Below, piece after piece: positions 1-62,794 of a DNA stretch of 62,794 nt. The stretch comes from Pseudomonadota bacterium (GTDB taxonomy: Bacteria; Pseudomonadota; Alphaproteobacteria; Rhizobiales; Hyphomicrobiaceae). A model generated the notes under the pieces. The model ran no database searches, had not been told where the DNA came from, and worked only from the letters and a program-made list of their open reading frames with translations. Each line of letters begins with the position of its first letter. Within the stretch, counting starts at the first letter, position 1. A program made the translations under genes and the position numbers. Location of the stretch: the NCBI GenBank assembly GCA_018242255.1, contig JAFECH010000370.1, forward strand, positions 1 to 62,794, written 5' to 3'.

Positions 1-476
1 TTGATCGCGACCATATCGTCTTCGAGCAGTTCTCCCAACCGAAGGCCGATATCAAAACCTTCATCAACGATGTCGATGACGGCATCGCCGATGGTGATAT
101 CGAGCACGATATCGGGATGCTCTATCGCAAACCGGCCCAGATGCGGAGCGATTAACGTTGCGGCGGCCTTGCGCGGGGCGTGAAGCCGCACCGTGCCAGC
201 TGGAACGACACGCAGATTCTGCACGTCGCGCACAGCTTCTTCCATTTCTGCAAGCGCCGGCTTGAAGCGCGTCAGCAAGCGCTGCCCCGCCTCGGTCAGA
301 GAGACGCTGCGGGTGGTGCGATTGAGCAAACGGACACCAAGCCGCTTTTCCAGCTCGCGTATCGTCTGGCTCAATGTCGATGGTGAAATTCTGAGATGAG
401 CGGCGGCCCGCGCAAAATTGCCTTGGTCGGCAATGGTTACGAAGGCGCGTAGCTCGGCGAATTCGCTTCCGCGCAT
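1..476 (-). CDS. LysR-family transcriptional regulator (3' end cut by window edge)
   Basis: The reading frame starts at an ATG at 476 and runs off the left edge, so about 158 residues are visible of the usual 300. Residues 1-60 form a LysR winged helix-turn-helix (GNFARAAAHL, SPSTLSQTI, LEKRLG, LLNRTTRSV), followed by the linker helix and the start of the substrate-binding domain. It is transcribed away from the aldo/keto reductase gene at 623, the usual arrangement for a LysR regulator controlling its divergent neighbour. Control of that gene is inferred from position; the inducer cannot be told. Confidence 0.88.
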   Translation of the reverse strand, partial: MRGSEFAELRAFVTIADQGNFARAAAHLRISPSTLSQTIRELEKRLGVRLLNRTTRSVSLTEAGQRLLTRFKPALAEMEEAVRDVQNLRVVPAGTVRLHAPRKAAATLIAPHLGRFAIEHPDIVLDITIGDAVIDIVDEGFDIGLRLGELLEDDMVAI

Positions 477-1612
<1,136 letters not shown>

Positions 1613-1624
1613 CGGGAAAGCGGA

Positions 1625-3034
1625 CTACTCGGGTTTTGGCTCTTTCTTGAGGGTCGATCCCGCTTCCTTGAATTTCATCAAGTGCGCGTCGTCCGCCGAG
1701 CCTTTGGTTTCGGCGACGACGCCAAAACCCAGCGGCTCATCCTGAGCGTAACGCTTGCCTAGGCGATAGGCGATTTCGGCGCGCGCCGTCTCGACGCCGA
1801 GATAGAAGGCGTGGCCGGGATCGGCGCGCGTATCGAGATGCGAATAAAGCTGGAACGGATCATCGGAAACGTGATGACCGTCGCGATTGTAGATATGGAC
1901 GCCATCTTCTGCGACTTCGATGCGATAGTTCTGATCGCGAATTTCTGACGCGAGCGATCTGATCTCTTCCGGCGTCGACGCAAAACCTTTGCGGTCACGC
2001 AAAGCCATGAGGCCTGAACCAAAACCCTGCGGCAATGCATTGGCCTTGCGAGCGGCGAAATACTCGCGGCGGGCGCGGTCAAATTCCTTGATCGCCGTGC
2101 GGCAATGCGGGCTGACCTGCACGGCGAGCACCGCCGTGATATGGAGCTCGGAGCACATGCCCATCAGGATGGCGTTGATGCCGGTCGTATCGGCGTCGGT
2201 CAGCTCCGTGACGTTGCCGATGCCCATCAGGATCGGAATATCCGGACGACGTTTGCGCAGATCGTAATAGCGGGCGACGGAGGCGGTAAAGCCATAATGG
2301 ATCGGATCGAGGATCGGATCGGCGTAGAAGGGACGGCCCTTCGCAATCATGATGTCGATTACGCGATCCAACGAGTCCATGTCGGCGGCCCCGGCGGAAA
2401 TAAGAATTGGCGCTGCGGAGCCTTCATCGACAATTGAAATGGTTTTTTCCGATAGCGAGAAAAGGTAGTCGGCGCCGGCGCGTGTGCCACGCGACAGCTC
2501 TTCCGGGTTGAATGAGTCCACGCTGACCTTCGCGCCATCGGCATGCAGCGCCGCGATGGATGCTTCCAGATGCGGAAACGGACTGTCCGGCAGACATCCC
2601 AGGTCGATGACGTCGGCACCGTCGGCGCGATACTTGCGCGAACGCTCGACGATCTGCTCCGGCGTCATCAGAGTTGCATCGACGATTTCACCGAAGATTT
2701 TTACATCCTGCTCGGAGAGGTCGATCTTCCGTGCGGCGTGGCCAAGGTACTCAGGCAGATCGGCGATCTCTTCGGGACCGCGCTCGAAACGCGTACCGAA
2801 ATGATCGGAGAGGCGTTCCAGATCGCCACGGAAACGGCCGGGCATGATGACGCGATCCGGGTGATCGGGAAGCTTGAGGCGGCGCTCGACGATTTCCGTC
2901 GTCATCAGGGCCGCGACCTTGACGCCGATATTGGCGACGACGGGGTCCAGGTCGGGATCATTGAGTTCTTCGGCAACGCGCTTCACGCGCGGCTCGGCCA
3001 GCGATCCGGTTACCAACACAATGCGCTTGGCCAT
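1625..3034 (-). CDS. Dihydropteroate synthase-like protein (DUF6513 / archaeal-type, H4MPT-linked)
   Basis: The 469-residue protein has a unique N-terminal third (VLVTGSLAEPRVKRV at the start) followed by a TIM-barrel region like dihydropteroate synthase (GADVIDLGCLPDSP, VSVDSFN, ILMGIGNVTELTDADTTG). This family occurs in methanogens and in bacteria that use tetrahydromethanopterin for C1 oxidation, where it is thought to act in pterin cofactor formation. The exact reaction is not established. It is much longer than FolP (about 280 residues), so it is not the folate enzyme. Its presence is the best local hint of methylotrophy. It diverges from cobF across 139 bases. Confidence 0.85.
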   Translation of the reverse strand: MAKRIVLVTGSLAEPRVKRVAEELNDPDLDPVVANIGVKVAALMTTEIVERRLKLPDHPDRVIMPGRFRGDLERLSDHFGTRFERGPEEIADLPEYLGHAARKIDLSEQDVKIFGEIVDATLMTPEQIVERSRKYRADGADVIDLGCLPDSPFPHLEASIAALHADGAKVSVDSFNPEELSRGTRAGADYLFSLSEKTISIVDEGSAAPILISAGAADMDSLDRVIDIMIAKGRPFYADPILDPIHYGFTASVARYYDLRKRRPDIPILMGIGNVTELTDADTTGINAILMGMCSELHITAVLAVQVSPHCRTAIKEFDRARREYFAARKANALPQGFGSGLMALRDRKGFASTPEEIRSLASEIRDQNYRIEVAEDGVHIYNRDGHHVSDDPFQLYSHLDTRADPGHAFYLGVETARAEIAYRLGKRYAQDEPLGFGVVAETKGSADDAHLMKFKEAGSTLKKEPKPE

Positions 3035-3173
3035 CGACGGGCATTTCCCTTTACGAATTCAACCCCCGTGAATTGGCACCGAATGCGGCCTCGTGCAATG
3101 TCCCGCATGTGCCCCATCGACAAATCGACAGATTTACGGTTTCCGTCGCCCGTTACATTGGAGAAGCCTCGGC

Positions 3174-3932
3174 ATGAAGAAAGTTCTGCTCATCGGGATT
3201 GGCGCGGGAAATCCCGACTACATTACCATGCAGGCGGTGAAGGCGCTGAACGCGGTCGATGTGTTCTTCTTTCTCGACAAGGGAGAGGTGAAAGCCGACC
3301 TTGCAGATCTCCGGCGGACAATCTGCGAGCGCTTCATCGAGGACAAGTCCTATCGGATCATCGAGGTTCCGGGGCCCGTGCGAGACCAGAGCGGAGATTA
3401 CAAATCCGGCGTCCATGCGTGGCACCGCGAGAAGGCGCAGATCTTCAGTTCTCTTATTGCGGATGAATTGAAGGACGGTGAGGTCGGTGGCTTCCTGGTT
3501 TGGGGCGATCCGTCGCTTTACGACAGCACGCTGCGCGTCATCGACCAGATATTAGCGCAAGGAACACTCGCATTCGAATACGAGATCATTCCCGGCATCA
3601 CGGCCGTGCAGGCGCTGGCTGCCGAGCATAAAATCGCGCTTAATCCGATTGGCGAGCCAGTGCACATCACCACGGGCCGCAAGCTGCTGGAAGGGTTGCC
3701 GCAGGGGGTCGATACGGCTGTCGTGATGCTCGACAACGGCTCAGGGCTTCGCGCTTTGATCGACGAGGATGTCGAGATTTTTTGGGGTGCTTATCTCGGC
3801 ACGCCCGATCAGGTTTTGATTTCCGGCAAGCTCAAGGAATGCATCGACGCCATCGAAGAAGCGCGCGCGGAGGAACGGGTGCGAAAGGGCTGGATCATGG
3901 ATACGTATTTGTTACGGCGAACGCCATGTTGA
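3174..3932 (+). CDS. cobF: Precorrin-6A synthase (deacetylating)
   Basis: CobF (252 residues) methylates C-1 of precorrin-5 with S-adenosylmethionine and releases the acetyl fragment in the aerobic cobalamin pathway. The tetrapyrrole methylase fold is clear: the N-terminal GIGAGNPDYIT, the SAM-loop GDPSLYDSTLRVI near residue 110 and the region EIIPGITAVQALAA. The ATG at 3174 starts the conserved core at once, so the in-frame extension upstream is not used. No other cob genes are in the window, so this is a detached member of the pathway. Its stop lies 8 bases from the convergent LysR stop, leaving no room for a separate terminator. Confidence 0.93.
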   Translation: MKKVLLIGIGAGNPDYITMQAVKALNAVDVFFFLDKGEVKADLADLRRTICERFIEDKSYRIIEVPGPVRDQSGDYKSGVHAWHREKAQIFSSLIADELKDGEVGGFLVWGDPSLYDSTLRVIDQILAQGTLAFEYEIIPGITAVQALAAEHKIALNPIGEPVHITTGRKLLEGLPQGVDTAVVMLDNGSGLRALIDEDVEIFWGAYLGTPDQVLISGKLKECIDAIEEARAEERVRKGWIMDTYLLRRTPC

Positions 3933-3940
3933 CGATGCTT

Positions 3941-4858
3941 CTAGTGCTTTTTCTCAAAGTCGTCCCAGGAGGGCGATTTGCCGAAGCGGTCGACCAGAAA
4001 GTCAATGAAGACGCGGGTTTTGGCGGCCAAATAACGGTTCGGCGCATAGAGCGCGTGGATGGTGAGGTCTGAGGGCCGATTGTCCGGAAGGACGAGCGTC
4101 AGCCGCCCGACTGCAATATCCTGACCGACGATGAAGGTCGGCAGATTGGCGATGCCAATGCCTTGCACTGCTGCGTCGCGCAGCACGTCACCGTTGTTCG
4201 ACGACAGGCACGCGCCGATGGCGACTGAAACGGGTAGACCCCTTTCCGTCAGATGCCAACGCTGCATTGACGTCGTGTGGCCATAGCTTAAGCACTTATG
4301 ATCGACCAACTCGGCGGGCGTCTGCGGCATTCCGTGTTTTTCGATGTATGCTGGAGAAGCAACGATTACGATCCGGGCAGGAGCAATGCGACGGGCGATC
4401 AGGCTCGAGTCCGTCGGTGTTCCAATTCGCAGCGTGACGTCTGCGCCTTCTTCCAATGGGTCAATGAAACGATCGGTCAACAGCAGTTCGACTTTCAGGT
4501 CGCCATACCGGTTCATGAAATCCGAGATCGCCTTGCCGAGATAGAGCATGCCGAACGACATCGGCGCGTTGACCTTCAGGATGCCTTTCGGCTCATCGTG
4601 GAGGCGGGAGACCTGGGCTTCCGTTTCCTCGATCTGCGACAGGATCGAGACGCAGCGTTCATAATACGCGAGGCCCGCTTCGGTCGGTGTCACGCGCCTC
4701 GTCGTGCGGTCCAGGAGACGGGCGCCCAGGGCCTGCTCAAGCTCCATGACGCCCTTGCTGACCGCGGAGCGGGTCAGCCCCAGGCGACGCGCCGCCTCAG
4801 CGTAGCTGCCGCTGGAGACGACTTTAACCAGGGCCCTCATTGCATCGAGCTTGTCCAT
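3941..4858 (-). CDS. LysR-family transcriptional regulator, probable regulator of the wrbA cluster
   Basis: A full-length LysR protein of 305 residues. The N-terminal HTH ([19 protein letters not shown]) is followed by the co-inducer domain with KVNAPMSFG and LSYGHTTS. The ATG at 4858 places [11 protein letters not shown] at the N-terminus, as in the PA0477/DsdC-like subgroup; the longer in-frame extension has no family support. It is divergent from wrbA over 133 bases. Relatives in this subgroup often control genes for quinone or aldehyde stress, so I infer it controls wrbA and the three genes after it, in the role MarR-type MhqR has in Firmicutes. Confidence 0.9.
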
Positions 4859-4991
4859 TTGTATCCAACTTGGAAACAGAGTGCTCGTACATTGGTGTAT
4901 TGAGCGATTTTCGTCAACGAGCCATATTATGGGGGTCGGACGGCTGAAGCCTCCGCACAAAGCGAATTTCAAGGTGTCTGGAGGCACGCAT

Positions 4992-5591
4992 ATGACGAAG
5001 GTTCTGGTCCTCTATTATTCCAGCTATGGCCACATTGAGAAGATGGCCGAGGCCGTAGCGGCGGGTGCCCGTGAAGGCGGCGCTGAGGTGACGATCAAGC
5101 GGGTGCCTGAGCTGGTGCCGGAAGAGGTCGCGCGGCAATCGCATTTCAAGCTCGATCAGGCGGCGCCGGTCGCGACGGTCGACGAGCTTCCGAACTACGA
5201 CGCGATCATCATCGGCGTGCCGACGCGCTTCGGCAACATGCCGGCCCAGATGAAAAACTTCCTGGATCAGACGGGTGGCCTGTGGTTCGGCGGCAAGCTG
5301 ATCGGCAAGGTCGGTAGCGTCTTCTCGTCGACCGCCACGCAGCACGGCGGCCAGGAGAGCACGATCCTGTCGACGCATACGGTTCTGCTTCACCATGGCA
5401 TGGTGATCGTCGGACTGCCGTATTCGTTCCAGGGGCAGATGGGCGTCAGCGAAGTGACCGGCGGCTCGCCTTACGGCGCAACGACGATCGCGGGCGGTGA
5501 CGGCTCGCGTCAGCCTTCCGCCAACGAACTTGCAGGCGCCCAGTTCCAGGGCCGTCACGTCGCGCAGATCGCGGCCAAGCTTAAGGCGTAA
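4992..5591 (+). CDS. wrbA: NAD(P)H:quinone oxidoreductase WrbA
   Basis: WrbA (199 residues) is an FMN-containing tetrameric flavodoxin-like enzyme that reduces quinones by two electrons to hydroquinones, avoiding semiquinone radicals. Seen are the FMN phosphate loop [25 protein letters not shown], the WrbA insert [15 protein letters not shown] and the C-terminal [12 protein letters not shown]. The length matches the family. The ATG at 4992 follows a GGAGGC-like site. It heads a set of co-directional genes for hydroquinone handling and diverges from a LysR gene. Confidence 0.95.
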
Positions 5592-5603
5592 GCCTCATCA
5601 ATT

Positions 5604-5632
5604 CGGACCGTTGCCGAATTGGCGACGGTCCG
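5604..5632 (+). terminator. Intercistronic stem-loop after wrbA
   Basis: CGGACCGTTGCC at 5604-5615 pairs with GGCGACGGTCCG at 5621-5632 (11 of 12 pairs) around the loop GAATT. No U-tract follows, so it is more likely a partial terminator, processing site or 3' stabiliser than a full stop. It lies in the 133-base gap between wrbA and the dioxygenase gene, the only long gap of the cluster. Confidence 0.55.
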
Positions 5633-5724
5633 CTTCCGCCGGCTCCGATTGAAGCGCCGGATCGACTCTCCACATAGCAGTTCAACTTAGCGACATCTCG
5701 TGCGAACGAGAGAAAGGACAAGCC

Positions 5725-6660
5725 ATGTCTGGCATTCACCACATCACTGCGATCGCTGGCGATGCGTCCCGCAATCTCGACTTCTATACGCGCGGCCTCG
5801 GCCTTCGCCTGGTCAAGAAGACCGTCAACTTCGACGATCCCGGCACCTATCACCTCTACTTCGGTGACGAGACCGGCACGCCCGGCACGATCCTGACATT
5901 CTTCCCGTGGGCACACGCGTCCAAGGGCCGGAATGGTTTGGGACAAGCGCAGACGACGATGTTTCGCATTCCTGAGACCGCGATCGGCTATTGGACACAC
6001 CGCTTCGTCGAGAAGGGCGTGCCGCATGAGGCAATCGAGAAGCGCTTCGGACAGTCGGTCCTGCAGTTCACAGACCCGGACGGCATGAGCCTCGCCCTCG
6101 TCGGCGTGGCAGGTGCCGAAGCCGAGGCTGCCTGGACCGGCAGTGACGTTCCAGCGGAAAACGCCATTCGCGGCTTCCACGGCATCCGGCTGTTGCTCGA
6201 AGACGTGAAGAGCACGAGCGCGATCCTCACGGATGTGCTCGGCTTCACGGAAGCGGGAAGCGAAGGCAACGTCACGCGGTTCGCGGCGAGAGGCGCGGAT
6301 ATGGGCGGCGTCGTCGAGATTCACGAGGCGAAGGGCTTCCTTGCGGCTCGCATGGGCCGGGGCTCTGTCCATCACGTCGCGTTCCGCGCGGCTTCGGACG
6401 AAGAGCAGGCAGAGATGCGTAAGAAGCTCGTCGAGAATCATCGCATCCACGCAACGGAACAGATGGACCGCAATTACTTCCGGTCGATCTACTTCCGCGA
6501 GCCGGGCGGCGTGATTTTCGAGATCGCAACCGACCAACCAGGCTTTGCCGTCGATGAACCGGTGGCGACTTTGGGACAGGCATTGAAGCTGCCGGAGTTC
6601 CTTGAACGCCAGCGGAAGGAAATCGAGGCAGTGCTGCAACCGTTGGAGAAGGCAGCATGA
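5725..6660 (+). CDS. mhqO: Ring-cleaving dioxygenase, MhqO/LinE-like, two VOC domains
   Basis: The 311-residue protein consists of two vicinal-oxygen-chelate domains (about residues 1-130 and 150-290). Metal-ligand candidates are His in GIHHITAIAG, His in SVHHVAFRA and Glu in GVIFEIATD. The family includes B. subtilis MhqO and hydroquinone dioxygenases that open quinol rings using Fe(II). An AGAAAGGA-type site precedes the ATG at 5725. Its stop overlaps the esterase start (ATGA), implying coupled translation. In context it would open the hydroquinones produced by WrbA; the actual substrate is an inference. Confidence 0.88.
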   Translation: MSGIHHITAIAGDASRNLDFYTRGLGLRLVKKTVNFDDPGTYHLYFGDETGTPGTILTFFPWAHASKGRNGLGQAQTTMFRIPETAIGYWTHRFVEKGVPHEAIEKRFGQSVLQFTDPDGMSLALVGVAGAEAEAAWTGSDVPAENAIRGFHGIRLLLEDVKSTSAILTDVLGFTEAGSEGNVTRFAARGADMGGVVEIHEAKGFLAARMGRGSVHHVAFRAASDEEQAEMRKKLVENHRIHATEQMDRNYFRSIYFREPGGVIFEIATDQPGFAVDEPVATLGQALKLPEFLERQRKEIEAVLQPLEKAA

Positions 6661-7283
6661 CCACAATGACGACAAACGTCATTCGTGCGGGCGCACCTTT
6701 GGGTGCCGCCCGCGCGGCGATGATTTTGGTTCACGGCCGCGGAGCCAGTGCCGAGGGTATGCTCGGCTTTGTGGATGCGTTCGAAGCCGACGACATCGCC
6801 TATGTCGCTCCGCAGGCCCGTTCAGGCAGTTGGTATCCGCAGTCTTTCATGGCGCCGATCGCCCAGAACGAACCGCATCTCAGCAACGCTCTGAAAACGC
6901 TTTCGGACGTTGTTGCCGATGTCGAGCGGCAAGGCGTGCCACCTGAGAAGATGGTGCTTTTGGGATTTTCCCAGGGCGCATGTCTCGCGCTCGAGTTCGC
7001 AGCGCGGAACGCTCGTCGTTTCGGTGGCGTCGTGGGCTTGAGCGGTGGCTTGATCGGCCCGGAGGGAACGCCGCGGACCTATGCGGGCTCGCTTGCGGCA
7101 ACGCCGGTGTTCCTCGGCTGTAGCGACGTTGACTTCCACATTCCGCTGAAGCGGGTGAACGAGTCAGCAGAGGTCCTCAAGACGCTCGGCGGCACCGTGA
7201 CGGAGATCATCTACCCCGGCATGGGCCACACGATCGTGCAGGACGAGGTTGAGCACGTTAAAAAGATCCTCAGGGGTCTCTAA
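6657..7283 (+). CDS. Phospholipase/carboxylesterase family hydrolase, MhqD-like
   Basis: A 208-residue alpha/beta hydrolase of the carboxylesterase-2 group. The nucleophile elbow is GFSQGACL; the acid lies in GCSDVDFHIPL and the histidine in GMGHTIV. The oxyanion region ILVHGRGAS is near the N-terminus. There is no signal peptide, so it acts in the cytosol. In Bacillus the same pairing of a ring-cleaving dioxygenase with this hydrolase is part of the quinone-stress regulon. Here the genes overlap by four bases, which supports a joint role, perhaps hydrolysing a ring-fission or acyl product. Confidence 0.87.
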   Translation: MTTMTTNVIRAGAPLGAARAAMILVHGRGASAEGMLGFVDAFEADDIAYVAPQARSGSWYPQSFMAPIAQNEPHLSNALKTLSDVVADVERQGVPPEKMVLLGFSQGACLALEFAARNARRFGGVVGLSGGLIGPEGTPRTYAGSLAATPVFLGCSDVDFHIPLKRVNESAEVLKTLGGTVTEIIYPGMGHTIVQDEVEHVKKILRGL

Positions 7284-7307
7284 CGGGCTCACAGGACAGG
7301 TGTCAGA

Positions 7308-7949
7308 ATGGACTTCGACTTCGAAACGCTTGCGGCAGACGATCGCTACAAGCTTCTAACGAGCACAATCGTACCGCGGCCGATTGCCTGGATAACGACG
7401 CGAGCGACGAACGGCGCCCGCAATACGGCGCCGTTCAGCTTCTTTAATGCCATGGGCAAGGATCCGGCGCTACTCGCCGTCGGCATCATGACCGACGGCG
7501 ATGGCAGCATGAAAGACACTGCACGAAATATCCTCGACACGGCTGAGTTCGTCGTCAATCTCGTCCCGCGCGCGGCGGCGAAGGCGATGAATTTAACGTC
7601 GCTGGATGCACCGCCAGATGTCGACGAGCTCGCGTTGGCTGCGCTAGAGACTGTGTCGTCTTTAAAAGTGAAGCCCGATCGGATTGTGATAAGCCCAGTG
7701 GCGTTTGAATGCCGACTTCATACTCCGCTCGTCTTTTCAAACCAGTTGCTTGCTATCGGCGAAGTTTTGCAGGCGCATATCGCTGACGACATGATGCTCG
7801 ACCCGGCGAAGCTGTACGTCGACACTCCGAAACTTGACCTTATCTCGCGTCTGCATGGCCGCGGGTTGTATGGAACGACGGAGACGGCGTTTCAGATGCA
7901 GCGCCCTCAGCCTTATGAGGCGCTCGAAAAGGAAAAGGCGCGAGATTGA
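7308..7949 (+). CDS. Flavin reductase family protein (FMN-binding split barrel)
   Basis: The 213-residue protein matches the flavin-reductase-like FMN-binding family: IVPRPIAWITT, NTAPFSFFNAM and LLAVGI near the N-terminus, and a conserved GRGLYGTT toward the C-terminus. It probably reduces or carries FMN with NAD(P)H. It follows the esterase after 24 bases and ends the cluster. A role in supplying reduced flavin to WrbA or in reducing quinoid compounds is plausible but unproven. Its last codons form one arm of the terminator hairpin shared with the convergent dps gene. Confidence 0.87.
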   Translation: MDFDFETLAADDRYKLLTSTIVPRPIAWITTRATNGARNTAPFSFFNAMGKDPALLAVGIMTDGDGSMKDTARNILDTAEFVVNLVPRAAAKAMNLTSLDAPPDVDELALAALETVSSLKVKPDRIVISPVAFECRLHTPLVFSNQLLAIGEVLQAHIADDMMLDPAKLYVDTPKLDLISRLHGRGLYGTTETAFQMQRPQPYEALEKEKARD

Positions 7950-7960
7950 CCTCGCGCCTT
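7935..7960 (-). terminator. Terminator of dps, shared with the flavin reductase gene
   Basis: AAGGCGCGAG (7935-7944) and CTCGCGCCTT (7951-7960) form a perfect 10-bp stem around a 6-base loop. Read on the minus strand the stem is followed by TTCCTTTTC, a T-rich tail fitting an intrinsic terminator for dps. On the plus strand it overlaps the last codons and stop of the flavin reductase gene and has only a weak T tail. Confidence 0.7.
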
Positions 7961-7992
7961 CATCGGATTTCCGCTGATGAGCGAGCCTGACG

Positions 7993-8520
7993 TCACGCTT
8001 CGTGCGGGATGTTCCGGGTCGATTCAAAGAGGAACCATACGCGGCGTTCGGCTTCGTCGATCCAGTTCTCAAGCAGACTTGCCGTCGCGACGTCGCCGTG
8101 TTCGTCGCAAAGATCGTGAACCTGGCGCATTTCGTCAGCTAGCTGCAGATTATCGCCGCGAAGTTCTGCCAGCATATCATTCGGCGAAACGAAATCGGCG
8201 TCGTTATCGAGAATGCGCTTCTGGCTGTTGATCTGGCCGATCGAACGGATCGTCGTACCGCCAAGCTTGCGGGCGCGTTCGGCAATATCATCGGTCGCAG
8301 CGAAGATTTGCTCGCCTTGCTCATCGAGGAGAAGGTGATAGTCGCGGAAGTTCGGTCCAGACATGTGCCAATGAAAGTTCTTCGTCTTGATATATAGCGC
8401 GAAGAAATCAGCGAGAAGCGCCGACAGCGCACCGGAGATATCCTTGATGGCATTGTCGGAAAAGTGCGATGGCGTGTCGAGGGCCGCCTTGCGCCGCGAT
8501 TTGGTCGTATCCGCTTTCAT
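7993..8520 (-). CDS. dps: DNA starvation/stationary-phase protection protein Dps
   Basis: Dps (175 residues) forms a 12-subunit shell that oxidises Fe(II) with hydrogen peroxide and stores the iron, protecting DNA. The inter-subunit ferroxidase residues are visible: His in NFHWHMSGPNF, then Asp and Glu in LLLDEQGEQIF. The start is basic (MKADTTKSRRK), which may help DNA binding. AAGAGATA precedes the ATG at 8520. The gene is monocistronic with its own terminator. OxyR or stationary-phase control is usual but not shown by the sequence. Confidence 0.93.
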   Translation of the reverse strand: MKADTTKSRRKAALDTPSHFSDNAIKDISGALSALLADFFALYIKTKNFHWHMSGPNFRDYHLLLDEQGEQIFAATDDIAERARKLGGTTIRSIGQINSQKRILDNDADFVSPNDMLAELRGDNLQLADEMRQVHDLCDEHGDVATASLLENWIDEAERRVWFLFESTRNIPHEA

Positions 8521-8609
8521 GTTTATCTCTTCCTTGGCTTTGCGTTACGGGGGGAGTCAAAAGGATTTTGCAATTGTTCAGGGGGGCAACATCACTGCTT
8601 TGATTAAGG

Positions 8610-9005
8610 TCACCCCGCAGCCTCATCTATGACGACCTTAATCAATGAGCACATTTTCTCCAGGGTTGGCTGGATAGCAGGTGAGAGAAGATATCTTTTC
8701 GCGAGCCAAGCCAGATCCTGATACGAAATCCATGTCTCAGAACTCTCGTCTTGCCAGACCAATGCTTTTAAAGGCAGGTCCAGGCCGATTGTCTGTTCGC
8801 TTTGCATAAGCAGCGTGCCCGCCTTCGGGTTTCCGAAAAATAGCACTTCTGTCGACCGGAGATCGAGGCCAACGGCCGTTGCGGCCGCTGCATGATCTAT
8901 GCGTGAAAAAACCGTCATGCCATGGTTGCGCACACTCGCCGCCAACCGGTTGGCCGTCTCCTTGGGTCCATGGGAGCTTTGGAGCGTGATTAATCCTTCG
9001 AGCAT
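8610..9005 (-). CDS. DUF302 domain protein
   Basis: A 131-residue protein of the DUF302 fold. It has the typical start LITLQSSHGPKETANRL, the core MTVFSRIDHAAAA and the strand TEVLFFGNPKAGTLLM, ending with LPLKALVWQD and YQDLAWLAKRY. No signal peptide is seen. The function of the family is unknown; members have been linked with metal or redox stress only by context. I use the ATG at 9005 because the conserved domain begins there and a purine-rich GGAAGAAG lies upstream; the longer in-frame extension is low-complexity. Confidence 0.82.
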   Translation of the reverse strand: MLEGLITLQSSHGPKETANRLAASVRNHGMTVFSRIDHAAAATAVGLDLRSTEVLFFGNPKAGTLLMQSEQTIGLDLPLKALVWQDESSETWISYQDLAWLAKRYLLSPAIQPTLEKMCSLIKVVIDEAAG

Positions 9006-9212
9006 TTGCCGACGCTTCTTCCGGTTCCGACGCGGGATATTCGGGCCGACACTGTTATCGCCGACCGTCGGCGATTGTCCACCGGTGCCGACACAAAATC
9101 GTGCATTCAGAAAAATTGCGACAAATGCCACCACTTTGCTGCTCTCTCCCGTGACGACCTCTGGGCTGTCGTCTAATCGTATCGGGACTAATCCGATTCA
9201 ATGGGGTGAAGA

Positions 9213-9926
9213 ATGCTGCCGCGCCTTGTGACACTACCCGCAGTGCCAGCCGTATTGAGCATTACGGCAGGGTATGTCGACACTTCGAGCTTCCTCGCGC
9301 TGCATGGACTCTTTACTTCGCATGTGACGGGCAACTTCGTTACGCTCGGAGCGTCCCTCGCGGAGGGGGCGTCCGATACGATCGCCAAAATATTAGCGCT
9401 GCCGGTGTTTTGTGCCGCAGTGTTTGCGACCCGGCTGCTACGCTTTCAGCTTGAGAAAAGCGGATTGCCGATCCTCGGCATCTGGCTTTCGCTTCAATTC
9501 ATTTTGATGACGATTGCGGGCGGCCTTGCTGTGTATTATGGCCCTTTCCCCGACGCGGACACGGTTCCAGCCCTCGCAGTCGGTCTTATTCTGGTCGTGG
9601 CAATGGCCATTCAAAATGCATTCCATCGCATTCACCTCGCCAATTACCCACCGACCACCATCATGACCGGGACGACGACGCAAGCGATGCTTGATCTCGC
9701 TGATCTCTTTCGCGGCGTTCCAGCCGAATCGAAGCCTGCGGTAACGGCACGGGTCACGAACCTACTCAACGGCATCGTGGCCTTCGCGCTTGGGTGTGCG
9801 GCAGCAGCCGTGACTTATGCCCACGTCAAGGAATGGGTTTTCATAGGCGCTCCGATCTTCGCGGCGATGACGACCGCGTTCTACGTTCGCGAAAAGCTTA
9901 TCGGCGCTCAAACTGGCCCGGCATGA
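9213..9926 (+). CDS. YoaK/DUF1275 family membrane protein
   Basis: A 237-residue integral membrane protein with about six predicted helices. The family signature is present: AGYVDTSSFLALHGLFTSHVTGNFV near the N-terminus, the internal Q-N-F-R stretch AIQNAFHRIHL and TTIMTGTTTQ. The family is widespread and its transport substrate is unknown. It stands alone, divergent from the DUF302 gene and convergent with a TetR gene. The ATG at 9213 is preceded by GGGGTGAAGA, a fair ribosome binding site. Confidence 0.85.
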   Translation: MLPRLVTLPAVPAVLSITAGYVDTSSFLALHGLFTSHVTGNFVTLGASLAEGASDTIAKILALPVFCAAVFATRLLRFQLEKSGLPILGIWLSLQFILMTIAGGLAVYYGPFPDADTVPALAVGLILVVAMAIQNAFHRIHLANYPPTTIMTGTTTQAMLDLADLFRGVPAESKPAVTARVTNLLNGIVAFALGCAAAAVTYAHVKEWVFIGAPIFAAMTTAFYVREKLIGAQTGPA

Positions 9927-10003
9927 GAGATCGCTATTCGGAAGCGACGGAACGGTGACGCGGATCTATGATGTGCACCAAATGGTCTAGCGGCCCACCT
10001 TCG

Positions 10004-10597
10004 TCACGCGTTCAACAGGGCCGCCCGCGCCGCCTGCATGATTTCGTCGGAAACGGGAGAACCTTTTGTCGACCGCGATAGAACCAACGCGCCGACGAGC
10101 ATGGCGATCTGCGCCAGAGCGTCTTCGCGGGCTGCCGCTTTGTCCTTCCGTTTGCGCGATAACAGCGGCGTCAACCGCTCGACCATCACATTAAACCCGG
10201 CGGCAAATGCCGTTCTGATCTGGCCTTTGGGGTTTTCGCGCGCCATATCTCCGCACATGGCAGCGGCTGGACAACCGAGGCCGATTGCATCTCGGTGTGC
10301 TTTCGTAGTGTAGCGTTTGATAAATTCCGTGCGCGCTGCTTTTTTGTCGGCGCCGTTGCGCTGTTCGATCCCGTCGTAGATGCTGCGGCGTTCCTTAAAC
10401 GCACGTTCGCAAGCTTCTGCGACAAGAGCCTCCTTTGAATCGAAATGACCGTAAAAGCCGCCGTGCGTCAGGCCGGCTTCCGCCATGACTGCGGGCACGC
10501 TTACGCCGTCGATGCCGTACTCAAGAAAGAGCTTGGATGCTGCATTGAGAACGTCTTCGCGGTGTTGATCTGCTTCCTTGCGCGATACTCGCGGCAT
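10004..10597 (-). CDS. TetR-family transcriptional regulator
   Basis: The 197-residue protein has a TetR DNA-binding domain at residues 12-60 (AASKLFLEYGIDGVS, VMAEAGLTHGGFYGHFDSKEAL). Its C-terminal ligand domain contains GCPAAAMCGD, a feature of the group related to electrophile-sensing repressors such as NemR/YxaF. Cysteines in that stretch could sense thiol-reactive compounds; that is inference. It lies 18 bases after the thioesterase stop, so the two genes are probably co-transcribed and it may repress that operon and the divergent thiolase. Confidence 0.9.
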   Translation of the reverse strand: MPRVSRKEADQHREDVLNAASKLFLEYGIDGVSVPAVMAEAGLTHGGFYGHFDSKEALVAEACERAFKERRSIYDGIEQRNGADKKAARTEFIKRYTTKAHRDAIGLGCPAAAMCGDMARENPKGQIRTAFAAGFNVMVERLTPLLSRKRKDKAAAREDALAQIAMLVGALVLSRSTKGSPVSDEIMQAARAALLNA

Positions 10598-10615
10598 TCT
10601 CTTTTCTCCTTGGGC

Positions 10616-11113
10616 CTAAGCTTTGGCCGACGCGCCGTTGCGTTGCCCCATGACCAAGCATGTCTCCGTCCCGTGAGCCACAAGGTTCCCTTCCTTGTCG
10701 AAGACCTTCCCTTCCGAGCTCGCGATGCGACCGCCGCGCGAAAGCACTATGCCTTCACATCGCAGGACACCCGTCGACACAAAAACCGGACGCACGAAAT
10801 TGGTCTTGAGTTCGAGCGTTGTATACGATTGTCCGGCGGGCAACGTTGACTGAATAGCACACGCCATCGCCGTGTCGAGAAGGGTTGCGATCCAGCCTCC
10901 GTGAACGGTCCCCATCGGATTGTAGAATTGCTCAGTCGGCGTGCCTTCAAAGACGATGCGGCCAACCTCAATATCCTTTGGTCGAATTCCGGTCGCATGA
11001 CTGAATGGCGGCGCAATGAGCGCACCATCCCGCAGCGCAACAAGAAAATCCAATCCTGACATCGCCGCCGCAACATGAGGCGAAACAATCCCCGTTTTCA
11101 TCGGCTCAGCCAA
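10616..11113 (-). CDS. PaaI-type hotdog thioesterase
   Basis: A hotdog-fold acyl-CoA thioesterase of about 165 residues. The conserved NPMGTVHGGWIATLLDTAMA (Asn, His-Gly-Gly, Asp) and the strand YTTLELKTNFVRPV identify the PaaI group; the end KVFDKEGNLVAHGTETCLV is typical. The start is uncertain. A TTG at 11113 has AGGAGA about 9 bases upstream and is preferred; an ATG at 11101 and in-frame starts up to 11215 are alternatives, the last being only 31 bases from the thiolase start. It is in one transcript with the TetR gene. Confidence 0.85.
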   Translation of the reverse strand: MAEPMKTGIVSPHVAAAMSGLDFLVALRDGALIAPPFSHATGIRPKDIEVGRIVFEGTPTEQFYNPMGTVHGGWIATLLDTAMACAIQSTLPAGQSYTTLELKTNFVRPVFVSTGVLRCEGIVLSRGGRIASSEGKVFDKEGNLVAHGTETCLVMGQRNGASAKA

Positions 11114-11246
11114 TTTCGCTTTCTCCTGCCGCGCGTTGAGGTGCGTCAACATTCGGCGTTGCCCGCCGCCGTCGTTACTTGCATTACGTCCATCATATAT
11201 TATGTCGGCCATCATGAATAGCCAAGACGGCGGAGGAGCCCTACCA

Positions 11247-12437
11247 ATGCGTCAGGACCCGATTGTCATCGTAGCTGCAGTGAGGACGCCTCTCGGGCGG
11301 TTTCTGGGCGATCTTGCGCCGCTCCGGGCCTCCGAACTCGGCGCGCACGCTATCCGCGCAGCGCTCGAACGCGCGAAACTGGTGCCGGAGAAGGTCGACG
11401 AGGTCCTTTTCGGGAATGTGCTGACGGCGGGACAGGGGCAGGCGCCAGCACGGCAAGCCGCACGAGCCGCCGGGTTACCTGACGCAACCAGCGCAACGAC
11501 CGTGAATAAAGTTTGCGGGTCGGGCATGAAGGCGACGTTTCTCGCGCATGATCTGCTAACCGCCGGCTCGGCTGACATCGTTATATCGGGCGGCATGGAG
11601 TCGATGTCGAACGCACCCTATCTGCTGCAGAAGGCTCGCACCGGTTTTCGCGTCGGCCACGGCCAAGTGCTCGATCACATGCTGCTCGACGGTCTAGAAG
11701 ACGCCTACGAAAAAGGTCGCAGCATGGGCGATTTCGGCGAGGCGACGGCTGAAGCGTACCAATTCACGCGAGCCGATCAGGATGCGTTTGCGGTGGAGAC
11801 CCTGACGCGCGCGCGAGCTGCTGTTCAGTCTGGTGCATTTAAGGCGGAAATCGCACCGATAACCATCGCAACCAAGGACGGCGAAAAGGTCGTGACCGAT
11901 GACGAGAACCCGCTCAAGGTCTCACCAGAGAAAGTTCCGAAACTGAAGCCCGCGTTCCGGCCGAACGGCACGATCACGGCTGCGAGTTCGTCGGCAAATG
12001 CAGACGGCGCGGCGGCGCTCGTTCTTACGCGCCGCTCGCTTGCCGAACGTGAAGGGCTACCTATCCTTGCCGAGATCCGCGCTCACGCGACGCACAGTCA
12101 GGAACCGGCATGGTTCACGACGGCACCTATTCCCGCCATTCGCAAAGCCTTGGCAAAGGCCGGGTGGGAGGCTGGAGATGTCGATCTATACGAGATAAAC
12201 GAAGCATTCGCGGCGGTCGCGATGGCGGCGCAGAAGGATCTTTCGATCCCGCGGGACAAGCTCAACGTCAACGGCGGGGCATGTGCGCTCGGGCATCCGA
12301 TCGGCGCAACCGGCGCACGCCTGATCGTAACTTTACTGCACGCACTCGAACGTCAGGGAGCAACTAAAGGCATCGCTTCGGCTTGTATCGGCGGCGGCGA
12401 AGCGACTGCGATCGCCATCGAGCGCGTTAAGCATTGA
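11247..12437 (+). CDS. Acetyl-CoA C-acetyltransferase (thiolase)
   Basis: A 396-residue degradative/biosynthetic thiolase that joins or cleaves acetyl-CoA units. Catalytic features: nucleophile Cys in VNKVCGSGMKA, the GHPIGATGAR histidine, and the final Cys in ACIGGGEAT. Length and order match AtoB/PhaA. The ATG at 11247 is chosen because GGAGGAG (11232-11238) is correctly spaced and conserved sequence starts immediately. No phaB or phaC is nearby, so a role in PHB or ethylmalonyl-CoA supply is possible but not shown. Divergent from the thioesterase-TetR pair. Confidence 0.93.
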   Translation: MRQDPIVIVAAVRTPLGRFLGDLAPLRASELGAHAIRAALERAKLVPEKVDEVLFGNVLTAGQGQAPARQAARAAGLPDATSATTVNKVCGSGMKATFLAHDLLTAGSADIVISGGMESMSNAPYLLQKARTGFRVGHGQVLDHMLLDGLEDAYEKGRSMGDFGEATAEAYQFTRADQDAFAVETLTRARAAVQSGAFKAEIAPITIATKDGEKVVTDDENPLKVSPEKVPKLKPAFRPNGTITAASSSANADGAAALVLTRRSLAEREGLPILAEIRAHATHSQEPAWFTTAPIPAIRKALAKAGWEAGDVDLYEINEAFAAVAMAAQKDLSIPRDKLNVNGGACALGHPIGATGARLIVTLLHALERQGATKGIASACIGGGEATAIAIERVKH

Positions 12438-12450
12438 ACTGTGTGCGCGT

Positions 12451-12474
12451 GATGGGCCTCAGGAGAGGCCCATC
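12451..12474. terminator. Convergent hairpin between the thiolase and permease genes
   Basis: GATGGGCCTC (12451-12460) and GAGGCCCATC (12465-12474) make a perfect 10-bp stem with the loop AGGA. It overlaps the last codons of the ABC permease gene and lies 13 bases after the thiolase stop. No clear T-tract follows on either strand, so it is a likely bidirectional terminator or 3' stabiliser of convergent transcripts. Confidence 0.6.
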
Positions 12475-14438
12475 CGCGATTGGAGCCGATCGGTCGAAGC
12501 CCTGATCAAGCGATCCGAGACGATGCCGATGAAGGCGATCGCGAAGCCGGCAGTCAAACCGCGTCCGGCATCCGCTTTGGCAAGCGCGATGAAGACCTCT
12601 TGGCCGAGATCGCGCGTTCCGATCATGGCGCAGATGATGATCATGCTCAGCGCCAGCAGCACTGTCTGATTGATACCAAGCATAATTTCGGGAAGCGCCA
12701 GGGGCAGCTGCACGCGCCAGAACATCTGACGCGGTGTGCATCCCGACACCGTCGCCGCCTCGATCAGGCTTTCCGGAATCTGGCGAATGCCGTGGTTGGT
12801 GTAGCGAATTGCGGGCACGATTGCGAACAGGACCGTCGCGATCATGGCCGTAACATCGCCGACCCGGAACAGCATAACCACCGGGATGATGAAGCAGAAC
12901 GACGGCAGCGTCTGCAAGGTATCAAGAACGGGTGTCAGGAACGCCGCGAAACGATCGCTGCGCGATGCGACGATGCCCAACGCAATTCCGAATATTGCGC
13001 AGATGATTGCCGACACGCCGCACAGATAGAGTGTCGCCATCGACTTTTCCCAAAGTCCCGTCACGGCGCAGAACGCCGTCATCAGAACGACAAGAACTGC
13101 AAGACGCACGCCTGACAGGCGATATCCCGCCAAACCGACGAGCAGAACCATTCCGAGCCAGGGAAAATCGACTAGGAAATCTCGGATCGGGTTCAGGATA
13201 TAGAGCAGCAAGAAGGTGCGGAACGCTTCGATGGCGTCAAAGAAATGGATGTTGATCCAATCGACGGCTGCCTTCCAATAAGGAGCGGTCGAGACCTTTA
13301 TCGTGGCCGGGACGGCGGCAAACGCAGGCACATAGACGCTCAAGACCGTGGTCGCAGCCAGGATTACGAGAGCCAGAATGAGCATCGGGTTTCGTTGTAG
13401 GAAGTTCTGGTCATGCACGTGCATAACCGGACGCTGGCGGGACGCTGCCTGGCTCAGGCGATCGAGAACAATCGCGAGCGCGACGATGGCGAGGCCTGCT
13501 TCCATGCCCTGGCCGATCTTCAGAGCGCGAAGCGCGAGAAGCACGTCATAGCCGAGGCCGCCGGCGCCGATCATTGATGAGATGATGACCATGTTCAGCG
13601 CGAGCATGATTACCTGGTTCACACCAACCATCAGCGTGGCGCGTCCTGAGGGAACCAGTACCCACCACAATTTCTGACGTTGCGTGCAGCCGACCATTTC
13701 GCCGAAGTCATCGATCTCGTGGGGAACGCGTTTGAGTGCGAGAACCGTAGCGCGCACCATAGGCGGCATCGCGAAGACGGCCGTTGCGAGCATGCCCGAA
13801 ACCGGACTGTTTCCGAACAGGAGCAGCATCGGAATAAGATAGGCAAACGTCGGCATCGTCTGCATCAGATCGAGCATCGGCTGCACGATGGAGCGATCGA
13901 TCCACGGCTTACGGAAGGCGACGACGCCGAGCATCAACCCAACGATGACGCACAACGGCACGCTGATGGCGATGAGCGCCAGCGTCAACATCGCGCTGGT
14001 CCACTGCCCAAAGAGGGCAATGTAGAGCATACAGGCTGCAGCCAACGCCGAGAGCCGCCAGCCGCCGAATTTGTAGCCCGCGATGGCGAACGCCGCGCAC
14101 ACGCCGATCCAAGACAGACGCGGAAGAACAACCGCATTGGGGCCGTAACCGGACTTCCAGCCCTTGGCGAGCAGATCGATCGCCCATTGTAGGGGAACGT
14201 TAAAGATGTCGGTGATGCCGCGCGTCAGCCACATGAAATTCGACTTGAGCCACGCCATGATCGCCGAAATCCATTTGGAAATCGGGATGATGGCGCCGTC
14301 GGGATATTTTGCAGCCCACGGCGCGATGCTCGGGACCATATAGAGGATCGCGACGACGGCGATAGCCGCTATCCAGATCAAAGTCCAAGGGGCGATGCTG
14401 AACGGACGAACAGGCGCCGTCGTATCTGCGACGGTCAT
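12459..14438 (-). CDS. Glycine betaine/proline-type ABC permease, tandem double domain
   Basis: At 659 residues this is about twice ProW (354). It contains two homologous permease modules, about residues 1-325 and 330-659. Each has the EAA-type loop: VGCTQRQKLWWVLVPSG in the first and VSGCTPRQMFWRVQLPLA in the second, each followed by helices ending VNQVIMLALNMVIIS / INQTVLLALSMIIIC. The first half starts with the pre-permease helices of ProW. Such a fused permease would let one chain replace a homodimer. The start overlaps the ATPase stop (ATGA). Substrate: quaternary amines such as betaine or choline, inferred from partners. Confidence 0.88.
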   Translation of the reverse strand: MTVADTTAPVRPFSIAPWTLIWIAAIAVVAILYMVPSIAPWAAKYPDGAIIPISKWISAIMAWLKSNFMWLTRGITDIFNVPLQWAIDLLAKGWKSGYGPNAVVLPRLSWIGVCAAFAIAGYKFGGWRLSALAAACMLYIALFGQWTSAMLTLALIAISVPLCVIVGLMLGVVAFRKPWIDRSIVQPMLDLMQTMPTFAYLIPMLLLFGNSPVSGMLATAVFAMPPMVRATVLALKRVPHEIDDFGEMVGCTQRQKLWWVLVPSGRATLMVGVNQVIMLALNMVIISSMIGAGGLGYDVLLALRALKIGQGMEAGLAIVALAIVLDRLSQAASRQRPVMHVHDQNFLQRNPMLILALVILAATTVLSVYVPAFAAVPATIKVSTAPYWKAAVDWINIHFFDAIEAFRTFLLLYILNPIRDFLVDFPWLGMVLLVGLAGYRLSGVRLAVLVVLMTAFCAVTGLWEKSMATLYLCGVSAIICAIFGIALGIVASRSDRFAAFLTPVLDTLQTLPSFCFIIPVVMLFRVGDVTAMIATVLFAIVPAIRYTNHGIRQIPESLIEAATVSGCTPRQMFWRVQLPLALPEIMLGINQTVLLALSMIIICAMIGTRDLGQEVFIALAKADAGRGLTAGFAIAFIGIVSDRLIRASTDRLQSRMGLS

Positions 14439-15523
14439 ACGTGTGCCTCTTTAGACAAGTCGCGATCGGCAAGAATATCGATTACGTCGTCAGGCGTCAC
14501 CTCCCCGAGTGGCCTCCCATCTTCAGCGGTGACGAGGAAGTTCTTACGGACGCCGACGATGCGGGCTGAGAACGACGAGACCTTGTCTTTTGCGCCGACC
14601 GTTCCGCCATAGTCAGGGGATGGCGAAACCGGACGCATCAAGCTTGCAGCCGACATCACCTTCGACCGTTGAACATCTCGCGTGAATTCGGCGACGTAGT
14701 CTGTTGCTGGATGAAGGACCAATTCTTCGGGTGTCCCGATCTGGATGATTTCGCCGTCCTTCATAATCGCGACGCGGTCGGCCAAGCGGATGGCTTCATC
14801 GAAATCGTGGGTAATGAAGACGATGGTTTTCTTCAGCACGCTTTGCAAACGCAGAAGCTCAGACTGCATCTCGCGGCGAATTAAGGGATCGAGCGCTGAG
14901 AATGGCTCGTCGAGAAACCAGATTTCCGGCTCGACGGCGAGACTTCGCGCGATACCCACGCGCTGTTGCTGCCCGCCCGAAAGTTCTCGCGGATAAAACT
15001 GCTCGCGTCCGCTCAAGCCGACAAGTTCGATCACTTTGCGAGCACGCGCTTCGCGCGTCTTGCGCTCAATGCCCTGAACGGAAAGCGGAAAGGCGATATT
15101 TTCGAGAACCGTCAGATGCGGCAGCAGAGCGAAATGCTGAAACACCATACCCATGCGGTGCCGGCGGATCTCAATCAATTCTTCGGGCGAAGCTTTCAGC
15201 AGGTCGATGCCGTCGAGTTCGATCGTTCCCCAGGTCGGTTCCACCAATCGAGACAGGCAGCGAACGAGCGTGGATTTGCCAGAGCCGGACAAGCCCATGA
15301 CGATAAAATTTTCACCTCGACGGACTTCGAGCGAGGCACGCCGCACGGCGCCAACGAGCTTGGCTTTGCTCAGGTCTTCGAATGTCGGCGCGCCATTGTT
15401 TTTTGACAGAAACTCTTTCGCCCCCTCGCCGAAGACTTTCCATACATCCTTACATAGCAGTTTTACCGGGCGATCATCCGTGGCCGGTATCGTATCATCG
15501 CGCAGGGGCGCTTGAGTATTCAT
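14435..15523 (-). CDS. Glycine betaine/proline-type ABC transporter ATP-binding protein
   Basis: A 362-residue ATPase of the ProV/OpuAA class that powers uptake. Walker A is GLSGSGKST, the Q-loop lies in GMVFQHFALLPH, the signature is LSGGQQQRVGIARSL, Walker B is IWFLDEPFSALD and the switch His is in FITHDFDEA. The C-terminal 60 residues (VGVRKNFLVTAEDGRPLGE, DVIDILADRD) look like a shortened CBS-type regulatory piece, fitting osmosensing, though a full CBS pair is not present. It lies between the binding-protein gene and the permease in one operon. Confidence 0.9.
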   Translation of the reverse strand: MNTQAPLRDDTIPATDDRPVKLLCKDVWKVFGEGAKEFLSKNNGAPTFEDLSKAKLVGAVRRASLEVRRGENFIVMGLSGSGKSTLVRCLSRLVEPTWGTIELDGIDLLKASPEELIEIRRHRMGMVFQHFALLPHLTVLENIAFPLSVQGIERKTREARARKVIELVGLSGREQFYPRELSGGQQQRVGIARSLAVEPEIWFLDEPFSALDPLIRREMQSELLRLQSVLKKTIVFITHDFDEAIRLADRVAIMKDGEIIQIGTPEELVLHPATDYVAEFTRDVQRSKVMSAASLMRPVSPSPDYGGTVGAKDKVSSFSARIVGVRKNFLVTAEDGRPLGEVTPDDVIDILADRDLSKEAHV

Positions 15524-15570
15524 TCAGGATCGCTCCATCGCGCAAAGCGCGTCGTGTGGCCTCAAAAACA

Positions 15571-15611
15571 GACGGGAACCGACAGCCTGCGATGGCACAC
15601 CGGTTCCCGTC
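15571..15611 (-). terminator. Intercistronic attenuator between binding-protein and ATPase genes
   Basis: GACGGGAACCG (15571-15581) and CGGTTCCCGTC (15601-15611) form a perfect 11-bp stem with a 19-base loop. On the minus strand it is followed by TGTTTTTG, a short T-run. Its position 3' of the binding-protein gene suggests partial termination or mRNA protection, giving more binding protein than membrane components, as is common in such operons. Confidence 0.65.
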
Positions 15612-15652
15612 GCGTCTTCACTCAATGCTGCAAAGGAAGATCAGCCGAGTTC

Positions 15653-16624
15653 TTATTTCGCCCATTCCTTCCACTTCGCCTCGTTGGCATCGACCCAAGC
15701 CGCGGCGACTTCATCCATCGACTTACCGTTGAGATCGATTTCGCCCGACATCTTGTTCAGTTCATCGGTATCGATCGTGTAGTTTTTGGCGACTTTGTAA
15801 GCGACCGGCCACTTATCCTTCAGGCCTTTCCAGGAGTACTTCCAGATTTCACCGTGCGGCTTGCCGCAATCGTACTTTTTATCCGGGTTCACACCCCACT
15901 TTGGATCGGTGTAGCAGGCCGGTTCATATTCTGGGAACTGAACCCACTCGCCTTTGTATTTCGCGGGCGCCCAATGCGGAGAATAAATCCAGAGCATGAT
16001 CGGCGCTTTACGCTGATAGGCGGAATCGAGTTCAGCAAACATCGCGCCATCGGTGCCGGCGTGGACTACAACGAACGGCAGACCAAGTGCTTCGACGCGC
16101 TCGTCATCAAAACCTTCCCAGGTCACCGGGCCGCCCAAGTAACGGCCCTTCGGTGCCGTATCAGGTGTCGAGAAGGCTTCGGCGCACTTGGGGTCCTTCA
16201 GAGCTTTCCAGTCCGGCAGGCCGGGGCACTTTTCTTTCATGTACTCCGGGAACCACCACTCTTCCTTAGCTTTCGGTCCAAGCTTGCCGAGGCGCTCGGT
16301 CTGGCCCGTGGCGTCGGATGCCTTCATCGCTTCGCGCGCGGTCGTATCCCAGTATTCGACGCCGATATCGATATCGCCATTCGTCAGGCCAGTGGTGAGG
16401 CTCGAGAGATAATCGGCAGTTGGGTATTCGACGTTGTAGCCAAGTTTCGTGAGAATGCCGCCAAGGATCTTGGCGTTGAGATTAACGCTCGTCCAATCGA
16501 ACAATGCAATCTTGATTGGATCTTGGGATTCAGGAGCGCCTGCCATGGCTTGGCTAAAGCTCGCCAGCGAAACGATCGCTGCGCATGCTCCCCCGGCCAA
16601 AACGCGTTTGACGGCAGTGTACAT
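15653..16624 (-). CDS. ABC transporter substrate-binding protein (OpuAC/ProX-like, quaternary amine type)
   Basis: The 323-residue periplasmic protein starts with a Sec signal peptide (basic MYTAVKRV, hydrophobic core, AMAG cleavage region near residue 28). The mature part is an OpuAC-type domain: IKIALFDWTSVNLNAK, the GDIDIGVEYWDTT segment, MLWIYSPHWAP and a Trp-rich set suited to an aromatic cage for a trimethylammonium group. It is first in the operon. The ligand (betaine, choline, proline betaine or similar) cannot be fixed from sequence by eye. Confidence 0.9.
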   Translation of the reverse strand: MYTAVKRVLAGGACAAIVSLASFSQAMAGAPESQDPIKIALFDWTSVNLNAKILGGILTKLGYNVEYPTADYLSSLTTGLTNGDIDIGVEYWDTTAREAMKASDATGQTERLGKLGPKAKEEWWFPEYMKEKCPGLPDWKALKDPKCAEAFSTPDTAPKGRYLGGPVTWEGFDDERVEALGLPFVVVHAGTDGAMFAELDSAYQRKAPIMLWIYSPHWAPAKYKGEWVQFPEYEPACYTDPKWGVNPDKKYDCGKPHGEIWKYSWKGLKDKWPVAYKVAKNYTIDTDELNKMSGEIDLNGKSMDEVAAAWVDANEAKWKEWAK

Positions 16625-16942
16625 AGATCAGCCTCCAAGCCAATTTCGTTGAGGTCGAATTCTAGATATCGTGGTCAGTGACTTTCCTGGGAGTGATGAT
16701 TTTTGAATTATGATACCTATTTCAAAGTGTGTTCAAGGCCAAATTCGAGGCATTTGGTGCAAATATAAGCAGCACGCGCGCAAATAAATGTTTCACACAA
16801 AATGACGTCGTGGGTCGATTGTGCGGCTGCAAAAGGCGATCTTTGCTCGACAGCTACCCAAAAAAAGGAAAGCGAACGCAGATGATTTCCTCCGCGTTCG
16901 CTTCGATGAAATGCGTTTGACGTTTGTCGAACCGAGATTGGG
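16625..16942. other. Intergenic region: promoter of the betaine-type operon and end of the amidotransferase transcript
   Basis: These 318 bases contain no convincing gene. The half nearest 16625 is AT-rich and should hold the promoter of the minus-strand transporter operon. The half near 16900 carries the terminator of the upstream amidotransferase gene. Frames that stay open here have no ribosome binding site and no family features. Confidence 0.5.
16860..16902 (-). terminator. Intrinsic terminator of the glutamine amidotransferase gene
   Basis: AGCGAACGC (16871-16879) and GCGTTCGCT (16894-16902) form a perfect 9-bp stem with a 14-base loop. On the minus strand it is followed after four bases by seven T (16866 to 16860). 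It lies 41 bases after the amidotransferase stop and has the standard form of a rho-independent terminator. Confidence 0.8.
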
Positions 16943-17659
16943 CTACTGCCGAACGGTCCGCATGAAATTGCGATACAGCATTTCAGCATCCGCTGCGAAA
17001 TTTGCCGTGTGGGGCTTGGCAGCTTCCGCCATTCGCTGCAGCGCACCGGAACCATGCGTGCGTTCCAACGCCTGTGCGTAAGCCGGGATATTTCCCCAGT
17101 CCTCAATCGTGTTGTCTTCGATTTCGACGTGATACTGCATGCTCCACGCCGCCCTGCCGACGCGCATCGCTTGGCACGGACAAATGTCGGACTTTGCAAG
17201 CACAACAGCGCCTTCCGGCGGTTGCGCGACACGCACCGAGTGCCACTGAACAGCTTTGAATTTTTTTGGCAGATTGGCGAAGACCGGATCGCGTTCAGCT
17301 TCCGTCGTCAGAGCGACATCGAGTATTCCGATCTCAGGTGGCCGTTGCGGTCCGCATGTGCCGCCCAAAGCATCGGCCAAAAGTTGATGGCCGAGACAAA
17401 GCCCCATGAAGGGCTTTTCCAATTCACGCACCCAGCGGCGGATCGCGAGCTTTTCGTCTACGAGCCATGGGCATTCGTCGACGTCCCAAACGTCCATCGG
17501 GCCGCCCATAACCCAAAGAACGTCGTAGTTTTCAAGTGCTGGAATTGCTGCTCCTTCGTCGAGTTCAACGGCGTCCCAAGCGATGCCGTCGGCAGCGAAG
17601 AATTTGCGAAAGATGCCTGGATGCTCGCAGGCGATGTGCTGAAAGACGAGAAAGCGCAC
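16943..17659 (-). CDS. Class I glutamine amidotransferase-like protein (GMP synthase GATase-like)
   Basis: A stand-alone 238-residue GATase-1 domain. The nucleophile is Cys88 in GLCLGHQLLADALGG and the His/Glu pair is in MQYHVEIE; the oxyanion strand is LWVMGGPMDVWD. Such free-standing proteins (YfeJ/GuaA-like) may hydrolyse gamma-glutamyl compounds or release ammonia for an unknown partner. No partner synthase is adjacent. It has its own terminator and seems monocistronic. Substrate unknown. Confidence 0.88.
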   Translation of the reverse strand: MRFLVFQHIACEHPGIFRKFFAADGIAWDAVELDEGAAIPALENYDVLWVMGGPMDVWDVDECPWLVDEKLAIRRWVRELEKPFMGLCLGHQLLADALGGTCGPQRPPEIGILDVALTTEAERDPVFANLPKKFKAVQWHSVRVAQPPEGAVVLAKSDICPCQAMRVGRAAWSMQYHVEIEDNTIEDWGNIPAYAQALERTHGSGALQRMAEAAKPHTANFAADAEMLYRNFMRTVRQ

Positions 17660-17935
17660 GTTTCCCCCTATTCCCTTTTCAAATGAGTCGCGACCGGCCT
17701 GGGGCCGGAACCAAGGCGCAAATATACGATGTGAACTCTTCCGTCATCAGCGCTTCGATGTTCCTGCTTAATCGAATGCCGAAGCTTCAGGTACGGCCAC
17801 GAACGCGAAATTCTTCTGCTTTTTCATACGTGTCGCACAACCGTCACGGACATGGGCAATGGTGACGGGCGCGTCGAATGGAACCCGATTTTGGAGCCGC
17901 TCTGCAGCGCAACTCGATAGCAAGCCGAGGCTTTC

Positions 17936-19615
17936 ATGCTCGATGAAGTCCGTTCCGAGACCCCTACAGGGTCAGCGATTGCGCCGCACGCTTCGGCCGA
18001 CACTCGCATCGGACAGTTCAGGCAGATCCTGGTATGGCCGGTCGAGTTGATGCCGCCCAATCCTGAGCCGTGTCATCATGACTTCGCGGCTATTCTGTCG
18101 AAGCTTGGCGGCGACAATCCGTGGAAAGAGATCGACGACGAGTTCACTTGCGATCCGAAAGATTTTCAGGAGCGCCACTACAATGAGTTCGTGACCTTTC
18201 TACCGCCAGTCCAGCGCTTCCTTTACGGCGGACGCGTTGGCAGGTCGCTGGGATCGGTGTCATCGGAAAGTCCGGTCAAGACCTTCCGGCGCACCGATGT
18301 GGCGGGCGTGCGCGTTCAACTCACACCGGGTGCTGCTCCGATCGAACTGAAGGTCGCCCATGTCGACCTGTATTTCTTCTTCGAGATCGACGTCGCGATC
18401 CTGGCGCTTGAGCTTTATTCCGAGGACATCGGCCTCGCCGACGCTCAGGACGTGTTGTTTCGTCTCGGCCGAACACATCCGGCCTATTGGGAAAAAGATA
18501 CCGGTGTTGCCGGACACTGCCCAGTGAAGGTTGAATTTCTGTCTAACACCGGTGAGGTTCTGGCTGCGTCCGACTATGAAGATCGCGACAAATTTCTGGC
18601 TCACGTGTGCGCAAAACGCGCAGCCCGCGTTGCTGCACACTGGCAATACTTGCTGCACCCCCTGGTGCCGCATCATTCCGACCACGCAGGTGCGTTACGC
18701 TACAAGCAGCTTGAATATTATCGCATGCCGCAAATGGCGTTTATCGCGGTAACCGCGGGCAGCGAACTTACACGCGCCGATTACGTCCGCCTCGCGTTCG
18801 CGTCAGGGCCCGGAGACTGTTCCGAGCTGCCGTTTTCCCAGCGGCACCTTCAGGATTTCGAGGAACGGTATTGCTATGACCGGTATTTTGGCCAGCACAA
18901 CGAGATCGAGTGGCCGCAGAGCCGGTATATGTCCTGCGGGCATGCCCTCGTCGTGACGGGCAGCGCCGACAATCCATTCTTTGTCGATCCCAACCACGGT
19001 TGCCTCAACAGTTTCCGACATGAGCACTTTCTCGTCTTTCTGATCGCACATTTCCACAAGGCGTCGCTTCTGATGTTCTCCGATCATCTGACAGGCGCCA
19101 TGAGCCGCTTGGATGCGCACAACAAGAGTGCCATCATCGCCTTCAGAGCGGCGTCGCGGCGTGCACTGCAAACCTTCCTGCGCTTCACGCATCGCTACTG
19201 GTTCCATTCGGTCAGCAACCAGACGCAGGCTCACGATATTTTTGCGCTGTGCCGCCGTCATCTCGACATCGATCGTCTCTACGACGATATTCGACAAGAG
19301 ATCCAGGAAATGAGCGAGTTCCTGGAAAACGAGGCGATGCGCCGTCAGAGCGATACTGTTACGCGTTTAACCGTCGTCACCACGCTCGGCCTTGTCGGCA
19401 CGACCGTCACCGGCTTTCTCGGTATGAATCTTCTCGATTGGGCAAACCAGTCGACGCCGTGGCGATTGCTGGCATTTTCGGCGGTGCTGGTGCCAACCAT
19501 CCTGCTGACACTTGCTACGATCGCCAAATCTCGGGCCTTATCGAACATGATGGAATCGCTGTCCGATGGCTCAGCCGACTGGTTTCCACGGCTTCGCCGC
19601 AAGCCGCGCGTTTAA
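17936..19615 (+). CDS. CorA-like membrane protein with large divergent N-terminal domain
   Basis: The 559-residue protein ends like a CorA Mg2+/Co2+ channel: a long helix (residues about 430-475, DDIRQEIQEMSEFLE), then a first membrane helix ending in a GMN motif (GMNLLDW, about residue 496), a short loop and a second helix (about 511-532), then a basic tail. The N-terminal 400 residues do not look like the usual CorA funnel; they include PPNPEPCHHDF, VDLYFFFEIDVAIL, GPGDCSELPFS and HEHFLVFLIAHFHKASLLMF. It is thus a distant family member with an enlarged cytosolic domain, twice the usual length of CorA (316). Transport is inferred from GMN only. Confidence 0.75.
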   Translation: MLDEVRSETPTGSAIAPHASADTRIGQFRQILVWPVELMPPNPEPCHHDFAAILSKLGGDNPWKEIDDEFTCDPKDFQERHYNEFVTFLPPVQRFLYGGRVGRSLGSVSSESPVKTFRRTDVAGVRVQLTPGAAPIELKVAHVDLYFFFEIDVAILALELYSEDIGLADAQDVLFRLGRTHPAYWEKDTGVAGHCPVKVEFLSNTGEVLAASDYEDRDKFLAHVCAKRAARVAAHWQYLLHPLVPHHSDHAGALRYKQLEYYRMPQMAFIAVTAGSELTRADYVRLAFASGPGDCSELPFSQRHLQDFEERYCYDRYFGQHNEIEWPQSRYMSCGHALVVTGSADNPFFVDPNHGCLNSFRHEHFLVFLIAHFHKASLLMFSDHLTGAMSRLDAHNKSAIIAFRAASRRALQTFLRFTHRYWFHSVSNQTQAHDIFALCRRHLDIDRLYDDIRQEIQEMSEFLENEAMRRQSDTVTRLTVVTTLGLVGTTVTGFLGMNLLDWANQSTPWRLLAFSAVLVPTILLTLATIAKSRALSNMMESLSDGSADWFPRLRRKPRV

Positions 19616-19698
19616 TGGGGAAATGTCAGAGGCCCTTCACTTCCGTCGTCTACGCGATGGAGCGAGGCGTCTTTCGATTTAGAGGGGACAAATTCGTA

Positions 19699-21543
19699 AT
19701 GGTGCCGAAGCAGAACCTCTTGCGCGCATGTCTGTGTCTTGTGACCATTCTGAGCGTTGCTCCGGCCTACGCCGATGCGCCGAAACACAATGTCATACTT
19801 TTCGTTCCCGACGGCTTGCGGCGGAAGATCGTCACGCCCGAAGCAGCACCGACGTTTGCCGATGTGCGCGACAAAGGCGTTAATTTCGTCAACAGCCATT
19901 CGTTGTTTCCGACATTCACGATGCCGAATTCGAGCGGCATGGCGACAGGGCATTACCTCGGTGACACCGGCGTGTTCGGCAATGTGATGTATGCCGGCTT
20001 CATTATCCGGTCGGCGAAGTCGGCGCGGTTGTCATTCATCGAAAGCGACGGCGTCATTGGTGATATCGACGATCACTTCGGTGGAAATTTCATCGACGAA
20101 GAGACAATATTGCATGTGGCTCACCGATCCGGATTCAACACGGCGGCGATCGGCAAAATCGGTCCCACGGCGGTCTTCGATCACTCTTCGCGGGGAGGCG
20201 CAGAAAGCGTCATTATCGATGACGCGACTGGCAGATCCGTTGGAATTCCGCTGGCTCCGTGGGTGAGTGCCGGTCTCGAAGCCTACGGACTGCCCATTGA
20301 AGCTCCGAGCCGGCTGACCAATAAAGATCACGGCGATTTCCAAACGCCGGGAACAAAAGATGCCAACGTCGTCCAACAAAGTTATTTCGCCCAAGCCCTG
20401 ACGAAAGTCGTGCTGCCGAAATTCAAGCAAGACGGCAAGCCGTTCGTCGTTGTATTCTGGTCGCGCGATCCTGACGGCACGCAGCATAATCAGGGCGACA
20501 GCTTTCTGCGGCTTGAACCGGGCATCAACGGTCCGACTTCGATGGCAGCCATAAGGAACGCGGATTCCAACCTGGCGATGATTCGGCGCACGCTCGATGA
20601 GCTCGGACTTTCCGATACGACAAACATCATCATCTCGTCGGATCACGGCTTCTCGACGATCTCGAAGCAGAGCCAAACGAGCGAAGCTGCGAAGGCCAGG
20701 TATCCGAATGTGCCGCCGTCGCTTCTGCCGCCGGGATTTCTCGCAATCGACCTAGCGTCTGCACTCGACATGCCGCTTTTCGATCCGGACGAGGGCAATG
20801 CCAGAGTCGAGCAGGGCCAGCATCCGTCTGATGGCAATGGCTACATCGGCAAAGATCCGAACGCTCCTAATGTGATCGTCGCCGCCAATGGCGGTTCGGA
20901 TCTCGTCTATATTCCGAGCGGCGATCGTGGGCTCGTTCAGAAGACGATCGACGCACTGATGGCGCAAGATTACGTCAGCGGCATCTTCGTCGAAGATGAC
21001 CTCGGCAGCTTTGCGGGAACGCTGCCGCTGAGCGCCGTCAATCTCAAGGGCGCCGCGCTGATGCAGAAGCCTTCCATCGTCGTCAACTTCAAAAGCTTCT
21101 CGACCGGCTGTTCGGAGCCGACAACGTGCGCCGTGGAGGTCTCCGATACGGAGCTACAGCAGGGCCAAGGCATGCACGGCAGCTTCAACCGCGGCGACAC
21201 CGAAAACTTTATGGCGGCTATCGGCCCCGATTTCAAATCGGGCTTCATCGATAACGCTCCAGCCAGCAATGCCGATATCGGCAAAACGATCATCGCGATC
21301 CTCGGGCTTTTGCCAGAGAGCCACGGAAAATTGGTGGGCAGACCGCTGATCGAAGCGTTTCCCAACGGGGCTATGCCGCAGTGGGAACGCAAGACGCTCG
21401 CCTCAGCGCCGTCGCCTTCTGGCCTGCGCACGATCCTGAATTATCAGGCAACCGGCGATACGAAGTATTTTGACGCCGCTGGCTTTCCGGGACGAACAGT
21501 CGGGCTGCATCCGGAAGCGACGATCGCCGACACCCATAAGTGA
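19699..21543 (+). CDS. Secreted alkaline-phosphatase-superfamily phosphodiesterase (nucleotide pyrophosphatase-like)
   Basis: A 614-residue exported enzyme. A signal peptide spans about residues 1-26 (ending APAYADAP). The superfamily metal sites are visible: first Asp in LFVPDGLRR, the nucleophile Thr in FPTFTMPNSSGMATGH, Asp and His in SRDPDGTQHNQGD, DH in ISSDHGFST, and a His in GMHGSFNRGD. It should hydrolyse phosphodiesters or phosphonates in the periplasm. The ATG at 19699 is preferred since AGAGGGG is 10 bases upstream and the signal peptide starts there; the open frame upstream overlaps the CorA-like gene and is spurious. It follows that gene by 83 bases. Confidence 0.87.
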   Translation: MVPKQNLLRACLCLVTILSVAPAYADAPKHNVILFVPDGLRRKIVTPEAAPTFADVRDKGVNFVNSHSLFPTFTMPNSSGMATGHYLGDTGVFGNVMYAGFIIRSAKSARLSFIESDGVIGDIDDHFGGNFIDEETILHVAHRSGFNTAAIGKIGPTAVFDHSSRGGAESVIIDDATGRSVGIPLAPWVSAGLEAYGLPIEAPSRLTNKDHGDFQTPGTKDANVVQQSYFAQALTKVVLPKFKQDGKPFVVVFWSRDPDGTQHNQGDSFLRLEPGINGPTSMAAIRNADSNLAMIRRTLDELGLSDTTNIIISSDHGFSTISKQSQTSEAAKARYPNVPPSLLPPGFLAIDLASALDMPLFDPDEGNARVEQGQHPSDGNGYIGKDPNAPNVIVAANGGSDLVYIPSGDRGLVQKTIDALMAQDYVSGIFVEDDLGSFAGTLPLSAVNLKGAALMQKPSIVVNFKSFSTGCSEPTTCAVEVSDTELQQGQGMHGSFNRGDTENFMAAIGPDFKSGFIDNAPASNADIGKTIIAILGLLPESHGKLVGRPLIEAFPNGAMPQWERKTLASAPSPSGLRTILNYQATGDTKYFDAAGFPGRTVGLHPEATIADTHK

Positions 21544-21617
21544 AACCGTCATCCGACGGGCCGAGCTTACAAACCGCTATGGCCCGGAAATATGCCGGAG
21601 CCTATATTTTTCCCAGC

Positions 21618-22769
21618 TCAGATCTTATTGGTGACTGCGAGTTCGCGGTTCGGCTCAGCCACACTCATGTCGTTGCCGCGCCAAACGAAGGTATCTCCCA
21701 ACCAGCCCTCGATCCATAGCACCGGTAGAAGCGCGTCGCGCAAAAGCCACGCGAACGGCGAATGCCATCGCAAATGCCAGCCAGCAACGCGCGCCAGCAA
21801 GACCTCGGCGCCCATCCAAACCGACAGCAGCCCAGTAAGCGCAATCAATGGATCGACATCCAATGCCGTCGCGGCGACGACCGAGGCAGCGGCGGGTAAC
21901 GAGCAACCGGATAGTATTTCTGGCGCATAGAACAACGGGAACGTCGCGCGGCGCAGCCGTGCCCAGCGCACTTGCCGGTCCCAGACTTGGGCCCTCGTTC
22001 TCAAACCTAGCGGCTGCTCGAACGGGCGATCGACGAGACGGACGTCAAGACCGTGAGAGCGAACGATCTTGGTCGCGGCAGCGTCTTCGGCGATCTCGGC
22101 GCCCAGCGCTTCGATGCCCCCGGCGGCGTCAAGGATATCGCGACGCCAAAGCATCGACTTGCCCTGCGCAAATCCGAAGCCGATCGTATCGGCTGCGCTT
22201 TGCCAGCGAGCTTGATAGGTGTTGAGGAATGCGCATTCGAGTTCAGACCAGAAGCCGATCGGGTGGCTACCGATGGGCGGCGAACAGACAAGACCCACTC
22301 CCGGCGTGAAACTCTGAAACAAATCGTCAAGGTAGTGCTCGGGCATTAGAACATTGTTGTCCGCCAGAACAATCCACCGATGACGCGCGGCGGCCCATCC
22401 TTTCACAATGTTGTTGAGCTTAGGATTGTTCGTGGGCCGATCATCGCCAATCAACAGGCGCGCATCGATGTGTGGATATTCGGCGATCAGCTTGCGAACG
22501 AGCGGTACAGCGGCGTCATCCTCGCGAGCGGCGCAGAATATAACCTCGTATGGCGATGCTTTGAGCTCGAACGTCGAGCGTAGCGTCATTTCATCGAAAT
22601 GATCGACACCGCAAACCGGACGCACAATGCTGACCGGCTCAGCATTCGGAGCACGGGATCGGCTGCGTGGCGCCGATACGCGGTAAAGTGTTAAGGCGAT
22701 CGTCAAAAGATGGGTCGACACCGCCAAAATGCAGAAGACAAGAGCCGCCGTCGTTGCGAGATCGGCCAT
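21618..22769 (-). CDS. Glycosyltransferase family 21 protein (ceramide glucosyltransferase / HpnI-like)
   Basis: A 383-residue membrane glycosyltransferase. After an N-terminal helix it has the GT-A parts of the GT21 family: VSIVRPVCGVD, a first Asp region, NNPKLNN, the metal-binding ADNNV, ED in AEIAEDAAAT and the terminal RQVRWARL that stands for QxxRW; C-terminal helices follow. Relatives make glucosylceramide or N-acetylglucosaminyl hopanoid (HpnI). The ATG at 22769 has GGAGGAG right upstream. No hpn or sphingolipid genes are beside it, so the lipid acceptor is unknown. Confidence 0.85.
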   Translation of the reverse strand: MADLATTAALVFCILAVSTHLLTIALTLYRVSAPRSRSRAPNAEPVSIVRPVCGVDHFDEMTLRSTFELKASPYEVIFCAAREDDAAVPLVRKLIAEYPHIDARLLIGDDRPTNNPKLNNIVKGWAAARHRWIVLADNNVLMPEHYLDDLFQSFTPGVGLVCSPPIGSHPIGFWSELECAFLNTYQARWQSAADTIGFGFAQGKSMLWRRDILDAAGGIEALGAEIAEDAAATKIVRSHGLDVRLVDRPFEQPLGLRTRAQVWDRQVRWARLRRATFPLFYAPEILSGCSLPAAASVVAATALDVDPLIALTGLLSVWMGAEVLLARVAGWHLRWHSPFAWLLRDALLPVLWIEGWLGDTFVWRGNDMSVAEPNRELAVTNKI

Positions 22770-22930
22770 AGCTCCTCCGTCGACAAGAATGAACCTGCTG
22801 CATTCCAAGATTCATTGAAATATTGACGACGGTTGCACGACAACTCTGCGACATCCAATAAGAATGCCCAAAAGTTGTAGGTCATCCACACTTTTGTCGC
22901 GTGGATCTGACAGTCTGCGCGCGGCGAGAC

Positions 22931-23191
22931 TTACGATTTCGGCGGGGCGGACATGCGGCGCACAGCGGTGGTCGTGAGGTAGGCGCCGACAAAGGCCGCT
23001 AGACAAAGGCCGATTACACCCGGCAAGCCGTTATTCAGGTTGGCCGCTAAAAGCCCTTCGTAGGCAATCGCGGCACCGATCACCCCACCGATTGCAGCGA
23101 TAACGGTATTCGACACGCCGCGGAGCGACAAACCGTAGAGAATGCCCACAATCAGGCCCGGATACATCGAAGGCCAGAAATGATCGTCCAT
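22931..23191 (-). CDS. Small hypothetical membrane protein
   Basis: An 86-residue protein with three hydrophobic, glycine- and alanine-rich stretches (YPGLIVGILYGLSL, VIAAIGGVIGAAIAY, GVIGLCLAAFVGAYL). The ATG at 23191 is supported by GGGAGGGG a few bases upstream. I do not recognise a named family. It lies upstream of the GT21 gene, 161 bases away and co-directional. Confidence 0.65.
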   Translation of the reverse strand: MDDHFWPSMYPGLIVGILYGLSLRGVSNTVIAAIGGVIGAAIAYEGLLAANLNNGLPGVIGLCLAAFVGAYLTTTAVRRMSAPPKS

Positions 23192-23615
23192 GATTCCCCT
23201 CCCAGGCTTCACCTGCCCGAGCTAACACCCGAGCCGCCGGAAAGGGGTTGATACCAATCAATTCGGCTCGGTACGAGATGGTCGCGCAGACGACGTCTCG
23301 TCGCGGTTGATCTCAAATCCTAGACAAGGAGACCGGCAGCACCGAATTGGCACCGCCGGTCTCAAATCCTGTTCGCGGAAGCGACGACCATGTTCAGCGA
23401 GCGGAAAACATTGCCAGTCCGGGTTTAAGATCCCGCCTAGAAATCCGGCGATGGGCCGACCGCGGCGAGTTCTGACATGCGGTCCTGCGACTGCTCATCG
23501 CGAGACGTCGTTATGATCAGCGAAGACCTTTTCCCGGTATGAACGCGATTTGTTTGCTGTGGGCGCCGAAAATCGTGCTCATTCTCGGGCACGACTATGC
23601 GATATCGATTTTCCG
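23192..23615. other. Gene-free stretch with a hairpin and a short direct repeat
   Basis: No credible gene is seen. It contains an inverted repeat, GAGACCGGC (23329-23337) and GCCGGTCTC (23355-23363), 9 perfect pairs with a 17-base loop. A 9-base direct repeat CTCAAATCC occurs next to each side of this element (near 23312 and 23361). It could be a small structured RNA, a REP-like element or a relic; nothing decides. Confidence 0.35.
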
Positions 23616-23843
23616 TCATAGCGCCACGCCTTTTGCTGCGGCCGCTCGGCCGCGAAACTGGCGGCGTGCTGATGCGTGCGCGATAGCTGCTCTCTCCGCC
23701 AGAAACGGATTAGCGAAGCGGCGTCCATCGAGGGCATCGAAGGCCGCTAAAGCTGAGTGAAAGAGATATTCGCGCTCTCCGTCCTCGCGAATGACGAGGC
23801 CGGCCTGATCGTCTCCGACTTCGATGACGTAAGATTTCGACAT
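23616..23843 (-). CDS. Small conserved-type hypothetical protein
   Basis: A 75-residue soluble protein that starts MSKSYVIEVGDDQAGLVIRE and continues with an aromatic-basic middle (REYLFHSALAAFDALDGR) and an Arg/Ala-rich end. The pattern of a small beta-rich start with FxALDGR and a helical AERAA segment resembles short alphaproteobacterial proteins of unknown function. The ribosome binding site is weak (AAAAGAC). Codon use is like the neighbours. Function unknown. Confidence 0.6.
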   Translation of the reverse strand: MSKSYVIEVGDDQAGLVIREDGEREYLFHSALAAFDALDGRRFANPFLAERAAIAHASARRQFRGRAAAAKGVAL

Positions 23844-24379
23844 GTCTTTTTGCGCGCCGGCGATCGCCAGCGTCCTCTGAATAATTGCGATTGGGGGATG
23901 AAAAGGAGCGTCTTGTAGCGGTCTTGCCCACTAACAGCAGCAGAGACGACAGCCCGTTCGGCAGCCAACGCTCATCATCATTTCGCGAGGAAAAAGACAA
24001 TCAAAGTTTGTGTGGTTCATGGCGGTCTCCTGTAGCGGAGCCCACGAGTGTGTCGTGGAGCTTAGCGTTTGATGACGCGGCGCAAGTCTCATCGAAATCA
24101 CCGCGGCGGACACGCCAATCATGCCCGCGAGAGCCATAAAACGTGGTTCGGCATCGAGGATCAAATAAGAAGACGTGGATTGCTTAGAACCGCGCCACCG
24201 AACGTTCACCATGCGTGTGGCTTGCGACTATTTTTAGCGTCGAATGTGGTGTGATAACTCGATGATATTGTGAGCTTTTACCAACGCGACAGAATGCAGT
24301 GCTTGCGCCGGAATTATAGGCTGGCGGTGTTCGCGGTTTGGTGGAATATCGTCCCACCGGGATACGAGGGATTGTGACT
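23844..24379. other. Intergenic region before UDP-glucose dehydrogenase
   Basis: About 540 bases with no firm gene. It should hold the ugd promoter: the last 150 bases are AT-richer, and a GGTGTGATAAC stretch near 24250 could be a -10-like site. A possible 29-codon cysteine-rich frame lies at 23931-24020 on the minus strand and is listed separately. Confidence 0.4.
23931..24020 (-). CDS. Candidate microprotein, cysteine-rich C-terminus
   Basis: A 29-codon frame begins at an ATG (24020) preceded by GGAGA at a good distance. The peptide starts MNHTNFDCLFPRE and ends GCRTGCRLCCC, with six cysteines, five of them in the last ten residues. It could bind metal or be a leader or precursor peptide. 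No modification genes are near. It may equally be chance; I report it because of the ribosome binding site and the cysteine cluster. Confidence 0.25.
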   Translation of the reverse strand: MNHTNFDCLFPREMMMSVGCRTGCRLCCC

Positions 24380-25759
24380 ATGAAGATCTGTATGATTGGA
24401 GCGGGCTACGTCGGGCTTGTTTCAGCGGCCTGCTTTTCCGATTTCGGCTGGACGGTCACGTGCGTCGATAAAGATCCGGACCGGCTGGCAGATCTCAAGG
24501 CTGGGCGCTCCCCCATATACGAACCCGGGCTCGACGATCTCATGGAGCGGAACATCAAGGCCGGACGCCTACTGTTCACGGACAATCTCGGTCCAGCGGT
24601 TGCCGACGCCGATGTCGTCTTTCTGGCCGTCGGTACGCCGATGCGCCGGGGTGACGGATATGCTGATCTCTCCTACGTTTTCACGGCTGTCGAGGAAGCG
24701 GCCCCGTATCTTCAAGACTTCACTGTCGTGACGACGAAATCGACGGTGCCCGTCGGCACAAGCCGCGAAATCGAACGCCGTCTCAAAGCCAAGCGGCCGG
24801 ACGCCGATGTGGCCGTCTGCTCGAACCCGGAATTCTTGCGCGAAGGCTCGGCCATCCAGGACTTCACGCATCCCGATCGCGTGCTCGTCGGCACGGATGA
24901 TGAGCGTGCACGCGAGGTGATGGGACGCCTTTATAAACCGCTAGCGTTGCGCGGCTCGTCCGTCATGTTCGTCGAACGCGAATCAGCTGAGTTGGCCAAA
25001 TACGCAGCAAACGCCTTCCTGGCGCTCAAGATCAGCTTCATCAACGAAATCGCGGATCTGTGCGAGAGCGTGGGAGCCGATGTGCAGGAGGTAGCGTCGG
25101 CTATCGGCAAAGACCGCCGCATCGGCGACAAGTTTCTGCATCCGGGGCCAGGTTATGGTGGGTCTTGCTTCCCGAAAGACGTTTCGGCGCTGATCCGAAC
25201 CGCACGGGAAGCCAAAGCGCCTGTTTCCATCATCGAGCAGGTCGAGCGGGTCAATCATGAGCGCAAGCTGGCAATGGCCCTCCGTATCGAGGAAGCTGCC
25301 GGCGGAACGGTGCGCGGCAAAACAATCGCGGTACTTGGGCTGACGTTCAAACCCAACACCGATGATATGCGCGATGCCCCCAGCCTCGTCATAGTACCAA
25401 TGCTGCAAGAGCGTGGTGCAACCATTCGGGCATGCGATCCGCAAGGACGTCGCCAAGCCGAGCCTCTGCTCCCGGGCATCACATGGTGCGAAAACGCAAA
25501 CGAGGCGGCCGACGGCGCCGATATTCTGGTGGTCGTCACCGAATGGAACGAGTATCGCGCCCTCAATCTCGAGACCATCAAGGCGCGCATGACCGGCGAT
25601 ACCGTCGTTGACCTCAGAAACGCAATCGATGCCGAAACGGCGCGTGGCCTGGGTTTCAATTATTCGGGCATCGGCCGAGGGGACGTCGCAGCCGATGCAT
25701 CCGAACCGAAGCCCCGCCCGTTGTCTGCGGACCTGCATTCCGCGCAAGCTGCAAAATAG
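24380..25759 (+). CDS. ugd: UDP-glucose 6-dehydrogenase
   Basis: This 459-residue enzyme oxidises UDP-glucose twice with NAD+ to UDP-glucuronate for polysaccharides or lipid A decoration. Seen: the Rossmann start MKICMIGAGYVGLVSAACF, NPEFLREGSAI, the catalytic Cys in PGYGGSCFPKDV and the C-terminal domain VLGLTFKPNTDDMRDAPS. The ATG at 24380 puts the dinucleotide-binding motif at residue 6, as usual. The C-terminus has about 30 extra residues. It stands alone and likely feeds exopolysaccharide or cell-envelope synthesis encoded elsewhere. Confidence 0.95.
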   Translation: MKICMIGAGYVGLVSAACFSDFGWTVTCVDKDPDRLADLKAGRSPIYEPGLDDLMERNIKAGRLLFTDNLGPAVADADVVFLAVGTPMRRGDGYADLSYVFTAVEEAAPYLQDFTVVTTKSTVPVGTSREIERRLKAKRPDADVAVCSNPEFLREGSAIQDFTHPDRVLVGTDDERAREVMGRLYKPLALRGSSVMFVERESAELAKYAANAFLALKISFINEIADLCESVGADVQEVASAIGKDRRIGDKFLHPGPGYGGSCFPKDVSALIRTAREAKAPVSIIEQVERVNHERKLAMALRIEEAAGGTVRGKTIAVLGLTFKPNTDDMRDAPSLVIVPMLQERGATIRACDPQGRRQAEPLLPGITWCENANEAADGADILVVVTEWNEYRALNLETIKARMTGDTVVDLRNAIDAETARGLGFNYSGIGRGDVAADASEPKPRPLSADLHSAQAAK

Positions 25760-25945
25760 GCGCTTTATAGGTCCAGCGCGCTTCGAGTTGCAGATGTCAG
25801 TCGTCTTCGATCGGTGGCTCATCTCATTGAAATCGGCCCGCACTTCCGAAATTTTCGTATTTTTCTCCGTTGTCCATGACCCGATGACGACCTCGCGCAA
25901 GCTTCGGATAGGAAGCTCGCCCCAAAGCGCGAGGGGTCTCTTTTC

Positions 25946-28042
25946 ATGTCTGCGACGAAAACCGCCGCAAAGGGTGGCATCGATTTAGGCTTGGGTCAGC
26001 GCGATGCCGGCTTGGCCGTCGGCATCGTCGGCATTCTGACAATTCTCTTCCTGCCGCTGCCGGCGTTCATGATGGACCTGGGATTGGCGCTTTCGATTGC
26101 GCTTGCTGTCGTCATCCTTATGGTTTCGTTGTGGATACGACGCCCGTTGGAGTTCTCGGCGTTTCCGACGATTCTCCTCATCGCGACGCTGTTGCGGTTG
26201 GCGCTTAACGTTGCGACCACGCGGCTCATTCTTTCGCAGGGCGCGGAGGGGCCGGGCGCGGCCGGGCACGTCATTGCCGGTTTCGCTGAGTTCGTCATGG
26301 GCGGCAATTTCGTTATCGGCATCATCGTCTTCATCATCCTGGTGACGGTCAATTTCGTCGTCATAACCAAGGGCGCTACGCGTATCGCTGAAGTCGGCGC
26401 CCGTTTCACGCTGGACTCGCTGCCCGGTAAACAGATGGCGGTCGATGCCGACCTGTCGTCCGGCTCCATCGACGAAAAAGAGGCCATTCGCCGACGTGGC
26501 GAGCTCGAAGAGGAAAGCCAGTTTTTCGGCGCAATGGACGGTGCGTCGAAGTTCGTACGAGGCGATGCCGTTGCGGGCCTCATCATCACGGCCGTTAACA
26601 TCTTCGGCGGCATCATCATCGGCGTAACGCAACACGATATGCCGTTCCAAAACGCTGTCGACACCTTCGTTAAGCTGTCGGTCGGCGACGGCCTCGTTAC
26701 ACAGATGCCGGCCCTTATCGTTTCGCTCGCGGCCGGCCTTCTTGTCTCGAAGGGCGCAACGCACGGCTCTACGGAAGGCATCATTGTCAGCCAGCTTGGC
26801 AACTATCCTCGCGCGCTGATGGTGGCCGGCGGCGTGATGTCCATCCTCGCGCTGGCGCCGGGTCTGCCGCTGCTGCCGTTTGCTGCTATCGGCGGCCTTC
26901 TCACGTTTATCAGTGTCGGACAGCTGCGCCAGAAAGCGGCGGCGGAACGCACTGCCGAGCAGGCGAAAGATGCTGCGCAAGTCCCATCAGCTGACGAGCA
27001 GTCGCGGCAGTCGATCCGAGACCAGCTCAGGACGACTGAAATCGAGATCTGCTTCGGCAAGCAAATCTCTACCGTCTTGATGCGTCCGACCGGTGATCTG
27101 CCACAGCGCGTCGCCAAGATGCGCCGGAAGTTCGCAAAGCAGTACGGGTTCGTCGTTCCGGAAATCCGGCTGTCGGAAGATCTGTCCGTTCCTGCGAAGA
27201 CTTACCAGATCAAGGTTCACGGCACTGTCGTCGCGAGCGCCGAGCTCCGCCTTGGGGACGTTCTGGTCGTGGTGGGAGACGGTCCGAAGCCCGAAGCACC
27301 AGGCGACGAGACGCGGGAACCTGCGTTTGGAATGAAAGCGTTCTGGATTCCGGATATCTTCACCAACGCGCTTAAACGCGATGGTTTCGTACCGGTCGAA
27401 AATACGTCCGTGCTGCTGACCCACGTCGCCGAAGTCATCCGGAACAGCCTGGCGCAGCTATTCTCATATCGCGATCTCCGGGCATTGCTCGAACGTCTTG
27501 ATCCGGAATACCGCAAGTTGCTGGACGAAATCTGCCCAACGCAAATCTCCTATTCCGGTCTGCAAAGCGTTCTCAAAATGCTTCTCGCCGAACGCGTTTC
27601 AATCCGTAACCTGCATCTCATCCTTGAAGCTGTTGCAGAGATCGCACCGTTTACACGCAAGGCCGAGCAGATCTCCGAGCACGTACGTATGCGGCTTTCA
27701 ACTCAGATTTGCGGTGATCTCAGCGAAAGCAACTACCTGAAGGTCGTGCGTCTTGGAAACAAGTGGGAACTCGCGTTCCACCAGGCACTGAAGCGTGATG
27801 CCAAGGGCGAAGTTGTTGAATTCGATATCGAGCCGCGGCTGATCGAGCAATTCGGAACCGACTTGGCGCGCGTCGTGCAGCCGCTCATGGATGCGGGGCA
27901 TCAATTCGTGCTGGTAACGGCTGCCGAAACCCGGCCCTACGTTCATACCGTCACCGAGCGCCTCTACGGCACTCTGCCTGTTCTTTCGCATTTGGAAATC
28001 GGCCGGGGTGTTCAGATACAGTCGCTCGGCGCGATTTCATGA
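25946..28042 (+). CDS. flhA: Flagellar export gate protein FlhA
   Basis: FlhA (698 residues) forms the nonameric ring of the flagellar type III export gate and docks chaperone-substrate pairs. Eight membrane helices occupy the first 320 residues; the FHIPEP-type signature is covered by [20 protein letters not shown], and the loop [16 protein letters not shown] follows. The cytosolic domain starts near 350 ([15 protein letters not shown]). GAGGGG (25931-25936) precedes the ATG. It overlaps fliR by four bases (ATGA). In other rhizobial-type clusters flhA directly follows fliQ; here fliQ lies 19 kb away on the other strand. Confidence 0.96.
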
Positions 28043-28803
28043 CGGAACTGACGCATCAAACTTTTCTCGTTCCGTTGATCGTTTTCTGCCGCGTTGGCGC
28101 TTGCTTCATGGTCTTGCCGGGCATTTCAAGCGAGCGCATTCCGATGCAGCTGCGTCTGTTCGCGGCAATCGCGGTTGCGCTTGCGATTACGCCCTTGGTG
28201 TTTGATTCCGTCAAACCGATGGTGACCGAAACGTCCGGCAATCTGCTTTCTCTGATCGTTGTCGAAACGTTGACCGGAATTCTTCTCGGCTTTCTCGTAC
28301 GCATTCTATTTCTAGCGCTTGAGTTTGCCGCTACGGCCATGGCAAACCTCGCTGGCTACGGCTCCGTCTTCTCGCACTCCGCCGACAACAACGATCCGTC
28401 GTCGCCATTCAGTTCAATGGTCACGATGCCAGCGGTTGCGCTGTTCTTCATGACCGACCAGCACGTCAACGTCATTCGCATGCTGCAGAAGTCGTACATC
28501 GGACTCCAGGTTGGTACGGCGATTGCGTCGCCTCCCAATCTGCAGTTGATCGTCTCGAATATCGATACGGCCTTCCGGCTGACGATCCAGCTCAGTGCTG
28601 CCCTCGTCGTCTATTCAATTACGGTCAATCTCGCATTCGGCTTTCTAAATAAGATGGTGCCGCAGATCCCAATCTATTTCGTGTCTGCGCCCTTCGTCCT
28701 GCTCGGGGGGATGTTCATTCTTCTGCAGATCGATAAATCTGTATTGGAAATTTTCATGTCTCTCGTCTCGCAAGCCATTCAGAACGTCGGACAATATGGC
28801 TAG
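28039..28803 (+). CDS. fliR: Flagellar export gate protein FliR
   Basis: FliR (254 residues) is part of the FliPQR export channel core in the inner membrane. It has six hydrophobic segments and the family stretches [39 protein letters not shown] and a C-terminal [14 protein letters not shown]. Start overlaps the flhA stop. Its 3' end overlaps the next gene by eight bases, so the operon is translationally coupled. Confidence 0.94.
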
Positions 28804-29212
28804 ATCATCGGGCAAAGTGCGCCGTCTCGTTGATCTTTTTCGCGATCTTGAGACGGCTGAGCGTGCCAAGGTCGGCGAGTTGGCGCGGCAGGTCAGCGAT
28901 TTGCGCTCCGCACAGGACGCTTTGCTGGCGCGTGTCGCAAATCCTACCCCGGAGACCGAGCCGTTTCTGGCACTCATGTCTCGTAGCATCGGCAATATGG
29001 ACCGTCGCCTGCAGCGCCTCTCGATAGAACACGAGGCGGCCGTTCAACGGTATGCGCAAGCGGCGGGCCGCACCCATGGCGCCTCGGAGCTGCTCGCCGA
29101 TGTCCGCGCCGAAGAAGCACGCAAATCCGAACAAAAAGACCTCGAAGCTTTGCTCGAATTCCAACAATCGATCGCCGCGCAAGGCCGGTGTAAGTCTCCG
29201 CGTTCAACCTGA
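28796..29212 (+). CDS. Coiled-coil protein after fliR, FliJ-like candidate
   Basis: A 138-residue, charged, helical protein with two coiled-coil stretches (about residues 5-45 and 65-128) separated by a short PTPETEP break. No signal peptide or membrane segment. Size, charge and helical hairpin layout recall FliJ, the export ATPase stalk, but I see no sequence signature that proves it. Its start overlaps the fliR stop and the rod-binding gene follows after 30 bases, so a part in flagellar export is likely by context. It could also be a class-specific chaperone. Confidence 0.6.
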   Translation: MARSSGKVRRLVDLFRDLETAERAKVGELARQVSDLRSAQDALLARVANPTPETEPFLALMSRSIGNMDRRLQRLSIEHEAAVQRYAQAAGRTHGASELLADVRAEEARKSEQKDLEALLEFQQSIAAQGRCKSPRST

Positions 29213-29242
29213 TATGGTCGCACACATTACAACGATGATTTT

Positions 29243-29605
29243 ATGTCGAGCATACCATCAGTTTCCGCAGCAGATCAGGCGATTTGGGCCGCCAAGCAGA
29301 GCGTTCGCCTAACGTCGGCCAGCAACGACCAAGCTGCGACCTCGCCCGTCCAAACCCCGGCGAATGATGCGCGGCAGAAGAAGATCAAAGAAGTGGGGCA
29401 GCAGTTCGAGGCGCTCTATCTCCGGCAGATGCTCGAAGAGTGGTTGCCGAAAGACTCCGACGCCGTCTTCGGAGAAGGCACCGCGGGTTCGATTTGGCGG
29501 TCGATGCTCGCCGACCATATGGCAACGACGCTCTCGAAGTCTGGAACGATCGGGATCGCTCAAATGATCATGAAGCACGAACCTGACGGTTCGAAAGGAA
29601 AGTAG
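29243..29605 (+). CDS. flgJ: Rod-binding protein (FlgJ N-terminal domain only)
   Basis: The 120-residue protein carries the rod-binding domain: VGQQFEALYLRQMLEEWLPK, then AGSIWRSMLADHMATTL and a GIAQMI end. It lacks the muramidase half found in enterobacterial FlgJ (313 residues), as is normal in alphaproteobacteria, where a separate lytic enzyme opens the wall. It acts as a cap for rod assembly in the periplasm. It sits two bases before the FlgN-like gene. Confidence 0.85.
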   Translation: MSSIPSVSAADQAIWAAKQSVRLTSASNDQAATSPVQTPANDARQKKIKEVGQQFEALYLRQMLEEWLPKDSDAVFGEGTAGSIWRSMLADHMATTLSKSGTIGIAQMIMKHEPDGSKGK

Positions 29606-29607
29606 AT

Positions 29608-30099
29608 ATGGGTACGCTCAATGCCGACGATAAGGCTTCCGCTTCGAAATTCCCGGCTGGAGGTGCGCCCCGTATGCATAGTCAGGCCCTTGGAGACCGC
29701 CGCAACGCGTCTCAGCACCAGATTCCGATGCAAGATGCCGATGCGGCGCGCGCTGTCGTCTTTGCCGTTCTCAGCCGCATCGAAGGGTATCTCGAAGAAG
29801 AGACGATCGCTCTCGACAAAACACCGAATTTTGATCTGAAGACGTCGAACGATCGCAAGAGCCAAGGTCTTGTGGATCTCAATCATGCGATGCGACGCCT
29901 GAAGAGCGACGACGTCAACGAGGATCTGGAAAAGCGATTGCAGATTTTTCGGGGCAAGCTTGCCGTCAATCTGCGGAAGATCCGGTTGCATCTTGATGCC
30001 GTCAAAGAAATTACGGCGATGCTGTCAGATGCGATTCAGAATGCCGAGTCCGACGGCACATATACGCGCAATATTGGACCGATGCGGAGCACCCTGTGA
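29608..30099 (+). CDS. FlgN-like flagellar chaperone (predicted)
   Basis: A 163-residue helical protein. After about 50 disordered residues it has a helix with many acidic residues (VFAVLSRIEGYLEEETIALD), the stretch NDRKSQGLVDLNHAMRRL, and a last long helix (RGKLAVNLRKIRLHLDAVKEI). The pattern of a long helix, an N-x-R-K-S-Q-x-L-x-x-L loop and a second helix is that of alphaproteobacterial FlgN-type chaperones that carry the hook-filament junction proteins FlgK and FlgL. It follows the rod-binding gene as in related operons. Assignment is by pattern and place. Confidence 0.65.
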   Translation: MGTLNADDKASASKFPAGGAPRMHSQALGDRRNASQHQIPMQDADAARAVVFAVLSRIEGYLEEETIALDKTPNFDLKTSNDRKSQGLVDLNHAMRRLKSDDVNEDLEKRLQIFRGKLAVNLRKIRLHLDAVKEITAMLSDAIQNAESDGTYTRNIGPMRSTL

Positions 30100-30551
30100 T
30101 CCGATCGTTGGTTCTCGCGCTCATCACCTGCCTCTCGACGATCGGCGGCCTTTATGGCGCGATGACCTGGAAGGCCGCCGCGAAGGCTACGAGTGCTGAC
30201 GGCGAGCACGAACAATATCAAATGATGCGCACACGCATGGTCAGCGTACCGCTGCTTTTGAACGGCGAAGTTCTTGGTTATATCGTGACGCGCCTGCAGT
30301 TCCTTGCCGAAACCAGCCTGCTGAAGGGCAGCACCGTGCAGCCTGAGGCCTTCGTGGCAGACGAAGCATTCCGTCAGATCTATGAAAAAGCGCCCGAAGA
30401 CATGAAGAGTGGGCGCAAACAAGTGATCAACGAACTCGCCAACAGTGTCGCCGCAGGCGCAAACAAGCGCATGGGGCGCGACGTCGTCAAAGACGTGATG
30501 ATTGATAGTTGGGCCTATCTCTCCAAACAAGACATGATGAGCAAGCTATGA
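30096..30551 (+). CDS. Hypothetical single-pass periplasmic protein of the flagellar operon
   Basis: The 151-residue protein starts with GTG in a four-base overlap with the previous gene. Residues 4-24 form a signal anchor (SLVLALITCLSTIGGLYGAM) and the rest is periplasmic, with VSVPLLLNGEVLGYIVTRLQF and a helical end with IDSWAYLSKQDM. Anchor, size and a chaperone-like beta-then-helix layout vaguely recall FliL, but a true fliL is at 61571. I do not recognise the family. Its fully coupled position argues for a basal-body role. Confidence 0.7.
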   Translation: MIRSLVLALITCLSTIGGLYGAMTWKAAAKATSADGEHEQYQMMRTRMVSVPLLLNGEVLGYIVTRLQFLAETSLLKGSTVQPEAFVADEAFRQIYEKAPEDMKSGRKQVINELANSVAAGANKRMGRDVVKDVMIDSWAYLSKQDMMSKL

Positions 30552-31105
30552 CAGCAATTGATACTGATTTCGGCTTCGATGCCGTCTTTCGGAAGTCCGC
30601 CGCAGAGCTCAAAGTGCGTCTCGCGCGCGACGTCGAACTTGGGATCAAACCTCAATCTGTGCGGCGACGCGGCAGCGTTACTGCTTTTGCTGTCTTCGCC
30701 GGACTGGGAGCCCTTTCGCTCGGCATCTTTATCATCGGCTTCTCAGCGCTGCGGTCCGATTCGCCGGAAATCTGGATTCATCGACTGATGGCGCTTGCCA
30801 TTGTGCAAAGCATCCTGATCGCTGCGGTTTCGATGAAGATTCTACCAGTGCTTGAGCGGGGCGGTTCGCTCAAGCGTGTCACCGCGACACCTCGGCGAAC
30901 GGTTGCCATCGAACCTCCTCGCATGTCGCCACTGCCGATGCCTACTCCGCCGCCGTTGCCGGCACCGCCAAAGGCGGTTGTTGGCGGTCAACTCGCCGGA
31001 CGCGAATTTCTTGAATACGACGACGGTTCCATCGAGATTGATACGCTCGTCGGGCGCCGGCGCTTCGTGTCACTCGAGGCGGCTCGGGAATTCGTAGGCG
31101 CCTAG
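30548..31105 (+). CDS. Hypothetical membrane protein of the flagellar operon, two helices and a proline-rich linker
   Basis: The 185-residue protein has a basic cytosolic start (residues 1-42), two membrane helices (about 45-68 and 80-102), a proline-rich linker (PMPTPPPLPAPP, about 137-148) and a small C-terminal domain (REFLEYDDGSIEIDTLVGRRRFVSLEAAREF). The last piece looks like a short binding module. The ATG at 30548 overlaps the previous stop (ATGA). It ends the flhA operon and its stop is one base from the convergent che operon. Function unknown. Confidence 0.7.
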   Translation: MTAIDTDFGFDAVFRKSAAELKVRLARDVELGIKPQSVRRRGSVTAFAVFAGLGALSLGIFIIGFSALRSDSPEIWIHRLMALAIVQSILIAAVSMKILPVLERGGSLKRVTATPRRTVAIEPPRMSPLPMPTPPPLPAPPKAVVGGQLAGREFLEYDDGSIEIDTLVGRRRFVSLEAAREFVGA

Positions 31106-31106
31106 C

Positions 31107-31502
31107 TTAGCGGGGCATCGGCCAACTATCGAAATCTTCGAATTCTCCGGTCGTGTTTCGGCTATCTGCCGTCTGTCCGGTCAATCGCTGCGCGACGTCC
31201 GCTAGCTTGATCGTCTTCGCGGCGGTCGCGACATCCACTTTCCATCCGGGCAGCGCGCCGTCGGAAAGTCCGTCCAGAAAATCGGCGACAGCGTCTAAGT
31301 GTTGGCAGAGCCGATCAAGATTTTGCAGTTCATAAATGGACTGCGAGCCACCAAATGCTCCGGCAACGACAAGATTACCGATCAAGCTCTGCAGATCCGC
31401 GGCGGAGCCAGCCAGCATCCTTACTTCGTCGGACGTGCTGCGCAGAGCATCGGAAACGGGCACGTTTGGAGAGCGCTGGATTTCGCCGTTGTAGTTCTTC
31501 AT
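31107..31502 (-). CDS. cheT: CheT-like chemotaxis protein with a DxxxQ motif
   Basis: A 131-residue helical protein, last in the che operon directly after cheD, the place of cheT in Sinorhizobium. It has two helix stretches (EVRMLAGSAADLQSLIGNLV and ELQNLDRLCQHLDAVADFL). The second holds Asp63-x-x-x-Gln67, the spacing of the catalytic DxxxQ of CheZ-type CheY-P phosphatases. From memory, S. meliloti CheT has been described as a small protein with such a motif acting in signal termination and adaptation. I infer the same here. The ATG at 31502 overlaps the cheD 3' end by 22 nt (shared 31525 boundary is not crossed by the domain). Sequence similarity is not verified. Confidence 0.7.
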   Translation of the reverse strand: MKNYNGEIQRSPNVPVSDALRSTSDEVRMLAGSAADLQSLIGNLVVAGAFGGSQSIYELQNLDRLCQHLDAVADFLDGLSDGALPGWKVDVATAAKTIKLADVAQRLTGQTADSRNTTGEFEDFDSWPMPR

Positions 31503-31524
31503 TTTTATCCCCGGCTTCGCGCCA

Positions 31525-32073
31525 CTAGAAAAGTTCGAGTTCGCCGGCGTTGTCGACGAGCGATGCAACCGGCAGCTTCACTGGACGTTCCGACTCCGTC
31601 TGTCCCGTCAGCATGATTTGCCGCGCGCGACCGGACACCGGCCAATACTGGATGCGCCTTCCTTGTTCGCCACCCGTACTGCCGCCGACATAGGTGATCG
31701 CTTCGGCTTTGAGAAAACGCATCGCAAAATCGGCGTTGTTCTTGCCTATGTCGGACCGAGACTTCACCGTACGTGCGCCGCCGAATAATTTAGCTTCGAG
31801 GCGATCGCGTCGTGCGCCGGCTTTCAGCAGACCGTTCACGAGCAGCTCCATTAAATGGACACCCATGCGTTCGGCCTCGCCACGCTGCGTACTTCCGAGC
31901 TCGCCGGGCAGAAGAAAGTGATTTATCCCGCCAACGCCGGCCAACGGGTCACGAATGCACGCCGCCACACACGATCCGAGGATCGTCGTAACCATGATAT
32001 TGCGGTCGTCAGTAACGAAGAATTCGCCCTGAATGATATGGACCCGCTTTTCCGTACTCGGCGCGGCCGTCAT
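31525..32073 (-). CDS. cheD: Chemoreceptor glutamine deamidase CheD
   Basis: CheD (182 residues) deamidates chemoreceptor glutamines and can also bind phosphatases. The papain-like catalytic set is seen: Cys in [15 protein letters not shown], His in [10 protein letters not shown], and a Thr/Ser region further on; KLFGGARTV and [12 protein letters not shown] are family stretches. The ATG at 32073 overlaps the cheY stop (ATGA), which rules for this start over the longer in-frame extension. Confidence 0.93.
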
Positions 32074-32459
32074 GTCAGCTTTCCAACGACGGCCTCGATG
32101 CACGTCTTCAATTGCGGAACCGAGAACGGCTTGGCCAGAAAGTTGTTGAGGCCCCACTTCTTGCCTTCGTCAATCAGCGCTTTGTCACCCTTCCCCGTCA
32201 CCAGAATGAAACCGACCTTGCTCGTCGGCGCGTGCTGGCGCAGGGCGCGAAGAAGCTGAATACCGTCGATTTTCGGCATATTGAAGTCCGAGATAACGAG
32301 ATGGCAGGGCGCCGTCATCATCATCTTCAGACCTTCTTCGCCGTCTTTCGCAACCTTGAACGACTTCAAGCCGATCTGATCGAGTCCATCGGTCAGGAGC
32401 GCTCGGCTGACGGACGTATCGTCGACAACCAAAATGGATAATTGCTGCATTGAGGGCAT
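32070..32459 (-). CDS. cheY2: Chemotaxis response regulator CheY (cheY2 position)
   Basis: A single receiver domain of 129 residues. Acidic pocket VVDD (12-14), phospho-acceptor Asp58 in [12 protein letters not shown], Thr in ILVTGKGDK and Lys in FLAKPFSV are all present. Between cheB and cheD it takes the place of S. meliloti cheY2, the regulator that slows or stops the motor. Two cheY genes and no cheZ fit the alphaproteobacterial phosphate-sink scheme. Confidence 0.92.
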
Positions 32460-32471
32460 GGCTGAAGACTC

Positions 32472-33515
32472 CTAGTGACCTTTGTTCTTTGACGTTTCTG
32501 CAATGATGGACGAAGCCAATTTATCGAGCGGAAGCTGCCTTTCCACTGCGCCTATTTCGAATGCTGCTTTGGGCATGCCGTACACGATGCAACTCGCTTC
32601 GTTTTGTCCGAATGTCTTGGCGCCAGCTTGGCGCATCGACAGGAGACCTGCGGCGCCGTCTTTGCCCATGCCGGTCAAGATGACACCAACCGCGTTGGCT
32701 TTGCAGACCTTGGCGACAGACTGGAAAAGAACGTCAACCGACGGGCAATGGCCGTTCACGCGGTCGGCCGTCTTCAATCGGCAGCGCAAGTCTGCCGAGA
32801 CTTCGAGATGCTGCGCGCCACCCGGCGCCAGGAAAACGTGACCCGGCAGTAGTTTCGCGCCGTCGGTCGCCTCTTGCACTTTCGGAGCGCACAGTCTGTC
32901 GAGGCGGCTTGCAAAGCTGCGCGTGAAGGTCTGCGGCATATGCTGCGTGATGACGGTCGGCGGACAATTCCCAGGAAACTGCGAAAGAAGCGACATAAGT
33001 GCTTCCACGCCCCCGGTCGACGCGCCAATAGCAAGGACGCGGCCATCGGATTGGTAGGAATCGAGCGGCACGCGGACATTCGACGAGTCCGGTGCATGGA
33101 TGTCCGACTTAACCAGCGGACGAACGCGCGCCGAGGCTGCAATTTTGACTTTGTACGGAAGCTCTTCGAAGCTGTGTTCGTTGCCAGGTCGTGGCTTCTC
33201 GATACAATCGACGGCGCCGATTTCGAGCGCCTGAATTGTTTCGTCGGCACCGCGGCCTGTCAGCGTCGAGACCATTATCACCGGCATCGGCCGTAGACGC
33301 ATGATCTTCTCAAGAAAATCGATGCCGTTCATGTTGGGCATCTCGACGTCAAGCGTGACGACGTCGGGATTAAGCGCCTTGATGGCCTGACGCGCCTGAA
33401 TGGGATCTTCAGCTTGCCCAACGACTTCGATATCGGGATCTTTCGTCAACGCCGTAGCGATCAGTCCTCGCATGGTCGAGGAATCGTCGACAACAAGGAC
33501 TTTTACTTTCTTCAT
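32472..33515 (-). CDS. cheB: Protein-glutamate methylesterase CheB
   Basis: CheB (347 residues) removes methyl groups from chemoreceptors. An N-terminal receiver domain has Asp56 in [11 protein letters not shown] and Lys in CIEKPRPG; a linker of about 35 residues follows. The catalytic triad of the methylesterase is Ser in [12 protein letters not shown], His in [11 protein letters not shown] and Asp in LTGMGKDGA. Start overlaps the cheR stop by four bases. Confidence 0.96.
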
Positions 33516-34402
33516 GACGCTTTGCCCCCCTTCTTACGATAGGTCGTGATGCCGTCAGCCAACAATATTGCCGCGGCCGGCCCTGCCACGCGTTCCGAAT
33601 GTCCGATGTAGAGAGCACCGTCGTCTCGCAACAACCCCGCCAATCGACTCCAAATAGTGTTTTGCGTTTCACGATCGAAATAGATCGCGACGTTTCGACA
33701 GAAGATTGCATCGAATGGGCCGTGAAACGGCCACGACCCCATCAGATTGAGTTCGCGAAACGATACGAGCGAGCGCGCCTCCTCGGCGACGCGCATAATG
33801 CTACTGTCGCCGCCTGGAGCTACTTCCAACCACTTGCTTCGTAGGTTCGACGGAATGTCCTGAAGTTCTTCTTTTTGATAGCAGCCCGCTTTGCCGCGCG
33901 CGACAACATGAGGATTGAGATCCGTTGCCAGAATTCGAACATCGAGAGACGCCGCCTCGGGGAGGACGGATAGCACCGTCAGAGCCATGGAATAGGGCTC
34001 CTGGCCGCTGGAGCAGGCCGCCGACCACAACCTGATCCGTTTGCCGCGACGCGCAGCATCGGCCAGGGGAGCGATGATTTCAGTGCGCAAATGGTCGAAA
34101 TGGTGCGATTCGCGGAAGAAACGCGTGACGTTGGTTGTCAGCGCGGCAATCATGCTGTTGCGCTCTTCGTCATTGTCACGAACGGTCGCGCAATAGTCGG
34201 TAAATGTCGCGATGCCAAGAGCGCGCAGGCGTTTGGCCAGGCGGGAATAAACGAGGGTCGCCTTTGATTGCGGCAGGTCGATGCCTGCTTCTTCCTTAGC
34301 GATGCGCGCGATCTCCCGGAAGTTTACATCGGAAAATGCAAACTCACCTGTCACGAGCGCACCTGACGGCGCCGCGGCGGATCCTCGTGGCTCCAGCGTC
34401 AT
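33512..34402 (-). CDS. cheR: Chemoreceptor methyltransferase CheR
   Basis: CheR (296 residues) methylates receptor glutamates with SAM. It has the helical N-terminal domain ([15 protein letters not shown]), the [14 protein letters not shown] stretch, SAM motif [24 protein letters not shown] and the [11 protein letters not shown] segment. The receptor gene of this operon ends in a pentapeptide that can tether CheR. Start overlaps the cheW stop. Confidence 0.95.
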
Positions 34403-34866
34403 GCGGCGGCCTTTTCGCTGATCGGCAAAACGCTCTCCAATGCGACGATGCTGATCATGCGTCCGTCGACGGGATACACGCCCCTCACAAACGTCTTGGC
34501 GAGCTCAGAGGCAATATCAGGCGTCGGCTGCATTGCAACCTCCGATACCGTCAGGATATCCGACACTGCGTCAACGAGGAGGCCAATGACCTGCTGGTCA
34601 ACCTGAACGACGATGATGACGCTACGCGGCGTCGGCTCGGTCAAACCCAGCCCAAAGCGCATCGCGAGATCGACGATCGGCAACACCGCGCCGCGCAGAT
34701 TGATCACACCGCGAACATACGGCGGCGCATGAGGAAGCGGCGTCGCCTGCGTCCAGCCGCGGATCTCGCGGACGCCCATAATGTCGATACAGAATTCCTG
34801 GTCGCCGACACAGAACGCGACGAACTCAAGATTGACGTTTTTGGCGGGGGAGCTCGCGTCTTGCAT
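34399..34866 (-). CDS. cheW: Chemotaxis coupling protein CheW
   Basis: CheW (155 residues) couples CheA to receptors. Family elements: [23 protein letters not shown], then [23 protein letters not shown], and [15 protein letters not shown]. The ATG at 34866 has AGGAGG eight bases upstream; the frame upstream of it runs into the cheA 3' fragment and is not used. Since the attached CheW-like domain of CheA is cut off here, this is the only separate CheW in the cluster. Confidence 0.94.
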
Positions 34867-34871
34867 GGTTG

Positions 34872-35348
34872 TTATCCTCCTGTCCCGTAGCACAGCTCTT
34901 CGCTTCGAAGGGTGTCGAACGAGCTGGTAAGCAAAGCATCCACATCGAGAATAAGAGCGACGCGACCGTCTCCGAGAATGGTGGCCGCTGCTATTCCGGC
35001 GACAGTGCCATAGTTCGTCTCAAGGCTCTTGATGACGACCTGGCGCTGATCCTGGATGGAGTCGACCAGCAGGGCATTGCGTGTGCCGCCGCCGGTTTCG
35101 ACTAGGATCGCAACACTATTTTCGGGATCGGCCGGCGTATCGCGAAAGCCAAGCTGCGTGCCGACGTCAATGAGAGGAACGAATGTGTTCCGGATCGACA
35201 TCACCCGGCCGTCTTTGCCAAGTCCGTGAAGCTCGGTCTTCTTGGGCTTCAATGTCTCAACGATGGCGGTTAGCGGCACCACCAGCGTCTGACCGGCAAC
35301 GGAGACGGCCATGCCGTCAAGGACCGCGAGAGTTAGTGGCAAGCTCAT
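34872..35348 (-). CDS. CheA C-terminal fragment: detached CheW-like (P5) domain
   Basis: From the ATG at 35348 a 158-residue polypeptide holds the last ATPase strand ([14 protein letters not shown]) and the whole CheW-like domain ([61 protein letters not shown]). The ATG overlaps the end of the first frame by 32 bases, so reinitiation is possible, but only a weak ACAAGG lies upstream. Confidence 0.7.
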
Positions 35349-37056
35349 CGAGAACGTCGAACCTTGTCCAGGCCGTGAAGAAATCGCGATGCGCTACGAT
35401 GGAACGCTTCACCACGTCCATGCCGACACCTCGCCCGGAAATGCTTGAGATGGTCGCCGCAGTCGAGAAGCCGGGGAGGAAAAGCAGGTTATCGATGTCG
35501 TTGTCCGACAATTGTACGTCTGGCGATATCAAGCCCTTCTTGATTGCGGACGCACGAACTTTGGGACGATCGATGCCGGCGCCGTCGTCGGATATCTCGA
35601 TCACGATCCGGCCCGATCGATGCGCAGCGCTCAAGCGAACGGTTCCCTCAGGCGGCTTGCCCGCGGCTATACGTGCTTCCGGCGATTCAATGCCGTGATC
35701 CACTGCGTTGCGGATCATATGCGTCAAAGGCTCGGCGAGCCGCTCGACGACGGTCTTGTCGACCTCGGTCGCTTCGCCATCCGTCTTGAGGCGTACCTGC
35801 TTGCCCGTCGCATCGGCGACTTCGCGAACAATGCGCGACATGCGCTGGAACAGCGGCTTCACCGGCTGAGCGCGGATCGCCATTACGCTTTCTTGTATTT
35901 CTCGCGTCAGCTGCTCAAGCTCCTCGAGTCCGATTACGATCGACGACGAGCCGGCGAGGTTTGCTTCGACGACGCGCTGCGAGAGCATCGCCTGATTGAT
36001 CACTAGTTCGCCGACAAGGTTGATCAGGCGATCAACGCGATCAAACTCGACACGGATCGTGGTCTGATTAGGGACGGCGGCGGCCTTGGGACTTTCCACG
36101 GTCTGAGCGGTCTGATGAGCAGGCTCCGGTGTCGCGGCCGGTTCTGCAGACGTTTCGGGCTGCGGTTCCGATTGCGAAGCAGCCGCTTCGGGTTCGGGAT
36201 TCGATACTTCAGCGGCAGATGCTTCGGATTCCGATCCGGACGAGCCTCCAAGCGCCATTGCGAGAAGCGCTGCTATATCAGCATCAGAAACGCCCGGTTG
36301 GCCATCCGTCGAGATGTTAATTTCTGCTTCGCCATCGACAAACTCAAAGACTTCACGAACCGCCTCGATGGGCTGTTCCGATGAAAGCTTGATATCCCAA
36401 GCGAGATACGCTCCTTCGGCCTCGATGGCGTCAAGAGTCGGGACGGCCGTTGCATCGCATGTGACTTCGACGCTGCCGAGGCGCGACAATTCACGGATGA
36501 TAAGCGCCGCTTCGTTTGCGTTGGCATAAAGCTCGGGGCGCGGCGCGAAACGAACATGATATTCGTGCATCGGCGGCGCTTCAGGCTCCGTCGCGATAGC
36601 CGGCATCTCGAAATCAATGACCGAAGGCTGGAAATCTATAGCTTCTTCAACTTCGTCTTCTTCGTTGGTGGCCGTCAGCGCTTTGACGTCGGCAGCGATC
36701 GATGCATACGACGACTCGTCGATGTCCCTGCCATCGCGCGAGGCTTCCACAAGATCGGCCAGAACATCGGCCGCGCGGAGCATCGGCTTCATCACATCAG
36801 CCGTTGGCGCCAGCTTGCCGCTGCGAACATGATCGAGCGCTGTTTCGAAGGTGTGCGCGAATTGCACGAGTGCGGTCAGCTTGAATGCGCCGGCGCCGCC
36901 CTTGATCGAATGAACCGCACGGAAGACGGCGTTGACTGTTTCGGAGTCCGCAGCTCCCTCGTCCATTGCGAGTAGGCCCATCTCCATTTCGGAGAGTTGC
37001 TCCTCGCACTCCTGGAAGAAGGTCTGGCGGATGGCCGCCATCGTATCGACAGTCAT
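35317..37056 (-). CDS. cheA: CheA N-terminal part: Hpt, dimerisation and ATPase domains
   Basis: A 579-residue product. The Hpt domain has the phospho-acceptor His49 in RAVHSIKGGAGAF. A Glu/Ser/Pro-rich linker (about 265-330) precedes the dimerisation domain (RVDRLINLVGELVI) and the ATPase with N box THMIRNAVDHGIE, G1 ISDDGAGID and G2 GRGVGMDVVKR. The last 25 residues are out of frame and not CheA-like. Kinase activity may persist; receptor coupling should be lost. Confidence 0.9.
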   Translation of the reverse strand: MTVDTMAAIRQTFFQECEEQLSEMEMGLLAMDEGAADSETVNAVFRAVHSIKGGAGAFKLTALVQFAHTFETALDHVRSGKLAPTADVMKPMLRAADVLADLVEASRDGRDIDESSYASIAADVKALTATNEEDEVEEAIDFQPSVIDFEMPAIATEPEAPPMHEYHVRFAPRPELYANANEAALIIRELSRLGSVEVTCDATAVPTLDAIEAEGAYLAWDIKLSSEQPIEAVREVFEFVDGEAEINISTDGQPGVSDADIAALLAMALGGSSGSESEASAAEVSNPEPEAAASQSEPQPETSAEPAATPEPAHQTAQTVESPKAAAVPNQTTIRVEFDRVDRLINLVGELVINQAMLSQRVVEANLAGSSSIVIGLEELEQLTREIQESVMAIRAQPVKPLFQRMSRIVREVADATGKQVRLKTDGEATEVDKTVVERLAEPLTHMIRNAVDHGIESPEARIAAGKPPEGTVRLSAAHRSGRIVIEISDDGAGIDRPKVRASAIKKGLISPDVQLSDNDIDNLLFLPGFSTAATISSISGRGVGMDVVKRSIVAHRDFFTAWTRFDVLDELATNSRGP

Positions 37057-37074
37057 AGCAATTCTCTTTTTATT

Positions 37075-37440
37075 TTATGCTGCGACGCGGCGAATGGCTG
37101 CGATCAATTTGGTCGGTTCGAAAGGCTTCACGATCCAGCCCGTGGCGCCGGCTTCCTTGGCGCGCAGCTTTTTGGCCGCATCGCTCTCCGTCGTGAGAAC
37201 GAGAATGGGAACGCGGCGATAGCGGCTGTCCTTGCGAACGGCTTCTATCAGCCCGAAGCCATCCATCTTCGGCATGTTGATGTCGGTGACGATGACGTCT
37301 GGCGTCGCCGTCTGCAGGACTTCGAGACCATGGACACCGTCTTCGGCCTGCAGGACATTGTATCCAGCCTCTGCCAGCGCCATCCGCAACATATCACGCA
37401 TGGTTCGAGAGTCGTCGACGGTCAATATCGTCTGTGTCAT
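37075..37440 (-). CDS. cheY1: Chemotaxis response regulator CheY (cheY1 position)
   Basis: A 121-residue receiver domain with TVDDS, phospho-acceptor Asp53 in IVTDINMPKMDG, Thr pair in LVLTTESD and Lys in WIVKPFEPTKL. Directly before cheA, it matches S. meliloti cheY1, which serves as a phosphate sink that drains phosphoryl groups back from CheY2 through CheA. It overlaps the STAS gene stop by four bases. Confidence 0.93.
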   Translation of the reverse strand: MTQTILTVDDSRTMRDMLRMALAEAGYNVLQAEDGVHGLEVLQTATPDVIVTDINMPKMDGFGLIEAVRKDSRYRRVPILVLTTESDAAKKLRAKEAGATGWIVKPFEPTKLIAAIRRVAA

Positions 37441-37862
37441 CCGGCCATTCCTTCGAAAGAGATCTGCTCGCGTGTCAATCCGACAAGTGTGATCGTGTCG
37501 AGAAACTCACTGCTAGGATTCGTCACCGCATAGCTCTGGCCGTCGGCCTGCCATGTCCGCGCTGCCGCGATCAGGATCTGAACCGCCTGCATTCCCGTTC
37601 GCCGCACCTGGCCAGCATCGACGACCAGCGGCGAACCTCGGCGCTCCAACAGCATGTTTTTGACCGTGATTGCGCACGCCGAATCCAGAGTTTCCGGCAG
37701 CACTAGCGGTCCCAGATTCGTCGGCTCCGGAAGTTCGGCGACCGCGGTTACCGTCTCCTCGATCGGTGCCGCCTTTCGAGCGGTTTTTGCCGTCGATGTC
37801 TTGGCCTTCCCGACTTTGGAGGCGGCCTTCTTCCGCGGCTGTTGTGCTCTCTTTCGGGCCAT
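37437..37862 (-). CDS. STAS-domain protein of the che operon (cheS position)
   Basis: The 141-residue protein has a Lys/Ala/Arg-rich tail at the start (residues 1-33, unstructured, basic) and then a STAS domain (LPETLDSACAITVKNMLLERRG, PLVVDAGQVRRTGMQAVQILIAA, EFLDTITLVGL). The usual phosphorylatable Ser is replaced by Thr or Gly in RRTGMQ. In S. meliloti the small protein at this locus, CheS, helps CheA bind CheY1 and speeds phosphate removal. Equal function is inferred from place and domain. The basic tail is an unusual addition. Confidence 0.75.
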   Translation of the reverse strand: MARKRAQQPRKKAASKVGKAKTSTAKTARKAAPIEETVTAVAELPEPTNLGPLVLPETLDSACAITVKNMLLERRGSPLVVDAGQVRRTGMQAVQILIAAARTWQADGQSYAVTNPSSEFLDTITLVGLTREQISFEGMAG

Positions 37863-40195
37863 TAGAATTCCTCCCAGCCAGCATCGGCTGCCGCGGCTAC
37901 ACTGTGGCGGCTACCTCCACCGGATGCGACTTTCATCTTCGCAGCGGCCTGCGCGAGGCGAGCGGCCGGCTTCGGCTGCTGCTCTCGGCGCGGCGTCATT
38001 TCGACGACCGTTTCGGCGCCCGTCCTGAAGCGACTGACGAGACGCACCAGTTCCTCGGTCTGCTGAGCGAGCGTCTGTGTGGCGGCCGTTGCTTCCTCGA
38101 CCATGGCCGCGTTCTGTTGGGTTACTTGATCCATCTCGTTGACGGCCGTGTTGACCTGTTCGAGGCCGTGGGCCTGCTCGTTAGCGCTTGCCGCAATGCC
38201 CGTGACGATCTCATTGATTTCCCCCACCTGCGAAACGATGCGGGTCAGCGCCTGACCGGTTTCGCCGACGAGTTGGACGCCTTGCGCGACCTGACCGGTC
38301 GATGCGGAGATCAATCCCTTGATCTCTTTGGCGGCCTCAGCAGAACGTTGCGCCAGAGCGCGGACTTCTGAAGCGACTACGGCGAAGCCACGGCCCGCGT
38401 CGCCGGCACGTGCCGCCTCGACGCCAGCATTGAGTGCGAGAAGGTTCGTCTGGAACGCGATCTCATCGATAACGCCGATGATCTGGCTAATCTGCTTCGA
38501 GGACGTCTCGATACCGTTCATCGCGGCGATGGCCTTGCGTACGATTTCACCGCTCTTTTCGGCATCAGACTTTGCGACGGACACCGTATCACGAGCATGG
38601 GTGGCACCTTGCGCCGTCTTGCCGACAGTATCGGTGATCTCCTTAACGGCCGCCGCTGTCTCCTCGAGGCTTGCGGCCTGGTTCTCAGTGCGACGCGACA
38701 GATCATCAGAGGCTTGCGAAATTTCGTCTGTGCCAAGCCTGATGCTTCCGGCACCTTTCTTTACAAGCTCGATTGTGCTCCTGAGTTCAGAGGCCGCGCT
38801 ATTGAAGTCTTGCTTCAGCTTTGCGAATTCGGGAGCGAATTCAGCATACACTGTGGTTTCCAGATTGCCTTCGGCGAGTTCGGAGAGTGCCGTTCCCAGA
38901 GACGCGACCACAACGTTGATTTGATTCTCCGCCTCGAGCTTTGCGGATTGAGCCGCTTCCAGCTGCCCCATCATCAGGTTCATCTGGGTGATGATGGCCT
39001 CGTATTCACTGATAACGGTCTCAGTAATGCGATGCGTGAAATCTCCGCTCGCGATGCGTTCCGCCGCCGCGGTGAAGGCCGCCATGAAGCGTTCGTGCTC
39101 GCGACCGTAGTGTTCGCTCTGCTCCTGCTGCTCCTTAGCAGCGGCAACGCTGGCGTCGGTCATAGATTTGTTTTCAAGCAGTGCTTCCTTGAAACGAGCC
39201 AGCGCGCCAGCGATCTTGCCGTTCTCGTTGGTGTCGGCGAGATAGGGAATGCTTATGCTCAGATCCTTGTGGCTCAGCTTCTCCATTGCTCCGACGAGAT
39301 CGGACAGGCGCCGCGACGTTCCCTTCGAGATGAATGCGACGAGAACGATCGCAAGAATTGTTGCCGCAACCAAAAGACCGAGTGTCCAATAAAGTGCACG
39401 CGCATCAGCAGCTGCTCGCTTCTCGGCAATTTGAATAAATGCGTCGCCCAGCGAACCTGCTACCGTTGCCACCATATCGTTGGCGTCGGCGACAGAGCTT
39501 TGGAACGTGCCAGCCAGTGCCGAACGCTCATAGTTCGCAGCTTTAATTTGCGACGCGACGCCGTCGAGGGTTGCAACGAGTCGGGCCGGCTTTTCACCAA
39601 TTGAATGCTTGATGTCGCCTGTGTCATCACCGGCAAGCAGCTTGCGCAATGAAGCGTTCAACTTACCGTTCGTGCGCGACAGTACCGCATATTCCATCCC
39701 AAGGTTAGCTTGATCGTCTGCAGTAGGCGGCGCCGACAGCGTGTCCTGTAAGTCGACGATAGCTTGTTTCACCCCTGAAAGGCGCTGAATAAAAACGTCC
39801 TGCGCATAAAAACCTTTTGCTGATGAATCGGTTGCGAGGCCAGCGGCATTCGAGATCTGATCCAGAAGCTCGAGACCAGTATGGACCTGCTCGCTCGCCG
39901 ATTTTGCGTTCTGAAAAGCAGTCAGCGCGGATTCAACTCCCAGCGATTTGGCGCCGCTCGCGAGCTCACCGCTCTCTCGGTCTGCAGCGACGTCATTTTT
40001 GCCTGCCGGCATCTCCGCCCAAACGGCCGACGCCAGTTTTGCACCGTCGACCTCGAGATTGGTCGCGTCTATCTCGCGAAGTTTATTATCTGCATAGAGA
40101 TAGAGTTGAGCGAGCGACGGAATAAGGAAAACCGAAGCGATTAGCGCAAGCCGACGGGGCATCGACCATTTGCTATTAATATACTCAACGACCAT
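37862..40195 (-). CDS. Methyl-accepting chemotaxis protein with C-terminal tether
   Basis: A 777-residue transmembrane chemoreceptor, first gene of the che operon. TM1 spans about 15-35 and TM2 about 275-297; the periplasmic part between is helical and not a recognised sensor. A HAMP domain and a second HAMP-like part ([19 protein letters not shown]) precede the signalling hairpin with the tip [20 protein letters not shown]. The protein ends in GWEEF, a W-x-x-F tether pentapeptide for CheR/CheB. The ATG at 40195 is chosen as GAGGAG lies 11 bases upstream. Ligand unknown. Confidence 0.92.
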
Positions 40196-40720
40196 GGCGT
40201 GCTTCACTCCTCGTATTTTTCGTATTCGTTTTGAGATGACGGCATTGCGCGTTCGCGGTGAAGGATGAATTTCGTTTGATGGGCGAACGATCGATTAGGT
40301 GCGCGCGACTTCCTTCTCCGCGTTCCACGTACGCGGGAGAGCGATGATATTTCGCTTATTCAAAGATGCGCTGAGGCTACCGGCAAATGCCGGGCGCAAT
40401 CGACCGATTTCCATGAAGGGTGTTCCTGCTCGAATAGGCCGGAACATGTCGGATCTGGGCCGACACGGCTGCGCGGCTTCATGCCTTTGATTGCTTAATC
40501 AAGCTGCCGTGCAATCACCCTATTGGGCAATTCTATCGAATTCGTTTACGACGTAAATTTATTTCCCGGTAATTTAATAAATCTCGAAATATCTCCCAAA
40601 CGGCAATTTTCATTCAATAAGAGACTTTCGCATCCACTCACCCAAACTGAGAATGTGCCCCCCCCAATTCTAATATGGGAAATATTGAATCGTTTTCAGG
40701 CAATTGTCGGTGGGCGATAG
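40196..40720. other. Gene-free AT-rich region upstream of the che operon
   Basis: These 525 bases have no convincing gene. The part from 40500 to 40700 is clearly AT-richer than its surroundings (long runs of A/T such as AATTTAATAAAT). Noted are a small inverted repeat TTGATT-gctt-AATCAA (40487-40502) and a palindrome CCGGCA-aa-TGCCGG (40380-40393). The che operon promoter should lie near 40200-40350. Confidence 0.45.
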
Positions 40721-41020
40721 CTATTTTTTCAGCCATGAGAGTCGACGCGGCGGCCTCAAATAACGCAACCCTGCAACTCCTGCATCGACGTGCGCAGCGC
40801 AGCACCTGACAATGAGATCGTCGCTCGGAACCTCAAGAAAAAACTCGCCAAACAATGGGTCCGGGTCTGAAACTTTAATTCTGGCGCCCCCTTCGGAAAG
40901 ATCGAGAACGGTGCCGTCAATGCGTCGTCCATCATCGAATACGATTGTTCCCTGCTTAAAAACCGTCCGCCTACCGAATGTCCTCCGCTCTTTTGAGACT
41001 TTCGCTGGCTCAATAGCCAA
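40721..41020 (-). CDS. PilZ-domain protein
   Basis: A 99-residue protein made of one PilZ domain, which binds c-di-GMP. The N-terminal arginine motif is in ERRTFGRRTVFKQG and the second motif is DLSEGGARIKV, matching (D/N)xSxxG. It stands between the che operon and a GGDEF-EAL gene. A role in coupling c-di-GMP to motility or the cell surface is inferred from location. Confidence 0.87.
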   Translation of the reverse strand: MAIEPAKVSKERRTFGRRTVFKQGTIVFDDGRRIDGTVLDLSEGGARIKVSDPDPLFGEFFLEVPSDDLIVRCCAAHVDAGVAGLRYLRPPRRLSWLKK

Positions 41021-41402
41021 GTTTCTGACCTTCCCACTGCGTAATTGACGGATTTCCTACACTTGCATCTACGCTTGTTATGACGAAAGGCAGATGAAGG
41101 GCTAGTTGCAAGCGCCCGCCGTATCGAGTTACCCCCCTCCCCGCGCCATTCGCTGGCTTTAAAGCGCTCAGGAGCATATCCGCGCGCAGAAGAGTTAGGA
41201 ATTGTTTCGCCCGAGAGCGGATAATCGGACCTTAAGAGATTTAAGACCAATTTTGGGAAAAGATGAGATCTGTCGGTTTTAGAACTGGCTAAGTTGAATT
41301 AATGTGGACGTGACGCGATAAATAAGGAAGTCAGGCCCGCTCGAAATCCAAACGCAAAGGATTTCGTTCATTATTCGGCCAGAATGTAAAACGGGCGGGA
41401 CT
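41021..41402. other. Divergent intergenic region with an 8-bp inverted repeat
   Basis: About 380 bases without a gene, between the PilZ gene and the GGDEF-EAL gene. CGAAATCC (41342-41349) and GGATTTCG (41359-41366) form a perfect 8-bp inverted repeat with a 9-base spacer, 37 bases before the start of the GGDEF-EAL gene. It could be an operator or an RNA hairpin in its leader. Confidence 0.4.
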
Positions 41403-43550
41403 ATGCGGGGCTCAACAGCCAAGGGAGTTAAGGCCTTCAAGTCCAGCGGGCACACCCAAAATGCCGTGCCCACTAAGACCGCTCGCAAAGCCAAGGCCGC
41501 CTCCCCCCAACCGGTTCTAACAGGAAACGCCAAAGCGTTGGCGTCGGCGCTCGACGCTTTCGGTTGCGTGTCAGTCACGGACAACAGTGGCCGCATTGTC
41601 TATGTGAATGATGCGTTCGCGCGGATCAGCCGCTATCCGCGCGAGGCTCTCTTGGGCCAAAACCACTCCATTTTGAGTTCTGGCCGCCATCCGCGCACAT
41701 TCTGGAGCGCGGCTTATGAAGTTCTTAACCGCGGCGAAACTTGGCGTTCGCAAGTTCAGAACCGAGCCAAAGACGGAACGTTCTATTGGGTCGACGCAAT
41801 CATTCGGCCGCTCAAAGGCAAGGACGGACAGATCACCGGATTTGTGTCGCTTCAGCTTGAGACGGCTCTTCCCGCTGAAACCGGTGTCGCACAGCCGGAC
41901 CACAAAGCATTGCTCAATGCCGTAGCCGAATGCTTTCCGGGCGGCCTGACCATTTTCGATCGTGATCTGCAGGTGGTGCTGATCAATGAACGACAAAAGC
42001 GGCTTCTCGAATATCCCGACGACCTTTTCAAGCGCGGACTTCCAACTCTGGAGGATCTCTATCGCTTCAATGCCGGTCGGGGCGAGTACGGGCCGGGAGA
42101 AGTTGAAAAGCAAATTCGCTCCCGCTTGGAGCTCACCACGAAAGGCGAGGCTCAGGTGTTCGAGCGCCGGCGCCCCAATGGCACCTGCCTTGAAGTCCGC
42201 AGTACGCCGCTCGCGGACGGGGGATTGATCGTTGCTCATTTCGACATCACCGAACGGAAACGCGACCAAGAAACAATCGGGCGCCTTGAGCATCAAGACG
42301 CCCTGACCGGACTACCTAATCGAGCGCTTTTTCAAGAGCGTTCGCGTTCTGCGCTTGCGCAAGCCAAGGGGGGCTGGGCGCTTGCGATTCACTGTCTCGA
42401 TCTTGATCGATTTAAGTCGATCAATGACACGCTCGGTCATCACGTCGGCGATGCGCTATTGTTTGCGGTCGGACAACGGTTGAAAAGTGAAATCAGGGAT
42501 ATCGATACGGTTGCCCGCATCAGCGGCGACGAATTCGCAATTATTCAGAAGGCGCCGCAATCTATCGAAGAAGTCGCTTCGCTCGCAAAGCGTCTCGTCG
42601 CTGCGTTCTCAGAACCGTTTGAACTCGGAGAAAATACACTTACCGTCGGCATAAGCATCGGGATCGCGGTAAGCCCGTCCGACGGGAACGATGCCGAGCA
42701 GCTCTTGACGAATGCCGACATGGCGCTCTACCGAACCAAATCCGTGCGACGCGGAAGCTTCGGTTTCTTCGAGCATTCGATGCATGAACGCCTGCAAAAG
42801 CGCCACCAGATCATCATGGGGCTGCATGAGGCCATAGCGAACAGCAAGTTCGAACTTCACTATCAACCCATCGTAAACGTGAAGACACGGCGCATCGTCG
42901 GCTGCGAAGCTCTAATCCGCTGGTCTCATCCTGTTCGCGGGCTCATTCCAGCGTCCGAGTTTATTCCCATAGCGGAAGAATGCGGACTCATTGGCCAGAT
43001 CGGCGATTGGGTTTTGAAACGCGCCTGCGCCGAAGCGAGCTTGTGGCCGGATGACATCTGGGTTGCCGTCAATATCTCTCCGGCTCAGTTCCGCGAACGG
43101 GATCTTGTCGAGAAAGTCACAAATGCCGCGAAGAATTTGCCGCTCTCTCGAGTGATCCTCGAAATTACGGAAACGCTCCTCATGAAGGATCGCGATGCCG
43201 CCTCCCAAGCCCTCGAGACGCTTCGAAAGATGGGCGTACGTTTTTCGATCGACGACTTCGGTACTGGATTTTCTTCGCTGAGCTACCTGCAGGACTTTCC
43301 GTTCGATAAAATCAAAATCGATCGGTCATTTGTGTCTTCCGTGGCCAATATCAAGCGCTCGGCGACGCTTCGTCGATCAATCATTCAGCTCGGATATAAT
43401 CTTGGAATGACAAGCGTTGCAGAGGGCGTTGAGACCGAGCAGCAGCTTGAGCGGCTGCGAGCGGAAGGCTGCGTCGAGGCACAGGGATTTCTTTTCTCTA
43501 AAGCTGTACCAGCTGCCAAGCTCAGAACGCTTTTTGCCAATCCCCTCTGA
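41403..43550 (+). CDS. PAS-PAS-GGDEF-EAL bifunctional c-di-GMP protein
   Basis: The 715-residue cytosolic protein has a basic start, a PAS domain (residues about 45-155, with VNDAFARISRYPREALLGQNHS), a second PAS-type part (about 165-285), a GGDEF domain (about 290-450) and an EAL domain (about 465-715). The GGDEF signature reads SGDEF, a variant that can still be active. The EAL domain is intact: CEALIRW, NISPAQF, ITETLLM, DDFGTGFSSL, IKIDRSF and AEGVE. It should at least hydrolyse c-di-GMP. It may respond to redox or oxygen through PAS, but no cofactor residue is evident. Confidence 0.9.
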   Translation: MRGSTAKGVKAFKSSGHTQNAVPTKTARKAKAASPQPVLTGNAKALASALDAFGCVSVTDNSGRIVYVNDAFARISRYPREALLGQNHSILSSGRHPRTFWSAAYEVLNRGETWRSQVQNRAKDGTFYWVDAIIRPLKGKDGQITGFVSLQLETALPAETGVAQPDHKALLNAVAECFPGGLTIFDRDLQVVLINERQKRLLEYPDDLFKRGLPTLEDLYRFNAGRGEYGPGEVEKQIRSRLELTTKGEAQVFERRRPNGTCLEVRSTPLADGGLIVAHFDITERKRDQETIGRLEHQDALTGLPNRALFQERSRSALAQAKGGWALAIHCLDLDRFKSINDTLGHHVGDALLFAVGQRLKSEIRDIDTVARISGDEFAIIQKAPQSIEEVASLAKRLVAAFSEPFELGENTLTVGISIGIAVSPSDGNDAEQLLTNADMALYRTKSVRRGSFGFFEHSMHERLQKRHQIIMGLHEAIANSKFELHYQPIVNVKTRRIVGCEALIRWSHPVRGLIPASEFIPIAEECGLIGQIGDWVLKRACAEASLWPDDIWVAVNISPAQFRERDLVEKVTNAAKNLPLSRVILEITETLLMKDRDAASQALETLRKMGVRFSIDDFGTGFSSLSYLQDFPFDKIKIDRSFVSSVANIKRSATLRRSIIQLGYNLGMTSVAEGVETEQQLERLRAEGCVEAQGFLFSKAVPAAKLRTLFANPL

Positions 43551-43597
43551 GAACAAGAGCGAAAACCCGGCGTCTAAAGCAAACTCTCTCGACCCAG

Positions 43598-44707
43598 CTA
43601 CTCATCGACAGCAATGCGATTCCGTCCTGCGGCTTTTGCTTCATACAGTTTGGAATCAACTCGATCCAGGAAATGTTCGTATTCTTCGCCTGGTCGTAAT
43701 TCAGCAATTCCAAACGACGCCGTGACCTTTCCTATCGGCTGCCCCGTACGATGGTGCATCCATTTCTTACATTCGAGTTCACCGCGCATCTGCTCGCCGA
43801 GATTTTTGGCACCCACAAGCCGCGTCTGAGGCAAAACGACGATGAACTCCTCACCGCCATACCGAGCCGCTGTATCCCTGCCTTTTATATTCTTCGACAG
43901 AAGTTCCGCAAAGCGCCGCAAAATTTCGTCACCGACGGCGTGGCCGAACGTGTCGTTGATGCGCTTAAAATTATCGACATCAGCCATGATGATGCTAAGC
44001 GGTTCCTTAGCGAGAGCTGCCGCTTCCACTTCTTTGGGAAGATGAACCTCAAGCCAATGTCTATTTTTCAACGAGGTGAGGGCGTCTAGCATTCCCAATC
44101 GATGGCTGTCGCTCAGGTTAATGCGTAGCTTATCGATTTGCGCTTGCGACTGCTGAAGCCGGTTGTTTAGTTCTTTGACCTCGGTCTGCACCTTTTTGTT
44201 TTCGCTGATGAGGTACTGGATGATCGCGCGGACACCATCTGGCGAAGTCGAAGACAGGAGACCGTCGGCAGCTTTCGACAACGATTCCGAATGAGATCCG
44301 CTCAGCTCTAGATGCTGCTTCAAAAGGCGCATCAAAGACGACATTTCGTCGTCAAGTTCCTTGCCGACTTTTTCGAGTCGGTCCGACATGCCCTCGTCTG
44401 TCTCTCGCCGAGTCGGCCCACGATCAAAACACTTCCACGCGCCCCAAGCAAAGCTCATGCAGCAGGCAGTGACGAAGCCAAAAAGAAGCGCTAGTCCGAA
44501 CGGATGAGCTCCGAGACGGACGATACGTCCCCGCGGGTCGACCTCGGCGATTTGCCAGGACACATCGGACCAAGTCAGAAGCGATACTAGATCGCCTGAG
44601 GATCGCATCGAGATGTTCCACACGACAAACGTGCAGACGATGGCCGCTAGGCTTGCCAACATGAAAATAGCAGACGAAGGCAGTTGCCGAAGTGCAAACG
44701 TGCTCAT
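43598..44707 (-). CDS. Membrane-bound diguanylate cyclase
   Basis: A 369-residue GGDEF protein. Two membrane helices (about 12-31 and 71-92) flank a small periplasmic loop; a coiled-coil linker (about 155-205) leads to an active GGDEF domain with YGGEEFIVV and ADVDNFKRINDTFGH. No typical RxxD inhibition site is obvious. The ATG at 44707 is preferred because the frame before it is out of family and ends in the repeat tract. The heptanucleotide repeat lies 90-152 bases upstream of the start, in the likely promoter region. Confidence 0.88.
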   Translation of the reverse strand: MSTFALRQLPSSAIFMLASLAAIVCTFVVWNISMRSSGDLVSLLTWSDVSWQIAEVDPRGRIVRLGAHPFGLALLFGFVTACCMSFAWGAWKCFDRGPTRRETDEGMSDRLEKVGKELDDEMSSLMRLLKQHLELSGSHSESLSKAADGLLSSTSPDGVRAIIQYLISENKKVQTEVKELNNRLQQSQAQIDKLRINLSDSHRLGMLDALTSLKNRHWLEVHLPKEVEAAALAKEPLSIIMADVDNFKRINDTFGHAVGDEILRRFAELLSKNIKGRDTAARYGGEEFIVVLPQTRLVGAKNLGEQMRGELECKKWMHHRTGQPIGKVTASFGIAELRPGEEYEHFLDRVDSKLYEAKAAGRNRIAVDE

Positions 44708-45041
44708 GATTCGTGCTCGGCTCGAATTGACGAAACTCGTCACACCTAATCGAACGCTAACCCGGCGACAAAAAGCTACGACACAGGACACGCCGCACAG
44801 AGAACAGAGAACAGAGAACAGAGAACAGAGAACAGAGAACAGAGAACAGAGAACAGAGGATTTTTCCGGCGATGGAGCCGACCACGCAACAATCGAAGTG
44901 ACGATCGGTCCGCCTACTTAGTCAAATAGCGGCGGCCAGCATCCCGACCACGAGTCGGCTAAAGGTGCAATGCTCTTTATGCTCATTAACAAAATAGGTT
45001 GTTTACATCGCCACTGACGCTACACGATTCCTGCGCCAACG
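44708..45041. other. Intergenic region between diguanylate cyclase and fliQ, carrying the 7-bp repeat
   Basis: These 334 bases contain no real gene. They hold the cyclase promoter region with the heptanucleotide tract (44797-44859), and the 3' side of the fliQ operon. A frame crossing the repeat on the plus strand encodes a TENREQR-type repeat and is not a gene. No clear terminator follows fliQ. Confidence 0.5.
44797..44859. repeat. Tandem heptanucleotide repeat ACAGAGA, about 8.9 copies
   Basis: Eight perfect copies of ACAGAGA run from 44797 to 44852, and a ninth differs in its last base (44859). No other such tract is seen in the window. A pure 7-bp array of this length is prone to slipped-strand change, and its place upstream of the cyclase gene suggests an effect on promoter spacing. 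Confidence 0.95.
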
Positions 45042-45311
45042 CTATTTAAAACCCAGAGCAATTCGGGTGAATATCTGGTCGGTAAATACCTTCAATAGGC
45101 TGCCGCTATAACTTCCCGTCAACAAAAGTATAATAAATCCAGCGATTATCTTGGGCACAAACGTCAGTGTCATTTCTTGGATTTGCGTGAGCGCCTGAAC
45201 AAATGCGACCCCCACGCCGATGACCATGGCAGATCCGACGACCGGGCCCGCCAGAACTATAGTCAGCCAGATAGCCTGTTGAACGAGCTGAAGAGCATCA
45301 CCCTCTGTCAT
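45042..45311 (-). CDS. fliQ: Flagellar export gate protein FliQ
   Basis: FliQ (89 residues) has two membrane helices and packs around FliP in the export channel. Family pieces: QQAIWLTIVLAGPVV, GVGVAFVQALTQIQEMTLTFVPKI. It overlaps the flgD stop by four bases and is the last gene of the ftcR-flgE operon. In related genomes flhA and fliR follow here; in this genome they do not. Confidence 0.94.
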   Translation of the reverse strand: MTEGDALQLVQQAIWLTIVLAGPVVGSAMVIGVGVAFVQALTQIQEMTLTFVPKIIAGFIILLLTGSYSGSLLKVFTDQIFTRIALGFK

Positions 45312-45715
45312 GACATGGGATATCCAATCGACACGCCTGCTGTGATAGGAACTTTAGTTCCATTCGTCAGAATTGCGGTCGAGCCAGAGGAGTCGATGCG
45401 AACCGATTGGACCACGCCCGAGGTTCCGTCCGTTCCCGTTATGACGAGCCCTATCATCGTGCTCGCCTGAGAAATATTGGAATTGACGAGAAGCTGATCG
45501 AGCTTCGAATTCGCATTAATGCCCTGTTCAACGTTCGAGAACTCGGCAATCTGCGACATGAATTGGTTCGTGTCGGTGGGATTGAGCGGATCCTGATTCT
45601 GAAGCTGAGTGATCATCAACTTAAGAAAATCATTGTAATCGAGCGTCGTCTGCGACTGGCTCGTCGAAGATGTCTGGTTGCTCGATGTACCGTTGGTGCC
45701 TGAGACCGTGGTCAT
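45308..45715 (-). CDS. flgD: Hook capping protein FlgD (short form)
   Basis: A 135-residue FlgD with only the conserved N-terminal capping region: YNDFLKLMITQLQNQDPLNPTDTNQFMSQIAEFSNVEQG, then the short GLVITGTDG part. It lacks the C-terminal tudor/FnIII part of enteric FlgD (231 residues), as usual in this order. It is needed for hook polymerisation. Coupled to flbT and fliQ by ATGA overlaps. Confidence 0.92.
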   Translation of the reverse strand: MTTVSGTNGTSSNQTSSTSQSQTTLDYNDFLKLMITQLQNQDPLNPTDTNQFMSQIAEFSNVEQGINANSKLDQLLVNSNISQASTMIGLVITGTDGTSGVVQSVRIDSSGSTAILTNGTKVPITAGVSIGYPMS

Positions 45716-46131
45716 GCGACCTCCTTGCTGCGTTCTGCCAAGGCATTTGCCGCAACCTCGAAAGGCAGCAGCGTTCTCACTTTCTTCAGAGCGTCGAACG
45801 GCCGGTCACCTTCCAACATTTCGCCGGCGTCTTTTAGACCCGCGAGGATCTTGGGATCGCCGATGCTCGCTGAGAGGTTGGCCACCGACTCCCTAGCCAT
45901 TGTCCGCGCCTTCATGTAGAGCGCGGGATCCATAAGCATCATTTGAATCATGAAGTACAATTGTCGGAGAGGCGTTGTCGTATCTTCCGGCTTCATCACG
46001 TGCTGCTCGAGCAGGAAGACGACGTCATTCATGAGCTCAATGCTGACCTTGCGGTCGACACGCAGAACCCCACCATTGATGAAGATTCGCTCACCGGCTC
46101 TCAGCGTGATTTTCAAGCCACCAGCCATCAC
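45712..46131 (-). CDS. flbT: Flagellin mRNA regulator FlbT
   Basis: FlbT (139 residues) controls flagellin translation; in Caulobacter it binds the 5' leader of flagellin mRNA. Family stretches: KITLRAGERIFINGGVLRVDRK, FLLEQHVMKPEDTTTPLRQLYF. Together with FlaF it forms the usual antagonistic pair. The likely target is the leader of fliC at 60616-60700. Start overlaps the flaF stop. Confidence 0.93.
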   Translation of the reverse strand: MMAGGLKITLRAGERIFINGGVLRVDRKVSIELMNDVVFLLEQHVMKPEDTTTPLRQLYFMIQMMLMDPALYMKARTMARESVANLSASIGDPKILAGLKDAGEMLEGDRPFDALKKVRTLLPFEVAANALAERSKEVA

Positions 46132-46472
46132 AGACCTTCCGCGATGACATTTGACACTTCGATGAGGCCCGCGAAATTGCGAGACTTACCGTTGCTGATC
46201 GCTTGCGCCTCCTTGAGCATCCATATTCCAATCGAAATCAGCTTGGCGCGCACATCATCCGGCAGCCCATTTTCGGGTTTCGCCAAGTCGTCAAGAAAGT
46301 AGCTCCAAAGTCTGTTCAAGAACATAATCGCGTCGACAGCCTCACGCGATTGCGGCCCTGCCGTCTCGGCCGTCTTCAACAGGGCCACGGATTGCTCGAT
46401 GGCAAGGCGCTCGTTCTCGCGCTGCCGGTTACCGGAGTCGCTTAATGTCTCTTCGTATGAGAACTTATACAT
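46128..46472 (-). CDS. flaF: Flagellar biosynthesis regulator FlaF
   Basis: FlaF (114 residues) is a flagellin chaperone/regulator needed for flagellin secretion in alphaproteobacteria. It is helical with the family core RERENERLAIEQSV-like start and AIMFLNRLWSYFLDDLAKPENGLP. It precedes flbT in one transcript. Confidence 0.9.
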   Translation of the reverse strand: MYKFSYEETLSDSGNRQRENERLAIEQSVALLKTAETAGPQSREAVDAIMFLNRLWSYFLDDLAKPENGLPDDVRAKLISIGIWMLKEAQAISNGKSRNFAGLIEVSNVIAEGL

Positions 46473-46512
46473 TTTTCGCCTTCCGCAGTCCGCCCTTGGA
46501 CACCGTTATTAG

Positions 46513-47568
46513 TTATCGGAGGTAATCAAGAATACTGAGTTTATTGAGCTGGCTCGTCAGCGAGTACGCCGCTTGAAGGGCCGTTGAAATTTGCGTCAGT
46601 TGCGTCGTGACTGCTGCAGTATCGACCTGCTCCAGATTGACGATCGACTTCGTCAGGAAATCGACTTGCGAGTCGATCTGACTGTTCGCGTCGGTCACAC
46701 GCTGTTGCGTCACGCCTAGCGCCGACTGAACTTGCGTGAGGCCGCCCGTTACGTTTGCAGTGAGCTCTCGAGCCTTCGAGACAATCGCCTGCTGCGTACC
46801 GCTATTGAGTTTGCCATAGCCCAGGCCGGAAATCATCGCGTAGGCTTCGGCCAACGACCGGAACGTGCCATTGTCCGCCGTCACCGAAGTGTCGATGATT
46901 TGACTCCGGGATATCCGGCTGCTCACTGGCTTATCCGACGCGGCCGACCATGTGCTCGACCAATTAGCGTCCGAGAACAAGTTTGCGAACTCATTGTTGA
47001 GAAAGCCGGTCATATCGGCAGGCGAAATACTAGAGACGTTCGGATCGTCCGGGCTCATTCCGAATTTGGCGGTGAACGCGGCGGTAACTGCCTGTGCGCC
47101 GGCTGATGGCGGCGTCCCGAAATAATCTTCCATGGGCTGCACGTCTGAATTGATGCCCGCGAATAGGAATTGGCCGTCGAGCGAGGCGTTGAGCTGATCC
47201 TGAAGCGTCTGCATTCCAGACTTGGCCGACTGGATCAGCGTATCCTGAGATGTCGCGGCCGTTTGCGCAGTGATAAGGCTCGACAAGAAATCCGACGTAC
47301 TTTTCGACAGCGTATCGAGCGCAGATTGCGAAGCGTCGAGGCGATTGAGCACAAGATTGTTTGAGCCCTGGATGGCCTTGATCTGATCCATATCCTGGCG
47401 CATCGAAATGGTGATACCCGTCGTCGCGCCTAGGGTTATACCGACATCGGCGTGCCTCCCCGTGGCAATCTCCTTCTGAGCGTCGACGAGTTGCTGCTGG
47501 TATCGGGCTATCGATCGAAGCGTTTCATTCGAGATCGACGCGGAGGAGATGAATGAAGTGGAAATCAT
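46513..47568 (-). CDS. flgL: Hook-filament junction protein FlgL
   Basis: FlgL (351 residues) is the second junction protein between hook and filament. The N-terminal flagellin-like helices (ASISNETLRSIARYQQQLVDAQKEIATGR) and the C-terminal coiled coil (TKSIVNLEQVDTAAVTTQLTQ) are present. No signal peptide, as it is exported by the flagellar system. Five bases separate it from flgK. Confidence 0.92.
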   Translation of the reverse strand: MISTSFISSASISNETLRSIARYQQQLVDAQKEIATGRHADVGITLGATTGITISMRQDMDQIKAIQGSNNLVLNRLDASQSALDTLSKSTSDFLSSLITAQTAATSQDTLIQSAKSGMQTLQDQLNASLDGQFLFAGINSDVQPMEDYFGTPPSAGAQAVTAAFTAKFGMSPDDPNVSSISPADMTGFLNNEFANLFSDANWSSTWSAASDKPVSSRISRSQIIDTSVTADNGTFRSLAEAYAMISGLGYGKLNSGTQQAIVSKARELTANVTGGLTQVQSALGVTQQRVTDANSQIDSQVDFLTKSIVNLEQVDTAAVTTQLTQISTALQAAYSLTSQLNKLSILDYLR

Positions 47569-47573
47569 GACTA

Positions 47574-49034
47574 TTACCCCGCTGCCTGTAAGAGCGCCGA
47601 GATCATGTTGTCGACGGTGCTGATGAGACGAGACGAGGCTTGATATGTTCGCTCGAGGGAAAGCAGATTGGTCATTTCCTCGTCGAGATTGACACCTGTG
47701 TCTTGCGATAGTGAAGTGGCCGCACGATCCGCGATTGTTTGTCGAGACTCAGCCTCGTTGCTCGACGATTGACGCAGCGCTTCAAGCCACGACACCGACG
47801 ACTTTGCGAAATCTAGAATCGAGCCCGTCGAATGAATCTGGGCCGATGGATCGAACGCTTGCGTGGAACCCAGATTGGATATCAGCTGCTGGATTCGGTC
47901 GGTATAGGATGCACCGCCGCTGGCATTGTATTTATAGTTTGCGCCCGCAATACCGCCATCGCGGATCAGCTCGGCATTTCCGCCTTGGGTCGGATCCACG
48001 CTCGCGTTGACCTTGATTAATCCTGCCAAACCCGGAACGATTGATGTCGGCACCGATGATGAGCTACCGGCAGCGAACAATCCGGCTGCATCAGGCAAAC
48101 CGCCGCCCGATTGGTCGCTCTCGGAAAAGGTCGATATCAGTCCTCGGGCCATTTCATCGAGTTGATGCTGATAGGTCGGGGCGATGCTGTCGCGAACTTC
48201 AACGAGGCCGGCGAGCTTGCCGGAGCTGATCGACATCATGTGCGGCGTGCCGGCTATCGGCACTCCATCAGCATAGACCGGCGATCCGACGGAATTCGCG
48301 GACAGGTTGGCGGATTGCTGGTAGGTAACCGCGCGCGCCGTTTTGTCGAACAGCGTGACGCCGCTGTCCGTATAGATCGCCATATCGCCATTGTCGCGCG
48401 AGGCAGTCCGGATTCCGATTTCGTTCGACAGCTGCTTTAATACGGTATCGCGCGCGTCCAATACATCGGTAATATCTCGTCCGCTGCCCGACGCCTGAAC
48501 GACCTGCTGGTTCAGCGACTGGAACTGGGAAAGAAGGTTGTTGATGTTACCAACCGACGTTGCGATGTCCGAATCGGCCTGATTTCTGACGTCAGTGACT
48601 GTTTGCGTCGCGTTGTTCAGAGACGTCACCAGCTCTTGTGCAGCGGTTACGACCGTTGCCGCAACCGCGCTATTCTGCGGAGTAGACGAATAGCTCTGCA
48701 GCGTCGTGTTGAGCTTCGACATCAGTGCGGCGGGCGACGTATCAGACTCTGTGTCGCCCACCGTATTCTGCAAGTGGTCCAATGCCGAATTGACGACCGA
48801 TTGCGTTTGACTGTTTGCGTTTGCGTTGAGGTATGTATCGAGAAGCAGCTTGTTTGCTGTTCTACTTACGCTGGCAATGCTCACGCCGCCGGCAGGCCCG
48901 CTAACAATATTCGCGACTTTTCTGCTCGCGTTCGTATTGTTTACGCGCGCAATATTCTGCGAAACGACCGAAATCTGTTCGGAAACGGTCGTAAGGCTTG
49001 AAAGCGCATTACTCGTGCTCTGCGTAAGCGACAT
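47574..49034 (-). CDS. flgK: Hook-associated protein FlgK
   Basis: FlgK (486 residues) is the first hook-filament junction protein. The N-terminal D0 part starts with SNALSSLTTVSEQISVVSQNIARVNN; the GRDITDVLDARDTVLKQLSNEIGI segment is typical; the C-terminal helix ends with LLSLERTYQASSRLISTVDNMISALL. Lies 30 bases after flgE. Confidence 0.94.
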   Translation of the reverse strand: MSLTQSTSNALSSLTTVSEQISVVSQNIARVNNTNASRKVANIVSGPAGGVSIASVSRTANKLLLDTYLNANANSQTQSVVNSALDHLQNTVGDTESDTSPAALMSKLNTTLQSYSSTPQNSAVAATVVTAAQELVTSLNNATQTVTDVRNQADSDIATSVGNINNLLSQFQSLNQQVVQASGSGRDITDVLDARDTVLKQLSNEIGIRTASRDNGDMAIYTDSGVTLFDKTARAVTYQQSANLSANSVGSPVYADGVPIAGTPHMMSISSGKLAGLVEVRDSIAPTYQHQLDEMARGLISTFSESDQSGGGLPDAAGLFAAGSSSSVPTSIVPGLAGLIKVNASVDPTQGGNAELIRDGGIAGANYKYNASGGASYTDRIQQLISNLGSTQAFDPSAQIHSTGSILDFAKSSVSWLEALRQSSSNEAESRQTIADRAATSLSQDTGVNLDEEMTNLLSLERTYQASSRLISTVDNMISALLQAAG

Positions 49035-49064
49035 CAGCTGGGGCCTTTGGTTCCTATGTTACCG

Positions 49065-50336
49065 TCACCGTACGAGGTTCACGAGTACGTCCAGAAGTTC
49101 GGTGCCGGTCTGAAACACTTTCGAGTTTGCGGTATAGTTGCGTTGTGCCTGAACCATCGTCGTCAGTTCGGACGCCAGATCGACGGTGCTGCTTTCCAGA
49201 GCGCCAGAGATGATTTTACCGCGACCGCCTTCATTGGCGGTGCCGAGCTGCAGATCGCCGGACTCTTTGTTGGTCGCATATACGTTGCCGGAGATCGCCG
49301 TGAGGTTGTCCGGGCTCGCCACCGTCGCTAGGGGAATCTTGTACGCATCGACGCGTGAGCCGTCGGCGTAAACCGCTGTCACGATGCCTTCGTTGCTTAT
49401 CTCAAGACGGTCAACAGCAGACGGAGGGCTGCCGTTCGCGCTCGGCGCTTCGGCGCCCGTTTGCGGCGAATAGTTCGCGGCCAGCTGTGTCATCTTGCTG
49501 ATGTCGAGCGTAAACGTAGAGCCATTGGGTATGTTAAGGCTCAACGCCTGTGGGCTCGCAGCCGTCAAAGCGCCGGTGGTCCCGTCAAACGTCACAGTTG
49601 CTGTCGTCAACTGCGATCCGGCTGAGTACGGGAAGCCACCGTTGGTCGCGCCGGCGGCATTGTAAACAGTCATTTCCCAAGTGTTGTTCGCAGTCTTTGC
49701 GGAATAAACGTCGAGAGTCACTTGGTGGCCTAGATTATCGTAGGTGACGATCGAAGTTTTACCGGCGTATTCCGCCGTTGCGGCGTTCGCCGACGGCAAA
49801 TTGCCTGCCGCCGTTATGGCGGCGTCGGCCGGAAGGTTTACGCCGAACTTACCGCTTGTCGAAGGAGTTGCTTTCAAACCCAGGCCGCTCGTGCTCACCA
49901 CCTGAAGACCGGCGGCACTGTTCACGACAGAACTCGAACTGCCGTCCAGCAGGTTATAGCCGAGCAGTTTGAACCCAGCAGCGTTTACCAGATCGCCATT
50001 GTTATCCGGGACGAAATTACCCGCTCGGGTCAGGAACGGTGTTCCGGCGTCGCTTTCCACCATGAAGAACCCGTTGCCGCTGACGGCGAGGTCGGTCGGC
50101 GACTTCGTGTAAGTAAAGTCGCCCTGCTGGGAGACCGCTCGGCGGGGGATCGTCGAGACCGAGCCCGGGACGTACTCAGCGACGCTGCCTTCAGCGATGA
50201 GGGTGGCGAATTCCGTAGACGAGGCCTTGTAACCAGTCGTGTTGATATTTGCGATGTTGTCCGCAACTGTACCCATACGGTCAGACTGGACAGACATGCC
50301 CGATACGCTGGTAGTCATTACTCCGTAAAGACCCAT
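49065..50336 (-). CDS. flgE: Flagellar hook protein FlgE
   Basis: FlgE (423 residues) polymerises to form the hook. The rod-type N-terminus is GLYGVMTTSVSGMSVQSDR with VADNIANINTTGYK, the D1 part has GNGFFMVES, and the end has LTTMVQAQRNYTANSKVFQTGTELLDVLV. The ATG at 50336 begins the conserved part and has GAGGAGAAT upstream; it lies inside the 3' end of ftcR, which overlaps by 56 bases. Confidence 0.95.
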   Translation of the reverse strand: MGLYGVMTTSVSGMSVQSDRMGTVADNIANINTTGYKASSTEFATLIAEGSVAEYVPGSVSTIPRRAVSQQGDFTYTKSPTDLAVSGNGFFMVESDAGTPFLTRAGNFVPDNNGDLVNAAGFKLLGYNLLDGSSSSVVNSAAGLQVVSTSGLGLKATPSTSGKFGVNLPADAAITAAGNLPSANAATAEYAGKTSIVTYDNLGHQVTLDVYSAKTANNTWEMTVYNAAGATNGGFPYSAGSQLTTATVTFDGTTGALTAASPQALSLNIPNGSTFTLDISKMTQLAANYSPQTGAEAPSANGSPPSAVDRLEISNEGIVTAVYADGSRVDAYKIPLATVASPDNLTAISGNVYATNKESGDLQLGTANEGGRGKIISGALESSTVDLASELTTMVQAQRNYTANSKVFQTGTELLDVLVNLVR

Positions 50337-51111
50337 CGATATTCTCCTCGTCGCGAATGATGCTTTGCGGAATTGAAGCATCTGGGCCTTGCGTGAGACT
50401 GGTTAGTGATGCTTCCGCAGGCTGTGGAGCATCGTCGCTAGCCAGGTCTTTCAAGCGGTAACCGAGGAAACGCTGTGAATCGATCGGGTCGTGGCCGAGC
50501 CTTTGCTTCAGCCGCTTGCGCAAACGGCTAATGTGGCTCTCGATAACGTTCTCATGAATTTCGTCGTTGAAAATGCCGTACACGCGATTGAAGATCTGCG
50601 TCTTCGTAATGCGCGTGTTGCGGCTCATGACGAGACACTCGAGGATGCGCCGTTCACGACGCGGCAAGGGAAGTACCTCGCCGTTTACGATCGGATCGCG
50701 GCCGTCGAAGAAAATTCGGATACCGCCGACATCGACGCATTCGTCAATAATCTGCATCCGGCGGCGGATTGCGCCGCTGCGCGCCAGGACTTCCCGGACA
50801 TGGAACGGCTTCGCGAGAACATCGTCAAACCCGAACGAGAACAGCTCAAGGGTTTCGCTAAGCGCCCGCGTCTCTATCAGCCCCATGAGAGGTGCGAGGC
50901 TGCGTGCTCTGATCCTCGCCGACAGCTGGCGCGGACTCGCCACCGCCCCGATCAAAAAACCCTCGATAACAGCGATATCGGAATCATTGATGAGCTCGAA
51001 CCACTCCGAGAACTCATTTGGATCCACTGAAGTTGCCGCTACTCCTTCGCGCTCAAAGCACGCGACGTATCCCCCCGCGACCGTAGAACGGTCGTCAAGC
51101 ACTACGAACAT
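50281..51111 (-). CDS. ftcR: OmpR-type flagellar master regulator FtcR/Rem-like
   Basis: The 276-residue protein has an atypical receiver domain (residues 1-120; the acceptor Asp position reads VIEGF, without a clear Asp) and an OmpR winged helix domain (about 130-220, with LPRRERRILECL, ENVIESHISRLRKRL, FLGYRLKDL). It heads the hook operon, as ftcR in Brucella does and as Rem, its S. meliloti counterpart, controls flagellar genes. It carries about 50 extra C-terminal residues compared with those 220-230 residue relatives. That tail is encoded partly over the flgE start. Confidence 0.87.
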   Translation of the reverse strand: MFVVLDDRSTVAGGYVACFEREGVAATSVDPNEFSEWFELINDSDIAVIEGFLIGAVASPRQLSARIRARSLAPLMGLIETRALSETLELFSFGFDDVLAKPFHVREVLARSGAIRRRMQIIDECVDVGGIRIFFDGRDPIVNGEVLPLPRRERRILECLVMSRNTRITKTQIFNRVYGIFNDEIHENVIESHISRLRKRLKQRLGHDPIDSQRFLGYRLKDLASDDAPQPAEASLTSLTQGPDASIPQSIIRDEENIDGSLRSNDYQRIGHVCPV

Positions 51112-51500
51112 GATGCCCCCCAAAGCCCCGCAAATCATTGGCATAGAAGGAAATACAGTGATTCACGCATCTTATTAACAACTATTTCATTATTGCATGG
51201 GTCTCAATTGCAACGCCAAATCACCCGCCGCCACACCTCTTGCTCCTACACCTGGTTTTCTTGAGCCCACCGATATGCCCTGTGCTCACGCTCCGCGGCG
51301 TTTCCAGATTGGGCGATCGCTTTTTTCTCGGCCCTCGGGGTAATCGATAAATTTGAATTCATTTCCAAGCTATTGCGTAAACCACAGAACACGGAATTCG
51401 CGCGTTTCTCCGCAGTAGAAAGATCAGCTTGCGAATTAATAGCTATATGTTCTGTGGCTGCGCGTCCTTGTTGCGCGCGGATATGAAGTCGAGTGCGTAA
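51112..51500. other. Divergent intergenic region, ftcR / PilZ gene
   Basis: This 389-base region separates ftcR from a plus-strand PilZ gene and has no convincing gene. The 150 bases next to ftcR are AT-rich (TTATTAACAACTATTTCATTATTG) and should hold its promoter. The part toward 51500 carries nested inverted repeats listed separately. Confidence 0.5.
51382..51457 (+). promoter_or_regulatory. Nested inverted repeats in the likely leader of a PilZ gene
   Basis: CCACAGAACA (51382-51391) pairs perfectly with TGTTCTGTGG (51448-51457). Inside, AATTCGC (51395-51401) pairs with GCGAATT (51431-51437), leaving a 29-base apical region. The outer stem ends 43 bases before the ATG at 51501. It may be a structured RNA leader or a pair of regulator half-sites. 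It does not match the c-di-GMP-I riboswitch consensus by eye. Confidence 0.45.
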
Positions 51501-51920
51501 ATGGGTAAGACGAAGTTTGAAAAGTTCATGAGCAGCTTTCAGACCGAGGTCCTGATTCCGGAAAGCGCTGACGCCGATGCTCGCGAGGAAAGACGGGACG
51601 GCGACCGGCACATTGCTCGGCAGCATGTCGCTTTGCACTCTCGCGGTCGGCGGATCATCTGCGATCTCGTCGACCTGTCCGAAACCGGGGCAAAAATTAG
51701 CGTCGGTGATGGAATTGTTCCCGACGTCGGCGACGGTATCACGCTAACGCTTTTTGACGGCACGACGCTCGACGGCACCGTGACGTGGCTGCGCGATAAA
51801 CATCTGGGCTTAGAGTTTCTTTATCCGGTTCCAGATGTCGATGAACGCCTCGACTTTGAAAATCTCGGACGTGAATTTTTTGGCAGGGCGGTATCTCTGC
51901 AGAAGTCGACGCGCCGATAG
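51501..51920 (+). CDS. PilZ-domain protein
   Basis: A 139-residue protein with a PilZ domain at about 28-115: the arginine motif in EERRDGDRHIARQHV and DLSETGAKISV as second motif. An N-terminal 25-residue extension and a helical C-terminus (DERLDFENLGREFFG) flank it. It lies opposite ftcR between two flagellar blocks, fitting c-di-GMP control of motility (inferred). Confidence 0.85.
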   Translation: MGKTKFEKFMSSFQTEVLIPESADADAREERRDGDRHIARQHVALHSRGRRIICDLVDLSETGAKISVGDGIVPDVGDGITLTLFDGTTLDGTVTWLRDKHLGLEFLYPVPDVDERLDFENLGREFFGRAVSLQKSTRR

Positions 51921-52011
51921 TGATCGACCAAGGACGATTCCGTCAGCGTACTGCAAGCTGCGTTTCGTAACATCCCGCGATCCGACCTTTCGCTTCGCAA
52001 CCTCGGTCTGA

Positions 52012-52449
52012 ATGACATCACGGGCATCCCTTCCGTCAGATTTTGAATCGATCATTGACGACTTATTTGGTCTCGACGATAGACCGGCGGGAGCGCCGCG
52101 TCCCAATCGTCTTTCCATCGACAGCCTGGAGGCCGCATGGGCGCTCGCCGCCGCGTCGCGCGGCGTGATCCAAGATTATCAAGTTCCGCCAAAACACCCG
52201 TACGCCATCGAGGAGCACGGCGCTTTCGAAGCGGAACCGCTGCTTGATCCGAATAAAATCTTGCTCGAGCTTGGGCTCGATGCAAATTTTTCCGAGGCCG
52301 ATATCACGACGCTCAGGCGAGAATTTGCGCTTAGAAATCACCCTGATCGTGTGCAGTCCGATCTCAGGGAGCTCGCAACCCAACGCATGATGATCGCCAA
52401 TGATCTCATGGATCGCTACGTTGCAAGGTTGAAAAAGAGTGAACGTTGA
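52012..52449 (+). CDS. J-domain (DnaJ-like) protein
   Basis: The 145-residue protein ends in a J-domain: a helix DITTLRREFALRN, the HPD motif in NHPDRV, then a helix ATQRMMIANDLMDRYVARLKK. The J-domain is C-terminal, not N-terminal as in DnaJ, and glycine-rich or zinc parts are missing. The first 80 residues are of unknown fold (DFESIIDDLFGLDD, SLEAAWALAAASRG). It likely recruits DnaK to a specific client. Its place among flagellar genes hints at a motility client, but that is speculative. Confidence 0.75.
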   Translation: MTSRASLPSDFESIIDDLFGLDDRPAGAPRPNRLSIDSLEAAWALAAASRGVIQDYQVPPKHPYAIEEHGAFEAEPLLDPNKILLELGLDANFSEADITTLRREFALRNHPDRVQSDLRELATQRMMIANDLMDRYVARLKKSER

Positions 52450-52552
52450 ACCTCGCGAACTTATCTAAAATGCGAGATTGTTCTTTCGCGATGTTCCCAC
52501 GAATGTCGGGTAATGTCTCATCGTAGCCGGCCCTCGACCGGCAGGGAATGCG

Positions 52553-52810
52553 ATGGGGTTACAGATGGACGACGTAAGCGCCGAGCTTAAGATGTTGAAG
52601 TTGCGCATGGCCGGCATGGGCGCCCAGCTCGATGGGAATTGGTCGAAAATTCTCGAACCGCAACGCCATCTCGACCGCGATACTGACGAATGCGCTTACT
52701 GGCATGCTGGCTATCATCAAGCGCTTGCAGACGTGATCGGTCTGTTGTCGGAGAGCCAGGTTAGCGACGGCATTTCGGACACGTCCAGTCTGTTCCGCGC
52801 GGTCGGCTAG
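52553..52810 (+). CDS. Small hypothetical protein
   Basis: An 85-residue soluble protein starting with a helix (VSAELKMLKLRMAGMGAQLD) and followed by PQRHLDRDTDECAYWHAGYHQALADVIGLL. The AYxHAGYHQALADVI pattern looks like a conserved motif of small alphaproteobacterial proteins, but I know no function. A purine-rich AGGGAA precedes the ATG. Its 3' end overlaps the convergent gene by 50 bases. Confidence 0.6.
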   Translation: MGLQMDDVSAELKMLKLRMAGMGAQLDGNWSKILEPQRHLDRDTDECAYWHAGYHQALADVIGLLSESQVSDGISDTSSLFRAVG

Positions 52811-53117
52811 GGTGCAGAATATTTCCGCTCGGCATGAATTTGTGGAATATCTCGCATTCCTTTTCATACGCCTGACGTTCGTCCGCGAAATGGCGAAACT
52901 TGAATTGCGCCGCGGTGCCGATATGGGCTTTCAATTTTGATTTGAGGTCTTCGCCCGCGCTTCCGACATATGAGATCGCGAAGCGCCCGAGGTGGTCGAC
53001 GAAGCCGAGCGCATACGTACCGGGACAACGTTCGACCAGCTCTTCCTCGATCGCGTCGGACGAGAGCGGAAAAGGGCCGCGTAGGCCAGCTCCCGCTAAT
53101 TCCTGCTGCTGCATCAT
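52761..53117 (-). CDS. GIY-YIG-like small protein (hypothetical)
   Basis: The 118-residue protein has a core resembling the GIY-YIG fold: CPGTYALGFVDHLGRFAISYVGSAGEDLKSKLKAHI, then FKFRHFADERQAYEKECEIFHKF, ending in a CPKC pair. Tyr, Tyr and the Glu in EKE may be active-site residues, but the usual Arg is uncertain. It follows fliK by a few bases and is probably co-transcribed with it. The ATG at 53117 is chosen; a TTG lies at 53126. Function unknown. Confidence 0.6.
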   Translation of the reverse strand: MMQQQELAGAGLRGPFPLSSDAIEEELVERCPGTYALGFVDHLGRFAISYVGSAGEDLKSKLKAHIGTAAQFKFRHFADERQAYEKECEIFHKFMPSGNILHPSRPRGTDWTCPKCRR

Positions 53118-53129
53118 CTCAAACAAGAC

Positions 53130-54659
53130 CTAGATATAGACTGCGTTCCCGGACCTGGAGCTGGCGACCTCAGCCGGAGCCGGCTGAGGATGGGATTCTC
53201 TGGAGCGGCGATTGGTCTGATCGGACGGTGATCCGTCTCGTCGTTGCATGTCGCCGCCATCCTGCCGGCTCATGAATCCCGAACGCGACGGATCTCCATC
53301 GCGAGACGGGGAGCCGTTCGTCTGCCAACCATTCGCGTTTGCGGAGGCACTGGCCGAAGCATCCGTGATCTTTATGCTCGATATGTCATAGCCGGCATCC
53401 TTCAAGCCGCGCTCGAGATTTGGCCGATCGTCAGTGAGAAGCTTGGCAGTGGACGCCTTAGATGCTTCTGCTTCGATCGACAACGAATTCGAGCTGAGGC
53501 TCAGGCGTATTCTGACCGAACCAAGGTCTGGCGGTGACAATGTCAGATCGAGGGTCCGCAAAACGGGTGCCGCGGTGGACCGCGTCGGTACGTCAACGAC
53601 CGATGTCGCGGCGCTGGCGCCCGTCGCGTTCGATCCTAAGCTGGCAATCACGCCGTCGCGGACCTGATTGCCGACGGTGGCCGCATTGGCGCTGGCGCTT
53701 TTTCCGGTCGTGAAAATCTGGTCGAGAGATGGCGTGGCATCCGGTTTGTCCGCCTTCTTGGCAATCTCCGATGCTATTTCCATATGCGGTCGTGAATCGT
53801 TCTTGCTACCACCGTCGTTATTGAACGACGCATTCGCATTCTGATCGTTATTTGCCTTTGCTGCCGTCGGCGCCGCTACCGGCTGTAGCGAGTCCATCGA
53901 TAATTTAACATCGGACTGCTGCCCCTTGGCGGTGGCGACCGAGCCAAGGTTCTGAGCAAGTACCGCTGCGGATGGGGCACTCTTGCCGGTATTCAGGGCC
54001 GAGAGCTGGGAGGCGACGCTCGTCATGCCGTCAGAATTGAAGTTCCAATGGGTCTCGCGCCGATTGATCGCGACCGGCACAAGCTCCGTCGTATCTTGCG
54101 GAATGGCGTTGTGGTCGGCGGCGACGTTATCAGTCGCATCTTCGGCTTTGAGGTCGGCGGAATTTGCGAAGATTTTGTTTTTTGCATCCATGAGAGCGAG
54201 GATGCTCTTTTGTTGCATCAACGCCGCCGCCCGAACCGGAGCCTGAGACGTATCGGTCTGAGTTGACACCGAGTCGGCCGTCGTGCCGAGCACTCGATCC
54301 GTCGTTACCTGCGGCGCCAGAAGATTCAATGAGGCGCTGGTTCCTACAGCAGTTTTCGAACTTGCGTCTTTCGTTTGATCCTGATCGATACTGGCGAAAG
54401 TGTCCTCAAACGAGCTATTGTCCTCATCCGACTTGCCCTTGTCCTGCTTTCGTTGCACCGTCTTTCGCGTTTTATCGACATGCGTCGAGGCCGCATCGAC
54501 ATCTTCGCGCGGCGCGCTCTGGGTCGCGCTTTCGGGCTTGGGGTCATTCTCATCCTTCTCCTTGAGCTGACCGCGATTCCCGCTCGATCCCTTTCCAGAA
54601 ACCGATTTCAGGAGCGTTTCGGCACCACCAGACGCGGCGCTGTTAATTGCTGCCGTCAT
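53130..54659 (-). CDS. fliK: Flagellar hook-length control protein FliK
   Basis: FliK (509 residues) measures hook length and switches export specificity. The first 380 residues are low-complexity, rich in Ser, Ala, Asp and Gln, as usual. The conserved C-terminal domain (about 385-450) has LDLTLSPPDLGSVRIRLSLSSNSLSIEAEA, and the tail is Arg/Ser/Gly-rich. It overlaps the motC stop by four bases. Confidence 0.87.
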   Translation of the reverse strand: MTAAINSAASGGAETLLKSVSGKGSSGNRGQLKEKDENDPKPESATQSAPREDVDAASTHVDKTRKTVQRKQDKGKSDEDNSSFEDTFASIDQDQTKDASSKTAVGTSASLNLLAPQVTTDRVLGTTADSVSTQTDTSQAPVRAAALMQQKSILALMDAKNKIFANSADLKAEDATDNVAADHNAIPQDTTELVPVAINRRETHWNFNSDGMTSVASQLSALNTGKSAPSAAVLAQNLGSVATAKGQQSDVKLSMDSLQPVAAPTAAKANNDQNANASFNNDGGSKNDSRPHMEIASEIAKKADKPDATPSLDQIFTTGKSASANAATVGNQVRDGVIASLGSNATGASAATSVVDVPTRSTAAPVLRTLDLTLSPPDLGSVRIRLSLSSNSLSIEAEASKASTAKLLTDDRPNLERGLKDAGYDISSIKITDASASASANANGWQTNGSPSRDGDPSRSGFMSRQDGGDMQRRDGSPSDQTNRRSRESHPQPAPAEVASSRSGNAVYI

Positions 54660-55933
54660 TTTCCACTCCTAGAAATCATTGAATCTGCTGCTTTCAAAAT
54701 TTCGTCGGCTTTGGTAAGCGCCGTCATTGCACTTTGTTCTCCCGGAGCCTGCGCCATGGTTTGCGAATCGCCTTTGTGGGGCGGAGCGGTCCCGCCCTGT
54801 GTCCCGGTCACCGTTTTGGCGATAAAGCCTGCGACTTCTCGGATCTCAGCGTCATCCTCCGAAAGCCGATCGACCGTGATCTGATCCAGCGCTTTCATGG
54901 CGTTTACCGCATCGTTGGACGGTGCTTCGGCTGCAGCTATATACAGGCGCGCACGTTCTTTGTTCTCTAATGATGCGTTTGGCGCTGCCAAAACCTTCGA
55001 AGCTGCCGCCTTCGCAAGCTTCAGTCGTCCTTGCAGCAAACCTTCTCCGGCGAGGTCGATGAACAGTTCGGATGCAGGCTGCATATCGCCATCATCGAAG
55101 TTTTCAGCAAGACGATCGATGCTCTCCTGACCATCGAACTCTTTTTGCTTAGCGGCTGCTTCCGCAAACCCTCGAAACAGCTTCCAGGCATAAATCGATT
55201 TTCCAAATTCCCGCACATAACTTATCGTCAACATCATCGCGCGGTTTGTATCGCCTGAATCGAGCAGCACCGGGATTTCTCGCCGCGTAGAGGCTTCGTC
55301 GATCGCGGTGTGGGGACAGGCCAGACGTGCATCATCGAGGAGGCTGATCGCCGCGGCGTGGTCATCCTCAAGATAGAGAGAAGCCTTGGCGAGCGCGAAC
55401 GGTCCAACAAGGCTGACGTCGAGCGAGCGGGGATCGATGTCTTCGAACAGCTCTCGCGCCTTTTTGGGCTGCCCTTCGGCGAAGCTCATGATGCCGGCAG
55501 CCAAATTCTGATCGGACATGCTCAGAGAGTTCTGCTTGATAAGCGGTTGCAGAACGCGGGCGTCTCCGCCGCTCAGTACGTATAGGAGGCTCGTGCGAAC
55601 GTTGGCATAGTCGTCCCACGCTTCCGGACTGAAACTTCTGACCTCACGCGCGATATCGATCATGAGGCGCTGCTGATCGGCGAGTGCTGCGCGATCGCCA
55701 CGAACGATTTTATCTTGGGCTGCCCCCAACTCTTCGAGAAGTTGTCGTGTGCGTCGTCGCACCTGCGCTTTTTCGCTCGCGTCTTCCGAATAGTTCGGAA
55801 CGCCGTGCTCTGCGGCTACGGTCTCATCGGGTTTGTCGAACATAAACGCGGGTCTAAAATACACTAACGAGCCCGCGACGAGGACCGCGAACACGACAAG
55901 TGACGCAGCAGCGATGAGCGCGACGCGCTTCAT
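54656..55933 (-). CDS. motC: Chemotaxis/motility protein MotC
   Basis: MotC (425 residues) is a periplasmic protein of rhizobial flagella that binds MotB and supports stator function. An N-terminal helix (residues 4-27) acts as signal or anchor. The body is all-helical with TPR-like repeats (EPRSLDV-type units such as KKARELFEDIDPRSLD, ASLYLEDDHAAAISLLDDARL). Its position after motB agrees with the family. The stop overlaps the fliK start. Confidence 0.85.
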   Translation of the reverse strand: MKRVALIAAASLVVFAVLVAGSLVYFRPAFMFDKPDETVAAEHGVPNYSEDASEKAQVRRRTRQLLEELGAAQDKIVRGDRAALADQQRLMIDIAREVRSFSPEAWDDYANVRTSLLYVLSGGDARVLQPLIKQNSLSMSDQNLAAGIMSFAEGQPKKARELFEDIDPRSLDVSLVGPFALAKASLYLEDDHAAAISLLDDARLACPHTAIDEASTRREIPVLLDSGDTNRAMMLTISYVREFGKSIYAWKLFRGFAEAAAKQKEFDGQESIDRLAENFDDGDMQPASELFIDLAGEGLLQGRLKLAKAAASKVLAAPNASLENKERARLYIAAAEAPSNDAVNAMKALDQITVDRLSEDDAEIREVAGFIAKTVTGTQGGTAPPHKGDSQTMAQAPGEQSAMTALTKADEILKAADSMISRSGK

Positions 55934-57225
55934 CTTTTGTCCTCTTTTAGGAGAATGTCGATTCGTCGATTGGTCGCCGCAAGCGTGTCTTCCGGCACTT
56001 TGGGATCCCGGTCGGCACGGCCTTCGATGGCGACAACGCGCGCTTCATCGACGCCCCCACGCAAGAGCATGTAGTACGCCATCTGAGCGCGCGCTGCTGA
56101 CAGGCGCCAGTTGTCATAGACCCCGCTCTTGTAAGGGCGCGAATCGGTATGTCCGCGGAGAATGATATCGCCTTTCTTAGCGCTCAAGACGCGGCCGATC
56201 TTCTCCATAACGAGGACGAGTTCCGGGCGCGGCTTTGCAGAACCGACTTCAAACATCCCGAAGTTGGCATCATCCGTCAGGCTAATGAGCAATCCTTCCG
56301 GCGTTGCTTTCACGTCAATCATCGGCAGTTCGTGCGAAACGTCGGCGACCGCTTTGCTGATCCGCTCCTGAAGTTCCTTCACGTCCTGATCTTTATCGTG
56401 ATCCTTGTCGTGGGTTTTATCTTCTTTCTTCGCCTGATCCAAAGTTGCAGGGGTTTGCTTCGTAACCGTGTCCTGCTGCTTCGGCTTGTCGCCAACATCA
56501 TCCATCGATGCGCGCGCCGAGAGCTGTTGCTTGGGATCTTGCGTAACGGGCTTCACGTTTTCGGCGGGAAGGGCGCGCGCGACATTTGAAGGCTGTTGCG
56601 GCACGACCGGTGCGGCCTGGGGCGCAGGCTTCAACCTGACATCAGACTTTCCGGCTCTACGATTGATGCGATCGAACGGATCGTCGATGTTACCGTCTGA
56701 AGGGCTGGCGGCCGTGGTCGACTGGCTGGCCCGCGCCTCGTCCGCCAGTTTTTCGAGCAAGCTTCCTGGATCGTCGAAAAGCGCAACCTCGCGCATCTCT
56801 TGAGCGCTCTTGCCGCCTGACCCGGAGCTCGCTTCGTGCGAGGCGTCGTCCTTGGCTTCACCACTGCTTTCTTTACTGTCGCGTTCCGACTGCCTTTTCG
56901 ATGCATCGTCGGGCTGCTTTTCGAACCCGCGTTTGCCTTTCTCGTCAGAGCGCTTTGAAGGTGCCTCGGATAGGTCTTCGATGCCCTTTGGCGCAGCGTA
57001 GCGGTCGGTGAGATGCATCGGATTGAAGTAGGCAGCGACCTGCACGATGGTTTTTTTGTCGGCGGCATTGACCAGCCACATGACGAGAAAGAACGCCATC
57101 ATTGCCGTCATGAAATCGGCGTATGCGATCTTCCAAACGCCGCCGTGATGCGCTTCTTCCGCATTACGCCGGCGACGGACGATGACGAGTGGTTGCGATG
57201 AAACGTCTTCGCGGCCGTCGCTCAT
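55930..57225 (-). CDS. motB: Flagellar stator protein MotB, long form
   Basis: MotB (431 residues) anchors the stator to peptidoglycan and carries proton flow. Asp37 in IAYADFMTAMMAFFLVMWL is the proton-binding residue in the single membrane helix. The OmpA-like domain is at about 290-425 (IILRGHTDSRPY, LSAARAQMAYYMLLRGG, NRRIDILL). The linker of some 230 residues is Lys/Asp/Ser/Gln-rich, much longer than in E. coli (308 in total), which matches the MotC-dependent rhizobial type. motA is not in the window. The ATG at 57225 overlaps the preceding stop. Confidence 0.93.
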   Translation of the reverse strand: MSDGREDVSSQPLVIVRRRRNAEEAHHGGVWKIAYADFMTAMMAFFLVMWLVNAADKKTIVQVAAYFNPMHLTDRYAAPKGIEDLSEAPSKRSDEKGKRGFEKQPDDASKRQSERDSKESSGEAKDDASHEASSGSGGKSAQEMREVALFDDPGSLLEKLADEARASQSTTAASPSDGNIDDPFDRINRRAGKSDVRLKPAPQAAPVVPQQPSNVARALPAENVKPVTQDPKQQLSARASMDDVGDKPKQQDTVTKQTPATLDQAKKEDKTHDKDHDKDQDVKELQERISKAVADVSHELPMIDVKATPEGLLISLTDDANFGMFEVGSAKPRPELVLVMEKIGRVLSAKKGDIILRGHTDSRPYKSGVYDNWRLSAARAQMAYYMLLRGGVDEARVVAIEGRADRDPKVPEDTLAATNRRIDILLKEDKR

Positions 57226-57812
57226 AGTGCTGTCGCCTCCAACTCGGCGATCCACGCCGCGATGTTAACTTCAATCTCGGTATTCTCGACGTGAGCGCGA
57301 ACGTCGGCGCTCGGACTTTCCGAATATCCGATCTGGAATCCCGACGTCGGTAGTCGTTCGTTGAGATGCTGGATAATTTCGGCGGGCGCTTCGATGTGAA
57401 TCTTGGCACCCTCGACCAACGCGCGTGAAATTGCTCGTTCCAGATCCTGCAACGCGCGATCATAGAGACGTGCAACAAGCCATGGCCGTAGAAGCTCCGC
57501 GACCCGCTCTGAGACATTTCGTTCGATGATGTGCGATGCACTTTCCAGACGCGCAACAAGCTGCTCCGTGCAGTCGCGTTGCCAGCTCTCTTTTTCCTGA
57601 GCAAGCTCGTCCGCATGGTGGATCTGCGCTTCAGCAAGGCGATGTTCCGCGTCGGCCTCTGCTTCCGTGCGGCCTTCGGTGTAGCCCTGCCTGTGACCAT
57701 CCTCGAAAGCGGCCTTCAGCAGTGCATCAATATCGGGCTCTTCGACGTCAGGAGTGACGCGATCGAAGTCCCTGAGCAGTGAGAAGGCCGAACTGTGAGG
57801 CCGAGCCATCAT
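57222..57812 (-). CDS. fliH: FliH-like flagellar export regulator
   Basis: A 196-residue protein between fliF and motB. Its middle is a charged helix (EDGHRQGYTEGRTEAEADAEHRLAEA), including GxxxG-like spacing as in FliH, and the C-terminal part (AELLRPWLVARLYDRALQDLERAI, VEGAKIHIEAPAEIIQHL) resembles the FliH/HrpE ATPase-binding domain. FliH binds FliI and restrains the export ATPase. Start ATG at 57812 overlaps the fliF stop (ATGA). Alphaproteobacterial FliH is divergent, so confidence is moderate. Confidence 0.72.
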   Translation of the reverse strand: MMARPHSSAFSLLRDFDRVTPDVEEPDIDALLKAAFEDGHRQGYTEGRTEAEADAEHRLAEAQIHHADELAQEKESWQRDCTEQLVARLESASHIIERNVSERVAELLRPWLVARLYDRALQDLERAISRALVEGAKIHIEAPAEIIQHLNERLPTSGFQIGYSESPSADVRAHVENTEIEVNIAAWIAELEATAL

Positions 57813-59494
57813 CCGTTCTTGACCCAATGCTTCATGATCGCGGTCGCTTGTTCTTCATCGCGATCGATAATCGCGCTGAGTTTTTCAACTGGGCCGAGCG
57901 CCAACGAGGTTCCGAAGGAAAGGCCGCTGCTGAAGTCTCCCAAGCCGCCGCCCATGCCGTCAAATGGATTGGCGCCCGGTTCGAGCAGCGGCGATGCCAT
58001 CTCGGGCATGTCTAGCGGCGCCTCGCCCGATCCCGTAATCGAGGCGAGCGGCGCCTCGATCGAGATGTTATTTGCGCTTTCAATCGCCGGTCTGTCGCTC
58101 GAGAGCAGAGTCCGCATGACCGGCCGGAAGCCGGCCATCACGACGATTGCCGCAACCAGCAGGATCGTCAGCGAGCGAATGCCTGTTCCCGCAAGACCCA
58201 TCAATAACGAGGCCCAAGCCGTGCCCGAAGAGCCGTCTCCCTCAAACGGAGATGGCGCGAAATCGACGGCCGCCACGCTGATTTGATCGCCGCGTTTGGT
58301 ATCAATGCCGGCTGCGGAAAGAGCGATCTTCTCGATTTCGGCGACTTGCTTGTCGACATCTTCGGGCTTTGCATCTTTGCCCATCGCATCCATCAGTCGT
58401 TTTTTGTTGACGACGACTGAGACCGAGATGTTTGCAATCTTGTAGCCTTCGCTCGTGGAAGAGGCCGATTTCGAACTGATCTCGTAGTTCGTGGTTTCTT
58501 CCTTGCGATCCTGATTGCGCTTCGTCTGGTCTTTGTGGCTTGTTTGTTCGTTCGGAATGTTTTCTTGGACGCTTACATTGTTCTTGCCGGCACCATCTTG
58601 TGAACTCTGCGCTTCCTTGATGTATCGCGTCGAACGCTCGACCTTGCTGTCGGGATCGAACTTCGTTTCGTTCGTCTGAAGCTTGTCGATATTCAAGCGT
58701 GCAATGGCGCTGACTTCAAAGTTATCCAGCCCCAGATAAGGCGAGAGCGTTCGTCGAACGCTGTCTTGGATCTGCTTCGAGACGGTGCGCTCAAGCTCTA
58801 GCATTTGCACCGGTGCATCGCCGCCGGCCAGACCGTTGCCGGCCCCTCCAAGGATCGAACCGTCCGTGCCGATAACCTGCACCTCGCTTGGCGTCATTTC
58901 CGGAATCGCCGCGGCAACCAAATGCTTGATGGCGGGTGCAGCCGTGGCGTCGCCCGCAACATCCGTCCGGATGACGACTGAGGCTGAAGGCGCTTCTTTC
59001 TTGACCTGAAGTGCATTCTGGTTCGGCATGAAGATGTGAACGCGAGCAGCTCTCACACCCTTCAGATACTGGATCGTACGCGACAACTCACCTTCGAGGG
59101 CGCGCACGCGCGTCACCTCCTGCATGAAGGACGTTAGCCCGAGCGCGCCAAGTTTATCGAACAACTCGTAGCCTGCAGTTTGGCTGCCAGGCAGGCCCTT
59201 TTCCGCTAGCAAAGCCCGAGCCTGAGCCGTCTGCCCGACTGGCACGCTCAGCTTCGTTCCGTCCATGCTGCTTTCAAAGGGGATGCCGGCTTCTGTCAGC
59301 GCCGTTCCCATGCGACTTATGTCGGGCGGCGTCAGTCCGACGTAAAGCGTCTCGTAGCTCGAGCGCGATGCAAAGTAACTGCCTACTGTAATCAGTCCGA
59401 AGACCAGCGCACCGGCAATGCCAAGCGCCAAAAGACGCTTGCGGCCCAGACCTAGCAGGCTCCGATACAGGTTCTCAAATTGACGCCAATCCAT
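57809..59494 (-). CDS. fliF: Flagellar MS-ring protein FliF
   Basis: FliF (561 residues) forms the MS ring in the inner membrane. It has TM1 (about 22-42), ring-building motifs (YVGLTPPDISRMGTALTEAGIPFE, VRALEGELSRTIQYLKGVRAARVHI, and KPEDVDKQVAEIEKIALSAAGID) and TM2 (about 440-462). The C-terminal end binds FliG and is acidic near the tail (IDRDEEQATAIMKHWVKNG). It starts the fliF-fliH-motB-motC-fliK operon. Confidence 0.95.
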   Translation of the reverse strand: MDWRQFENLYRSLLGLGRKRLLALGIAGALVFGLITVGSYFASRSSYETLYVGLTPPDISRMGTALTEAGIPFESSMDGTKLSVPVGQTAQARALLAEKGLPGSQTAGYELFDKLGALGLTSFMQEVTRVRALEGELSRTIQYLKGVRAARVHIFMPNQNALQVKKEAPSASVVIRTDVAGDATAAPAIKHLVAAAIPEMTPSEVQVIGTDGSILGGAGNGLAGGDAPVQMLELERTVSKQIQDSVRRTLSPYLGLDNFEVSAIARLNIDKLQTNETKFDPDSKVERSTRYIKEAQSSQDGAGKNNVSVQENIPNEQTSHKDQTKRNQDRKEETTNYEISSKSASSTSEGYKIANISVSVVVNKKRLMDAMGKDAKPEDVDKQVAEIEKIALSAAGIDTKRGDQISVAAVDFAPSPFEGDGSSGTAWASLLMGLAGTGIRSLTILLVAAIVVMAGFRPVMRTLLSSDRPAIESANNISIEAPLASITGSGEAPLDMPEMASPLLEPGANPFDGMGGGLGDFSSGLSFGTSLALGPVEKLSAIIDRDEEQATAIMKHWVKNG

Positions 59495-59554
59495 CTCTCG
59501 ACCTTGCAGGCAAAGTTTCCTGGCAACGGTAGGGATGGAACCTTGTGCAAAGGT

Positions 59555-59616
59555 GACGGGCCGCCCACCGCGACCTGTTCCGGAAACCTGGAAGAGGTCA
59601 AGGGTGGCGGCCCGTC
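59555..59616. terminator. Long hairpin between fliC and fliF
   Basis: GACGGGCCGCC (59555-59565) pairs perfectly with GGCGGCCCGTC (59606-59616), and the flanking CACC/GGTG partly continues the stem. The 40-base interior also contains a GACCT/AGGTC pairing. Downstream on the minus strand there is no T-tract. It is 55 bases after the fliC stop and could stabilise or end fliC mRNA and allow some read-through into fliF. Confidence 0.6.
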
Positions 59617-59641
59617 GAATAGACCAGTTGTATGGGTGGCC

Positions 59642-59657
59642 GACGCCGTCCGGCGTC
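59642..59657 (-). terminator. Small hairpin directly after fliC
   Basis: GACGCC (59642-59647) and GGCGTC (59652-59657) form a 6-bp stem with the loop GTCC, 14 bases after the fliC stop. It is GC-rich and stable but lacks a T-run; it may protect the 3' end of fliC mRNA together with the larger hairpin. Confidence 0.45.
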
Positions 59658-59670
59658 AGGCCTTATTTTA

Positions 59671-60615
59671 CTACCGGAAGAGCGAAAGAATGTTCTGGCT
59701 CGACTGGTTGGCGATGCTGAGAGCCTGAACGCCGAGCTGCTGCTTGACCTGCAAGGCCTGCAACTTCGTCGATTCTTGGTTCATGTCAGCGTCCACCAAC
59801 TGTGAGATGCCCGTCGTGATCGAGTCCATTAGCGACGACACGAAGGACGTCTGCAGATCGATGCGCTTCTGGGCGGAGCCGAGGTTGGTCGCGGCTGTCG
59901 TCATGGACTGGTAGGCCGAATCGACGCCGGCGATGTACCCCTTGAGGGTCGCCTGGTCGGTCGGGCTGTCCGTCAGCGAGCTGATGTCGATGTTCATAAC
60001 CGACGTGCCGCCCGTCGTCACAATGGCGCCCGTGGACGAACGCTGCGAGTCGAGGATGCCGCCTGCGCCAGAAGCAGTCGAGCTGTCGAAAAGGATCGAC
60101 GTCGCGGTATCGACGCTGATCGTGCCGACAGAAACAGTGCCGTCGGAGGCGCGAGAGAACGACGAAACGATCGTCTTAGTCGCGCTGTAACCGGAGGTCG
60201 CCGAATCGACCGATACCCAGTTCTCGCCTGAGAAGCTTGCCGAGTCGGCGATGCCCTTCAGCTGATCCTGGAGCTGCGTGATTTCCGACTGAATCTTTTT
60301 GCGGTCAACACCAGGCGAGGCGGCCGCGACGAGTTTGTCCTTGATCTGGCCGACGAGATCGATCGACTGGTTGATCGCGTTGTAGGCGACGTCAACGGTG
60401 CCTTTGCCGAGACCGAGAGCGTCCTGAACGGTCGAGAGAGCCGAGTTGTCCGACTTCATCGTGGTCGCAATCGACCAATATGCGGCGTTGTCCGAAGCGC
60501 TCGCAACCTTCAAACCGGTCGAAATCGCATTCTGCGTCGTCAGCATATCTTTGGAGGTCTGGCGCAGCGACTGCAACGCGGTCATTGCGGAAATGTTGGT
60601 ATTAATACTGCTCAT
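59671..60615 (-). CDS. fliC: Flagellin
   Basis: A 314-residue flagellin, the filament subunit. D0/D1 N-terminal helices (SINTNISAMTALQSLRQTSKDM, STGLKVASASDNAAYWSIATTMKSD) and the C-terminal helices (AQKRIDLQTSFVSSLMDSI, LQALQVKQQLGVQALSIANQSSQNILSLFR) frame a short variable middle. It is of the compact alphaproteobacterial type. The ATG at 60615 is chosen since AAGGG is 8 bases upstream; an ATG at 60621 is possible. Only one flagellin gene is in the window. FlbT and FlaF presumably act on it. Confidence 0.95.
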   Translation of the reverse strand: MSSINTNISAMTALQSLRQTSKDMLTTQNAISTGLKVASASDNAAYWSIATTMKSDNSALSTVQDALGLGKGTVDVAYNAINQSIDLVGQIKDKLVAAASPGVDRKKIQSEITQLQDQLKGIADSASFSGENWVSVDSATSGYSATKTIVSSFSRASDGTVSVGTISVDTATSILFDSSTASGAGGILDSQRSSTGAIVTTGGTSVMNIDISSLTDSPTDQATLKGYIAGVDSAYQSMTTAATNLGSAQKRIDLQTSFVSSLMDSITTGISQLVDADMNQESTKLQALQVKQQLGVQALSIANQSSQNILSLFR

Positions 60616-60833
60616 GCCCATGTCCCTTGTCCTTTTACTCAGCACAAAACGCTAATGGGACATACCGGATCTACCGGCTTGACAGATCGGCGTCATGCCC
60701 GTGGCGCGTGTTCGCTGCCACCCTGTCATCGGCAAAGTAGATAGATGAGAATCGTTTCGTAATGGTTAATTTTAATGGCTGGGATGTTAATAAATTTGCT
60801 CAGAGTTGGGTTTTAATCCCGCACTCCGGCAAG
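60616..60833 (-). promoter_or_regulatory. Flagellin promoter and leader region
   Basis: This 218-base gap between fliP and fliC should hold the strong flagellin promoter and the leader that FlbT may bind. A TGG-N10-GC pair (60720 to 60706 on the minus strand) weakly resembles a sigma-54 site, placing a start near 60693. CCGG-atcta-CCGG (60665-60677) is a short inverted repeat in the leader. Neither is proven. Confidence 0.4.
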
Positions 60834-61574
60834 CTAAGTGAATGATTTCACGAGGGCTCCAACGAGCAAGCTCCAGCCGTCGACCAACACGAAGAACAGC
60901 ACCTTCAGCGGCAAGGCGACGACTGTAGGCGGCATCATCATCATGCCCATTGCAGTCATGATCGTCGCTACCACTAAATCTATGACGAGAAACGGCAGCG
61001 TGACCAAGAACCCGATCTCGAAACCACGACGCAACTCCGAGACCATGAATGCCGGGATGAGAACCCGGAGGTCGTTGGGACCTGCCTTGTTCTGCTGCCC
61101 AAATTTTTCTGCGGACATCTGTTCGAACATCGCGAGGTCTTTGTCGCGAACGTTCGCCTTCATAAAGGTTCGAAATGGCGCGGTGGTCCGCTCGTAGCCG
61201 TCTTGCTGACTGATCTTGTTCTCGACCATCGGTTTTACGCCGTTGTCCCAGGCGTCCTGGAAGGTTGGGGCCATCACGAACAAAGTCATGAAGAGTGCGA
61301 GGCTCACGAGGATCAGATTGTTGGGCGTTGTTTGCAGCCCGAGCCCTGCGCGCAAGAACGAGAAAGCGATCAGAAATCTCGCAAAAGAGGTCACCATCAT
61401 CAGCAAGCCGGGGGCGACTGACAGGACAGTCATCACGACGAGAAGCTGGACGATGCGACCGGAGACGCTGGCGTCTCCGGCAGGAAAAAGCGTCTGAAGA
61501 TCAATTGCCTGGGCGGCAGCCACACTTGAAGATGCTGCCAACAGGATCAGCGCACAGAGAACTTTCTTGATCAT
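60834..61574 (-). CDS. fliP: Flagellar export gate protein FliP
   Basis: FliP (246 residues) is the central component of the export channel with FliQ and FliR. A cleavable signal peptide (residues about 1-21, ending VAAAQA) precedes four membrane helices. Family stretches: VLSVAPGLLMMVTSFARFLIAFSFLR, LRVLIPAFMVSELRRGFEIGFLVTLPFLVIDLVV, MGMMMMPPTVVALPLK. Start overlaps the fliL stop. Confidence 0.96.
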   Translation of the reverse strand: MIKKVLCALILLAASSSVAAAQAIDLQTLFPAGDASVSGRIVQLLVVMTVLSVAPGLLMMVTSFARFLIAFSFLRAGLGLQTTPNNLILVSLALFMTLFVMAPTFQDAWDNGVKPMVENKISQQDGYERTTAPFRTFMKANVRDKDLAMFEQMSAEKFGQQNKAGPNDLRVLIPAFMVSELRRGFEIGFLVTLPFLVIDLVVATIMTAMGMMMMPPTVVALPLKVLFFVLVDGWSLLVGALVKSFT

Positions 61575-62062
61575 TCAAGCACCAATCCACCAATCAGAAG
61601 GCCCAGGATGGCGCCTCGCCCGCGGACTCGCGCACGGTCGTCAAGTTGTTCTCGCAAGTTCTGGAAGCCCCGCACGCCCTGAATATCGTCAATGGAGAGA
61701 CCCTTCAGGTAGGCGATCACATCTTCACGGACTTCTCCAACCAATGTTGTGGTTTGCGGCGTGCCGTGGACTACGATAATGGAGACATCGAGCCTGGCGC
61801 GGACTGCCGGCTTGGAATTTAAATCCGTGATGACCGAGGGTATTGCTAGTTCGATGGCGTCACTCGGAAACCGCCCCGCAGTTGGACTGCCCGGAGGGGC
61901 CGCTTTATCCGTCGGCTCGGAATTCTGAGGCTTGGCGTCCGGCATCAGAAGGTAGCCGTACGCGCCACCGCCAACTGCACCCAAAACGATCGCGATAAGC
62001 GCCGCTATCACGAAGCCGCCACCCGAGTTAGGCTCGTCTTTTTTTTGCTTATCTTTTGCCAC
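61571..62062 (-). CDS. fliL: Flagellar basal-body-associated protein FliL
   Basis: FliL (163 residues) surrounds the stator and supports torque. A basic start (KDKQKKDE), one membrane helix (about 15-38, with many Gly) and a periplasmic stomatin-like domain (LARLDVSIIVVH-type strand VRARLDVSIIVV, EVREDVIAYLKGLSIDDIQGVRGFQNLREQL) are seen. It lies between flgH and fliP as in S. meliloti. Confidence 0.9.
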   Translation of the reverse strand: MAKDKQKKDEPNSGGGFVIAALIAIVLGAVGGGAYGYLLMPDAKPQNSEPTDKAAPPGSPTAGRFPSDAIELAIPSVITDLNSKPAVRARLDVSIIVVHGTPQTTTLVGEVREDVIAYLKGLSIDDIQGVRGFQNLREQLDDRARVRGRGAILGLLIGGLVLE

Positions 62063-62086
62063 GAGCTCTCTCCGCCAGACCGGGCT

Positions 62087-62794
62087 TTAGAAGGGCGAAA
62101 GATTATCGAGTATCTGCTGACCGTAAGCAGGCTGCTGAATGTCCATGACGCGGCCGCGACCGCCGTATGAAATTCGCGCTTCAGCAATTTTCTCGTACGA
62201 GATCGTATTGTCGGTCGCGATGTCTCGCGGACGGATGACGCCTTGAACGTTCAAAACGCGCAGCTCAAAATTGACGCGTACTTCCTGCGAGCCACTGACG
62301 ACGAGATTGCCGTTCGGCAACACTTGGCTCACGACGGCGCCCACAAGAAGGTTGATGTTCTCAGAGCGAGCGATCGAGCCTTTTGAGGTTGTCGCCGTCG
62401 TGCGATCGAGATTGCCGTCGAGGCTGCCCGATCCGGTTGGGCCCGGCGCGCCGAAGCCAAAGTTGAAATCTGCCGACGACTTCAGGCCAACGCTCGAGTC
62501 ACGTGAACGACCAAGATTGTTATCCAGCGCTGCCTTGTCGTTGATCTGAATTTTGACAGTCACGACGTCGCCGACCTTGAGGGCGCGGGCGTCGCGAAAG
62601 AGATCGGCGCCGGAATCCTGCCAGGTGGAATTGCCGGAATGATAGGCCACAGGTGTCACCGGCAGATTGACCTGCGCCACTCTGCCTGGCGTCAGGCCAC
62701 TGCCCATCGGCGACATTGCAGGTGCCTGCGAAACTTCTTTCAACTGATCTATGGCGCATGCACCTAGGAGTAGCGACAGCGACGCCACCCCCGG
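62087..62794 (-). CDS. flgH: Flagellar L-ring protein FlgH (5' end beyond the window)
   Basis: FlgH forms the outer-membrane L ring as a lipoprotein. 235 residues are visible; the frame stays open to the window edge, and the signal peptide with the lipobox LLGAC is seen at its start, so only a few N-terminal residues are missing. Family parts: YHSGNSTWQDSGADLFRDARALKVGDVVTVKI, LVGAVVSQVLPNGNLVVSGSQEV, ELRVLNVQGVIRPRDI. It precedes fliL by 24 bases. Confidence 0.95.
   Translation of the reverse strand, partial: PGVASLSLLLGACAIDQLKEVSQAPAMSPMGSGLTPGRVAQVNLPVTPVAYHSGNSTWQDSGADLFRDARALKVGDVVTVKIQINDKAALDNNLGRSRDSSVGLKSSADFNFGFGAPGPTGSGSLDGNLDRTTATTSKGSIARSENINLLVGAVVSQVLPNGNLVVSGSQEVRVNFELRVLNVQGVIRPRDIATDNTISYEKIAEARISYGGRGRVMDIQQPAYGQQILDNLSPF

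Follow-up and report, generated by a model that had tools for sequence, protein, structure and literature searches.

The window analysed here, a stretch of 62,794 nucleotides, corresponds to contig C300 (positions 1-62794) of a draft genome of 404 contigs and 4.28 Mb, estimated to be 97.11% complete and 1.15% contaminated; the genus appears to be Hyphomicrobium. Its minus strand carries a che operon in the order methyl-accepting protein, STAS, response regulator, cheA, cheW, cheR, cheB, cheY-like, cheD and a small gene. The first three, the operon partners upstream of cheA, occupy positions 37075..40207; Pfam matches identify the MCP and the STAS_2 protein, while the cheY-like response regulator was assigned from its own sequence and is 99% identical to an ORF of G007, the nearest relative with an intact cheA. 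Downstream of cheA lies an intact cheW (34399..34893, minus strand; PF01584, E 2.6e-39), which gave no failure in the integrity comparisons with G007 described below. The remainder of the operon (31107..34402, minus strand) comprises cheR, cheB, the cheY-like gene, cheD and the small gene, and the start codons of the last two are uncertain. The small gene following cheD (31107-31568) has no Pfam match and is 83% identical to G007 over 134 residues, and its true start probably lies further downstream than its longest open frame implies. Flagellar genes share the contig with cheA, including those for a FlgE-like protein, FlgK, a FliK-like protein, FliF, a MotB-like protein, an FHIPEP-family protein and two flagellins, and the flagellar genes identified show no break in relation to G007. 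The two flagellins (46513-47568 and 59671-60645) differ from each other, the one at 46513 scoring weaker against the Pfam flagellin model.

The cheA gene itself is divided between two reading frames, as an earlier note on this sequence had claimed. The first frame (35317..37056, minus strand; 579 codons) encodes P1 (Hpt), the linker/P2 region, the P3 dimerisation domain and a truncated P4 (HATPase_c). Its codons 1-555 are those of cheA and match the relatives, the last true cheA codon ending at 35392; the final 24 codons, after SIVA, are out of frame and run to a TGA at 35319-35317. Pfam matches cover residues 9-107 (Hpt), 332-394 (H-kinase_dim) and 442-557 (HATPase_c). P1 and P3 are clearly present (PF01627, E 1.7e-18, and PF02895, E 1e-17, respectively), but the HATPase_c match only spans profile positions 4-88 of 111, so that a complete in-frame P4 is missing. 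Among 17 PDB sequences matching this first part, the 10 that match P4 all end at residue 553, and the other seven match P1 only. The second frame (34872..35393, minus strand) picks up with the codon starting at 35393 and contains the end of P4 (RIAISSRPGQGSTF) followed by the whole CheW-like P5, which is thus not fused in frame with the rest of cheA. Two further details given in the earlier note hold as well: the second frame is closed on its upstream side by a TAG on the minus strand (35396-35394), and P5 has an ATG of its own (35348-35346), from which an ORF of 158 aa (34872..35348, minus strand; PF01584, E 3.1e-28) overlaps the first frame by 32 bases and could give a P5-only product.

Compared with G007, the joint between the two frames (35389..35396, minus strand) is 11 bases shorter. 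G007 has a one-contig genome, and its cheA, 90% identical to that of the window, is an open frame of 735 residues; at the protein level, identity is 90% over residues 1-555 and 96.5% over the second part. The 11-base alignment gap at the joint accounts for the three codons of the conserved LGG turn plus two bases over which the frames now overlap. The cheA alignment also has a one-base gap at 36436 and another at 36442, which cancel each other. In G007, the joint reads GCGC, seven bases and again GCGC, while in the window a single GCGC remains (35391-35394). The missing bases (about 11), the lost LGG turn and the short GCGC repeats were all part of the earlier description of this joint and are recovered here, with the precision that both repeat copies are found in G007 and only one in the window. 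In its intact form, as examined in G007, the joint presents a direct four-base repeat with an 11-base spacing at the ends of the deletion. Among the distinct 11-base deletions possible in the G007 cheA, only 5 of 1,619 would have an end repeat of at least four bases, as would 281 of 60,082 over 80 kb of G007. A repeat search set to a minimum of six bases does not list the four-base GCGC, for which it is too long. Assuming that the ancestor resembled G007 at this position, the footprint at the joint would be that of a slipped-strand deletion. We reject phase switching, as slippage would be unable to restore the lost part from the single GCGC left at the joint.

Among the same-genus orthologues compared, none shares the gap of the window. 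A cheA orthologue was found in 16 of 21 same-genus genomes (excluding the window's own) and in the other five there was none at E 1e-60. Fifteen of these orthologues match from residue 1-3 to residue 555, and their open frames are 718-846 residues long; the sixteenth (G009) is fragmented, yet it covers the joint and has the LGG turn. Consequently, the turn is present in all 16 same-genus orthologues covering the joint and the gap in none of them, the opposite of the conservation across species that the earlier note had named as the observation that would speak for a natural split. In a wider set of 120 loci, the motif preceding the turn was seen in 113, including three that are the window itself. 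The other 110, which include duplicates and second cheA copies and are not independent genes, all end the turn with a glycine (LGG, IGG, LRG or LSG types); the seven loci lacking the motif were left out. The window cheA is otherwise alike in domain content and sequence to the Class II CheA (P1-P5) of G007 and of the other same-genus genomes, with collinear surroundings in the case of G007; the difference is that the gene forms one frame in these genomes and two frames, broken inside P4, in the window.

Could the two parts nevertheless work as separate proteins, as the earlier note had envisaged? According to this idea, a CheA lacking P5 and a stand-alone P5, translated from its own ATG, would cooperate in trans. 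The position of this ATG at the start of the domain, within the 32-base overlap, is compatible with it, as is the conservation of the P5 frame (6 residue differences in 155 codons with respect to G007). Also in its favour are the non-classical CheA homologues CheA3 and CheA4 of Rhodobacter sphaeroides, which have missing domains: in PMC2829493, CheA3 is described as consisting of P1 and P5 only and CheA4 of P3-P5, and domain-reduced CheA homologues are termed apparently very rare. In R. sphaeroides, CheA functions are spread over more than one protein, a likeness that holds for the window only if its split worked, and what is retained there are P1 and P5, or P3-P5 (PMC2829493), whereas the window cheA is cut inside P4. 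This cut leaves the HATPase match ending at position 88 of the 111-position profile, whereas the intact paralogue encoded elsewhere in the genome is matched up to position 110. Moreover, the ATG of P5 is also found in 14 of 15 intact relatives, indicating an ordinary internal codon, and by eye no clear ribosome-binding site precedes it, only an AAGG 13 bases upstream. No promoter-like site was found in 34800-35700, and BLASTP gave no useful similarity between P5 and the adjacent CheW. We reject a natural split conserved between species, given its absence from the 16 same-genus orthologues together with the cut inside P4. The proposal of two working proteins consequently finds little support, and we regard a functional split as very improbable. 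A variant in which both frames are translated, P5 acting as a separate adaptor within a two-part CheA whose P4 lacks its tail and might be helped in trans by the second CheA of the genome (on contig C298), seems to us slightly less probable still.

A programmed translational frameshift could also, in principle, join the two cheA frames. Geometrically it is possible, because a +1 or -2 shift at 35391-35394 enters the second frame past its upstream stop. Nevertheless, the joined product would still be devoid of the LGG turn, a recognised slippery site was not seen by eye, and no such shift is required in the 15 same-genus orthologues whose frames are full-length. We therefore reject a programmed shift, on account of its LGG-less product and of relatives that manage without it, and give it hardly any credence.

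The alternative that deserves the most attention is that the break does not exist in the organism, being due to faulty sequencing or assembly or to a minority variant of a mixed sample, with the actual strain having an intact cheA. The fragmented draft, with its estimated incompleteness and contamination, leaves room for this. The soundness of the sequence was assessed by comparison with G007, to which the window is collinear in three blocks with 84-88% DNA identity. Among 62 hand-picked window genes, 12 have a net gap length relative to G007 that is not a multiple of three, cheA being one of them; we place the gaps of the other 11 at gene ends, in over-extended starts or in a stretch that does not form a single frame (22931-23316). 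A lenient test, in which a gene passes when one frame without a stop extends over at least 90% of either partner, was applied to 61 genes after dropping 22931-23316. It was passed by 59, the exceptions being cheA and 31107-31568; the latter aligns without a change of frame, and its failure comes from the G007 frame, which is open far upstream.

In a stricter two-way test, with the 90% limit on the query, 47 of 59 G007 frames passed in the window and 53 of 61 window frames passed in G007, the two pieces of cheA not being among the eight failures of the latter direction. Judging from their coordinates, five of the failing G007 frames reflect differences in start sites or over-long frames (G007-string positions 6559, 7654, 29884, 38061 and 55981), and six do not represent genes, as they lie against other genes or show poor conservation (11489, 30261, 30886, 36837, 51771 and 52861). 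By the same judgement, the eight window-frame failures correspond to stops or breaks in the start region. The cheA gene is the sole failure of the stricter test with two long parts (555 and 173 residues) in different frames. The short frame at 22934-23316 (the counterpart of G007-string 29884) shares 95% identity with G007 over 93 residues; one base differs upstream of it, probably ahead of the true start of the gene. On the strength of these comparisons, we reject the idea that the che and flagellar region is decaying as a whole.

Since no other gene is clearly broken with respect to G007, the window sequence is not rich in errors, which weighs against an erroneous break in cheA. The nature of the change points the same way: the loss of 11 bases at a four-base repeat is not typical of base-calling errors, and a repeat of four bases is too short for an assembler to collapse. 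An error or a minority variant is accordingly considered unlikely, although it remains the main rival to a genuine deletion and is clearly less improbable than the functional split.

The substitution pattern does not separate these two readings. Polarising the cheA changes with nine outgroup sequences, the window branch has 63 synonymous and 19 non-synonymous private changes and the G007 branch 23 and 11 (Fisher p 0.35). By domain, with borders that were set by us and are approximate, the window branch shows 14 synonymous and one non-synonymous change in P4, and 14 and two in P5. These branch counts give no sign of relaxed selection in cheA, although with such small numbers a mild effect could go unnoticed. 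The break is accordingly either very recent or a sequence error, both of which fit equally well. In total, over 34872-37056, the window branch has accumulated 82 private cheA changes and the G007 branch 34, and both look constrained.

Taking the comparisons together, we consider it probable that the main cheA of this strain has suffered a recent loss-of-function deletion at the strain level. What the sequences show directly is the break in the frame and the repeat at the G007 joint; the slippage, its recent occurrence and an inactive CheA are our interpretation of them. Most likely, slipped-strand mispairing between the two GCGC copies, seven bases apart, would have generated an 11-base deletion in recent times, removing the LGG turn, close to where the P4 kinase domain ends, and shifting the frame. 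Translation of CheA would then end after 24 wrong residues, so that the HATPase fold would be incomplete and P5 absent. CheA needs the final portion of P4, and P5, for binding ATP and for coupling to CheW and the receptors. The truncated protein is thus expected to fail both in holding ATP properly and in its coupling to CheW and receptors and, as the first part is without the end of the HATPase domain, its kinase activity should be lost.

The break looks like an ordinary mutation of a known kind rather than a new type of split protein. Indeed, the window cheA resembles the frameshift pseudogenes produced by short deletions between direct repeats, in which one repeat copy and the spacer are lost and the frame is shifted in a gene that is otherwise undamaged, and we see no notable difference from this class. 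A frameshift in a Hyphomicrobium cheA is named in no title or abstract opening among the papers listed by our literature searches, which is no proof of its absence from print. If the deletion is real, it would provide a clean example of slippage silencing the main chemotaxis kinase in a strain whose flagellar genes identified on the same contig are without a break. The finding matters little beyond annotation: cheA ought to carry a frameshift label in this assembly, and the presence of a che operon alone is insufficient to infer motility or chemotaxis.

The proposal that the strain is chemotaxis-defective, also contained in the earlier note, is plausible for the pathway of the main cheA, but it need not mean the loss of all chemotaxis, given a second cluster with an intact cheA in the same genome. 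This second chemosensory cluster is located on contig C298 (L127, 20001-40000) at 4863-11814, and contains an intact CheA (658 aa), two CheW, a 4HB receptor, CheR and CheB; its CheA is the paralogue whose HATPase match was used above for comparison. A second CheA copy was detected at E 1e-60 in G003, G007 and G010 as well as in the window's genome, and G009 has two pieces. Two more CheW-like domains are encoded outside both che clusters, on contigs C370 and C318 (L002 and L003).
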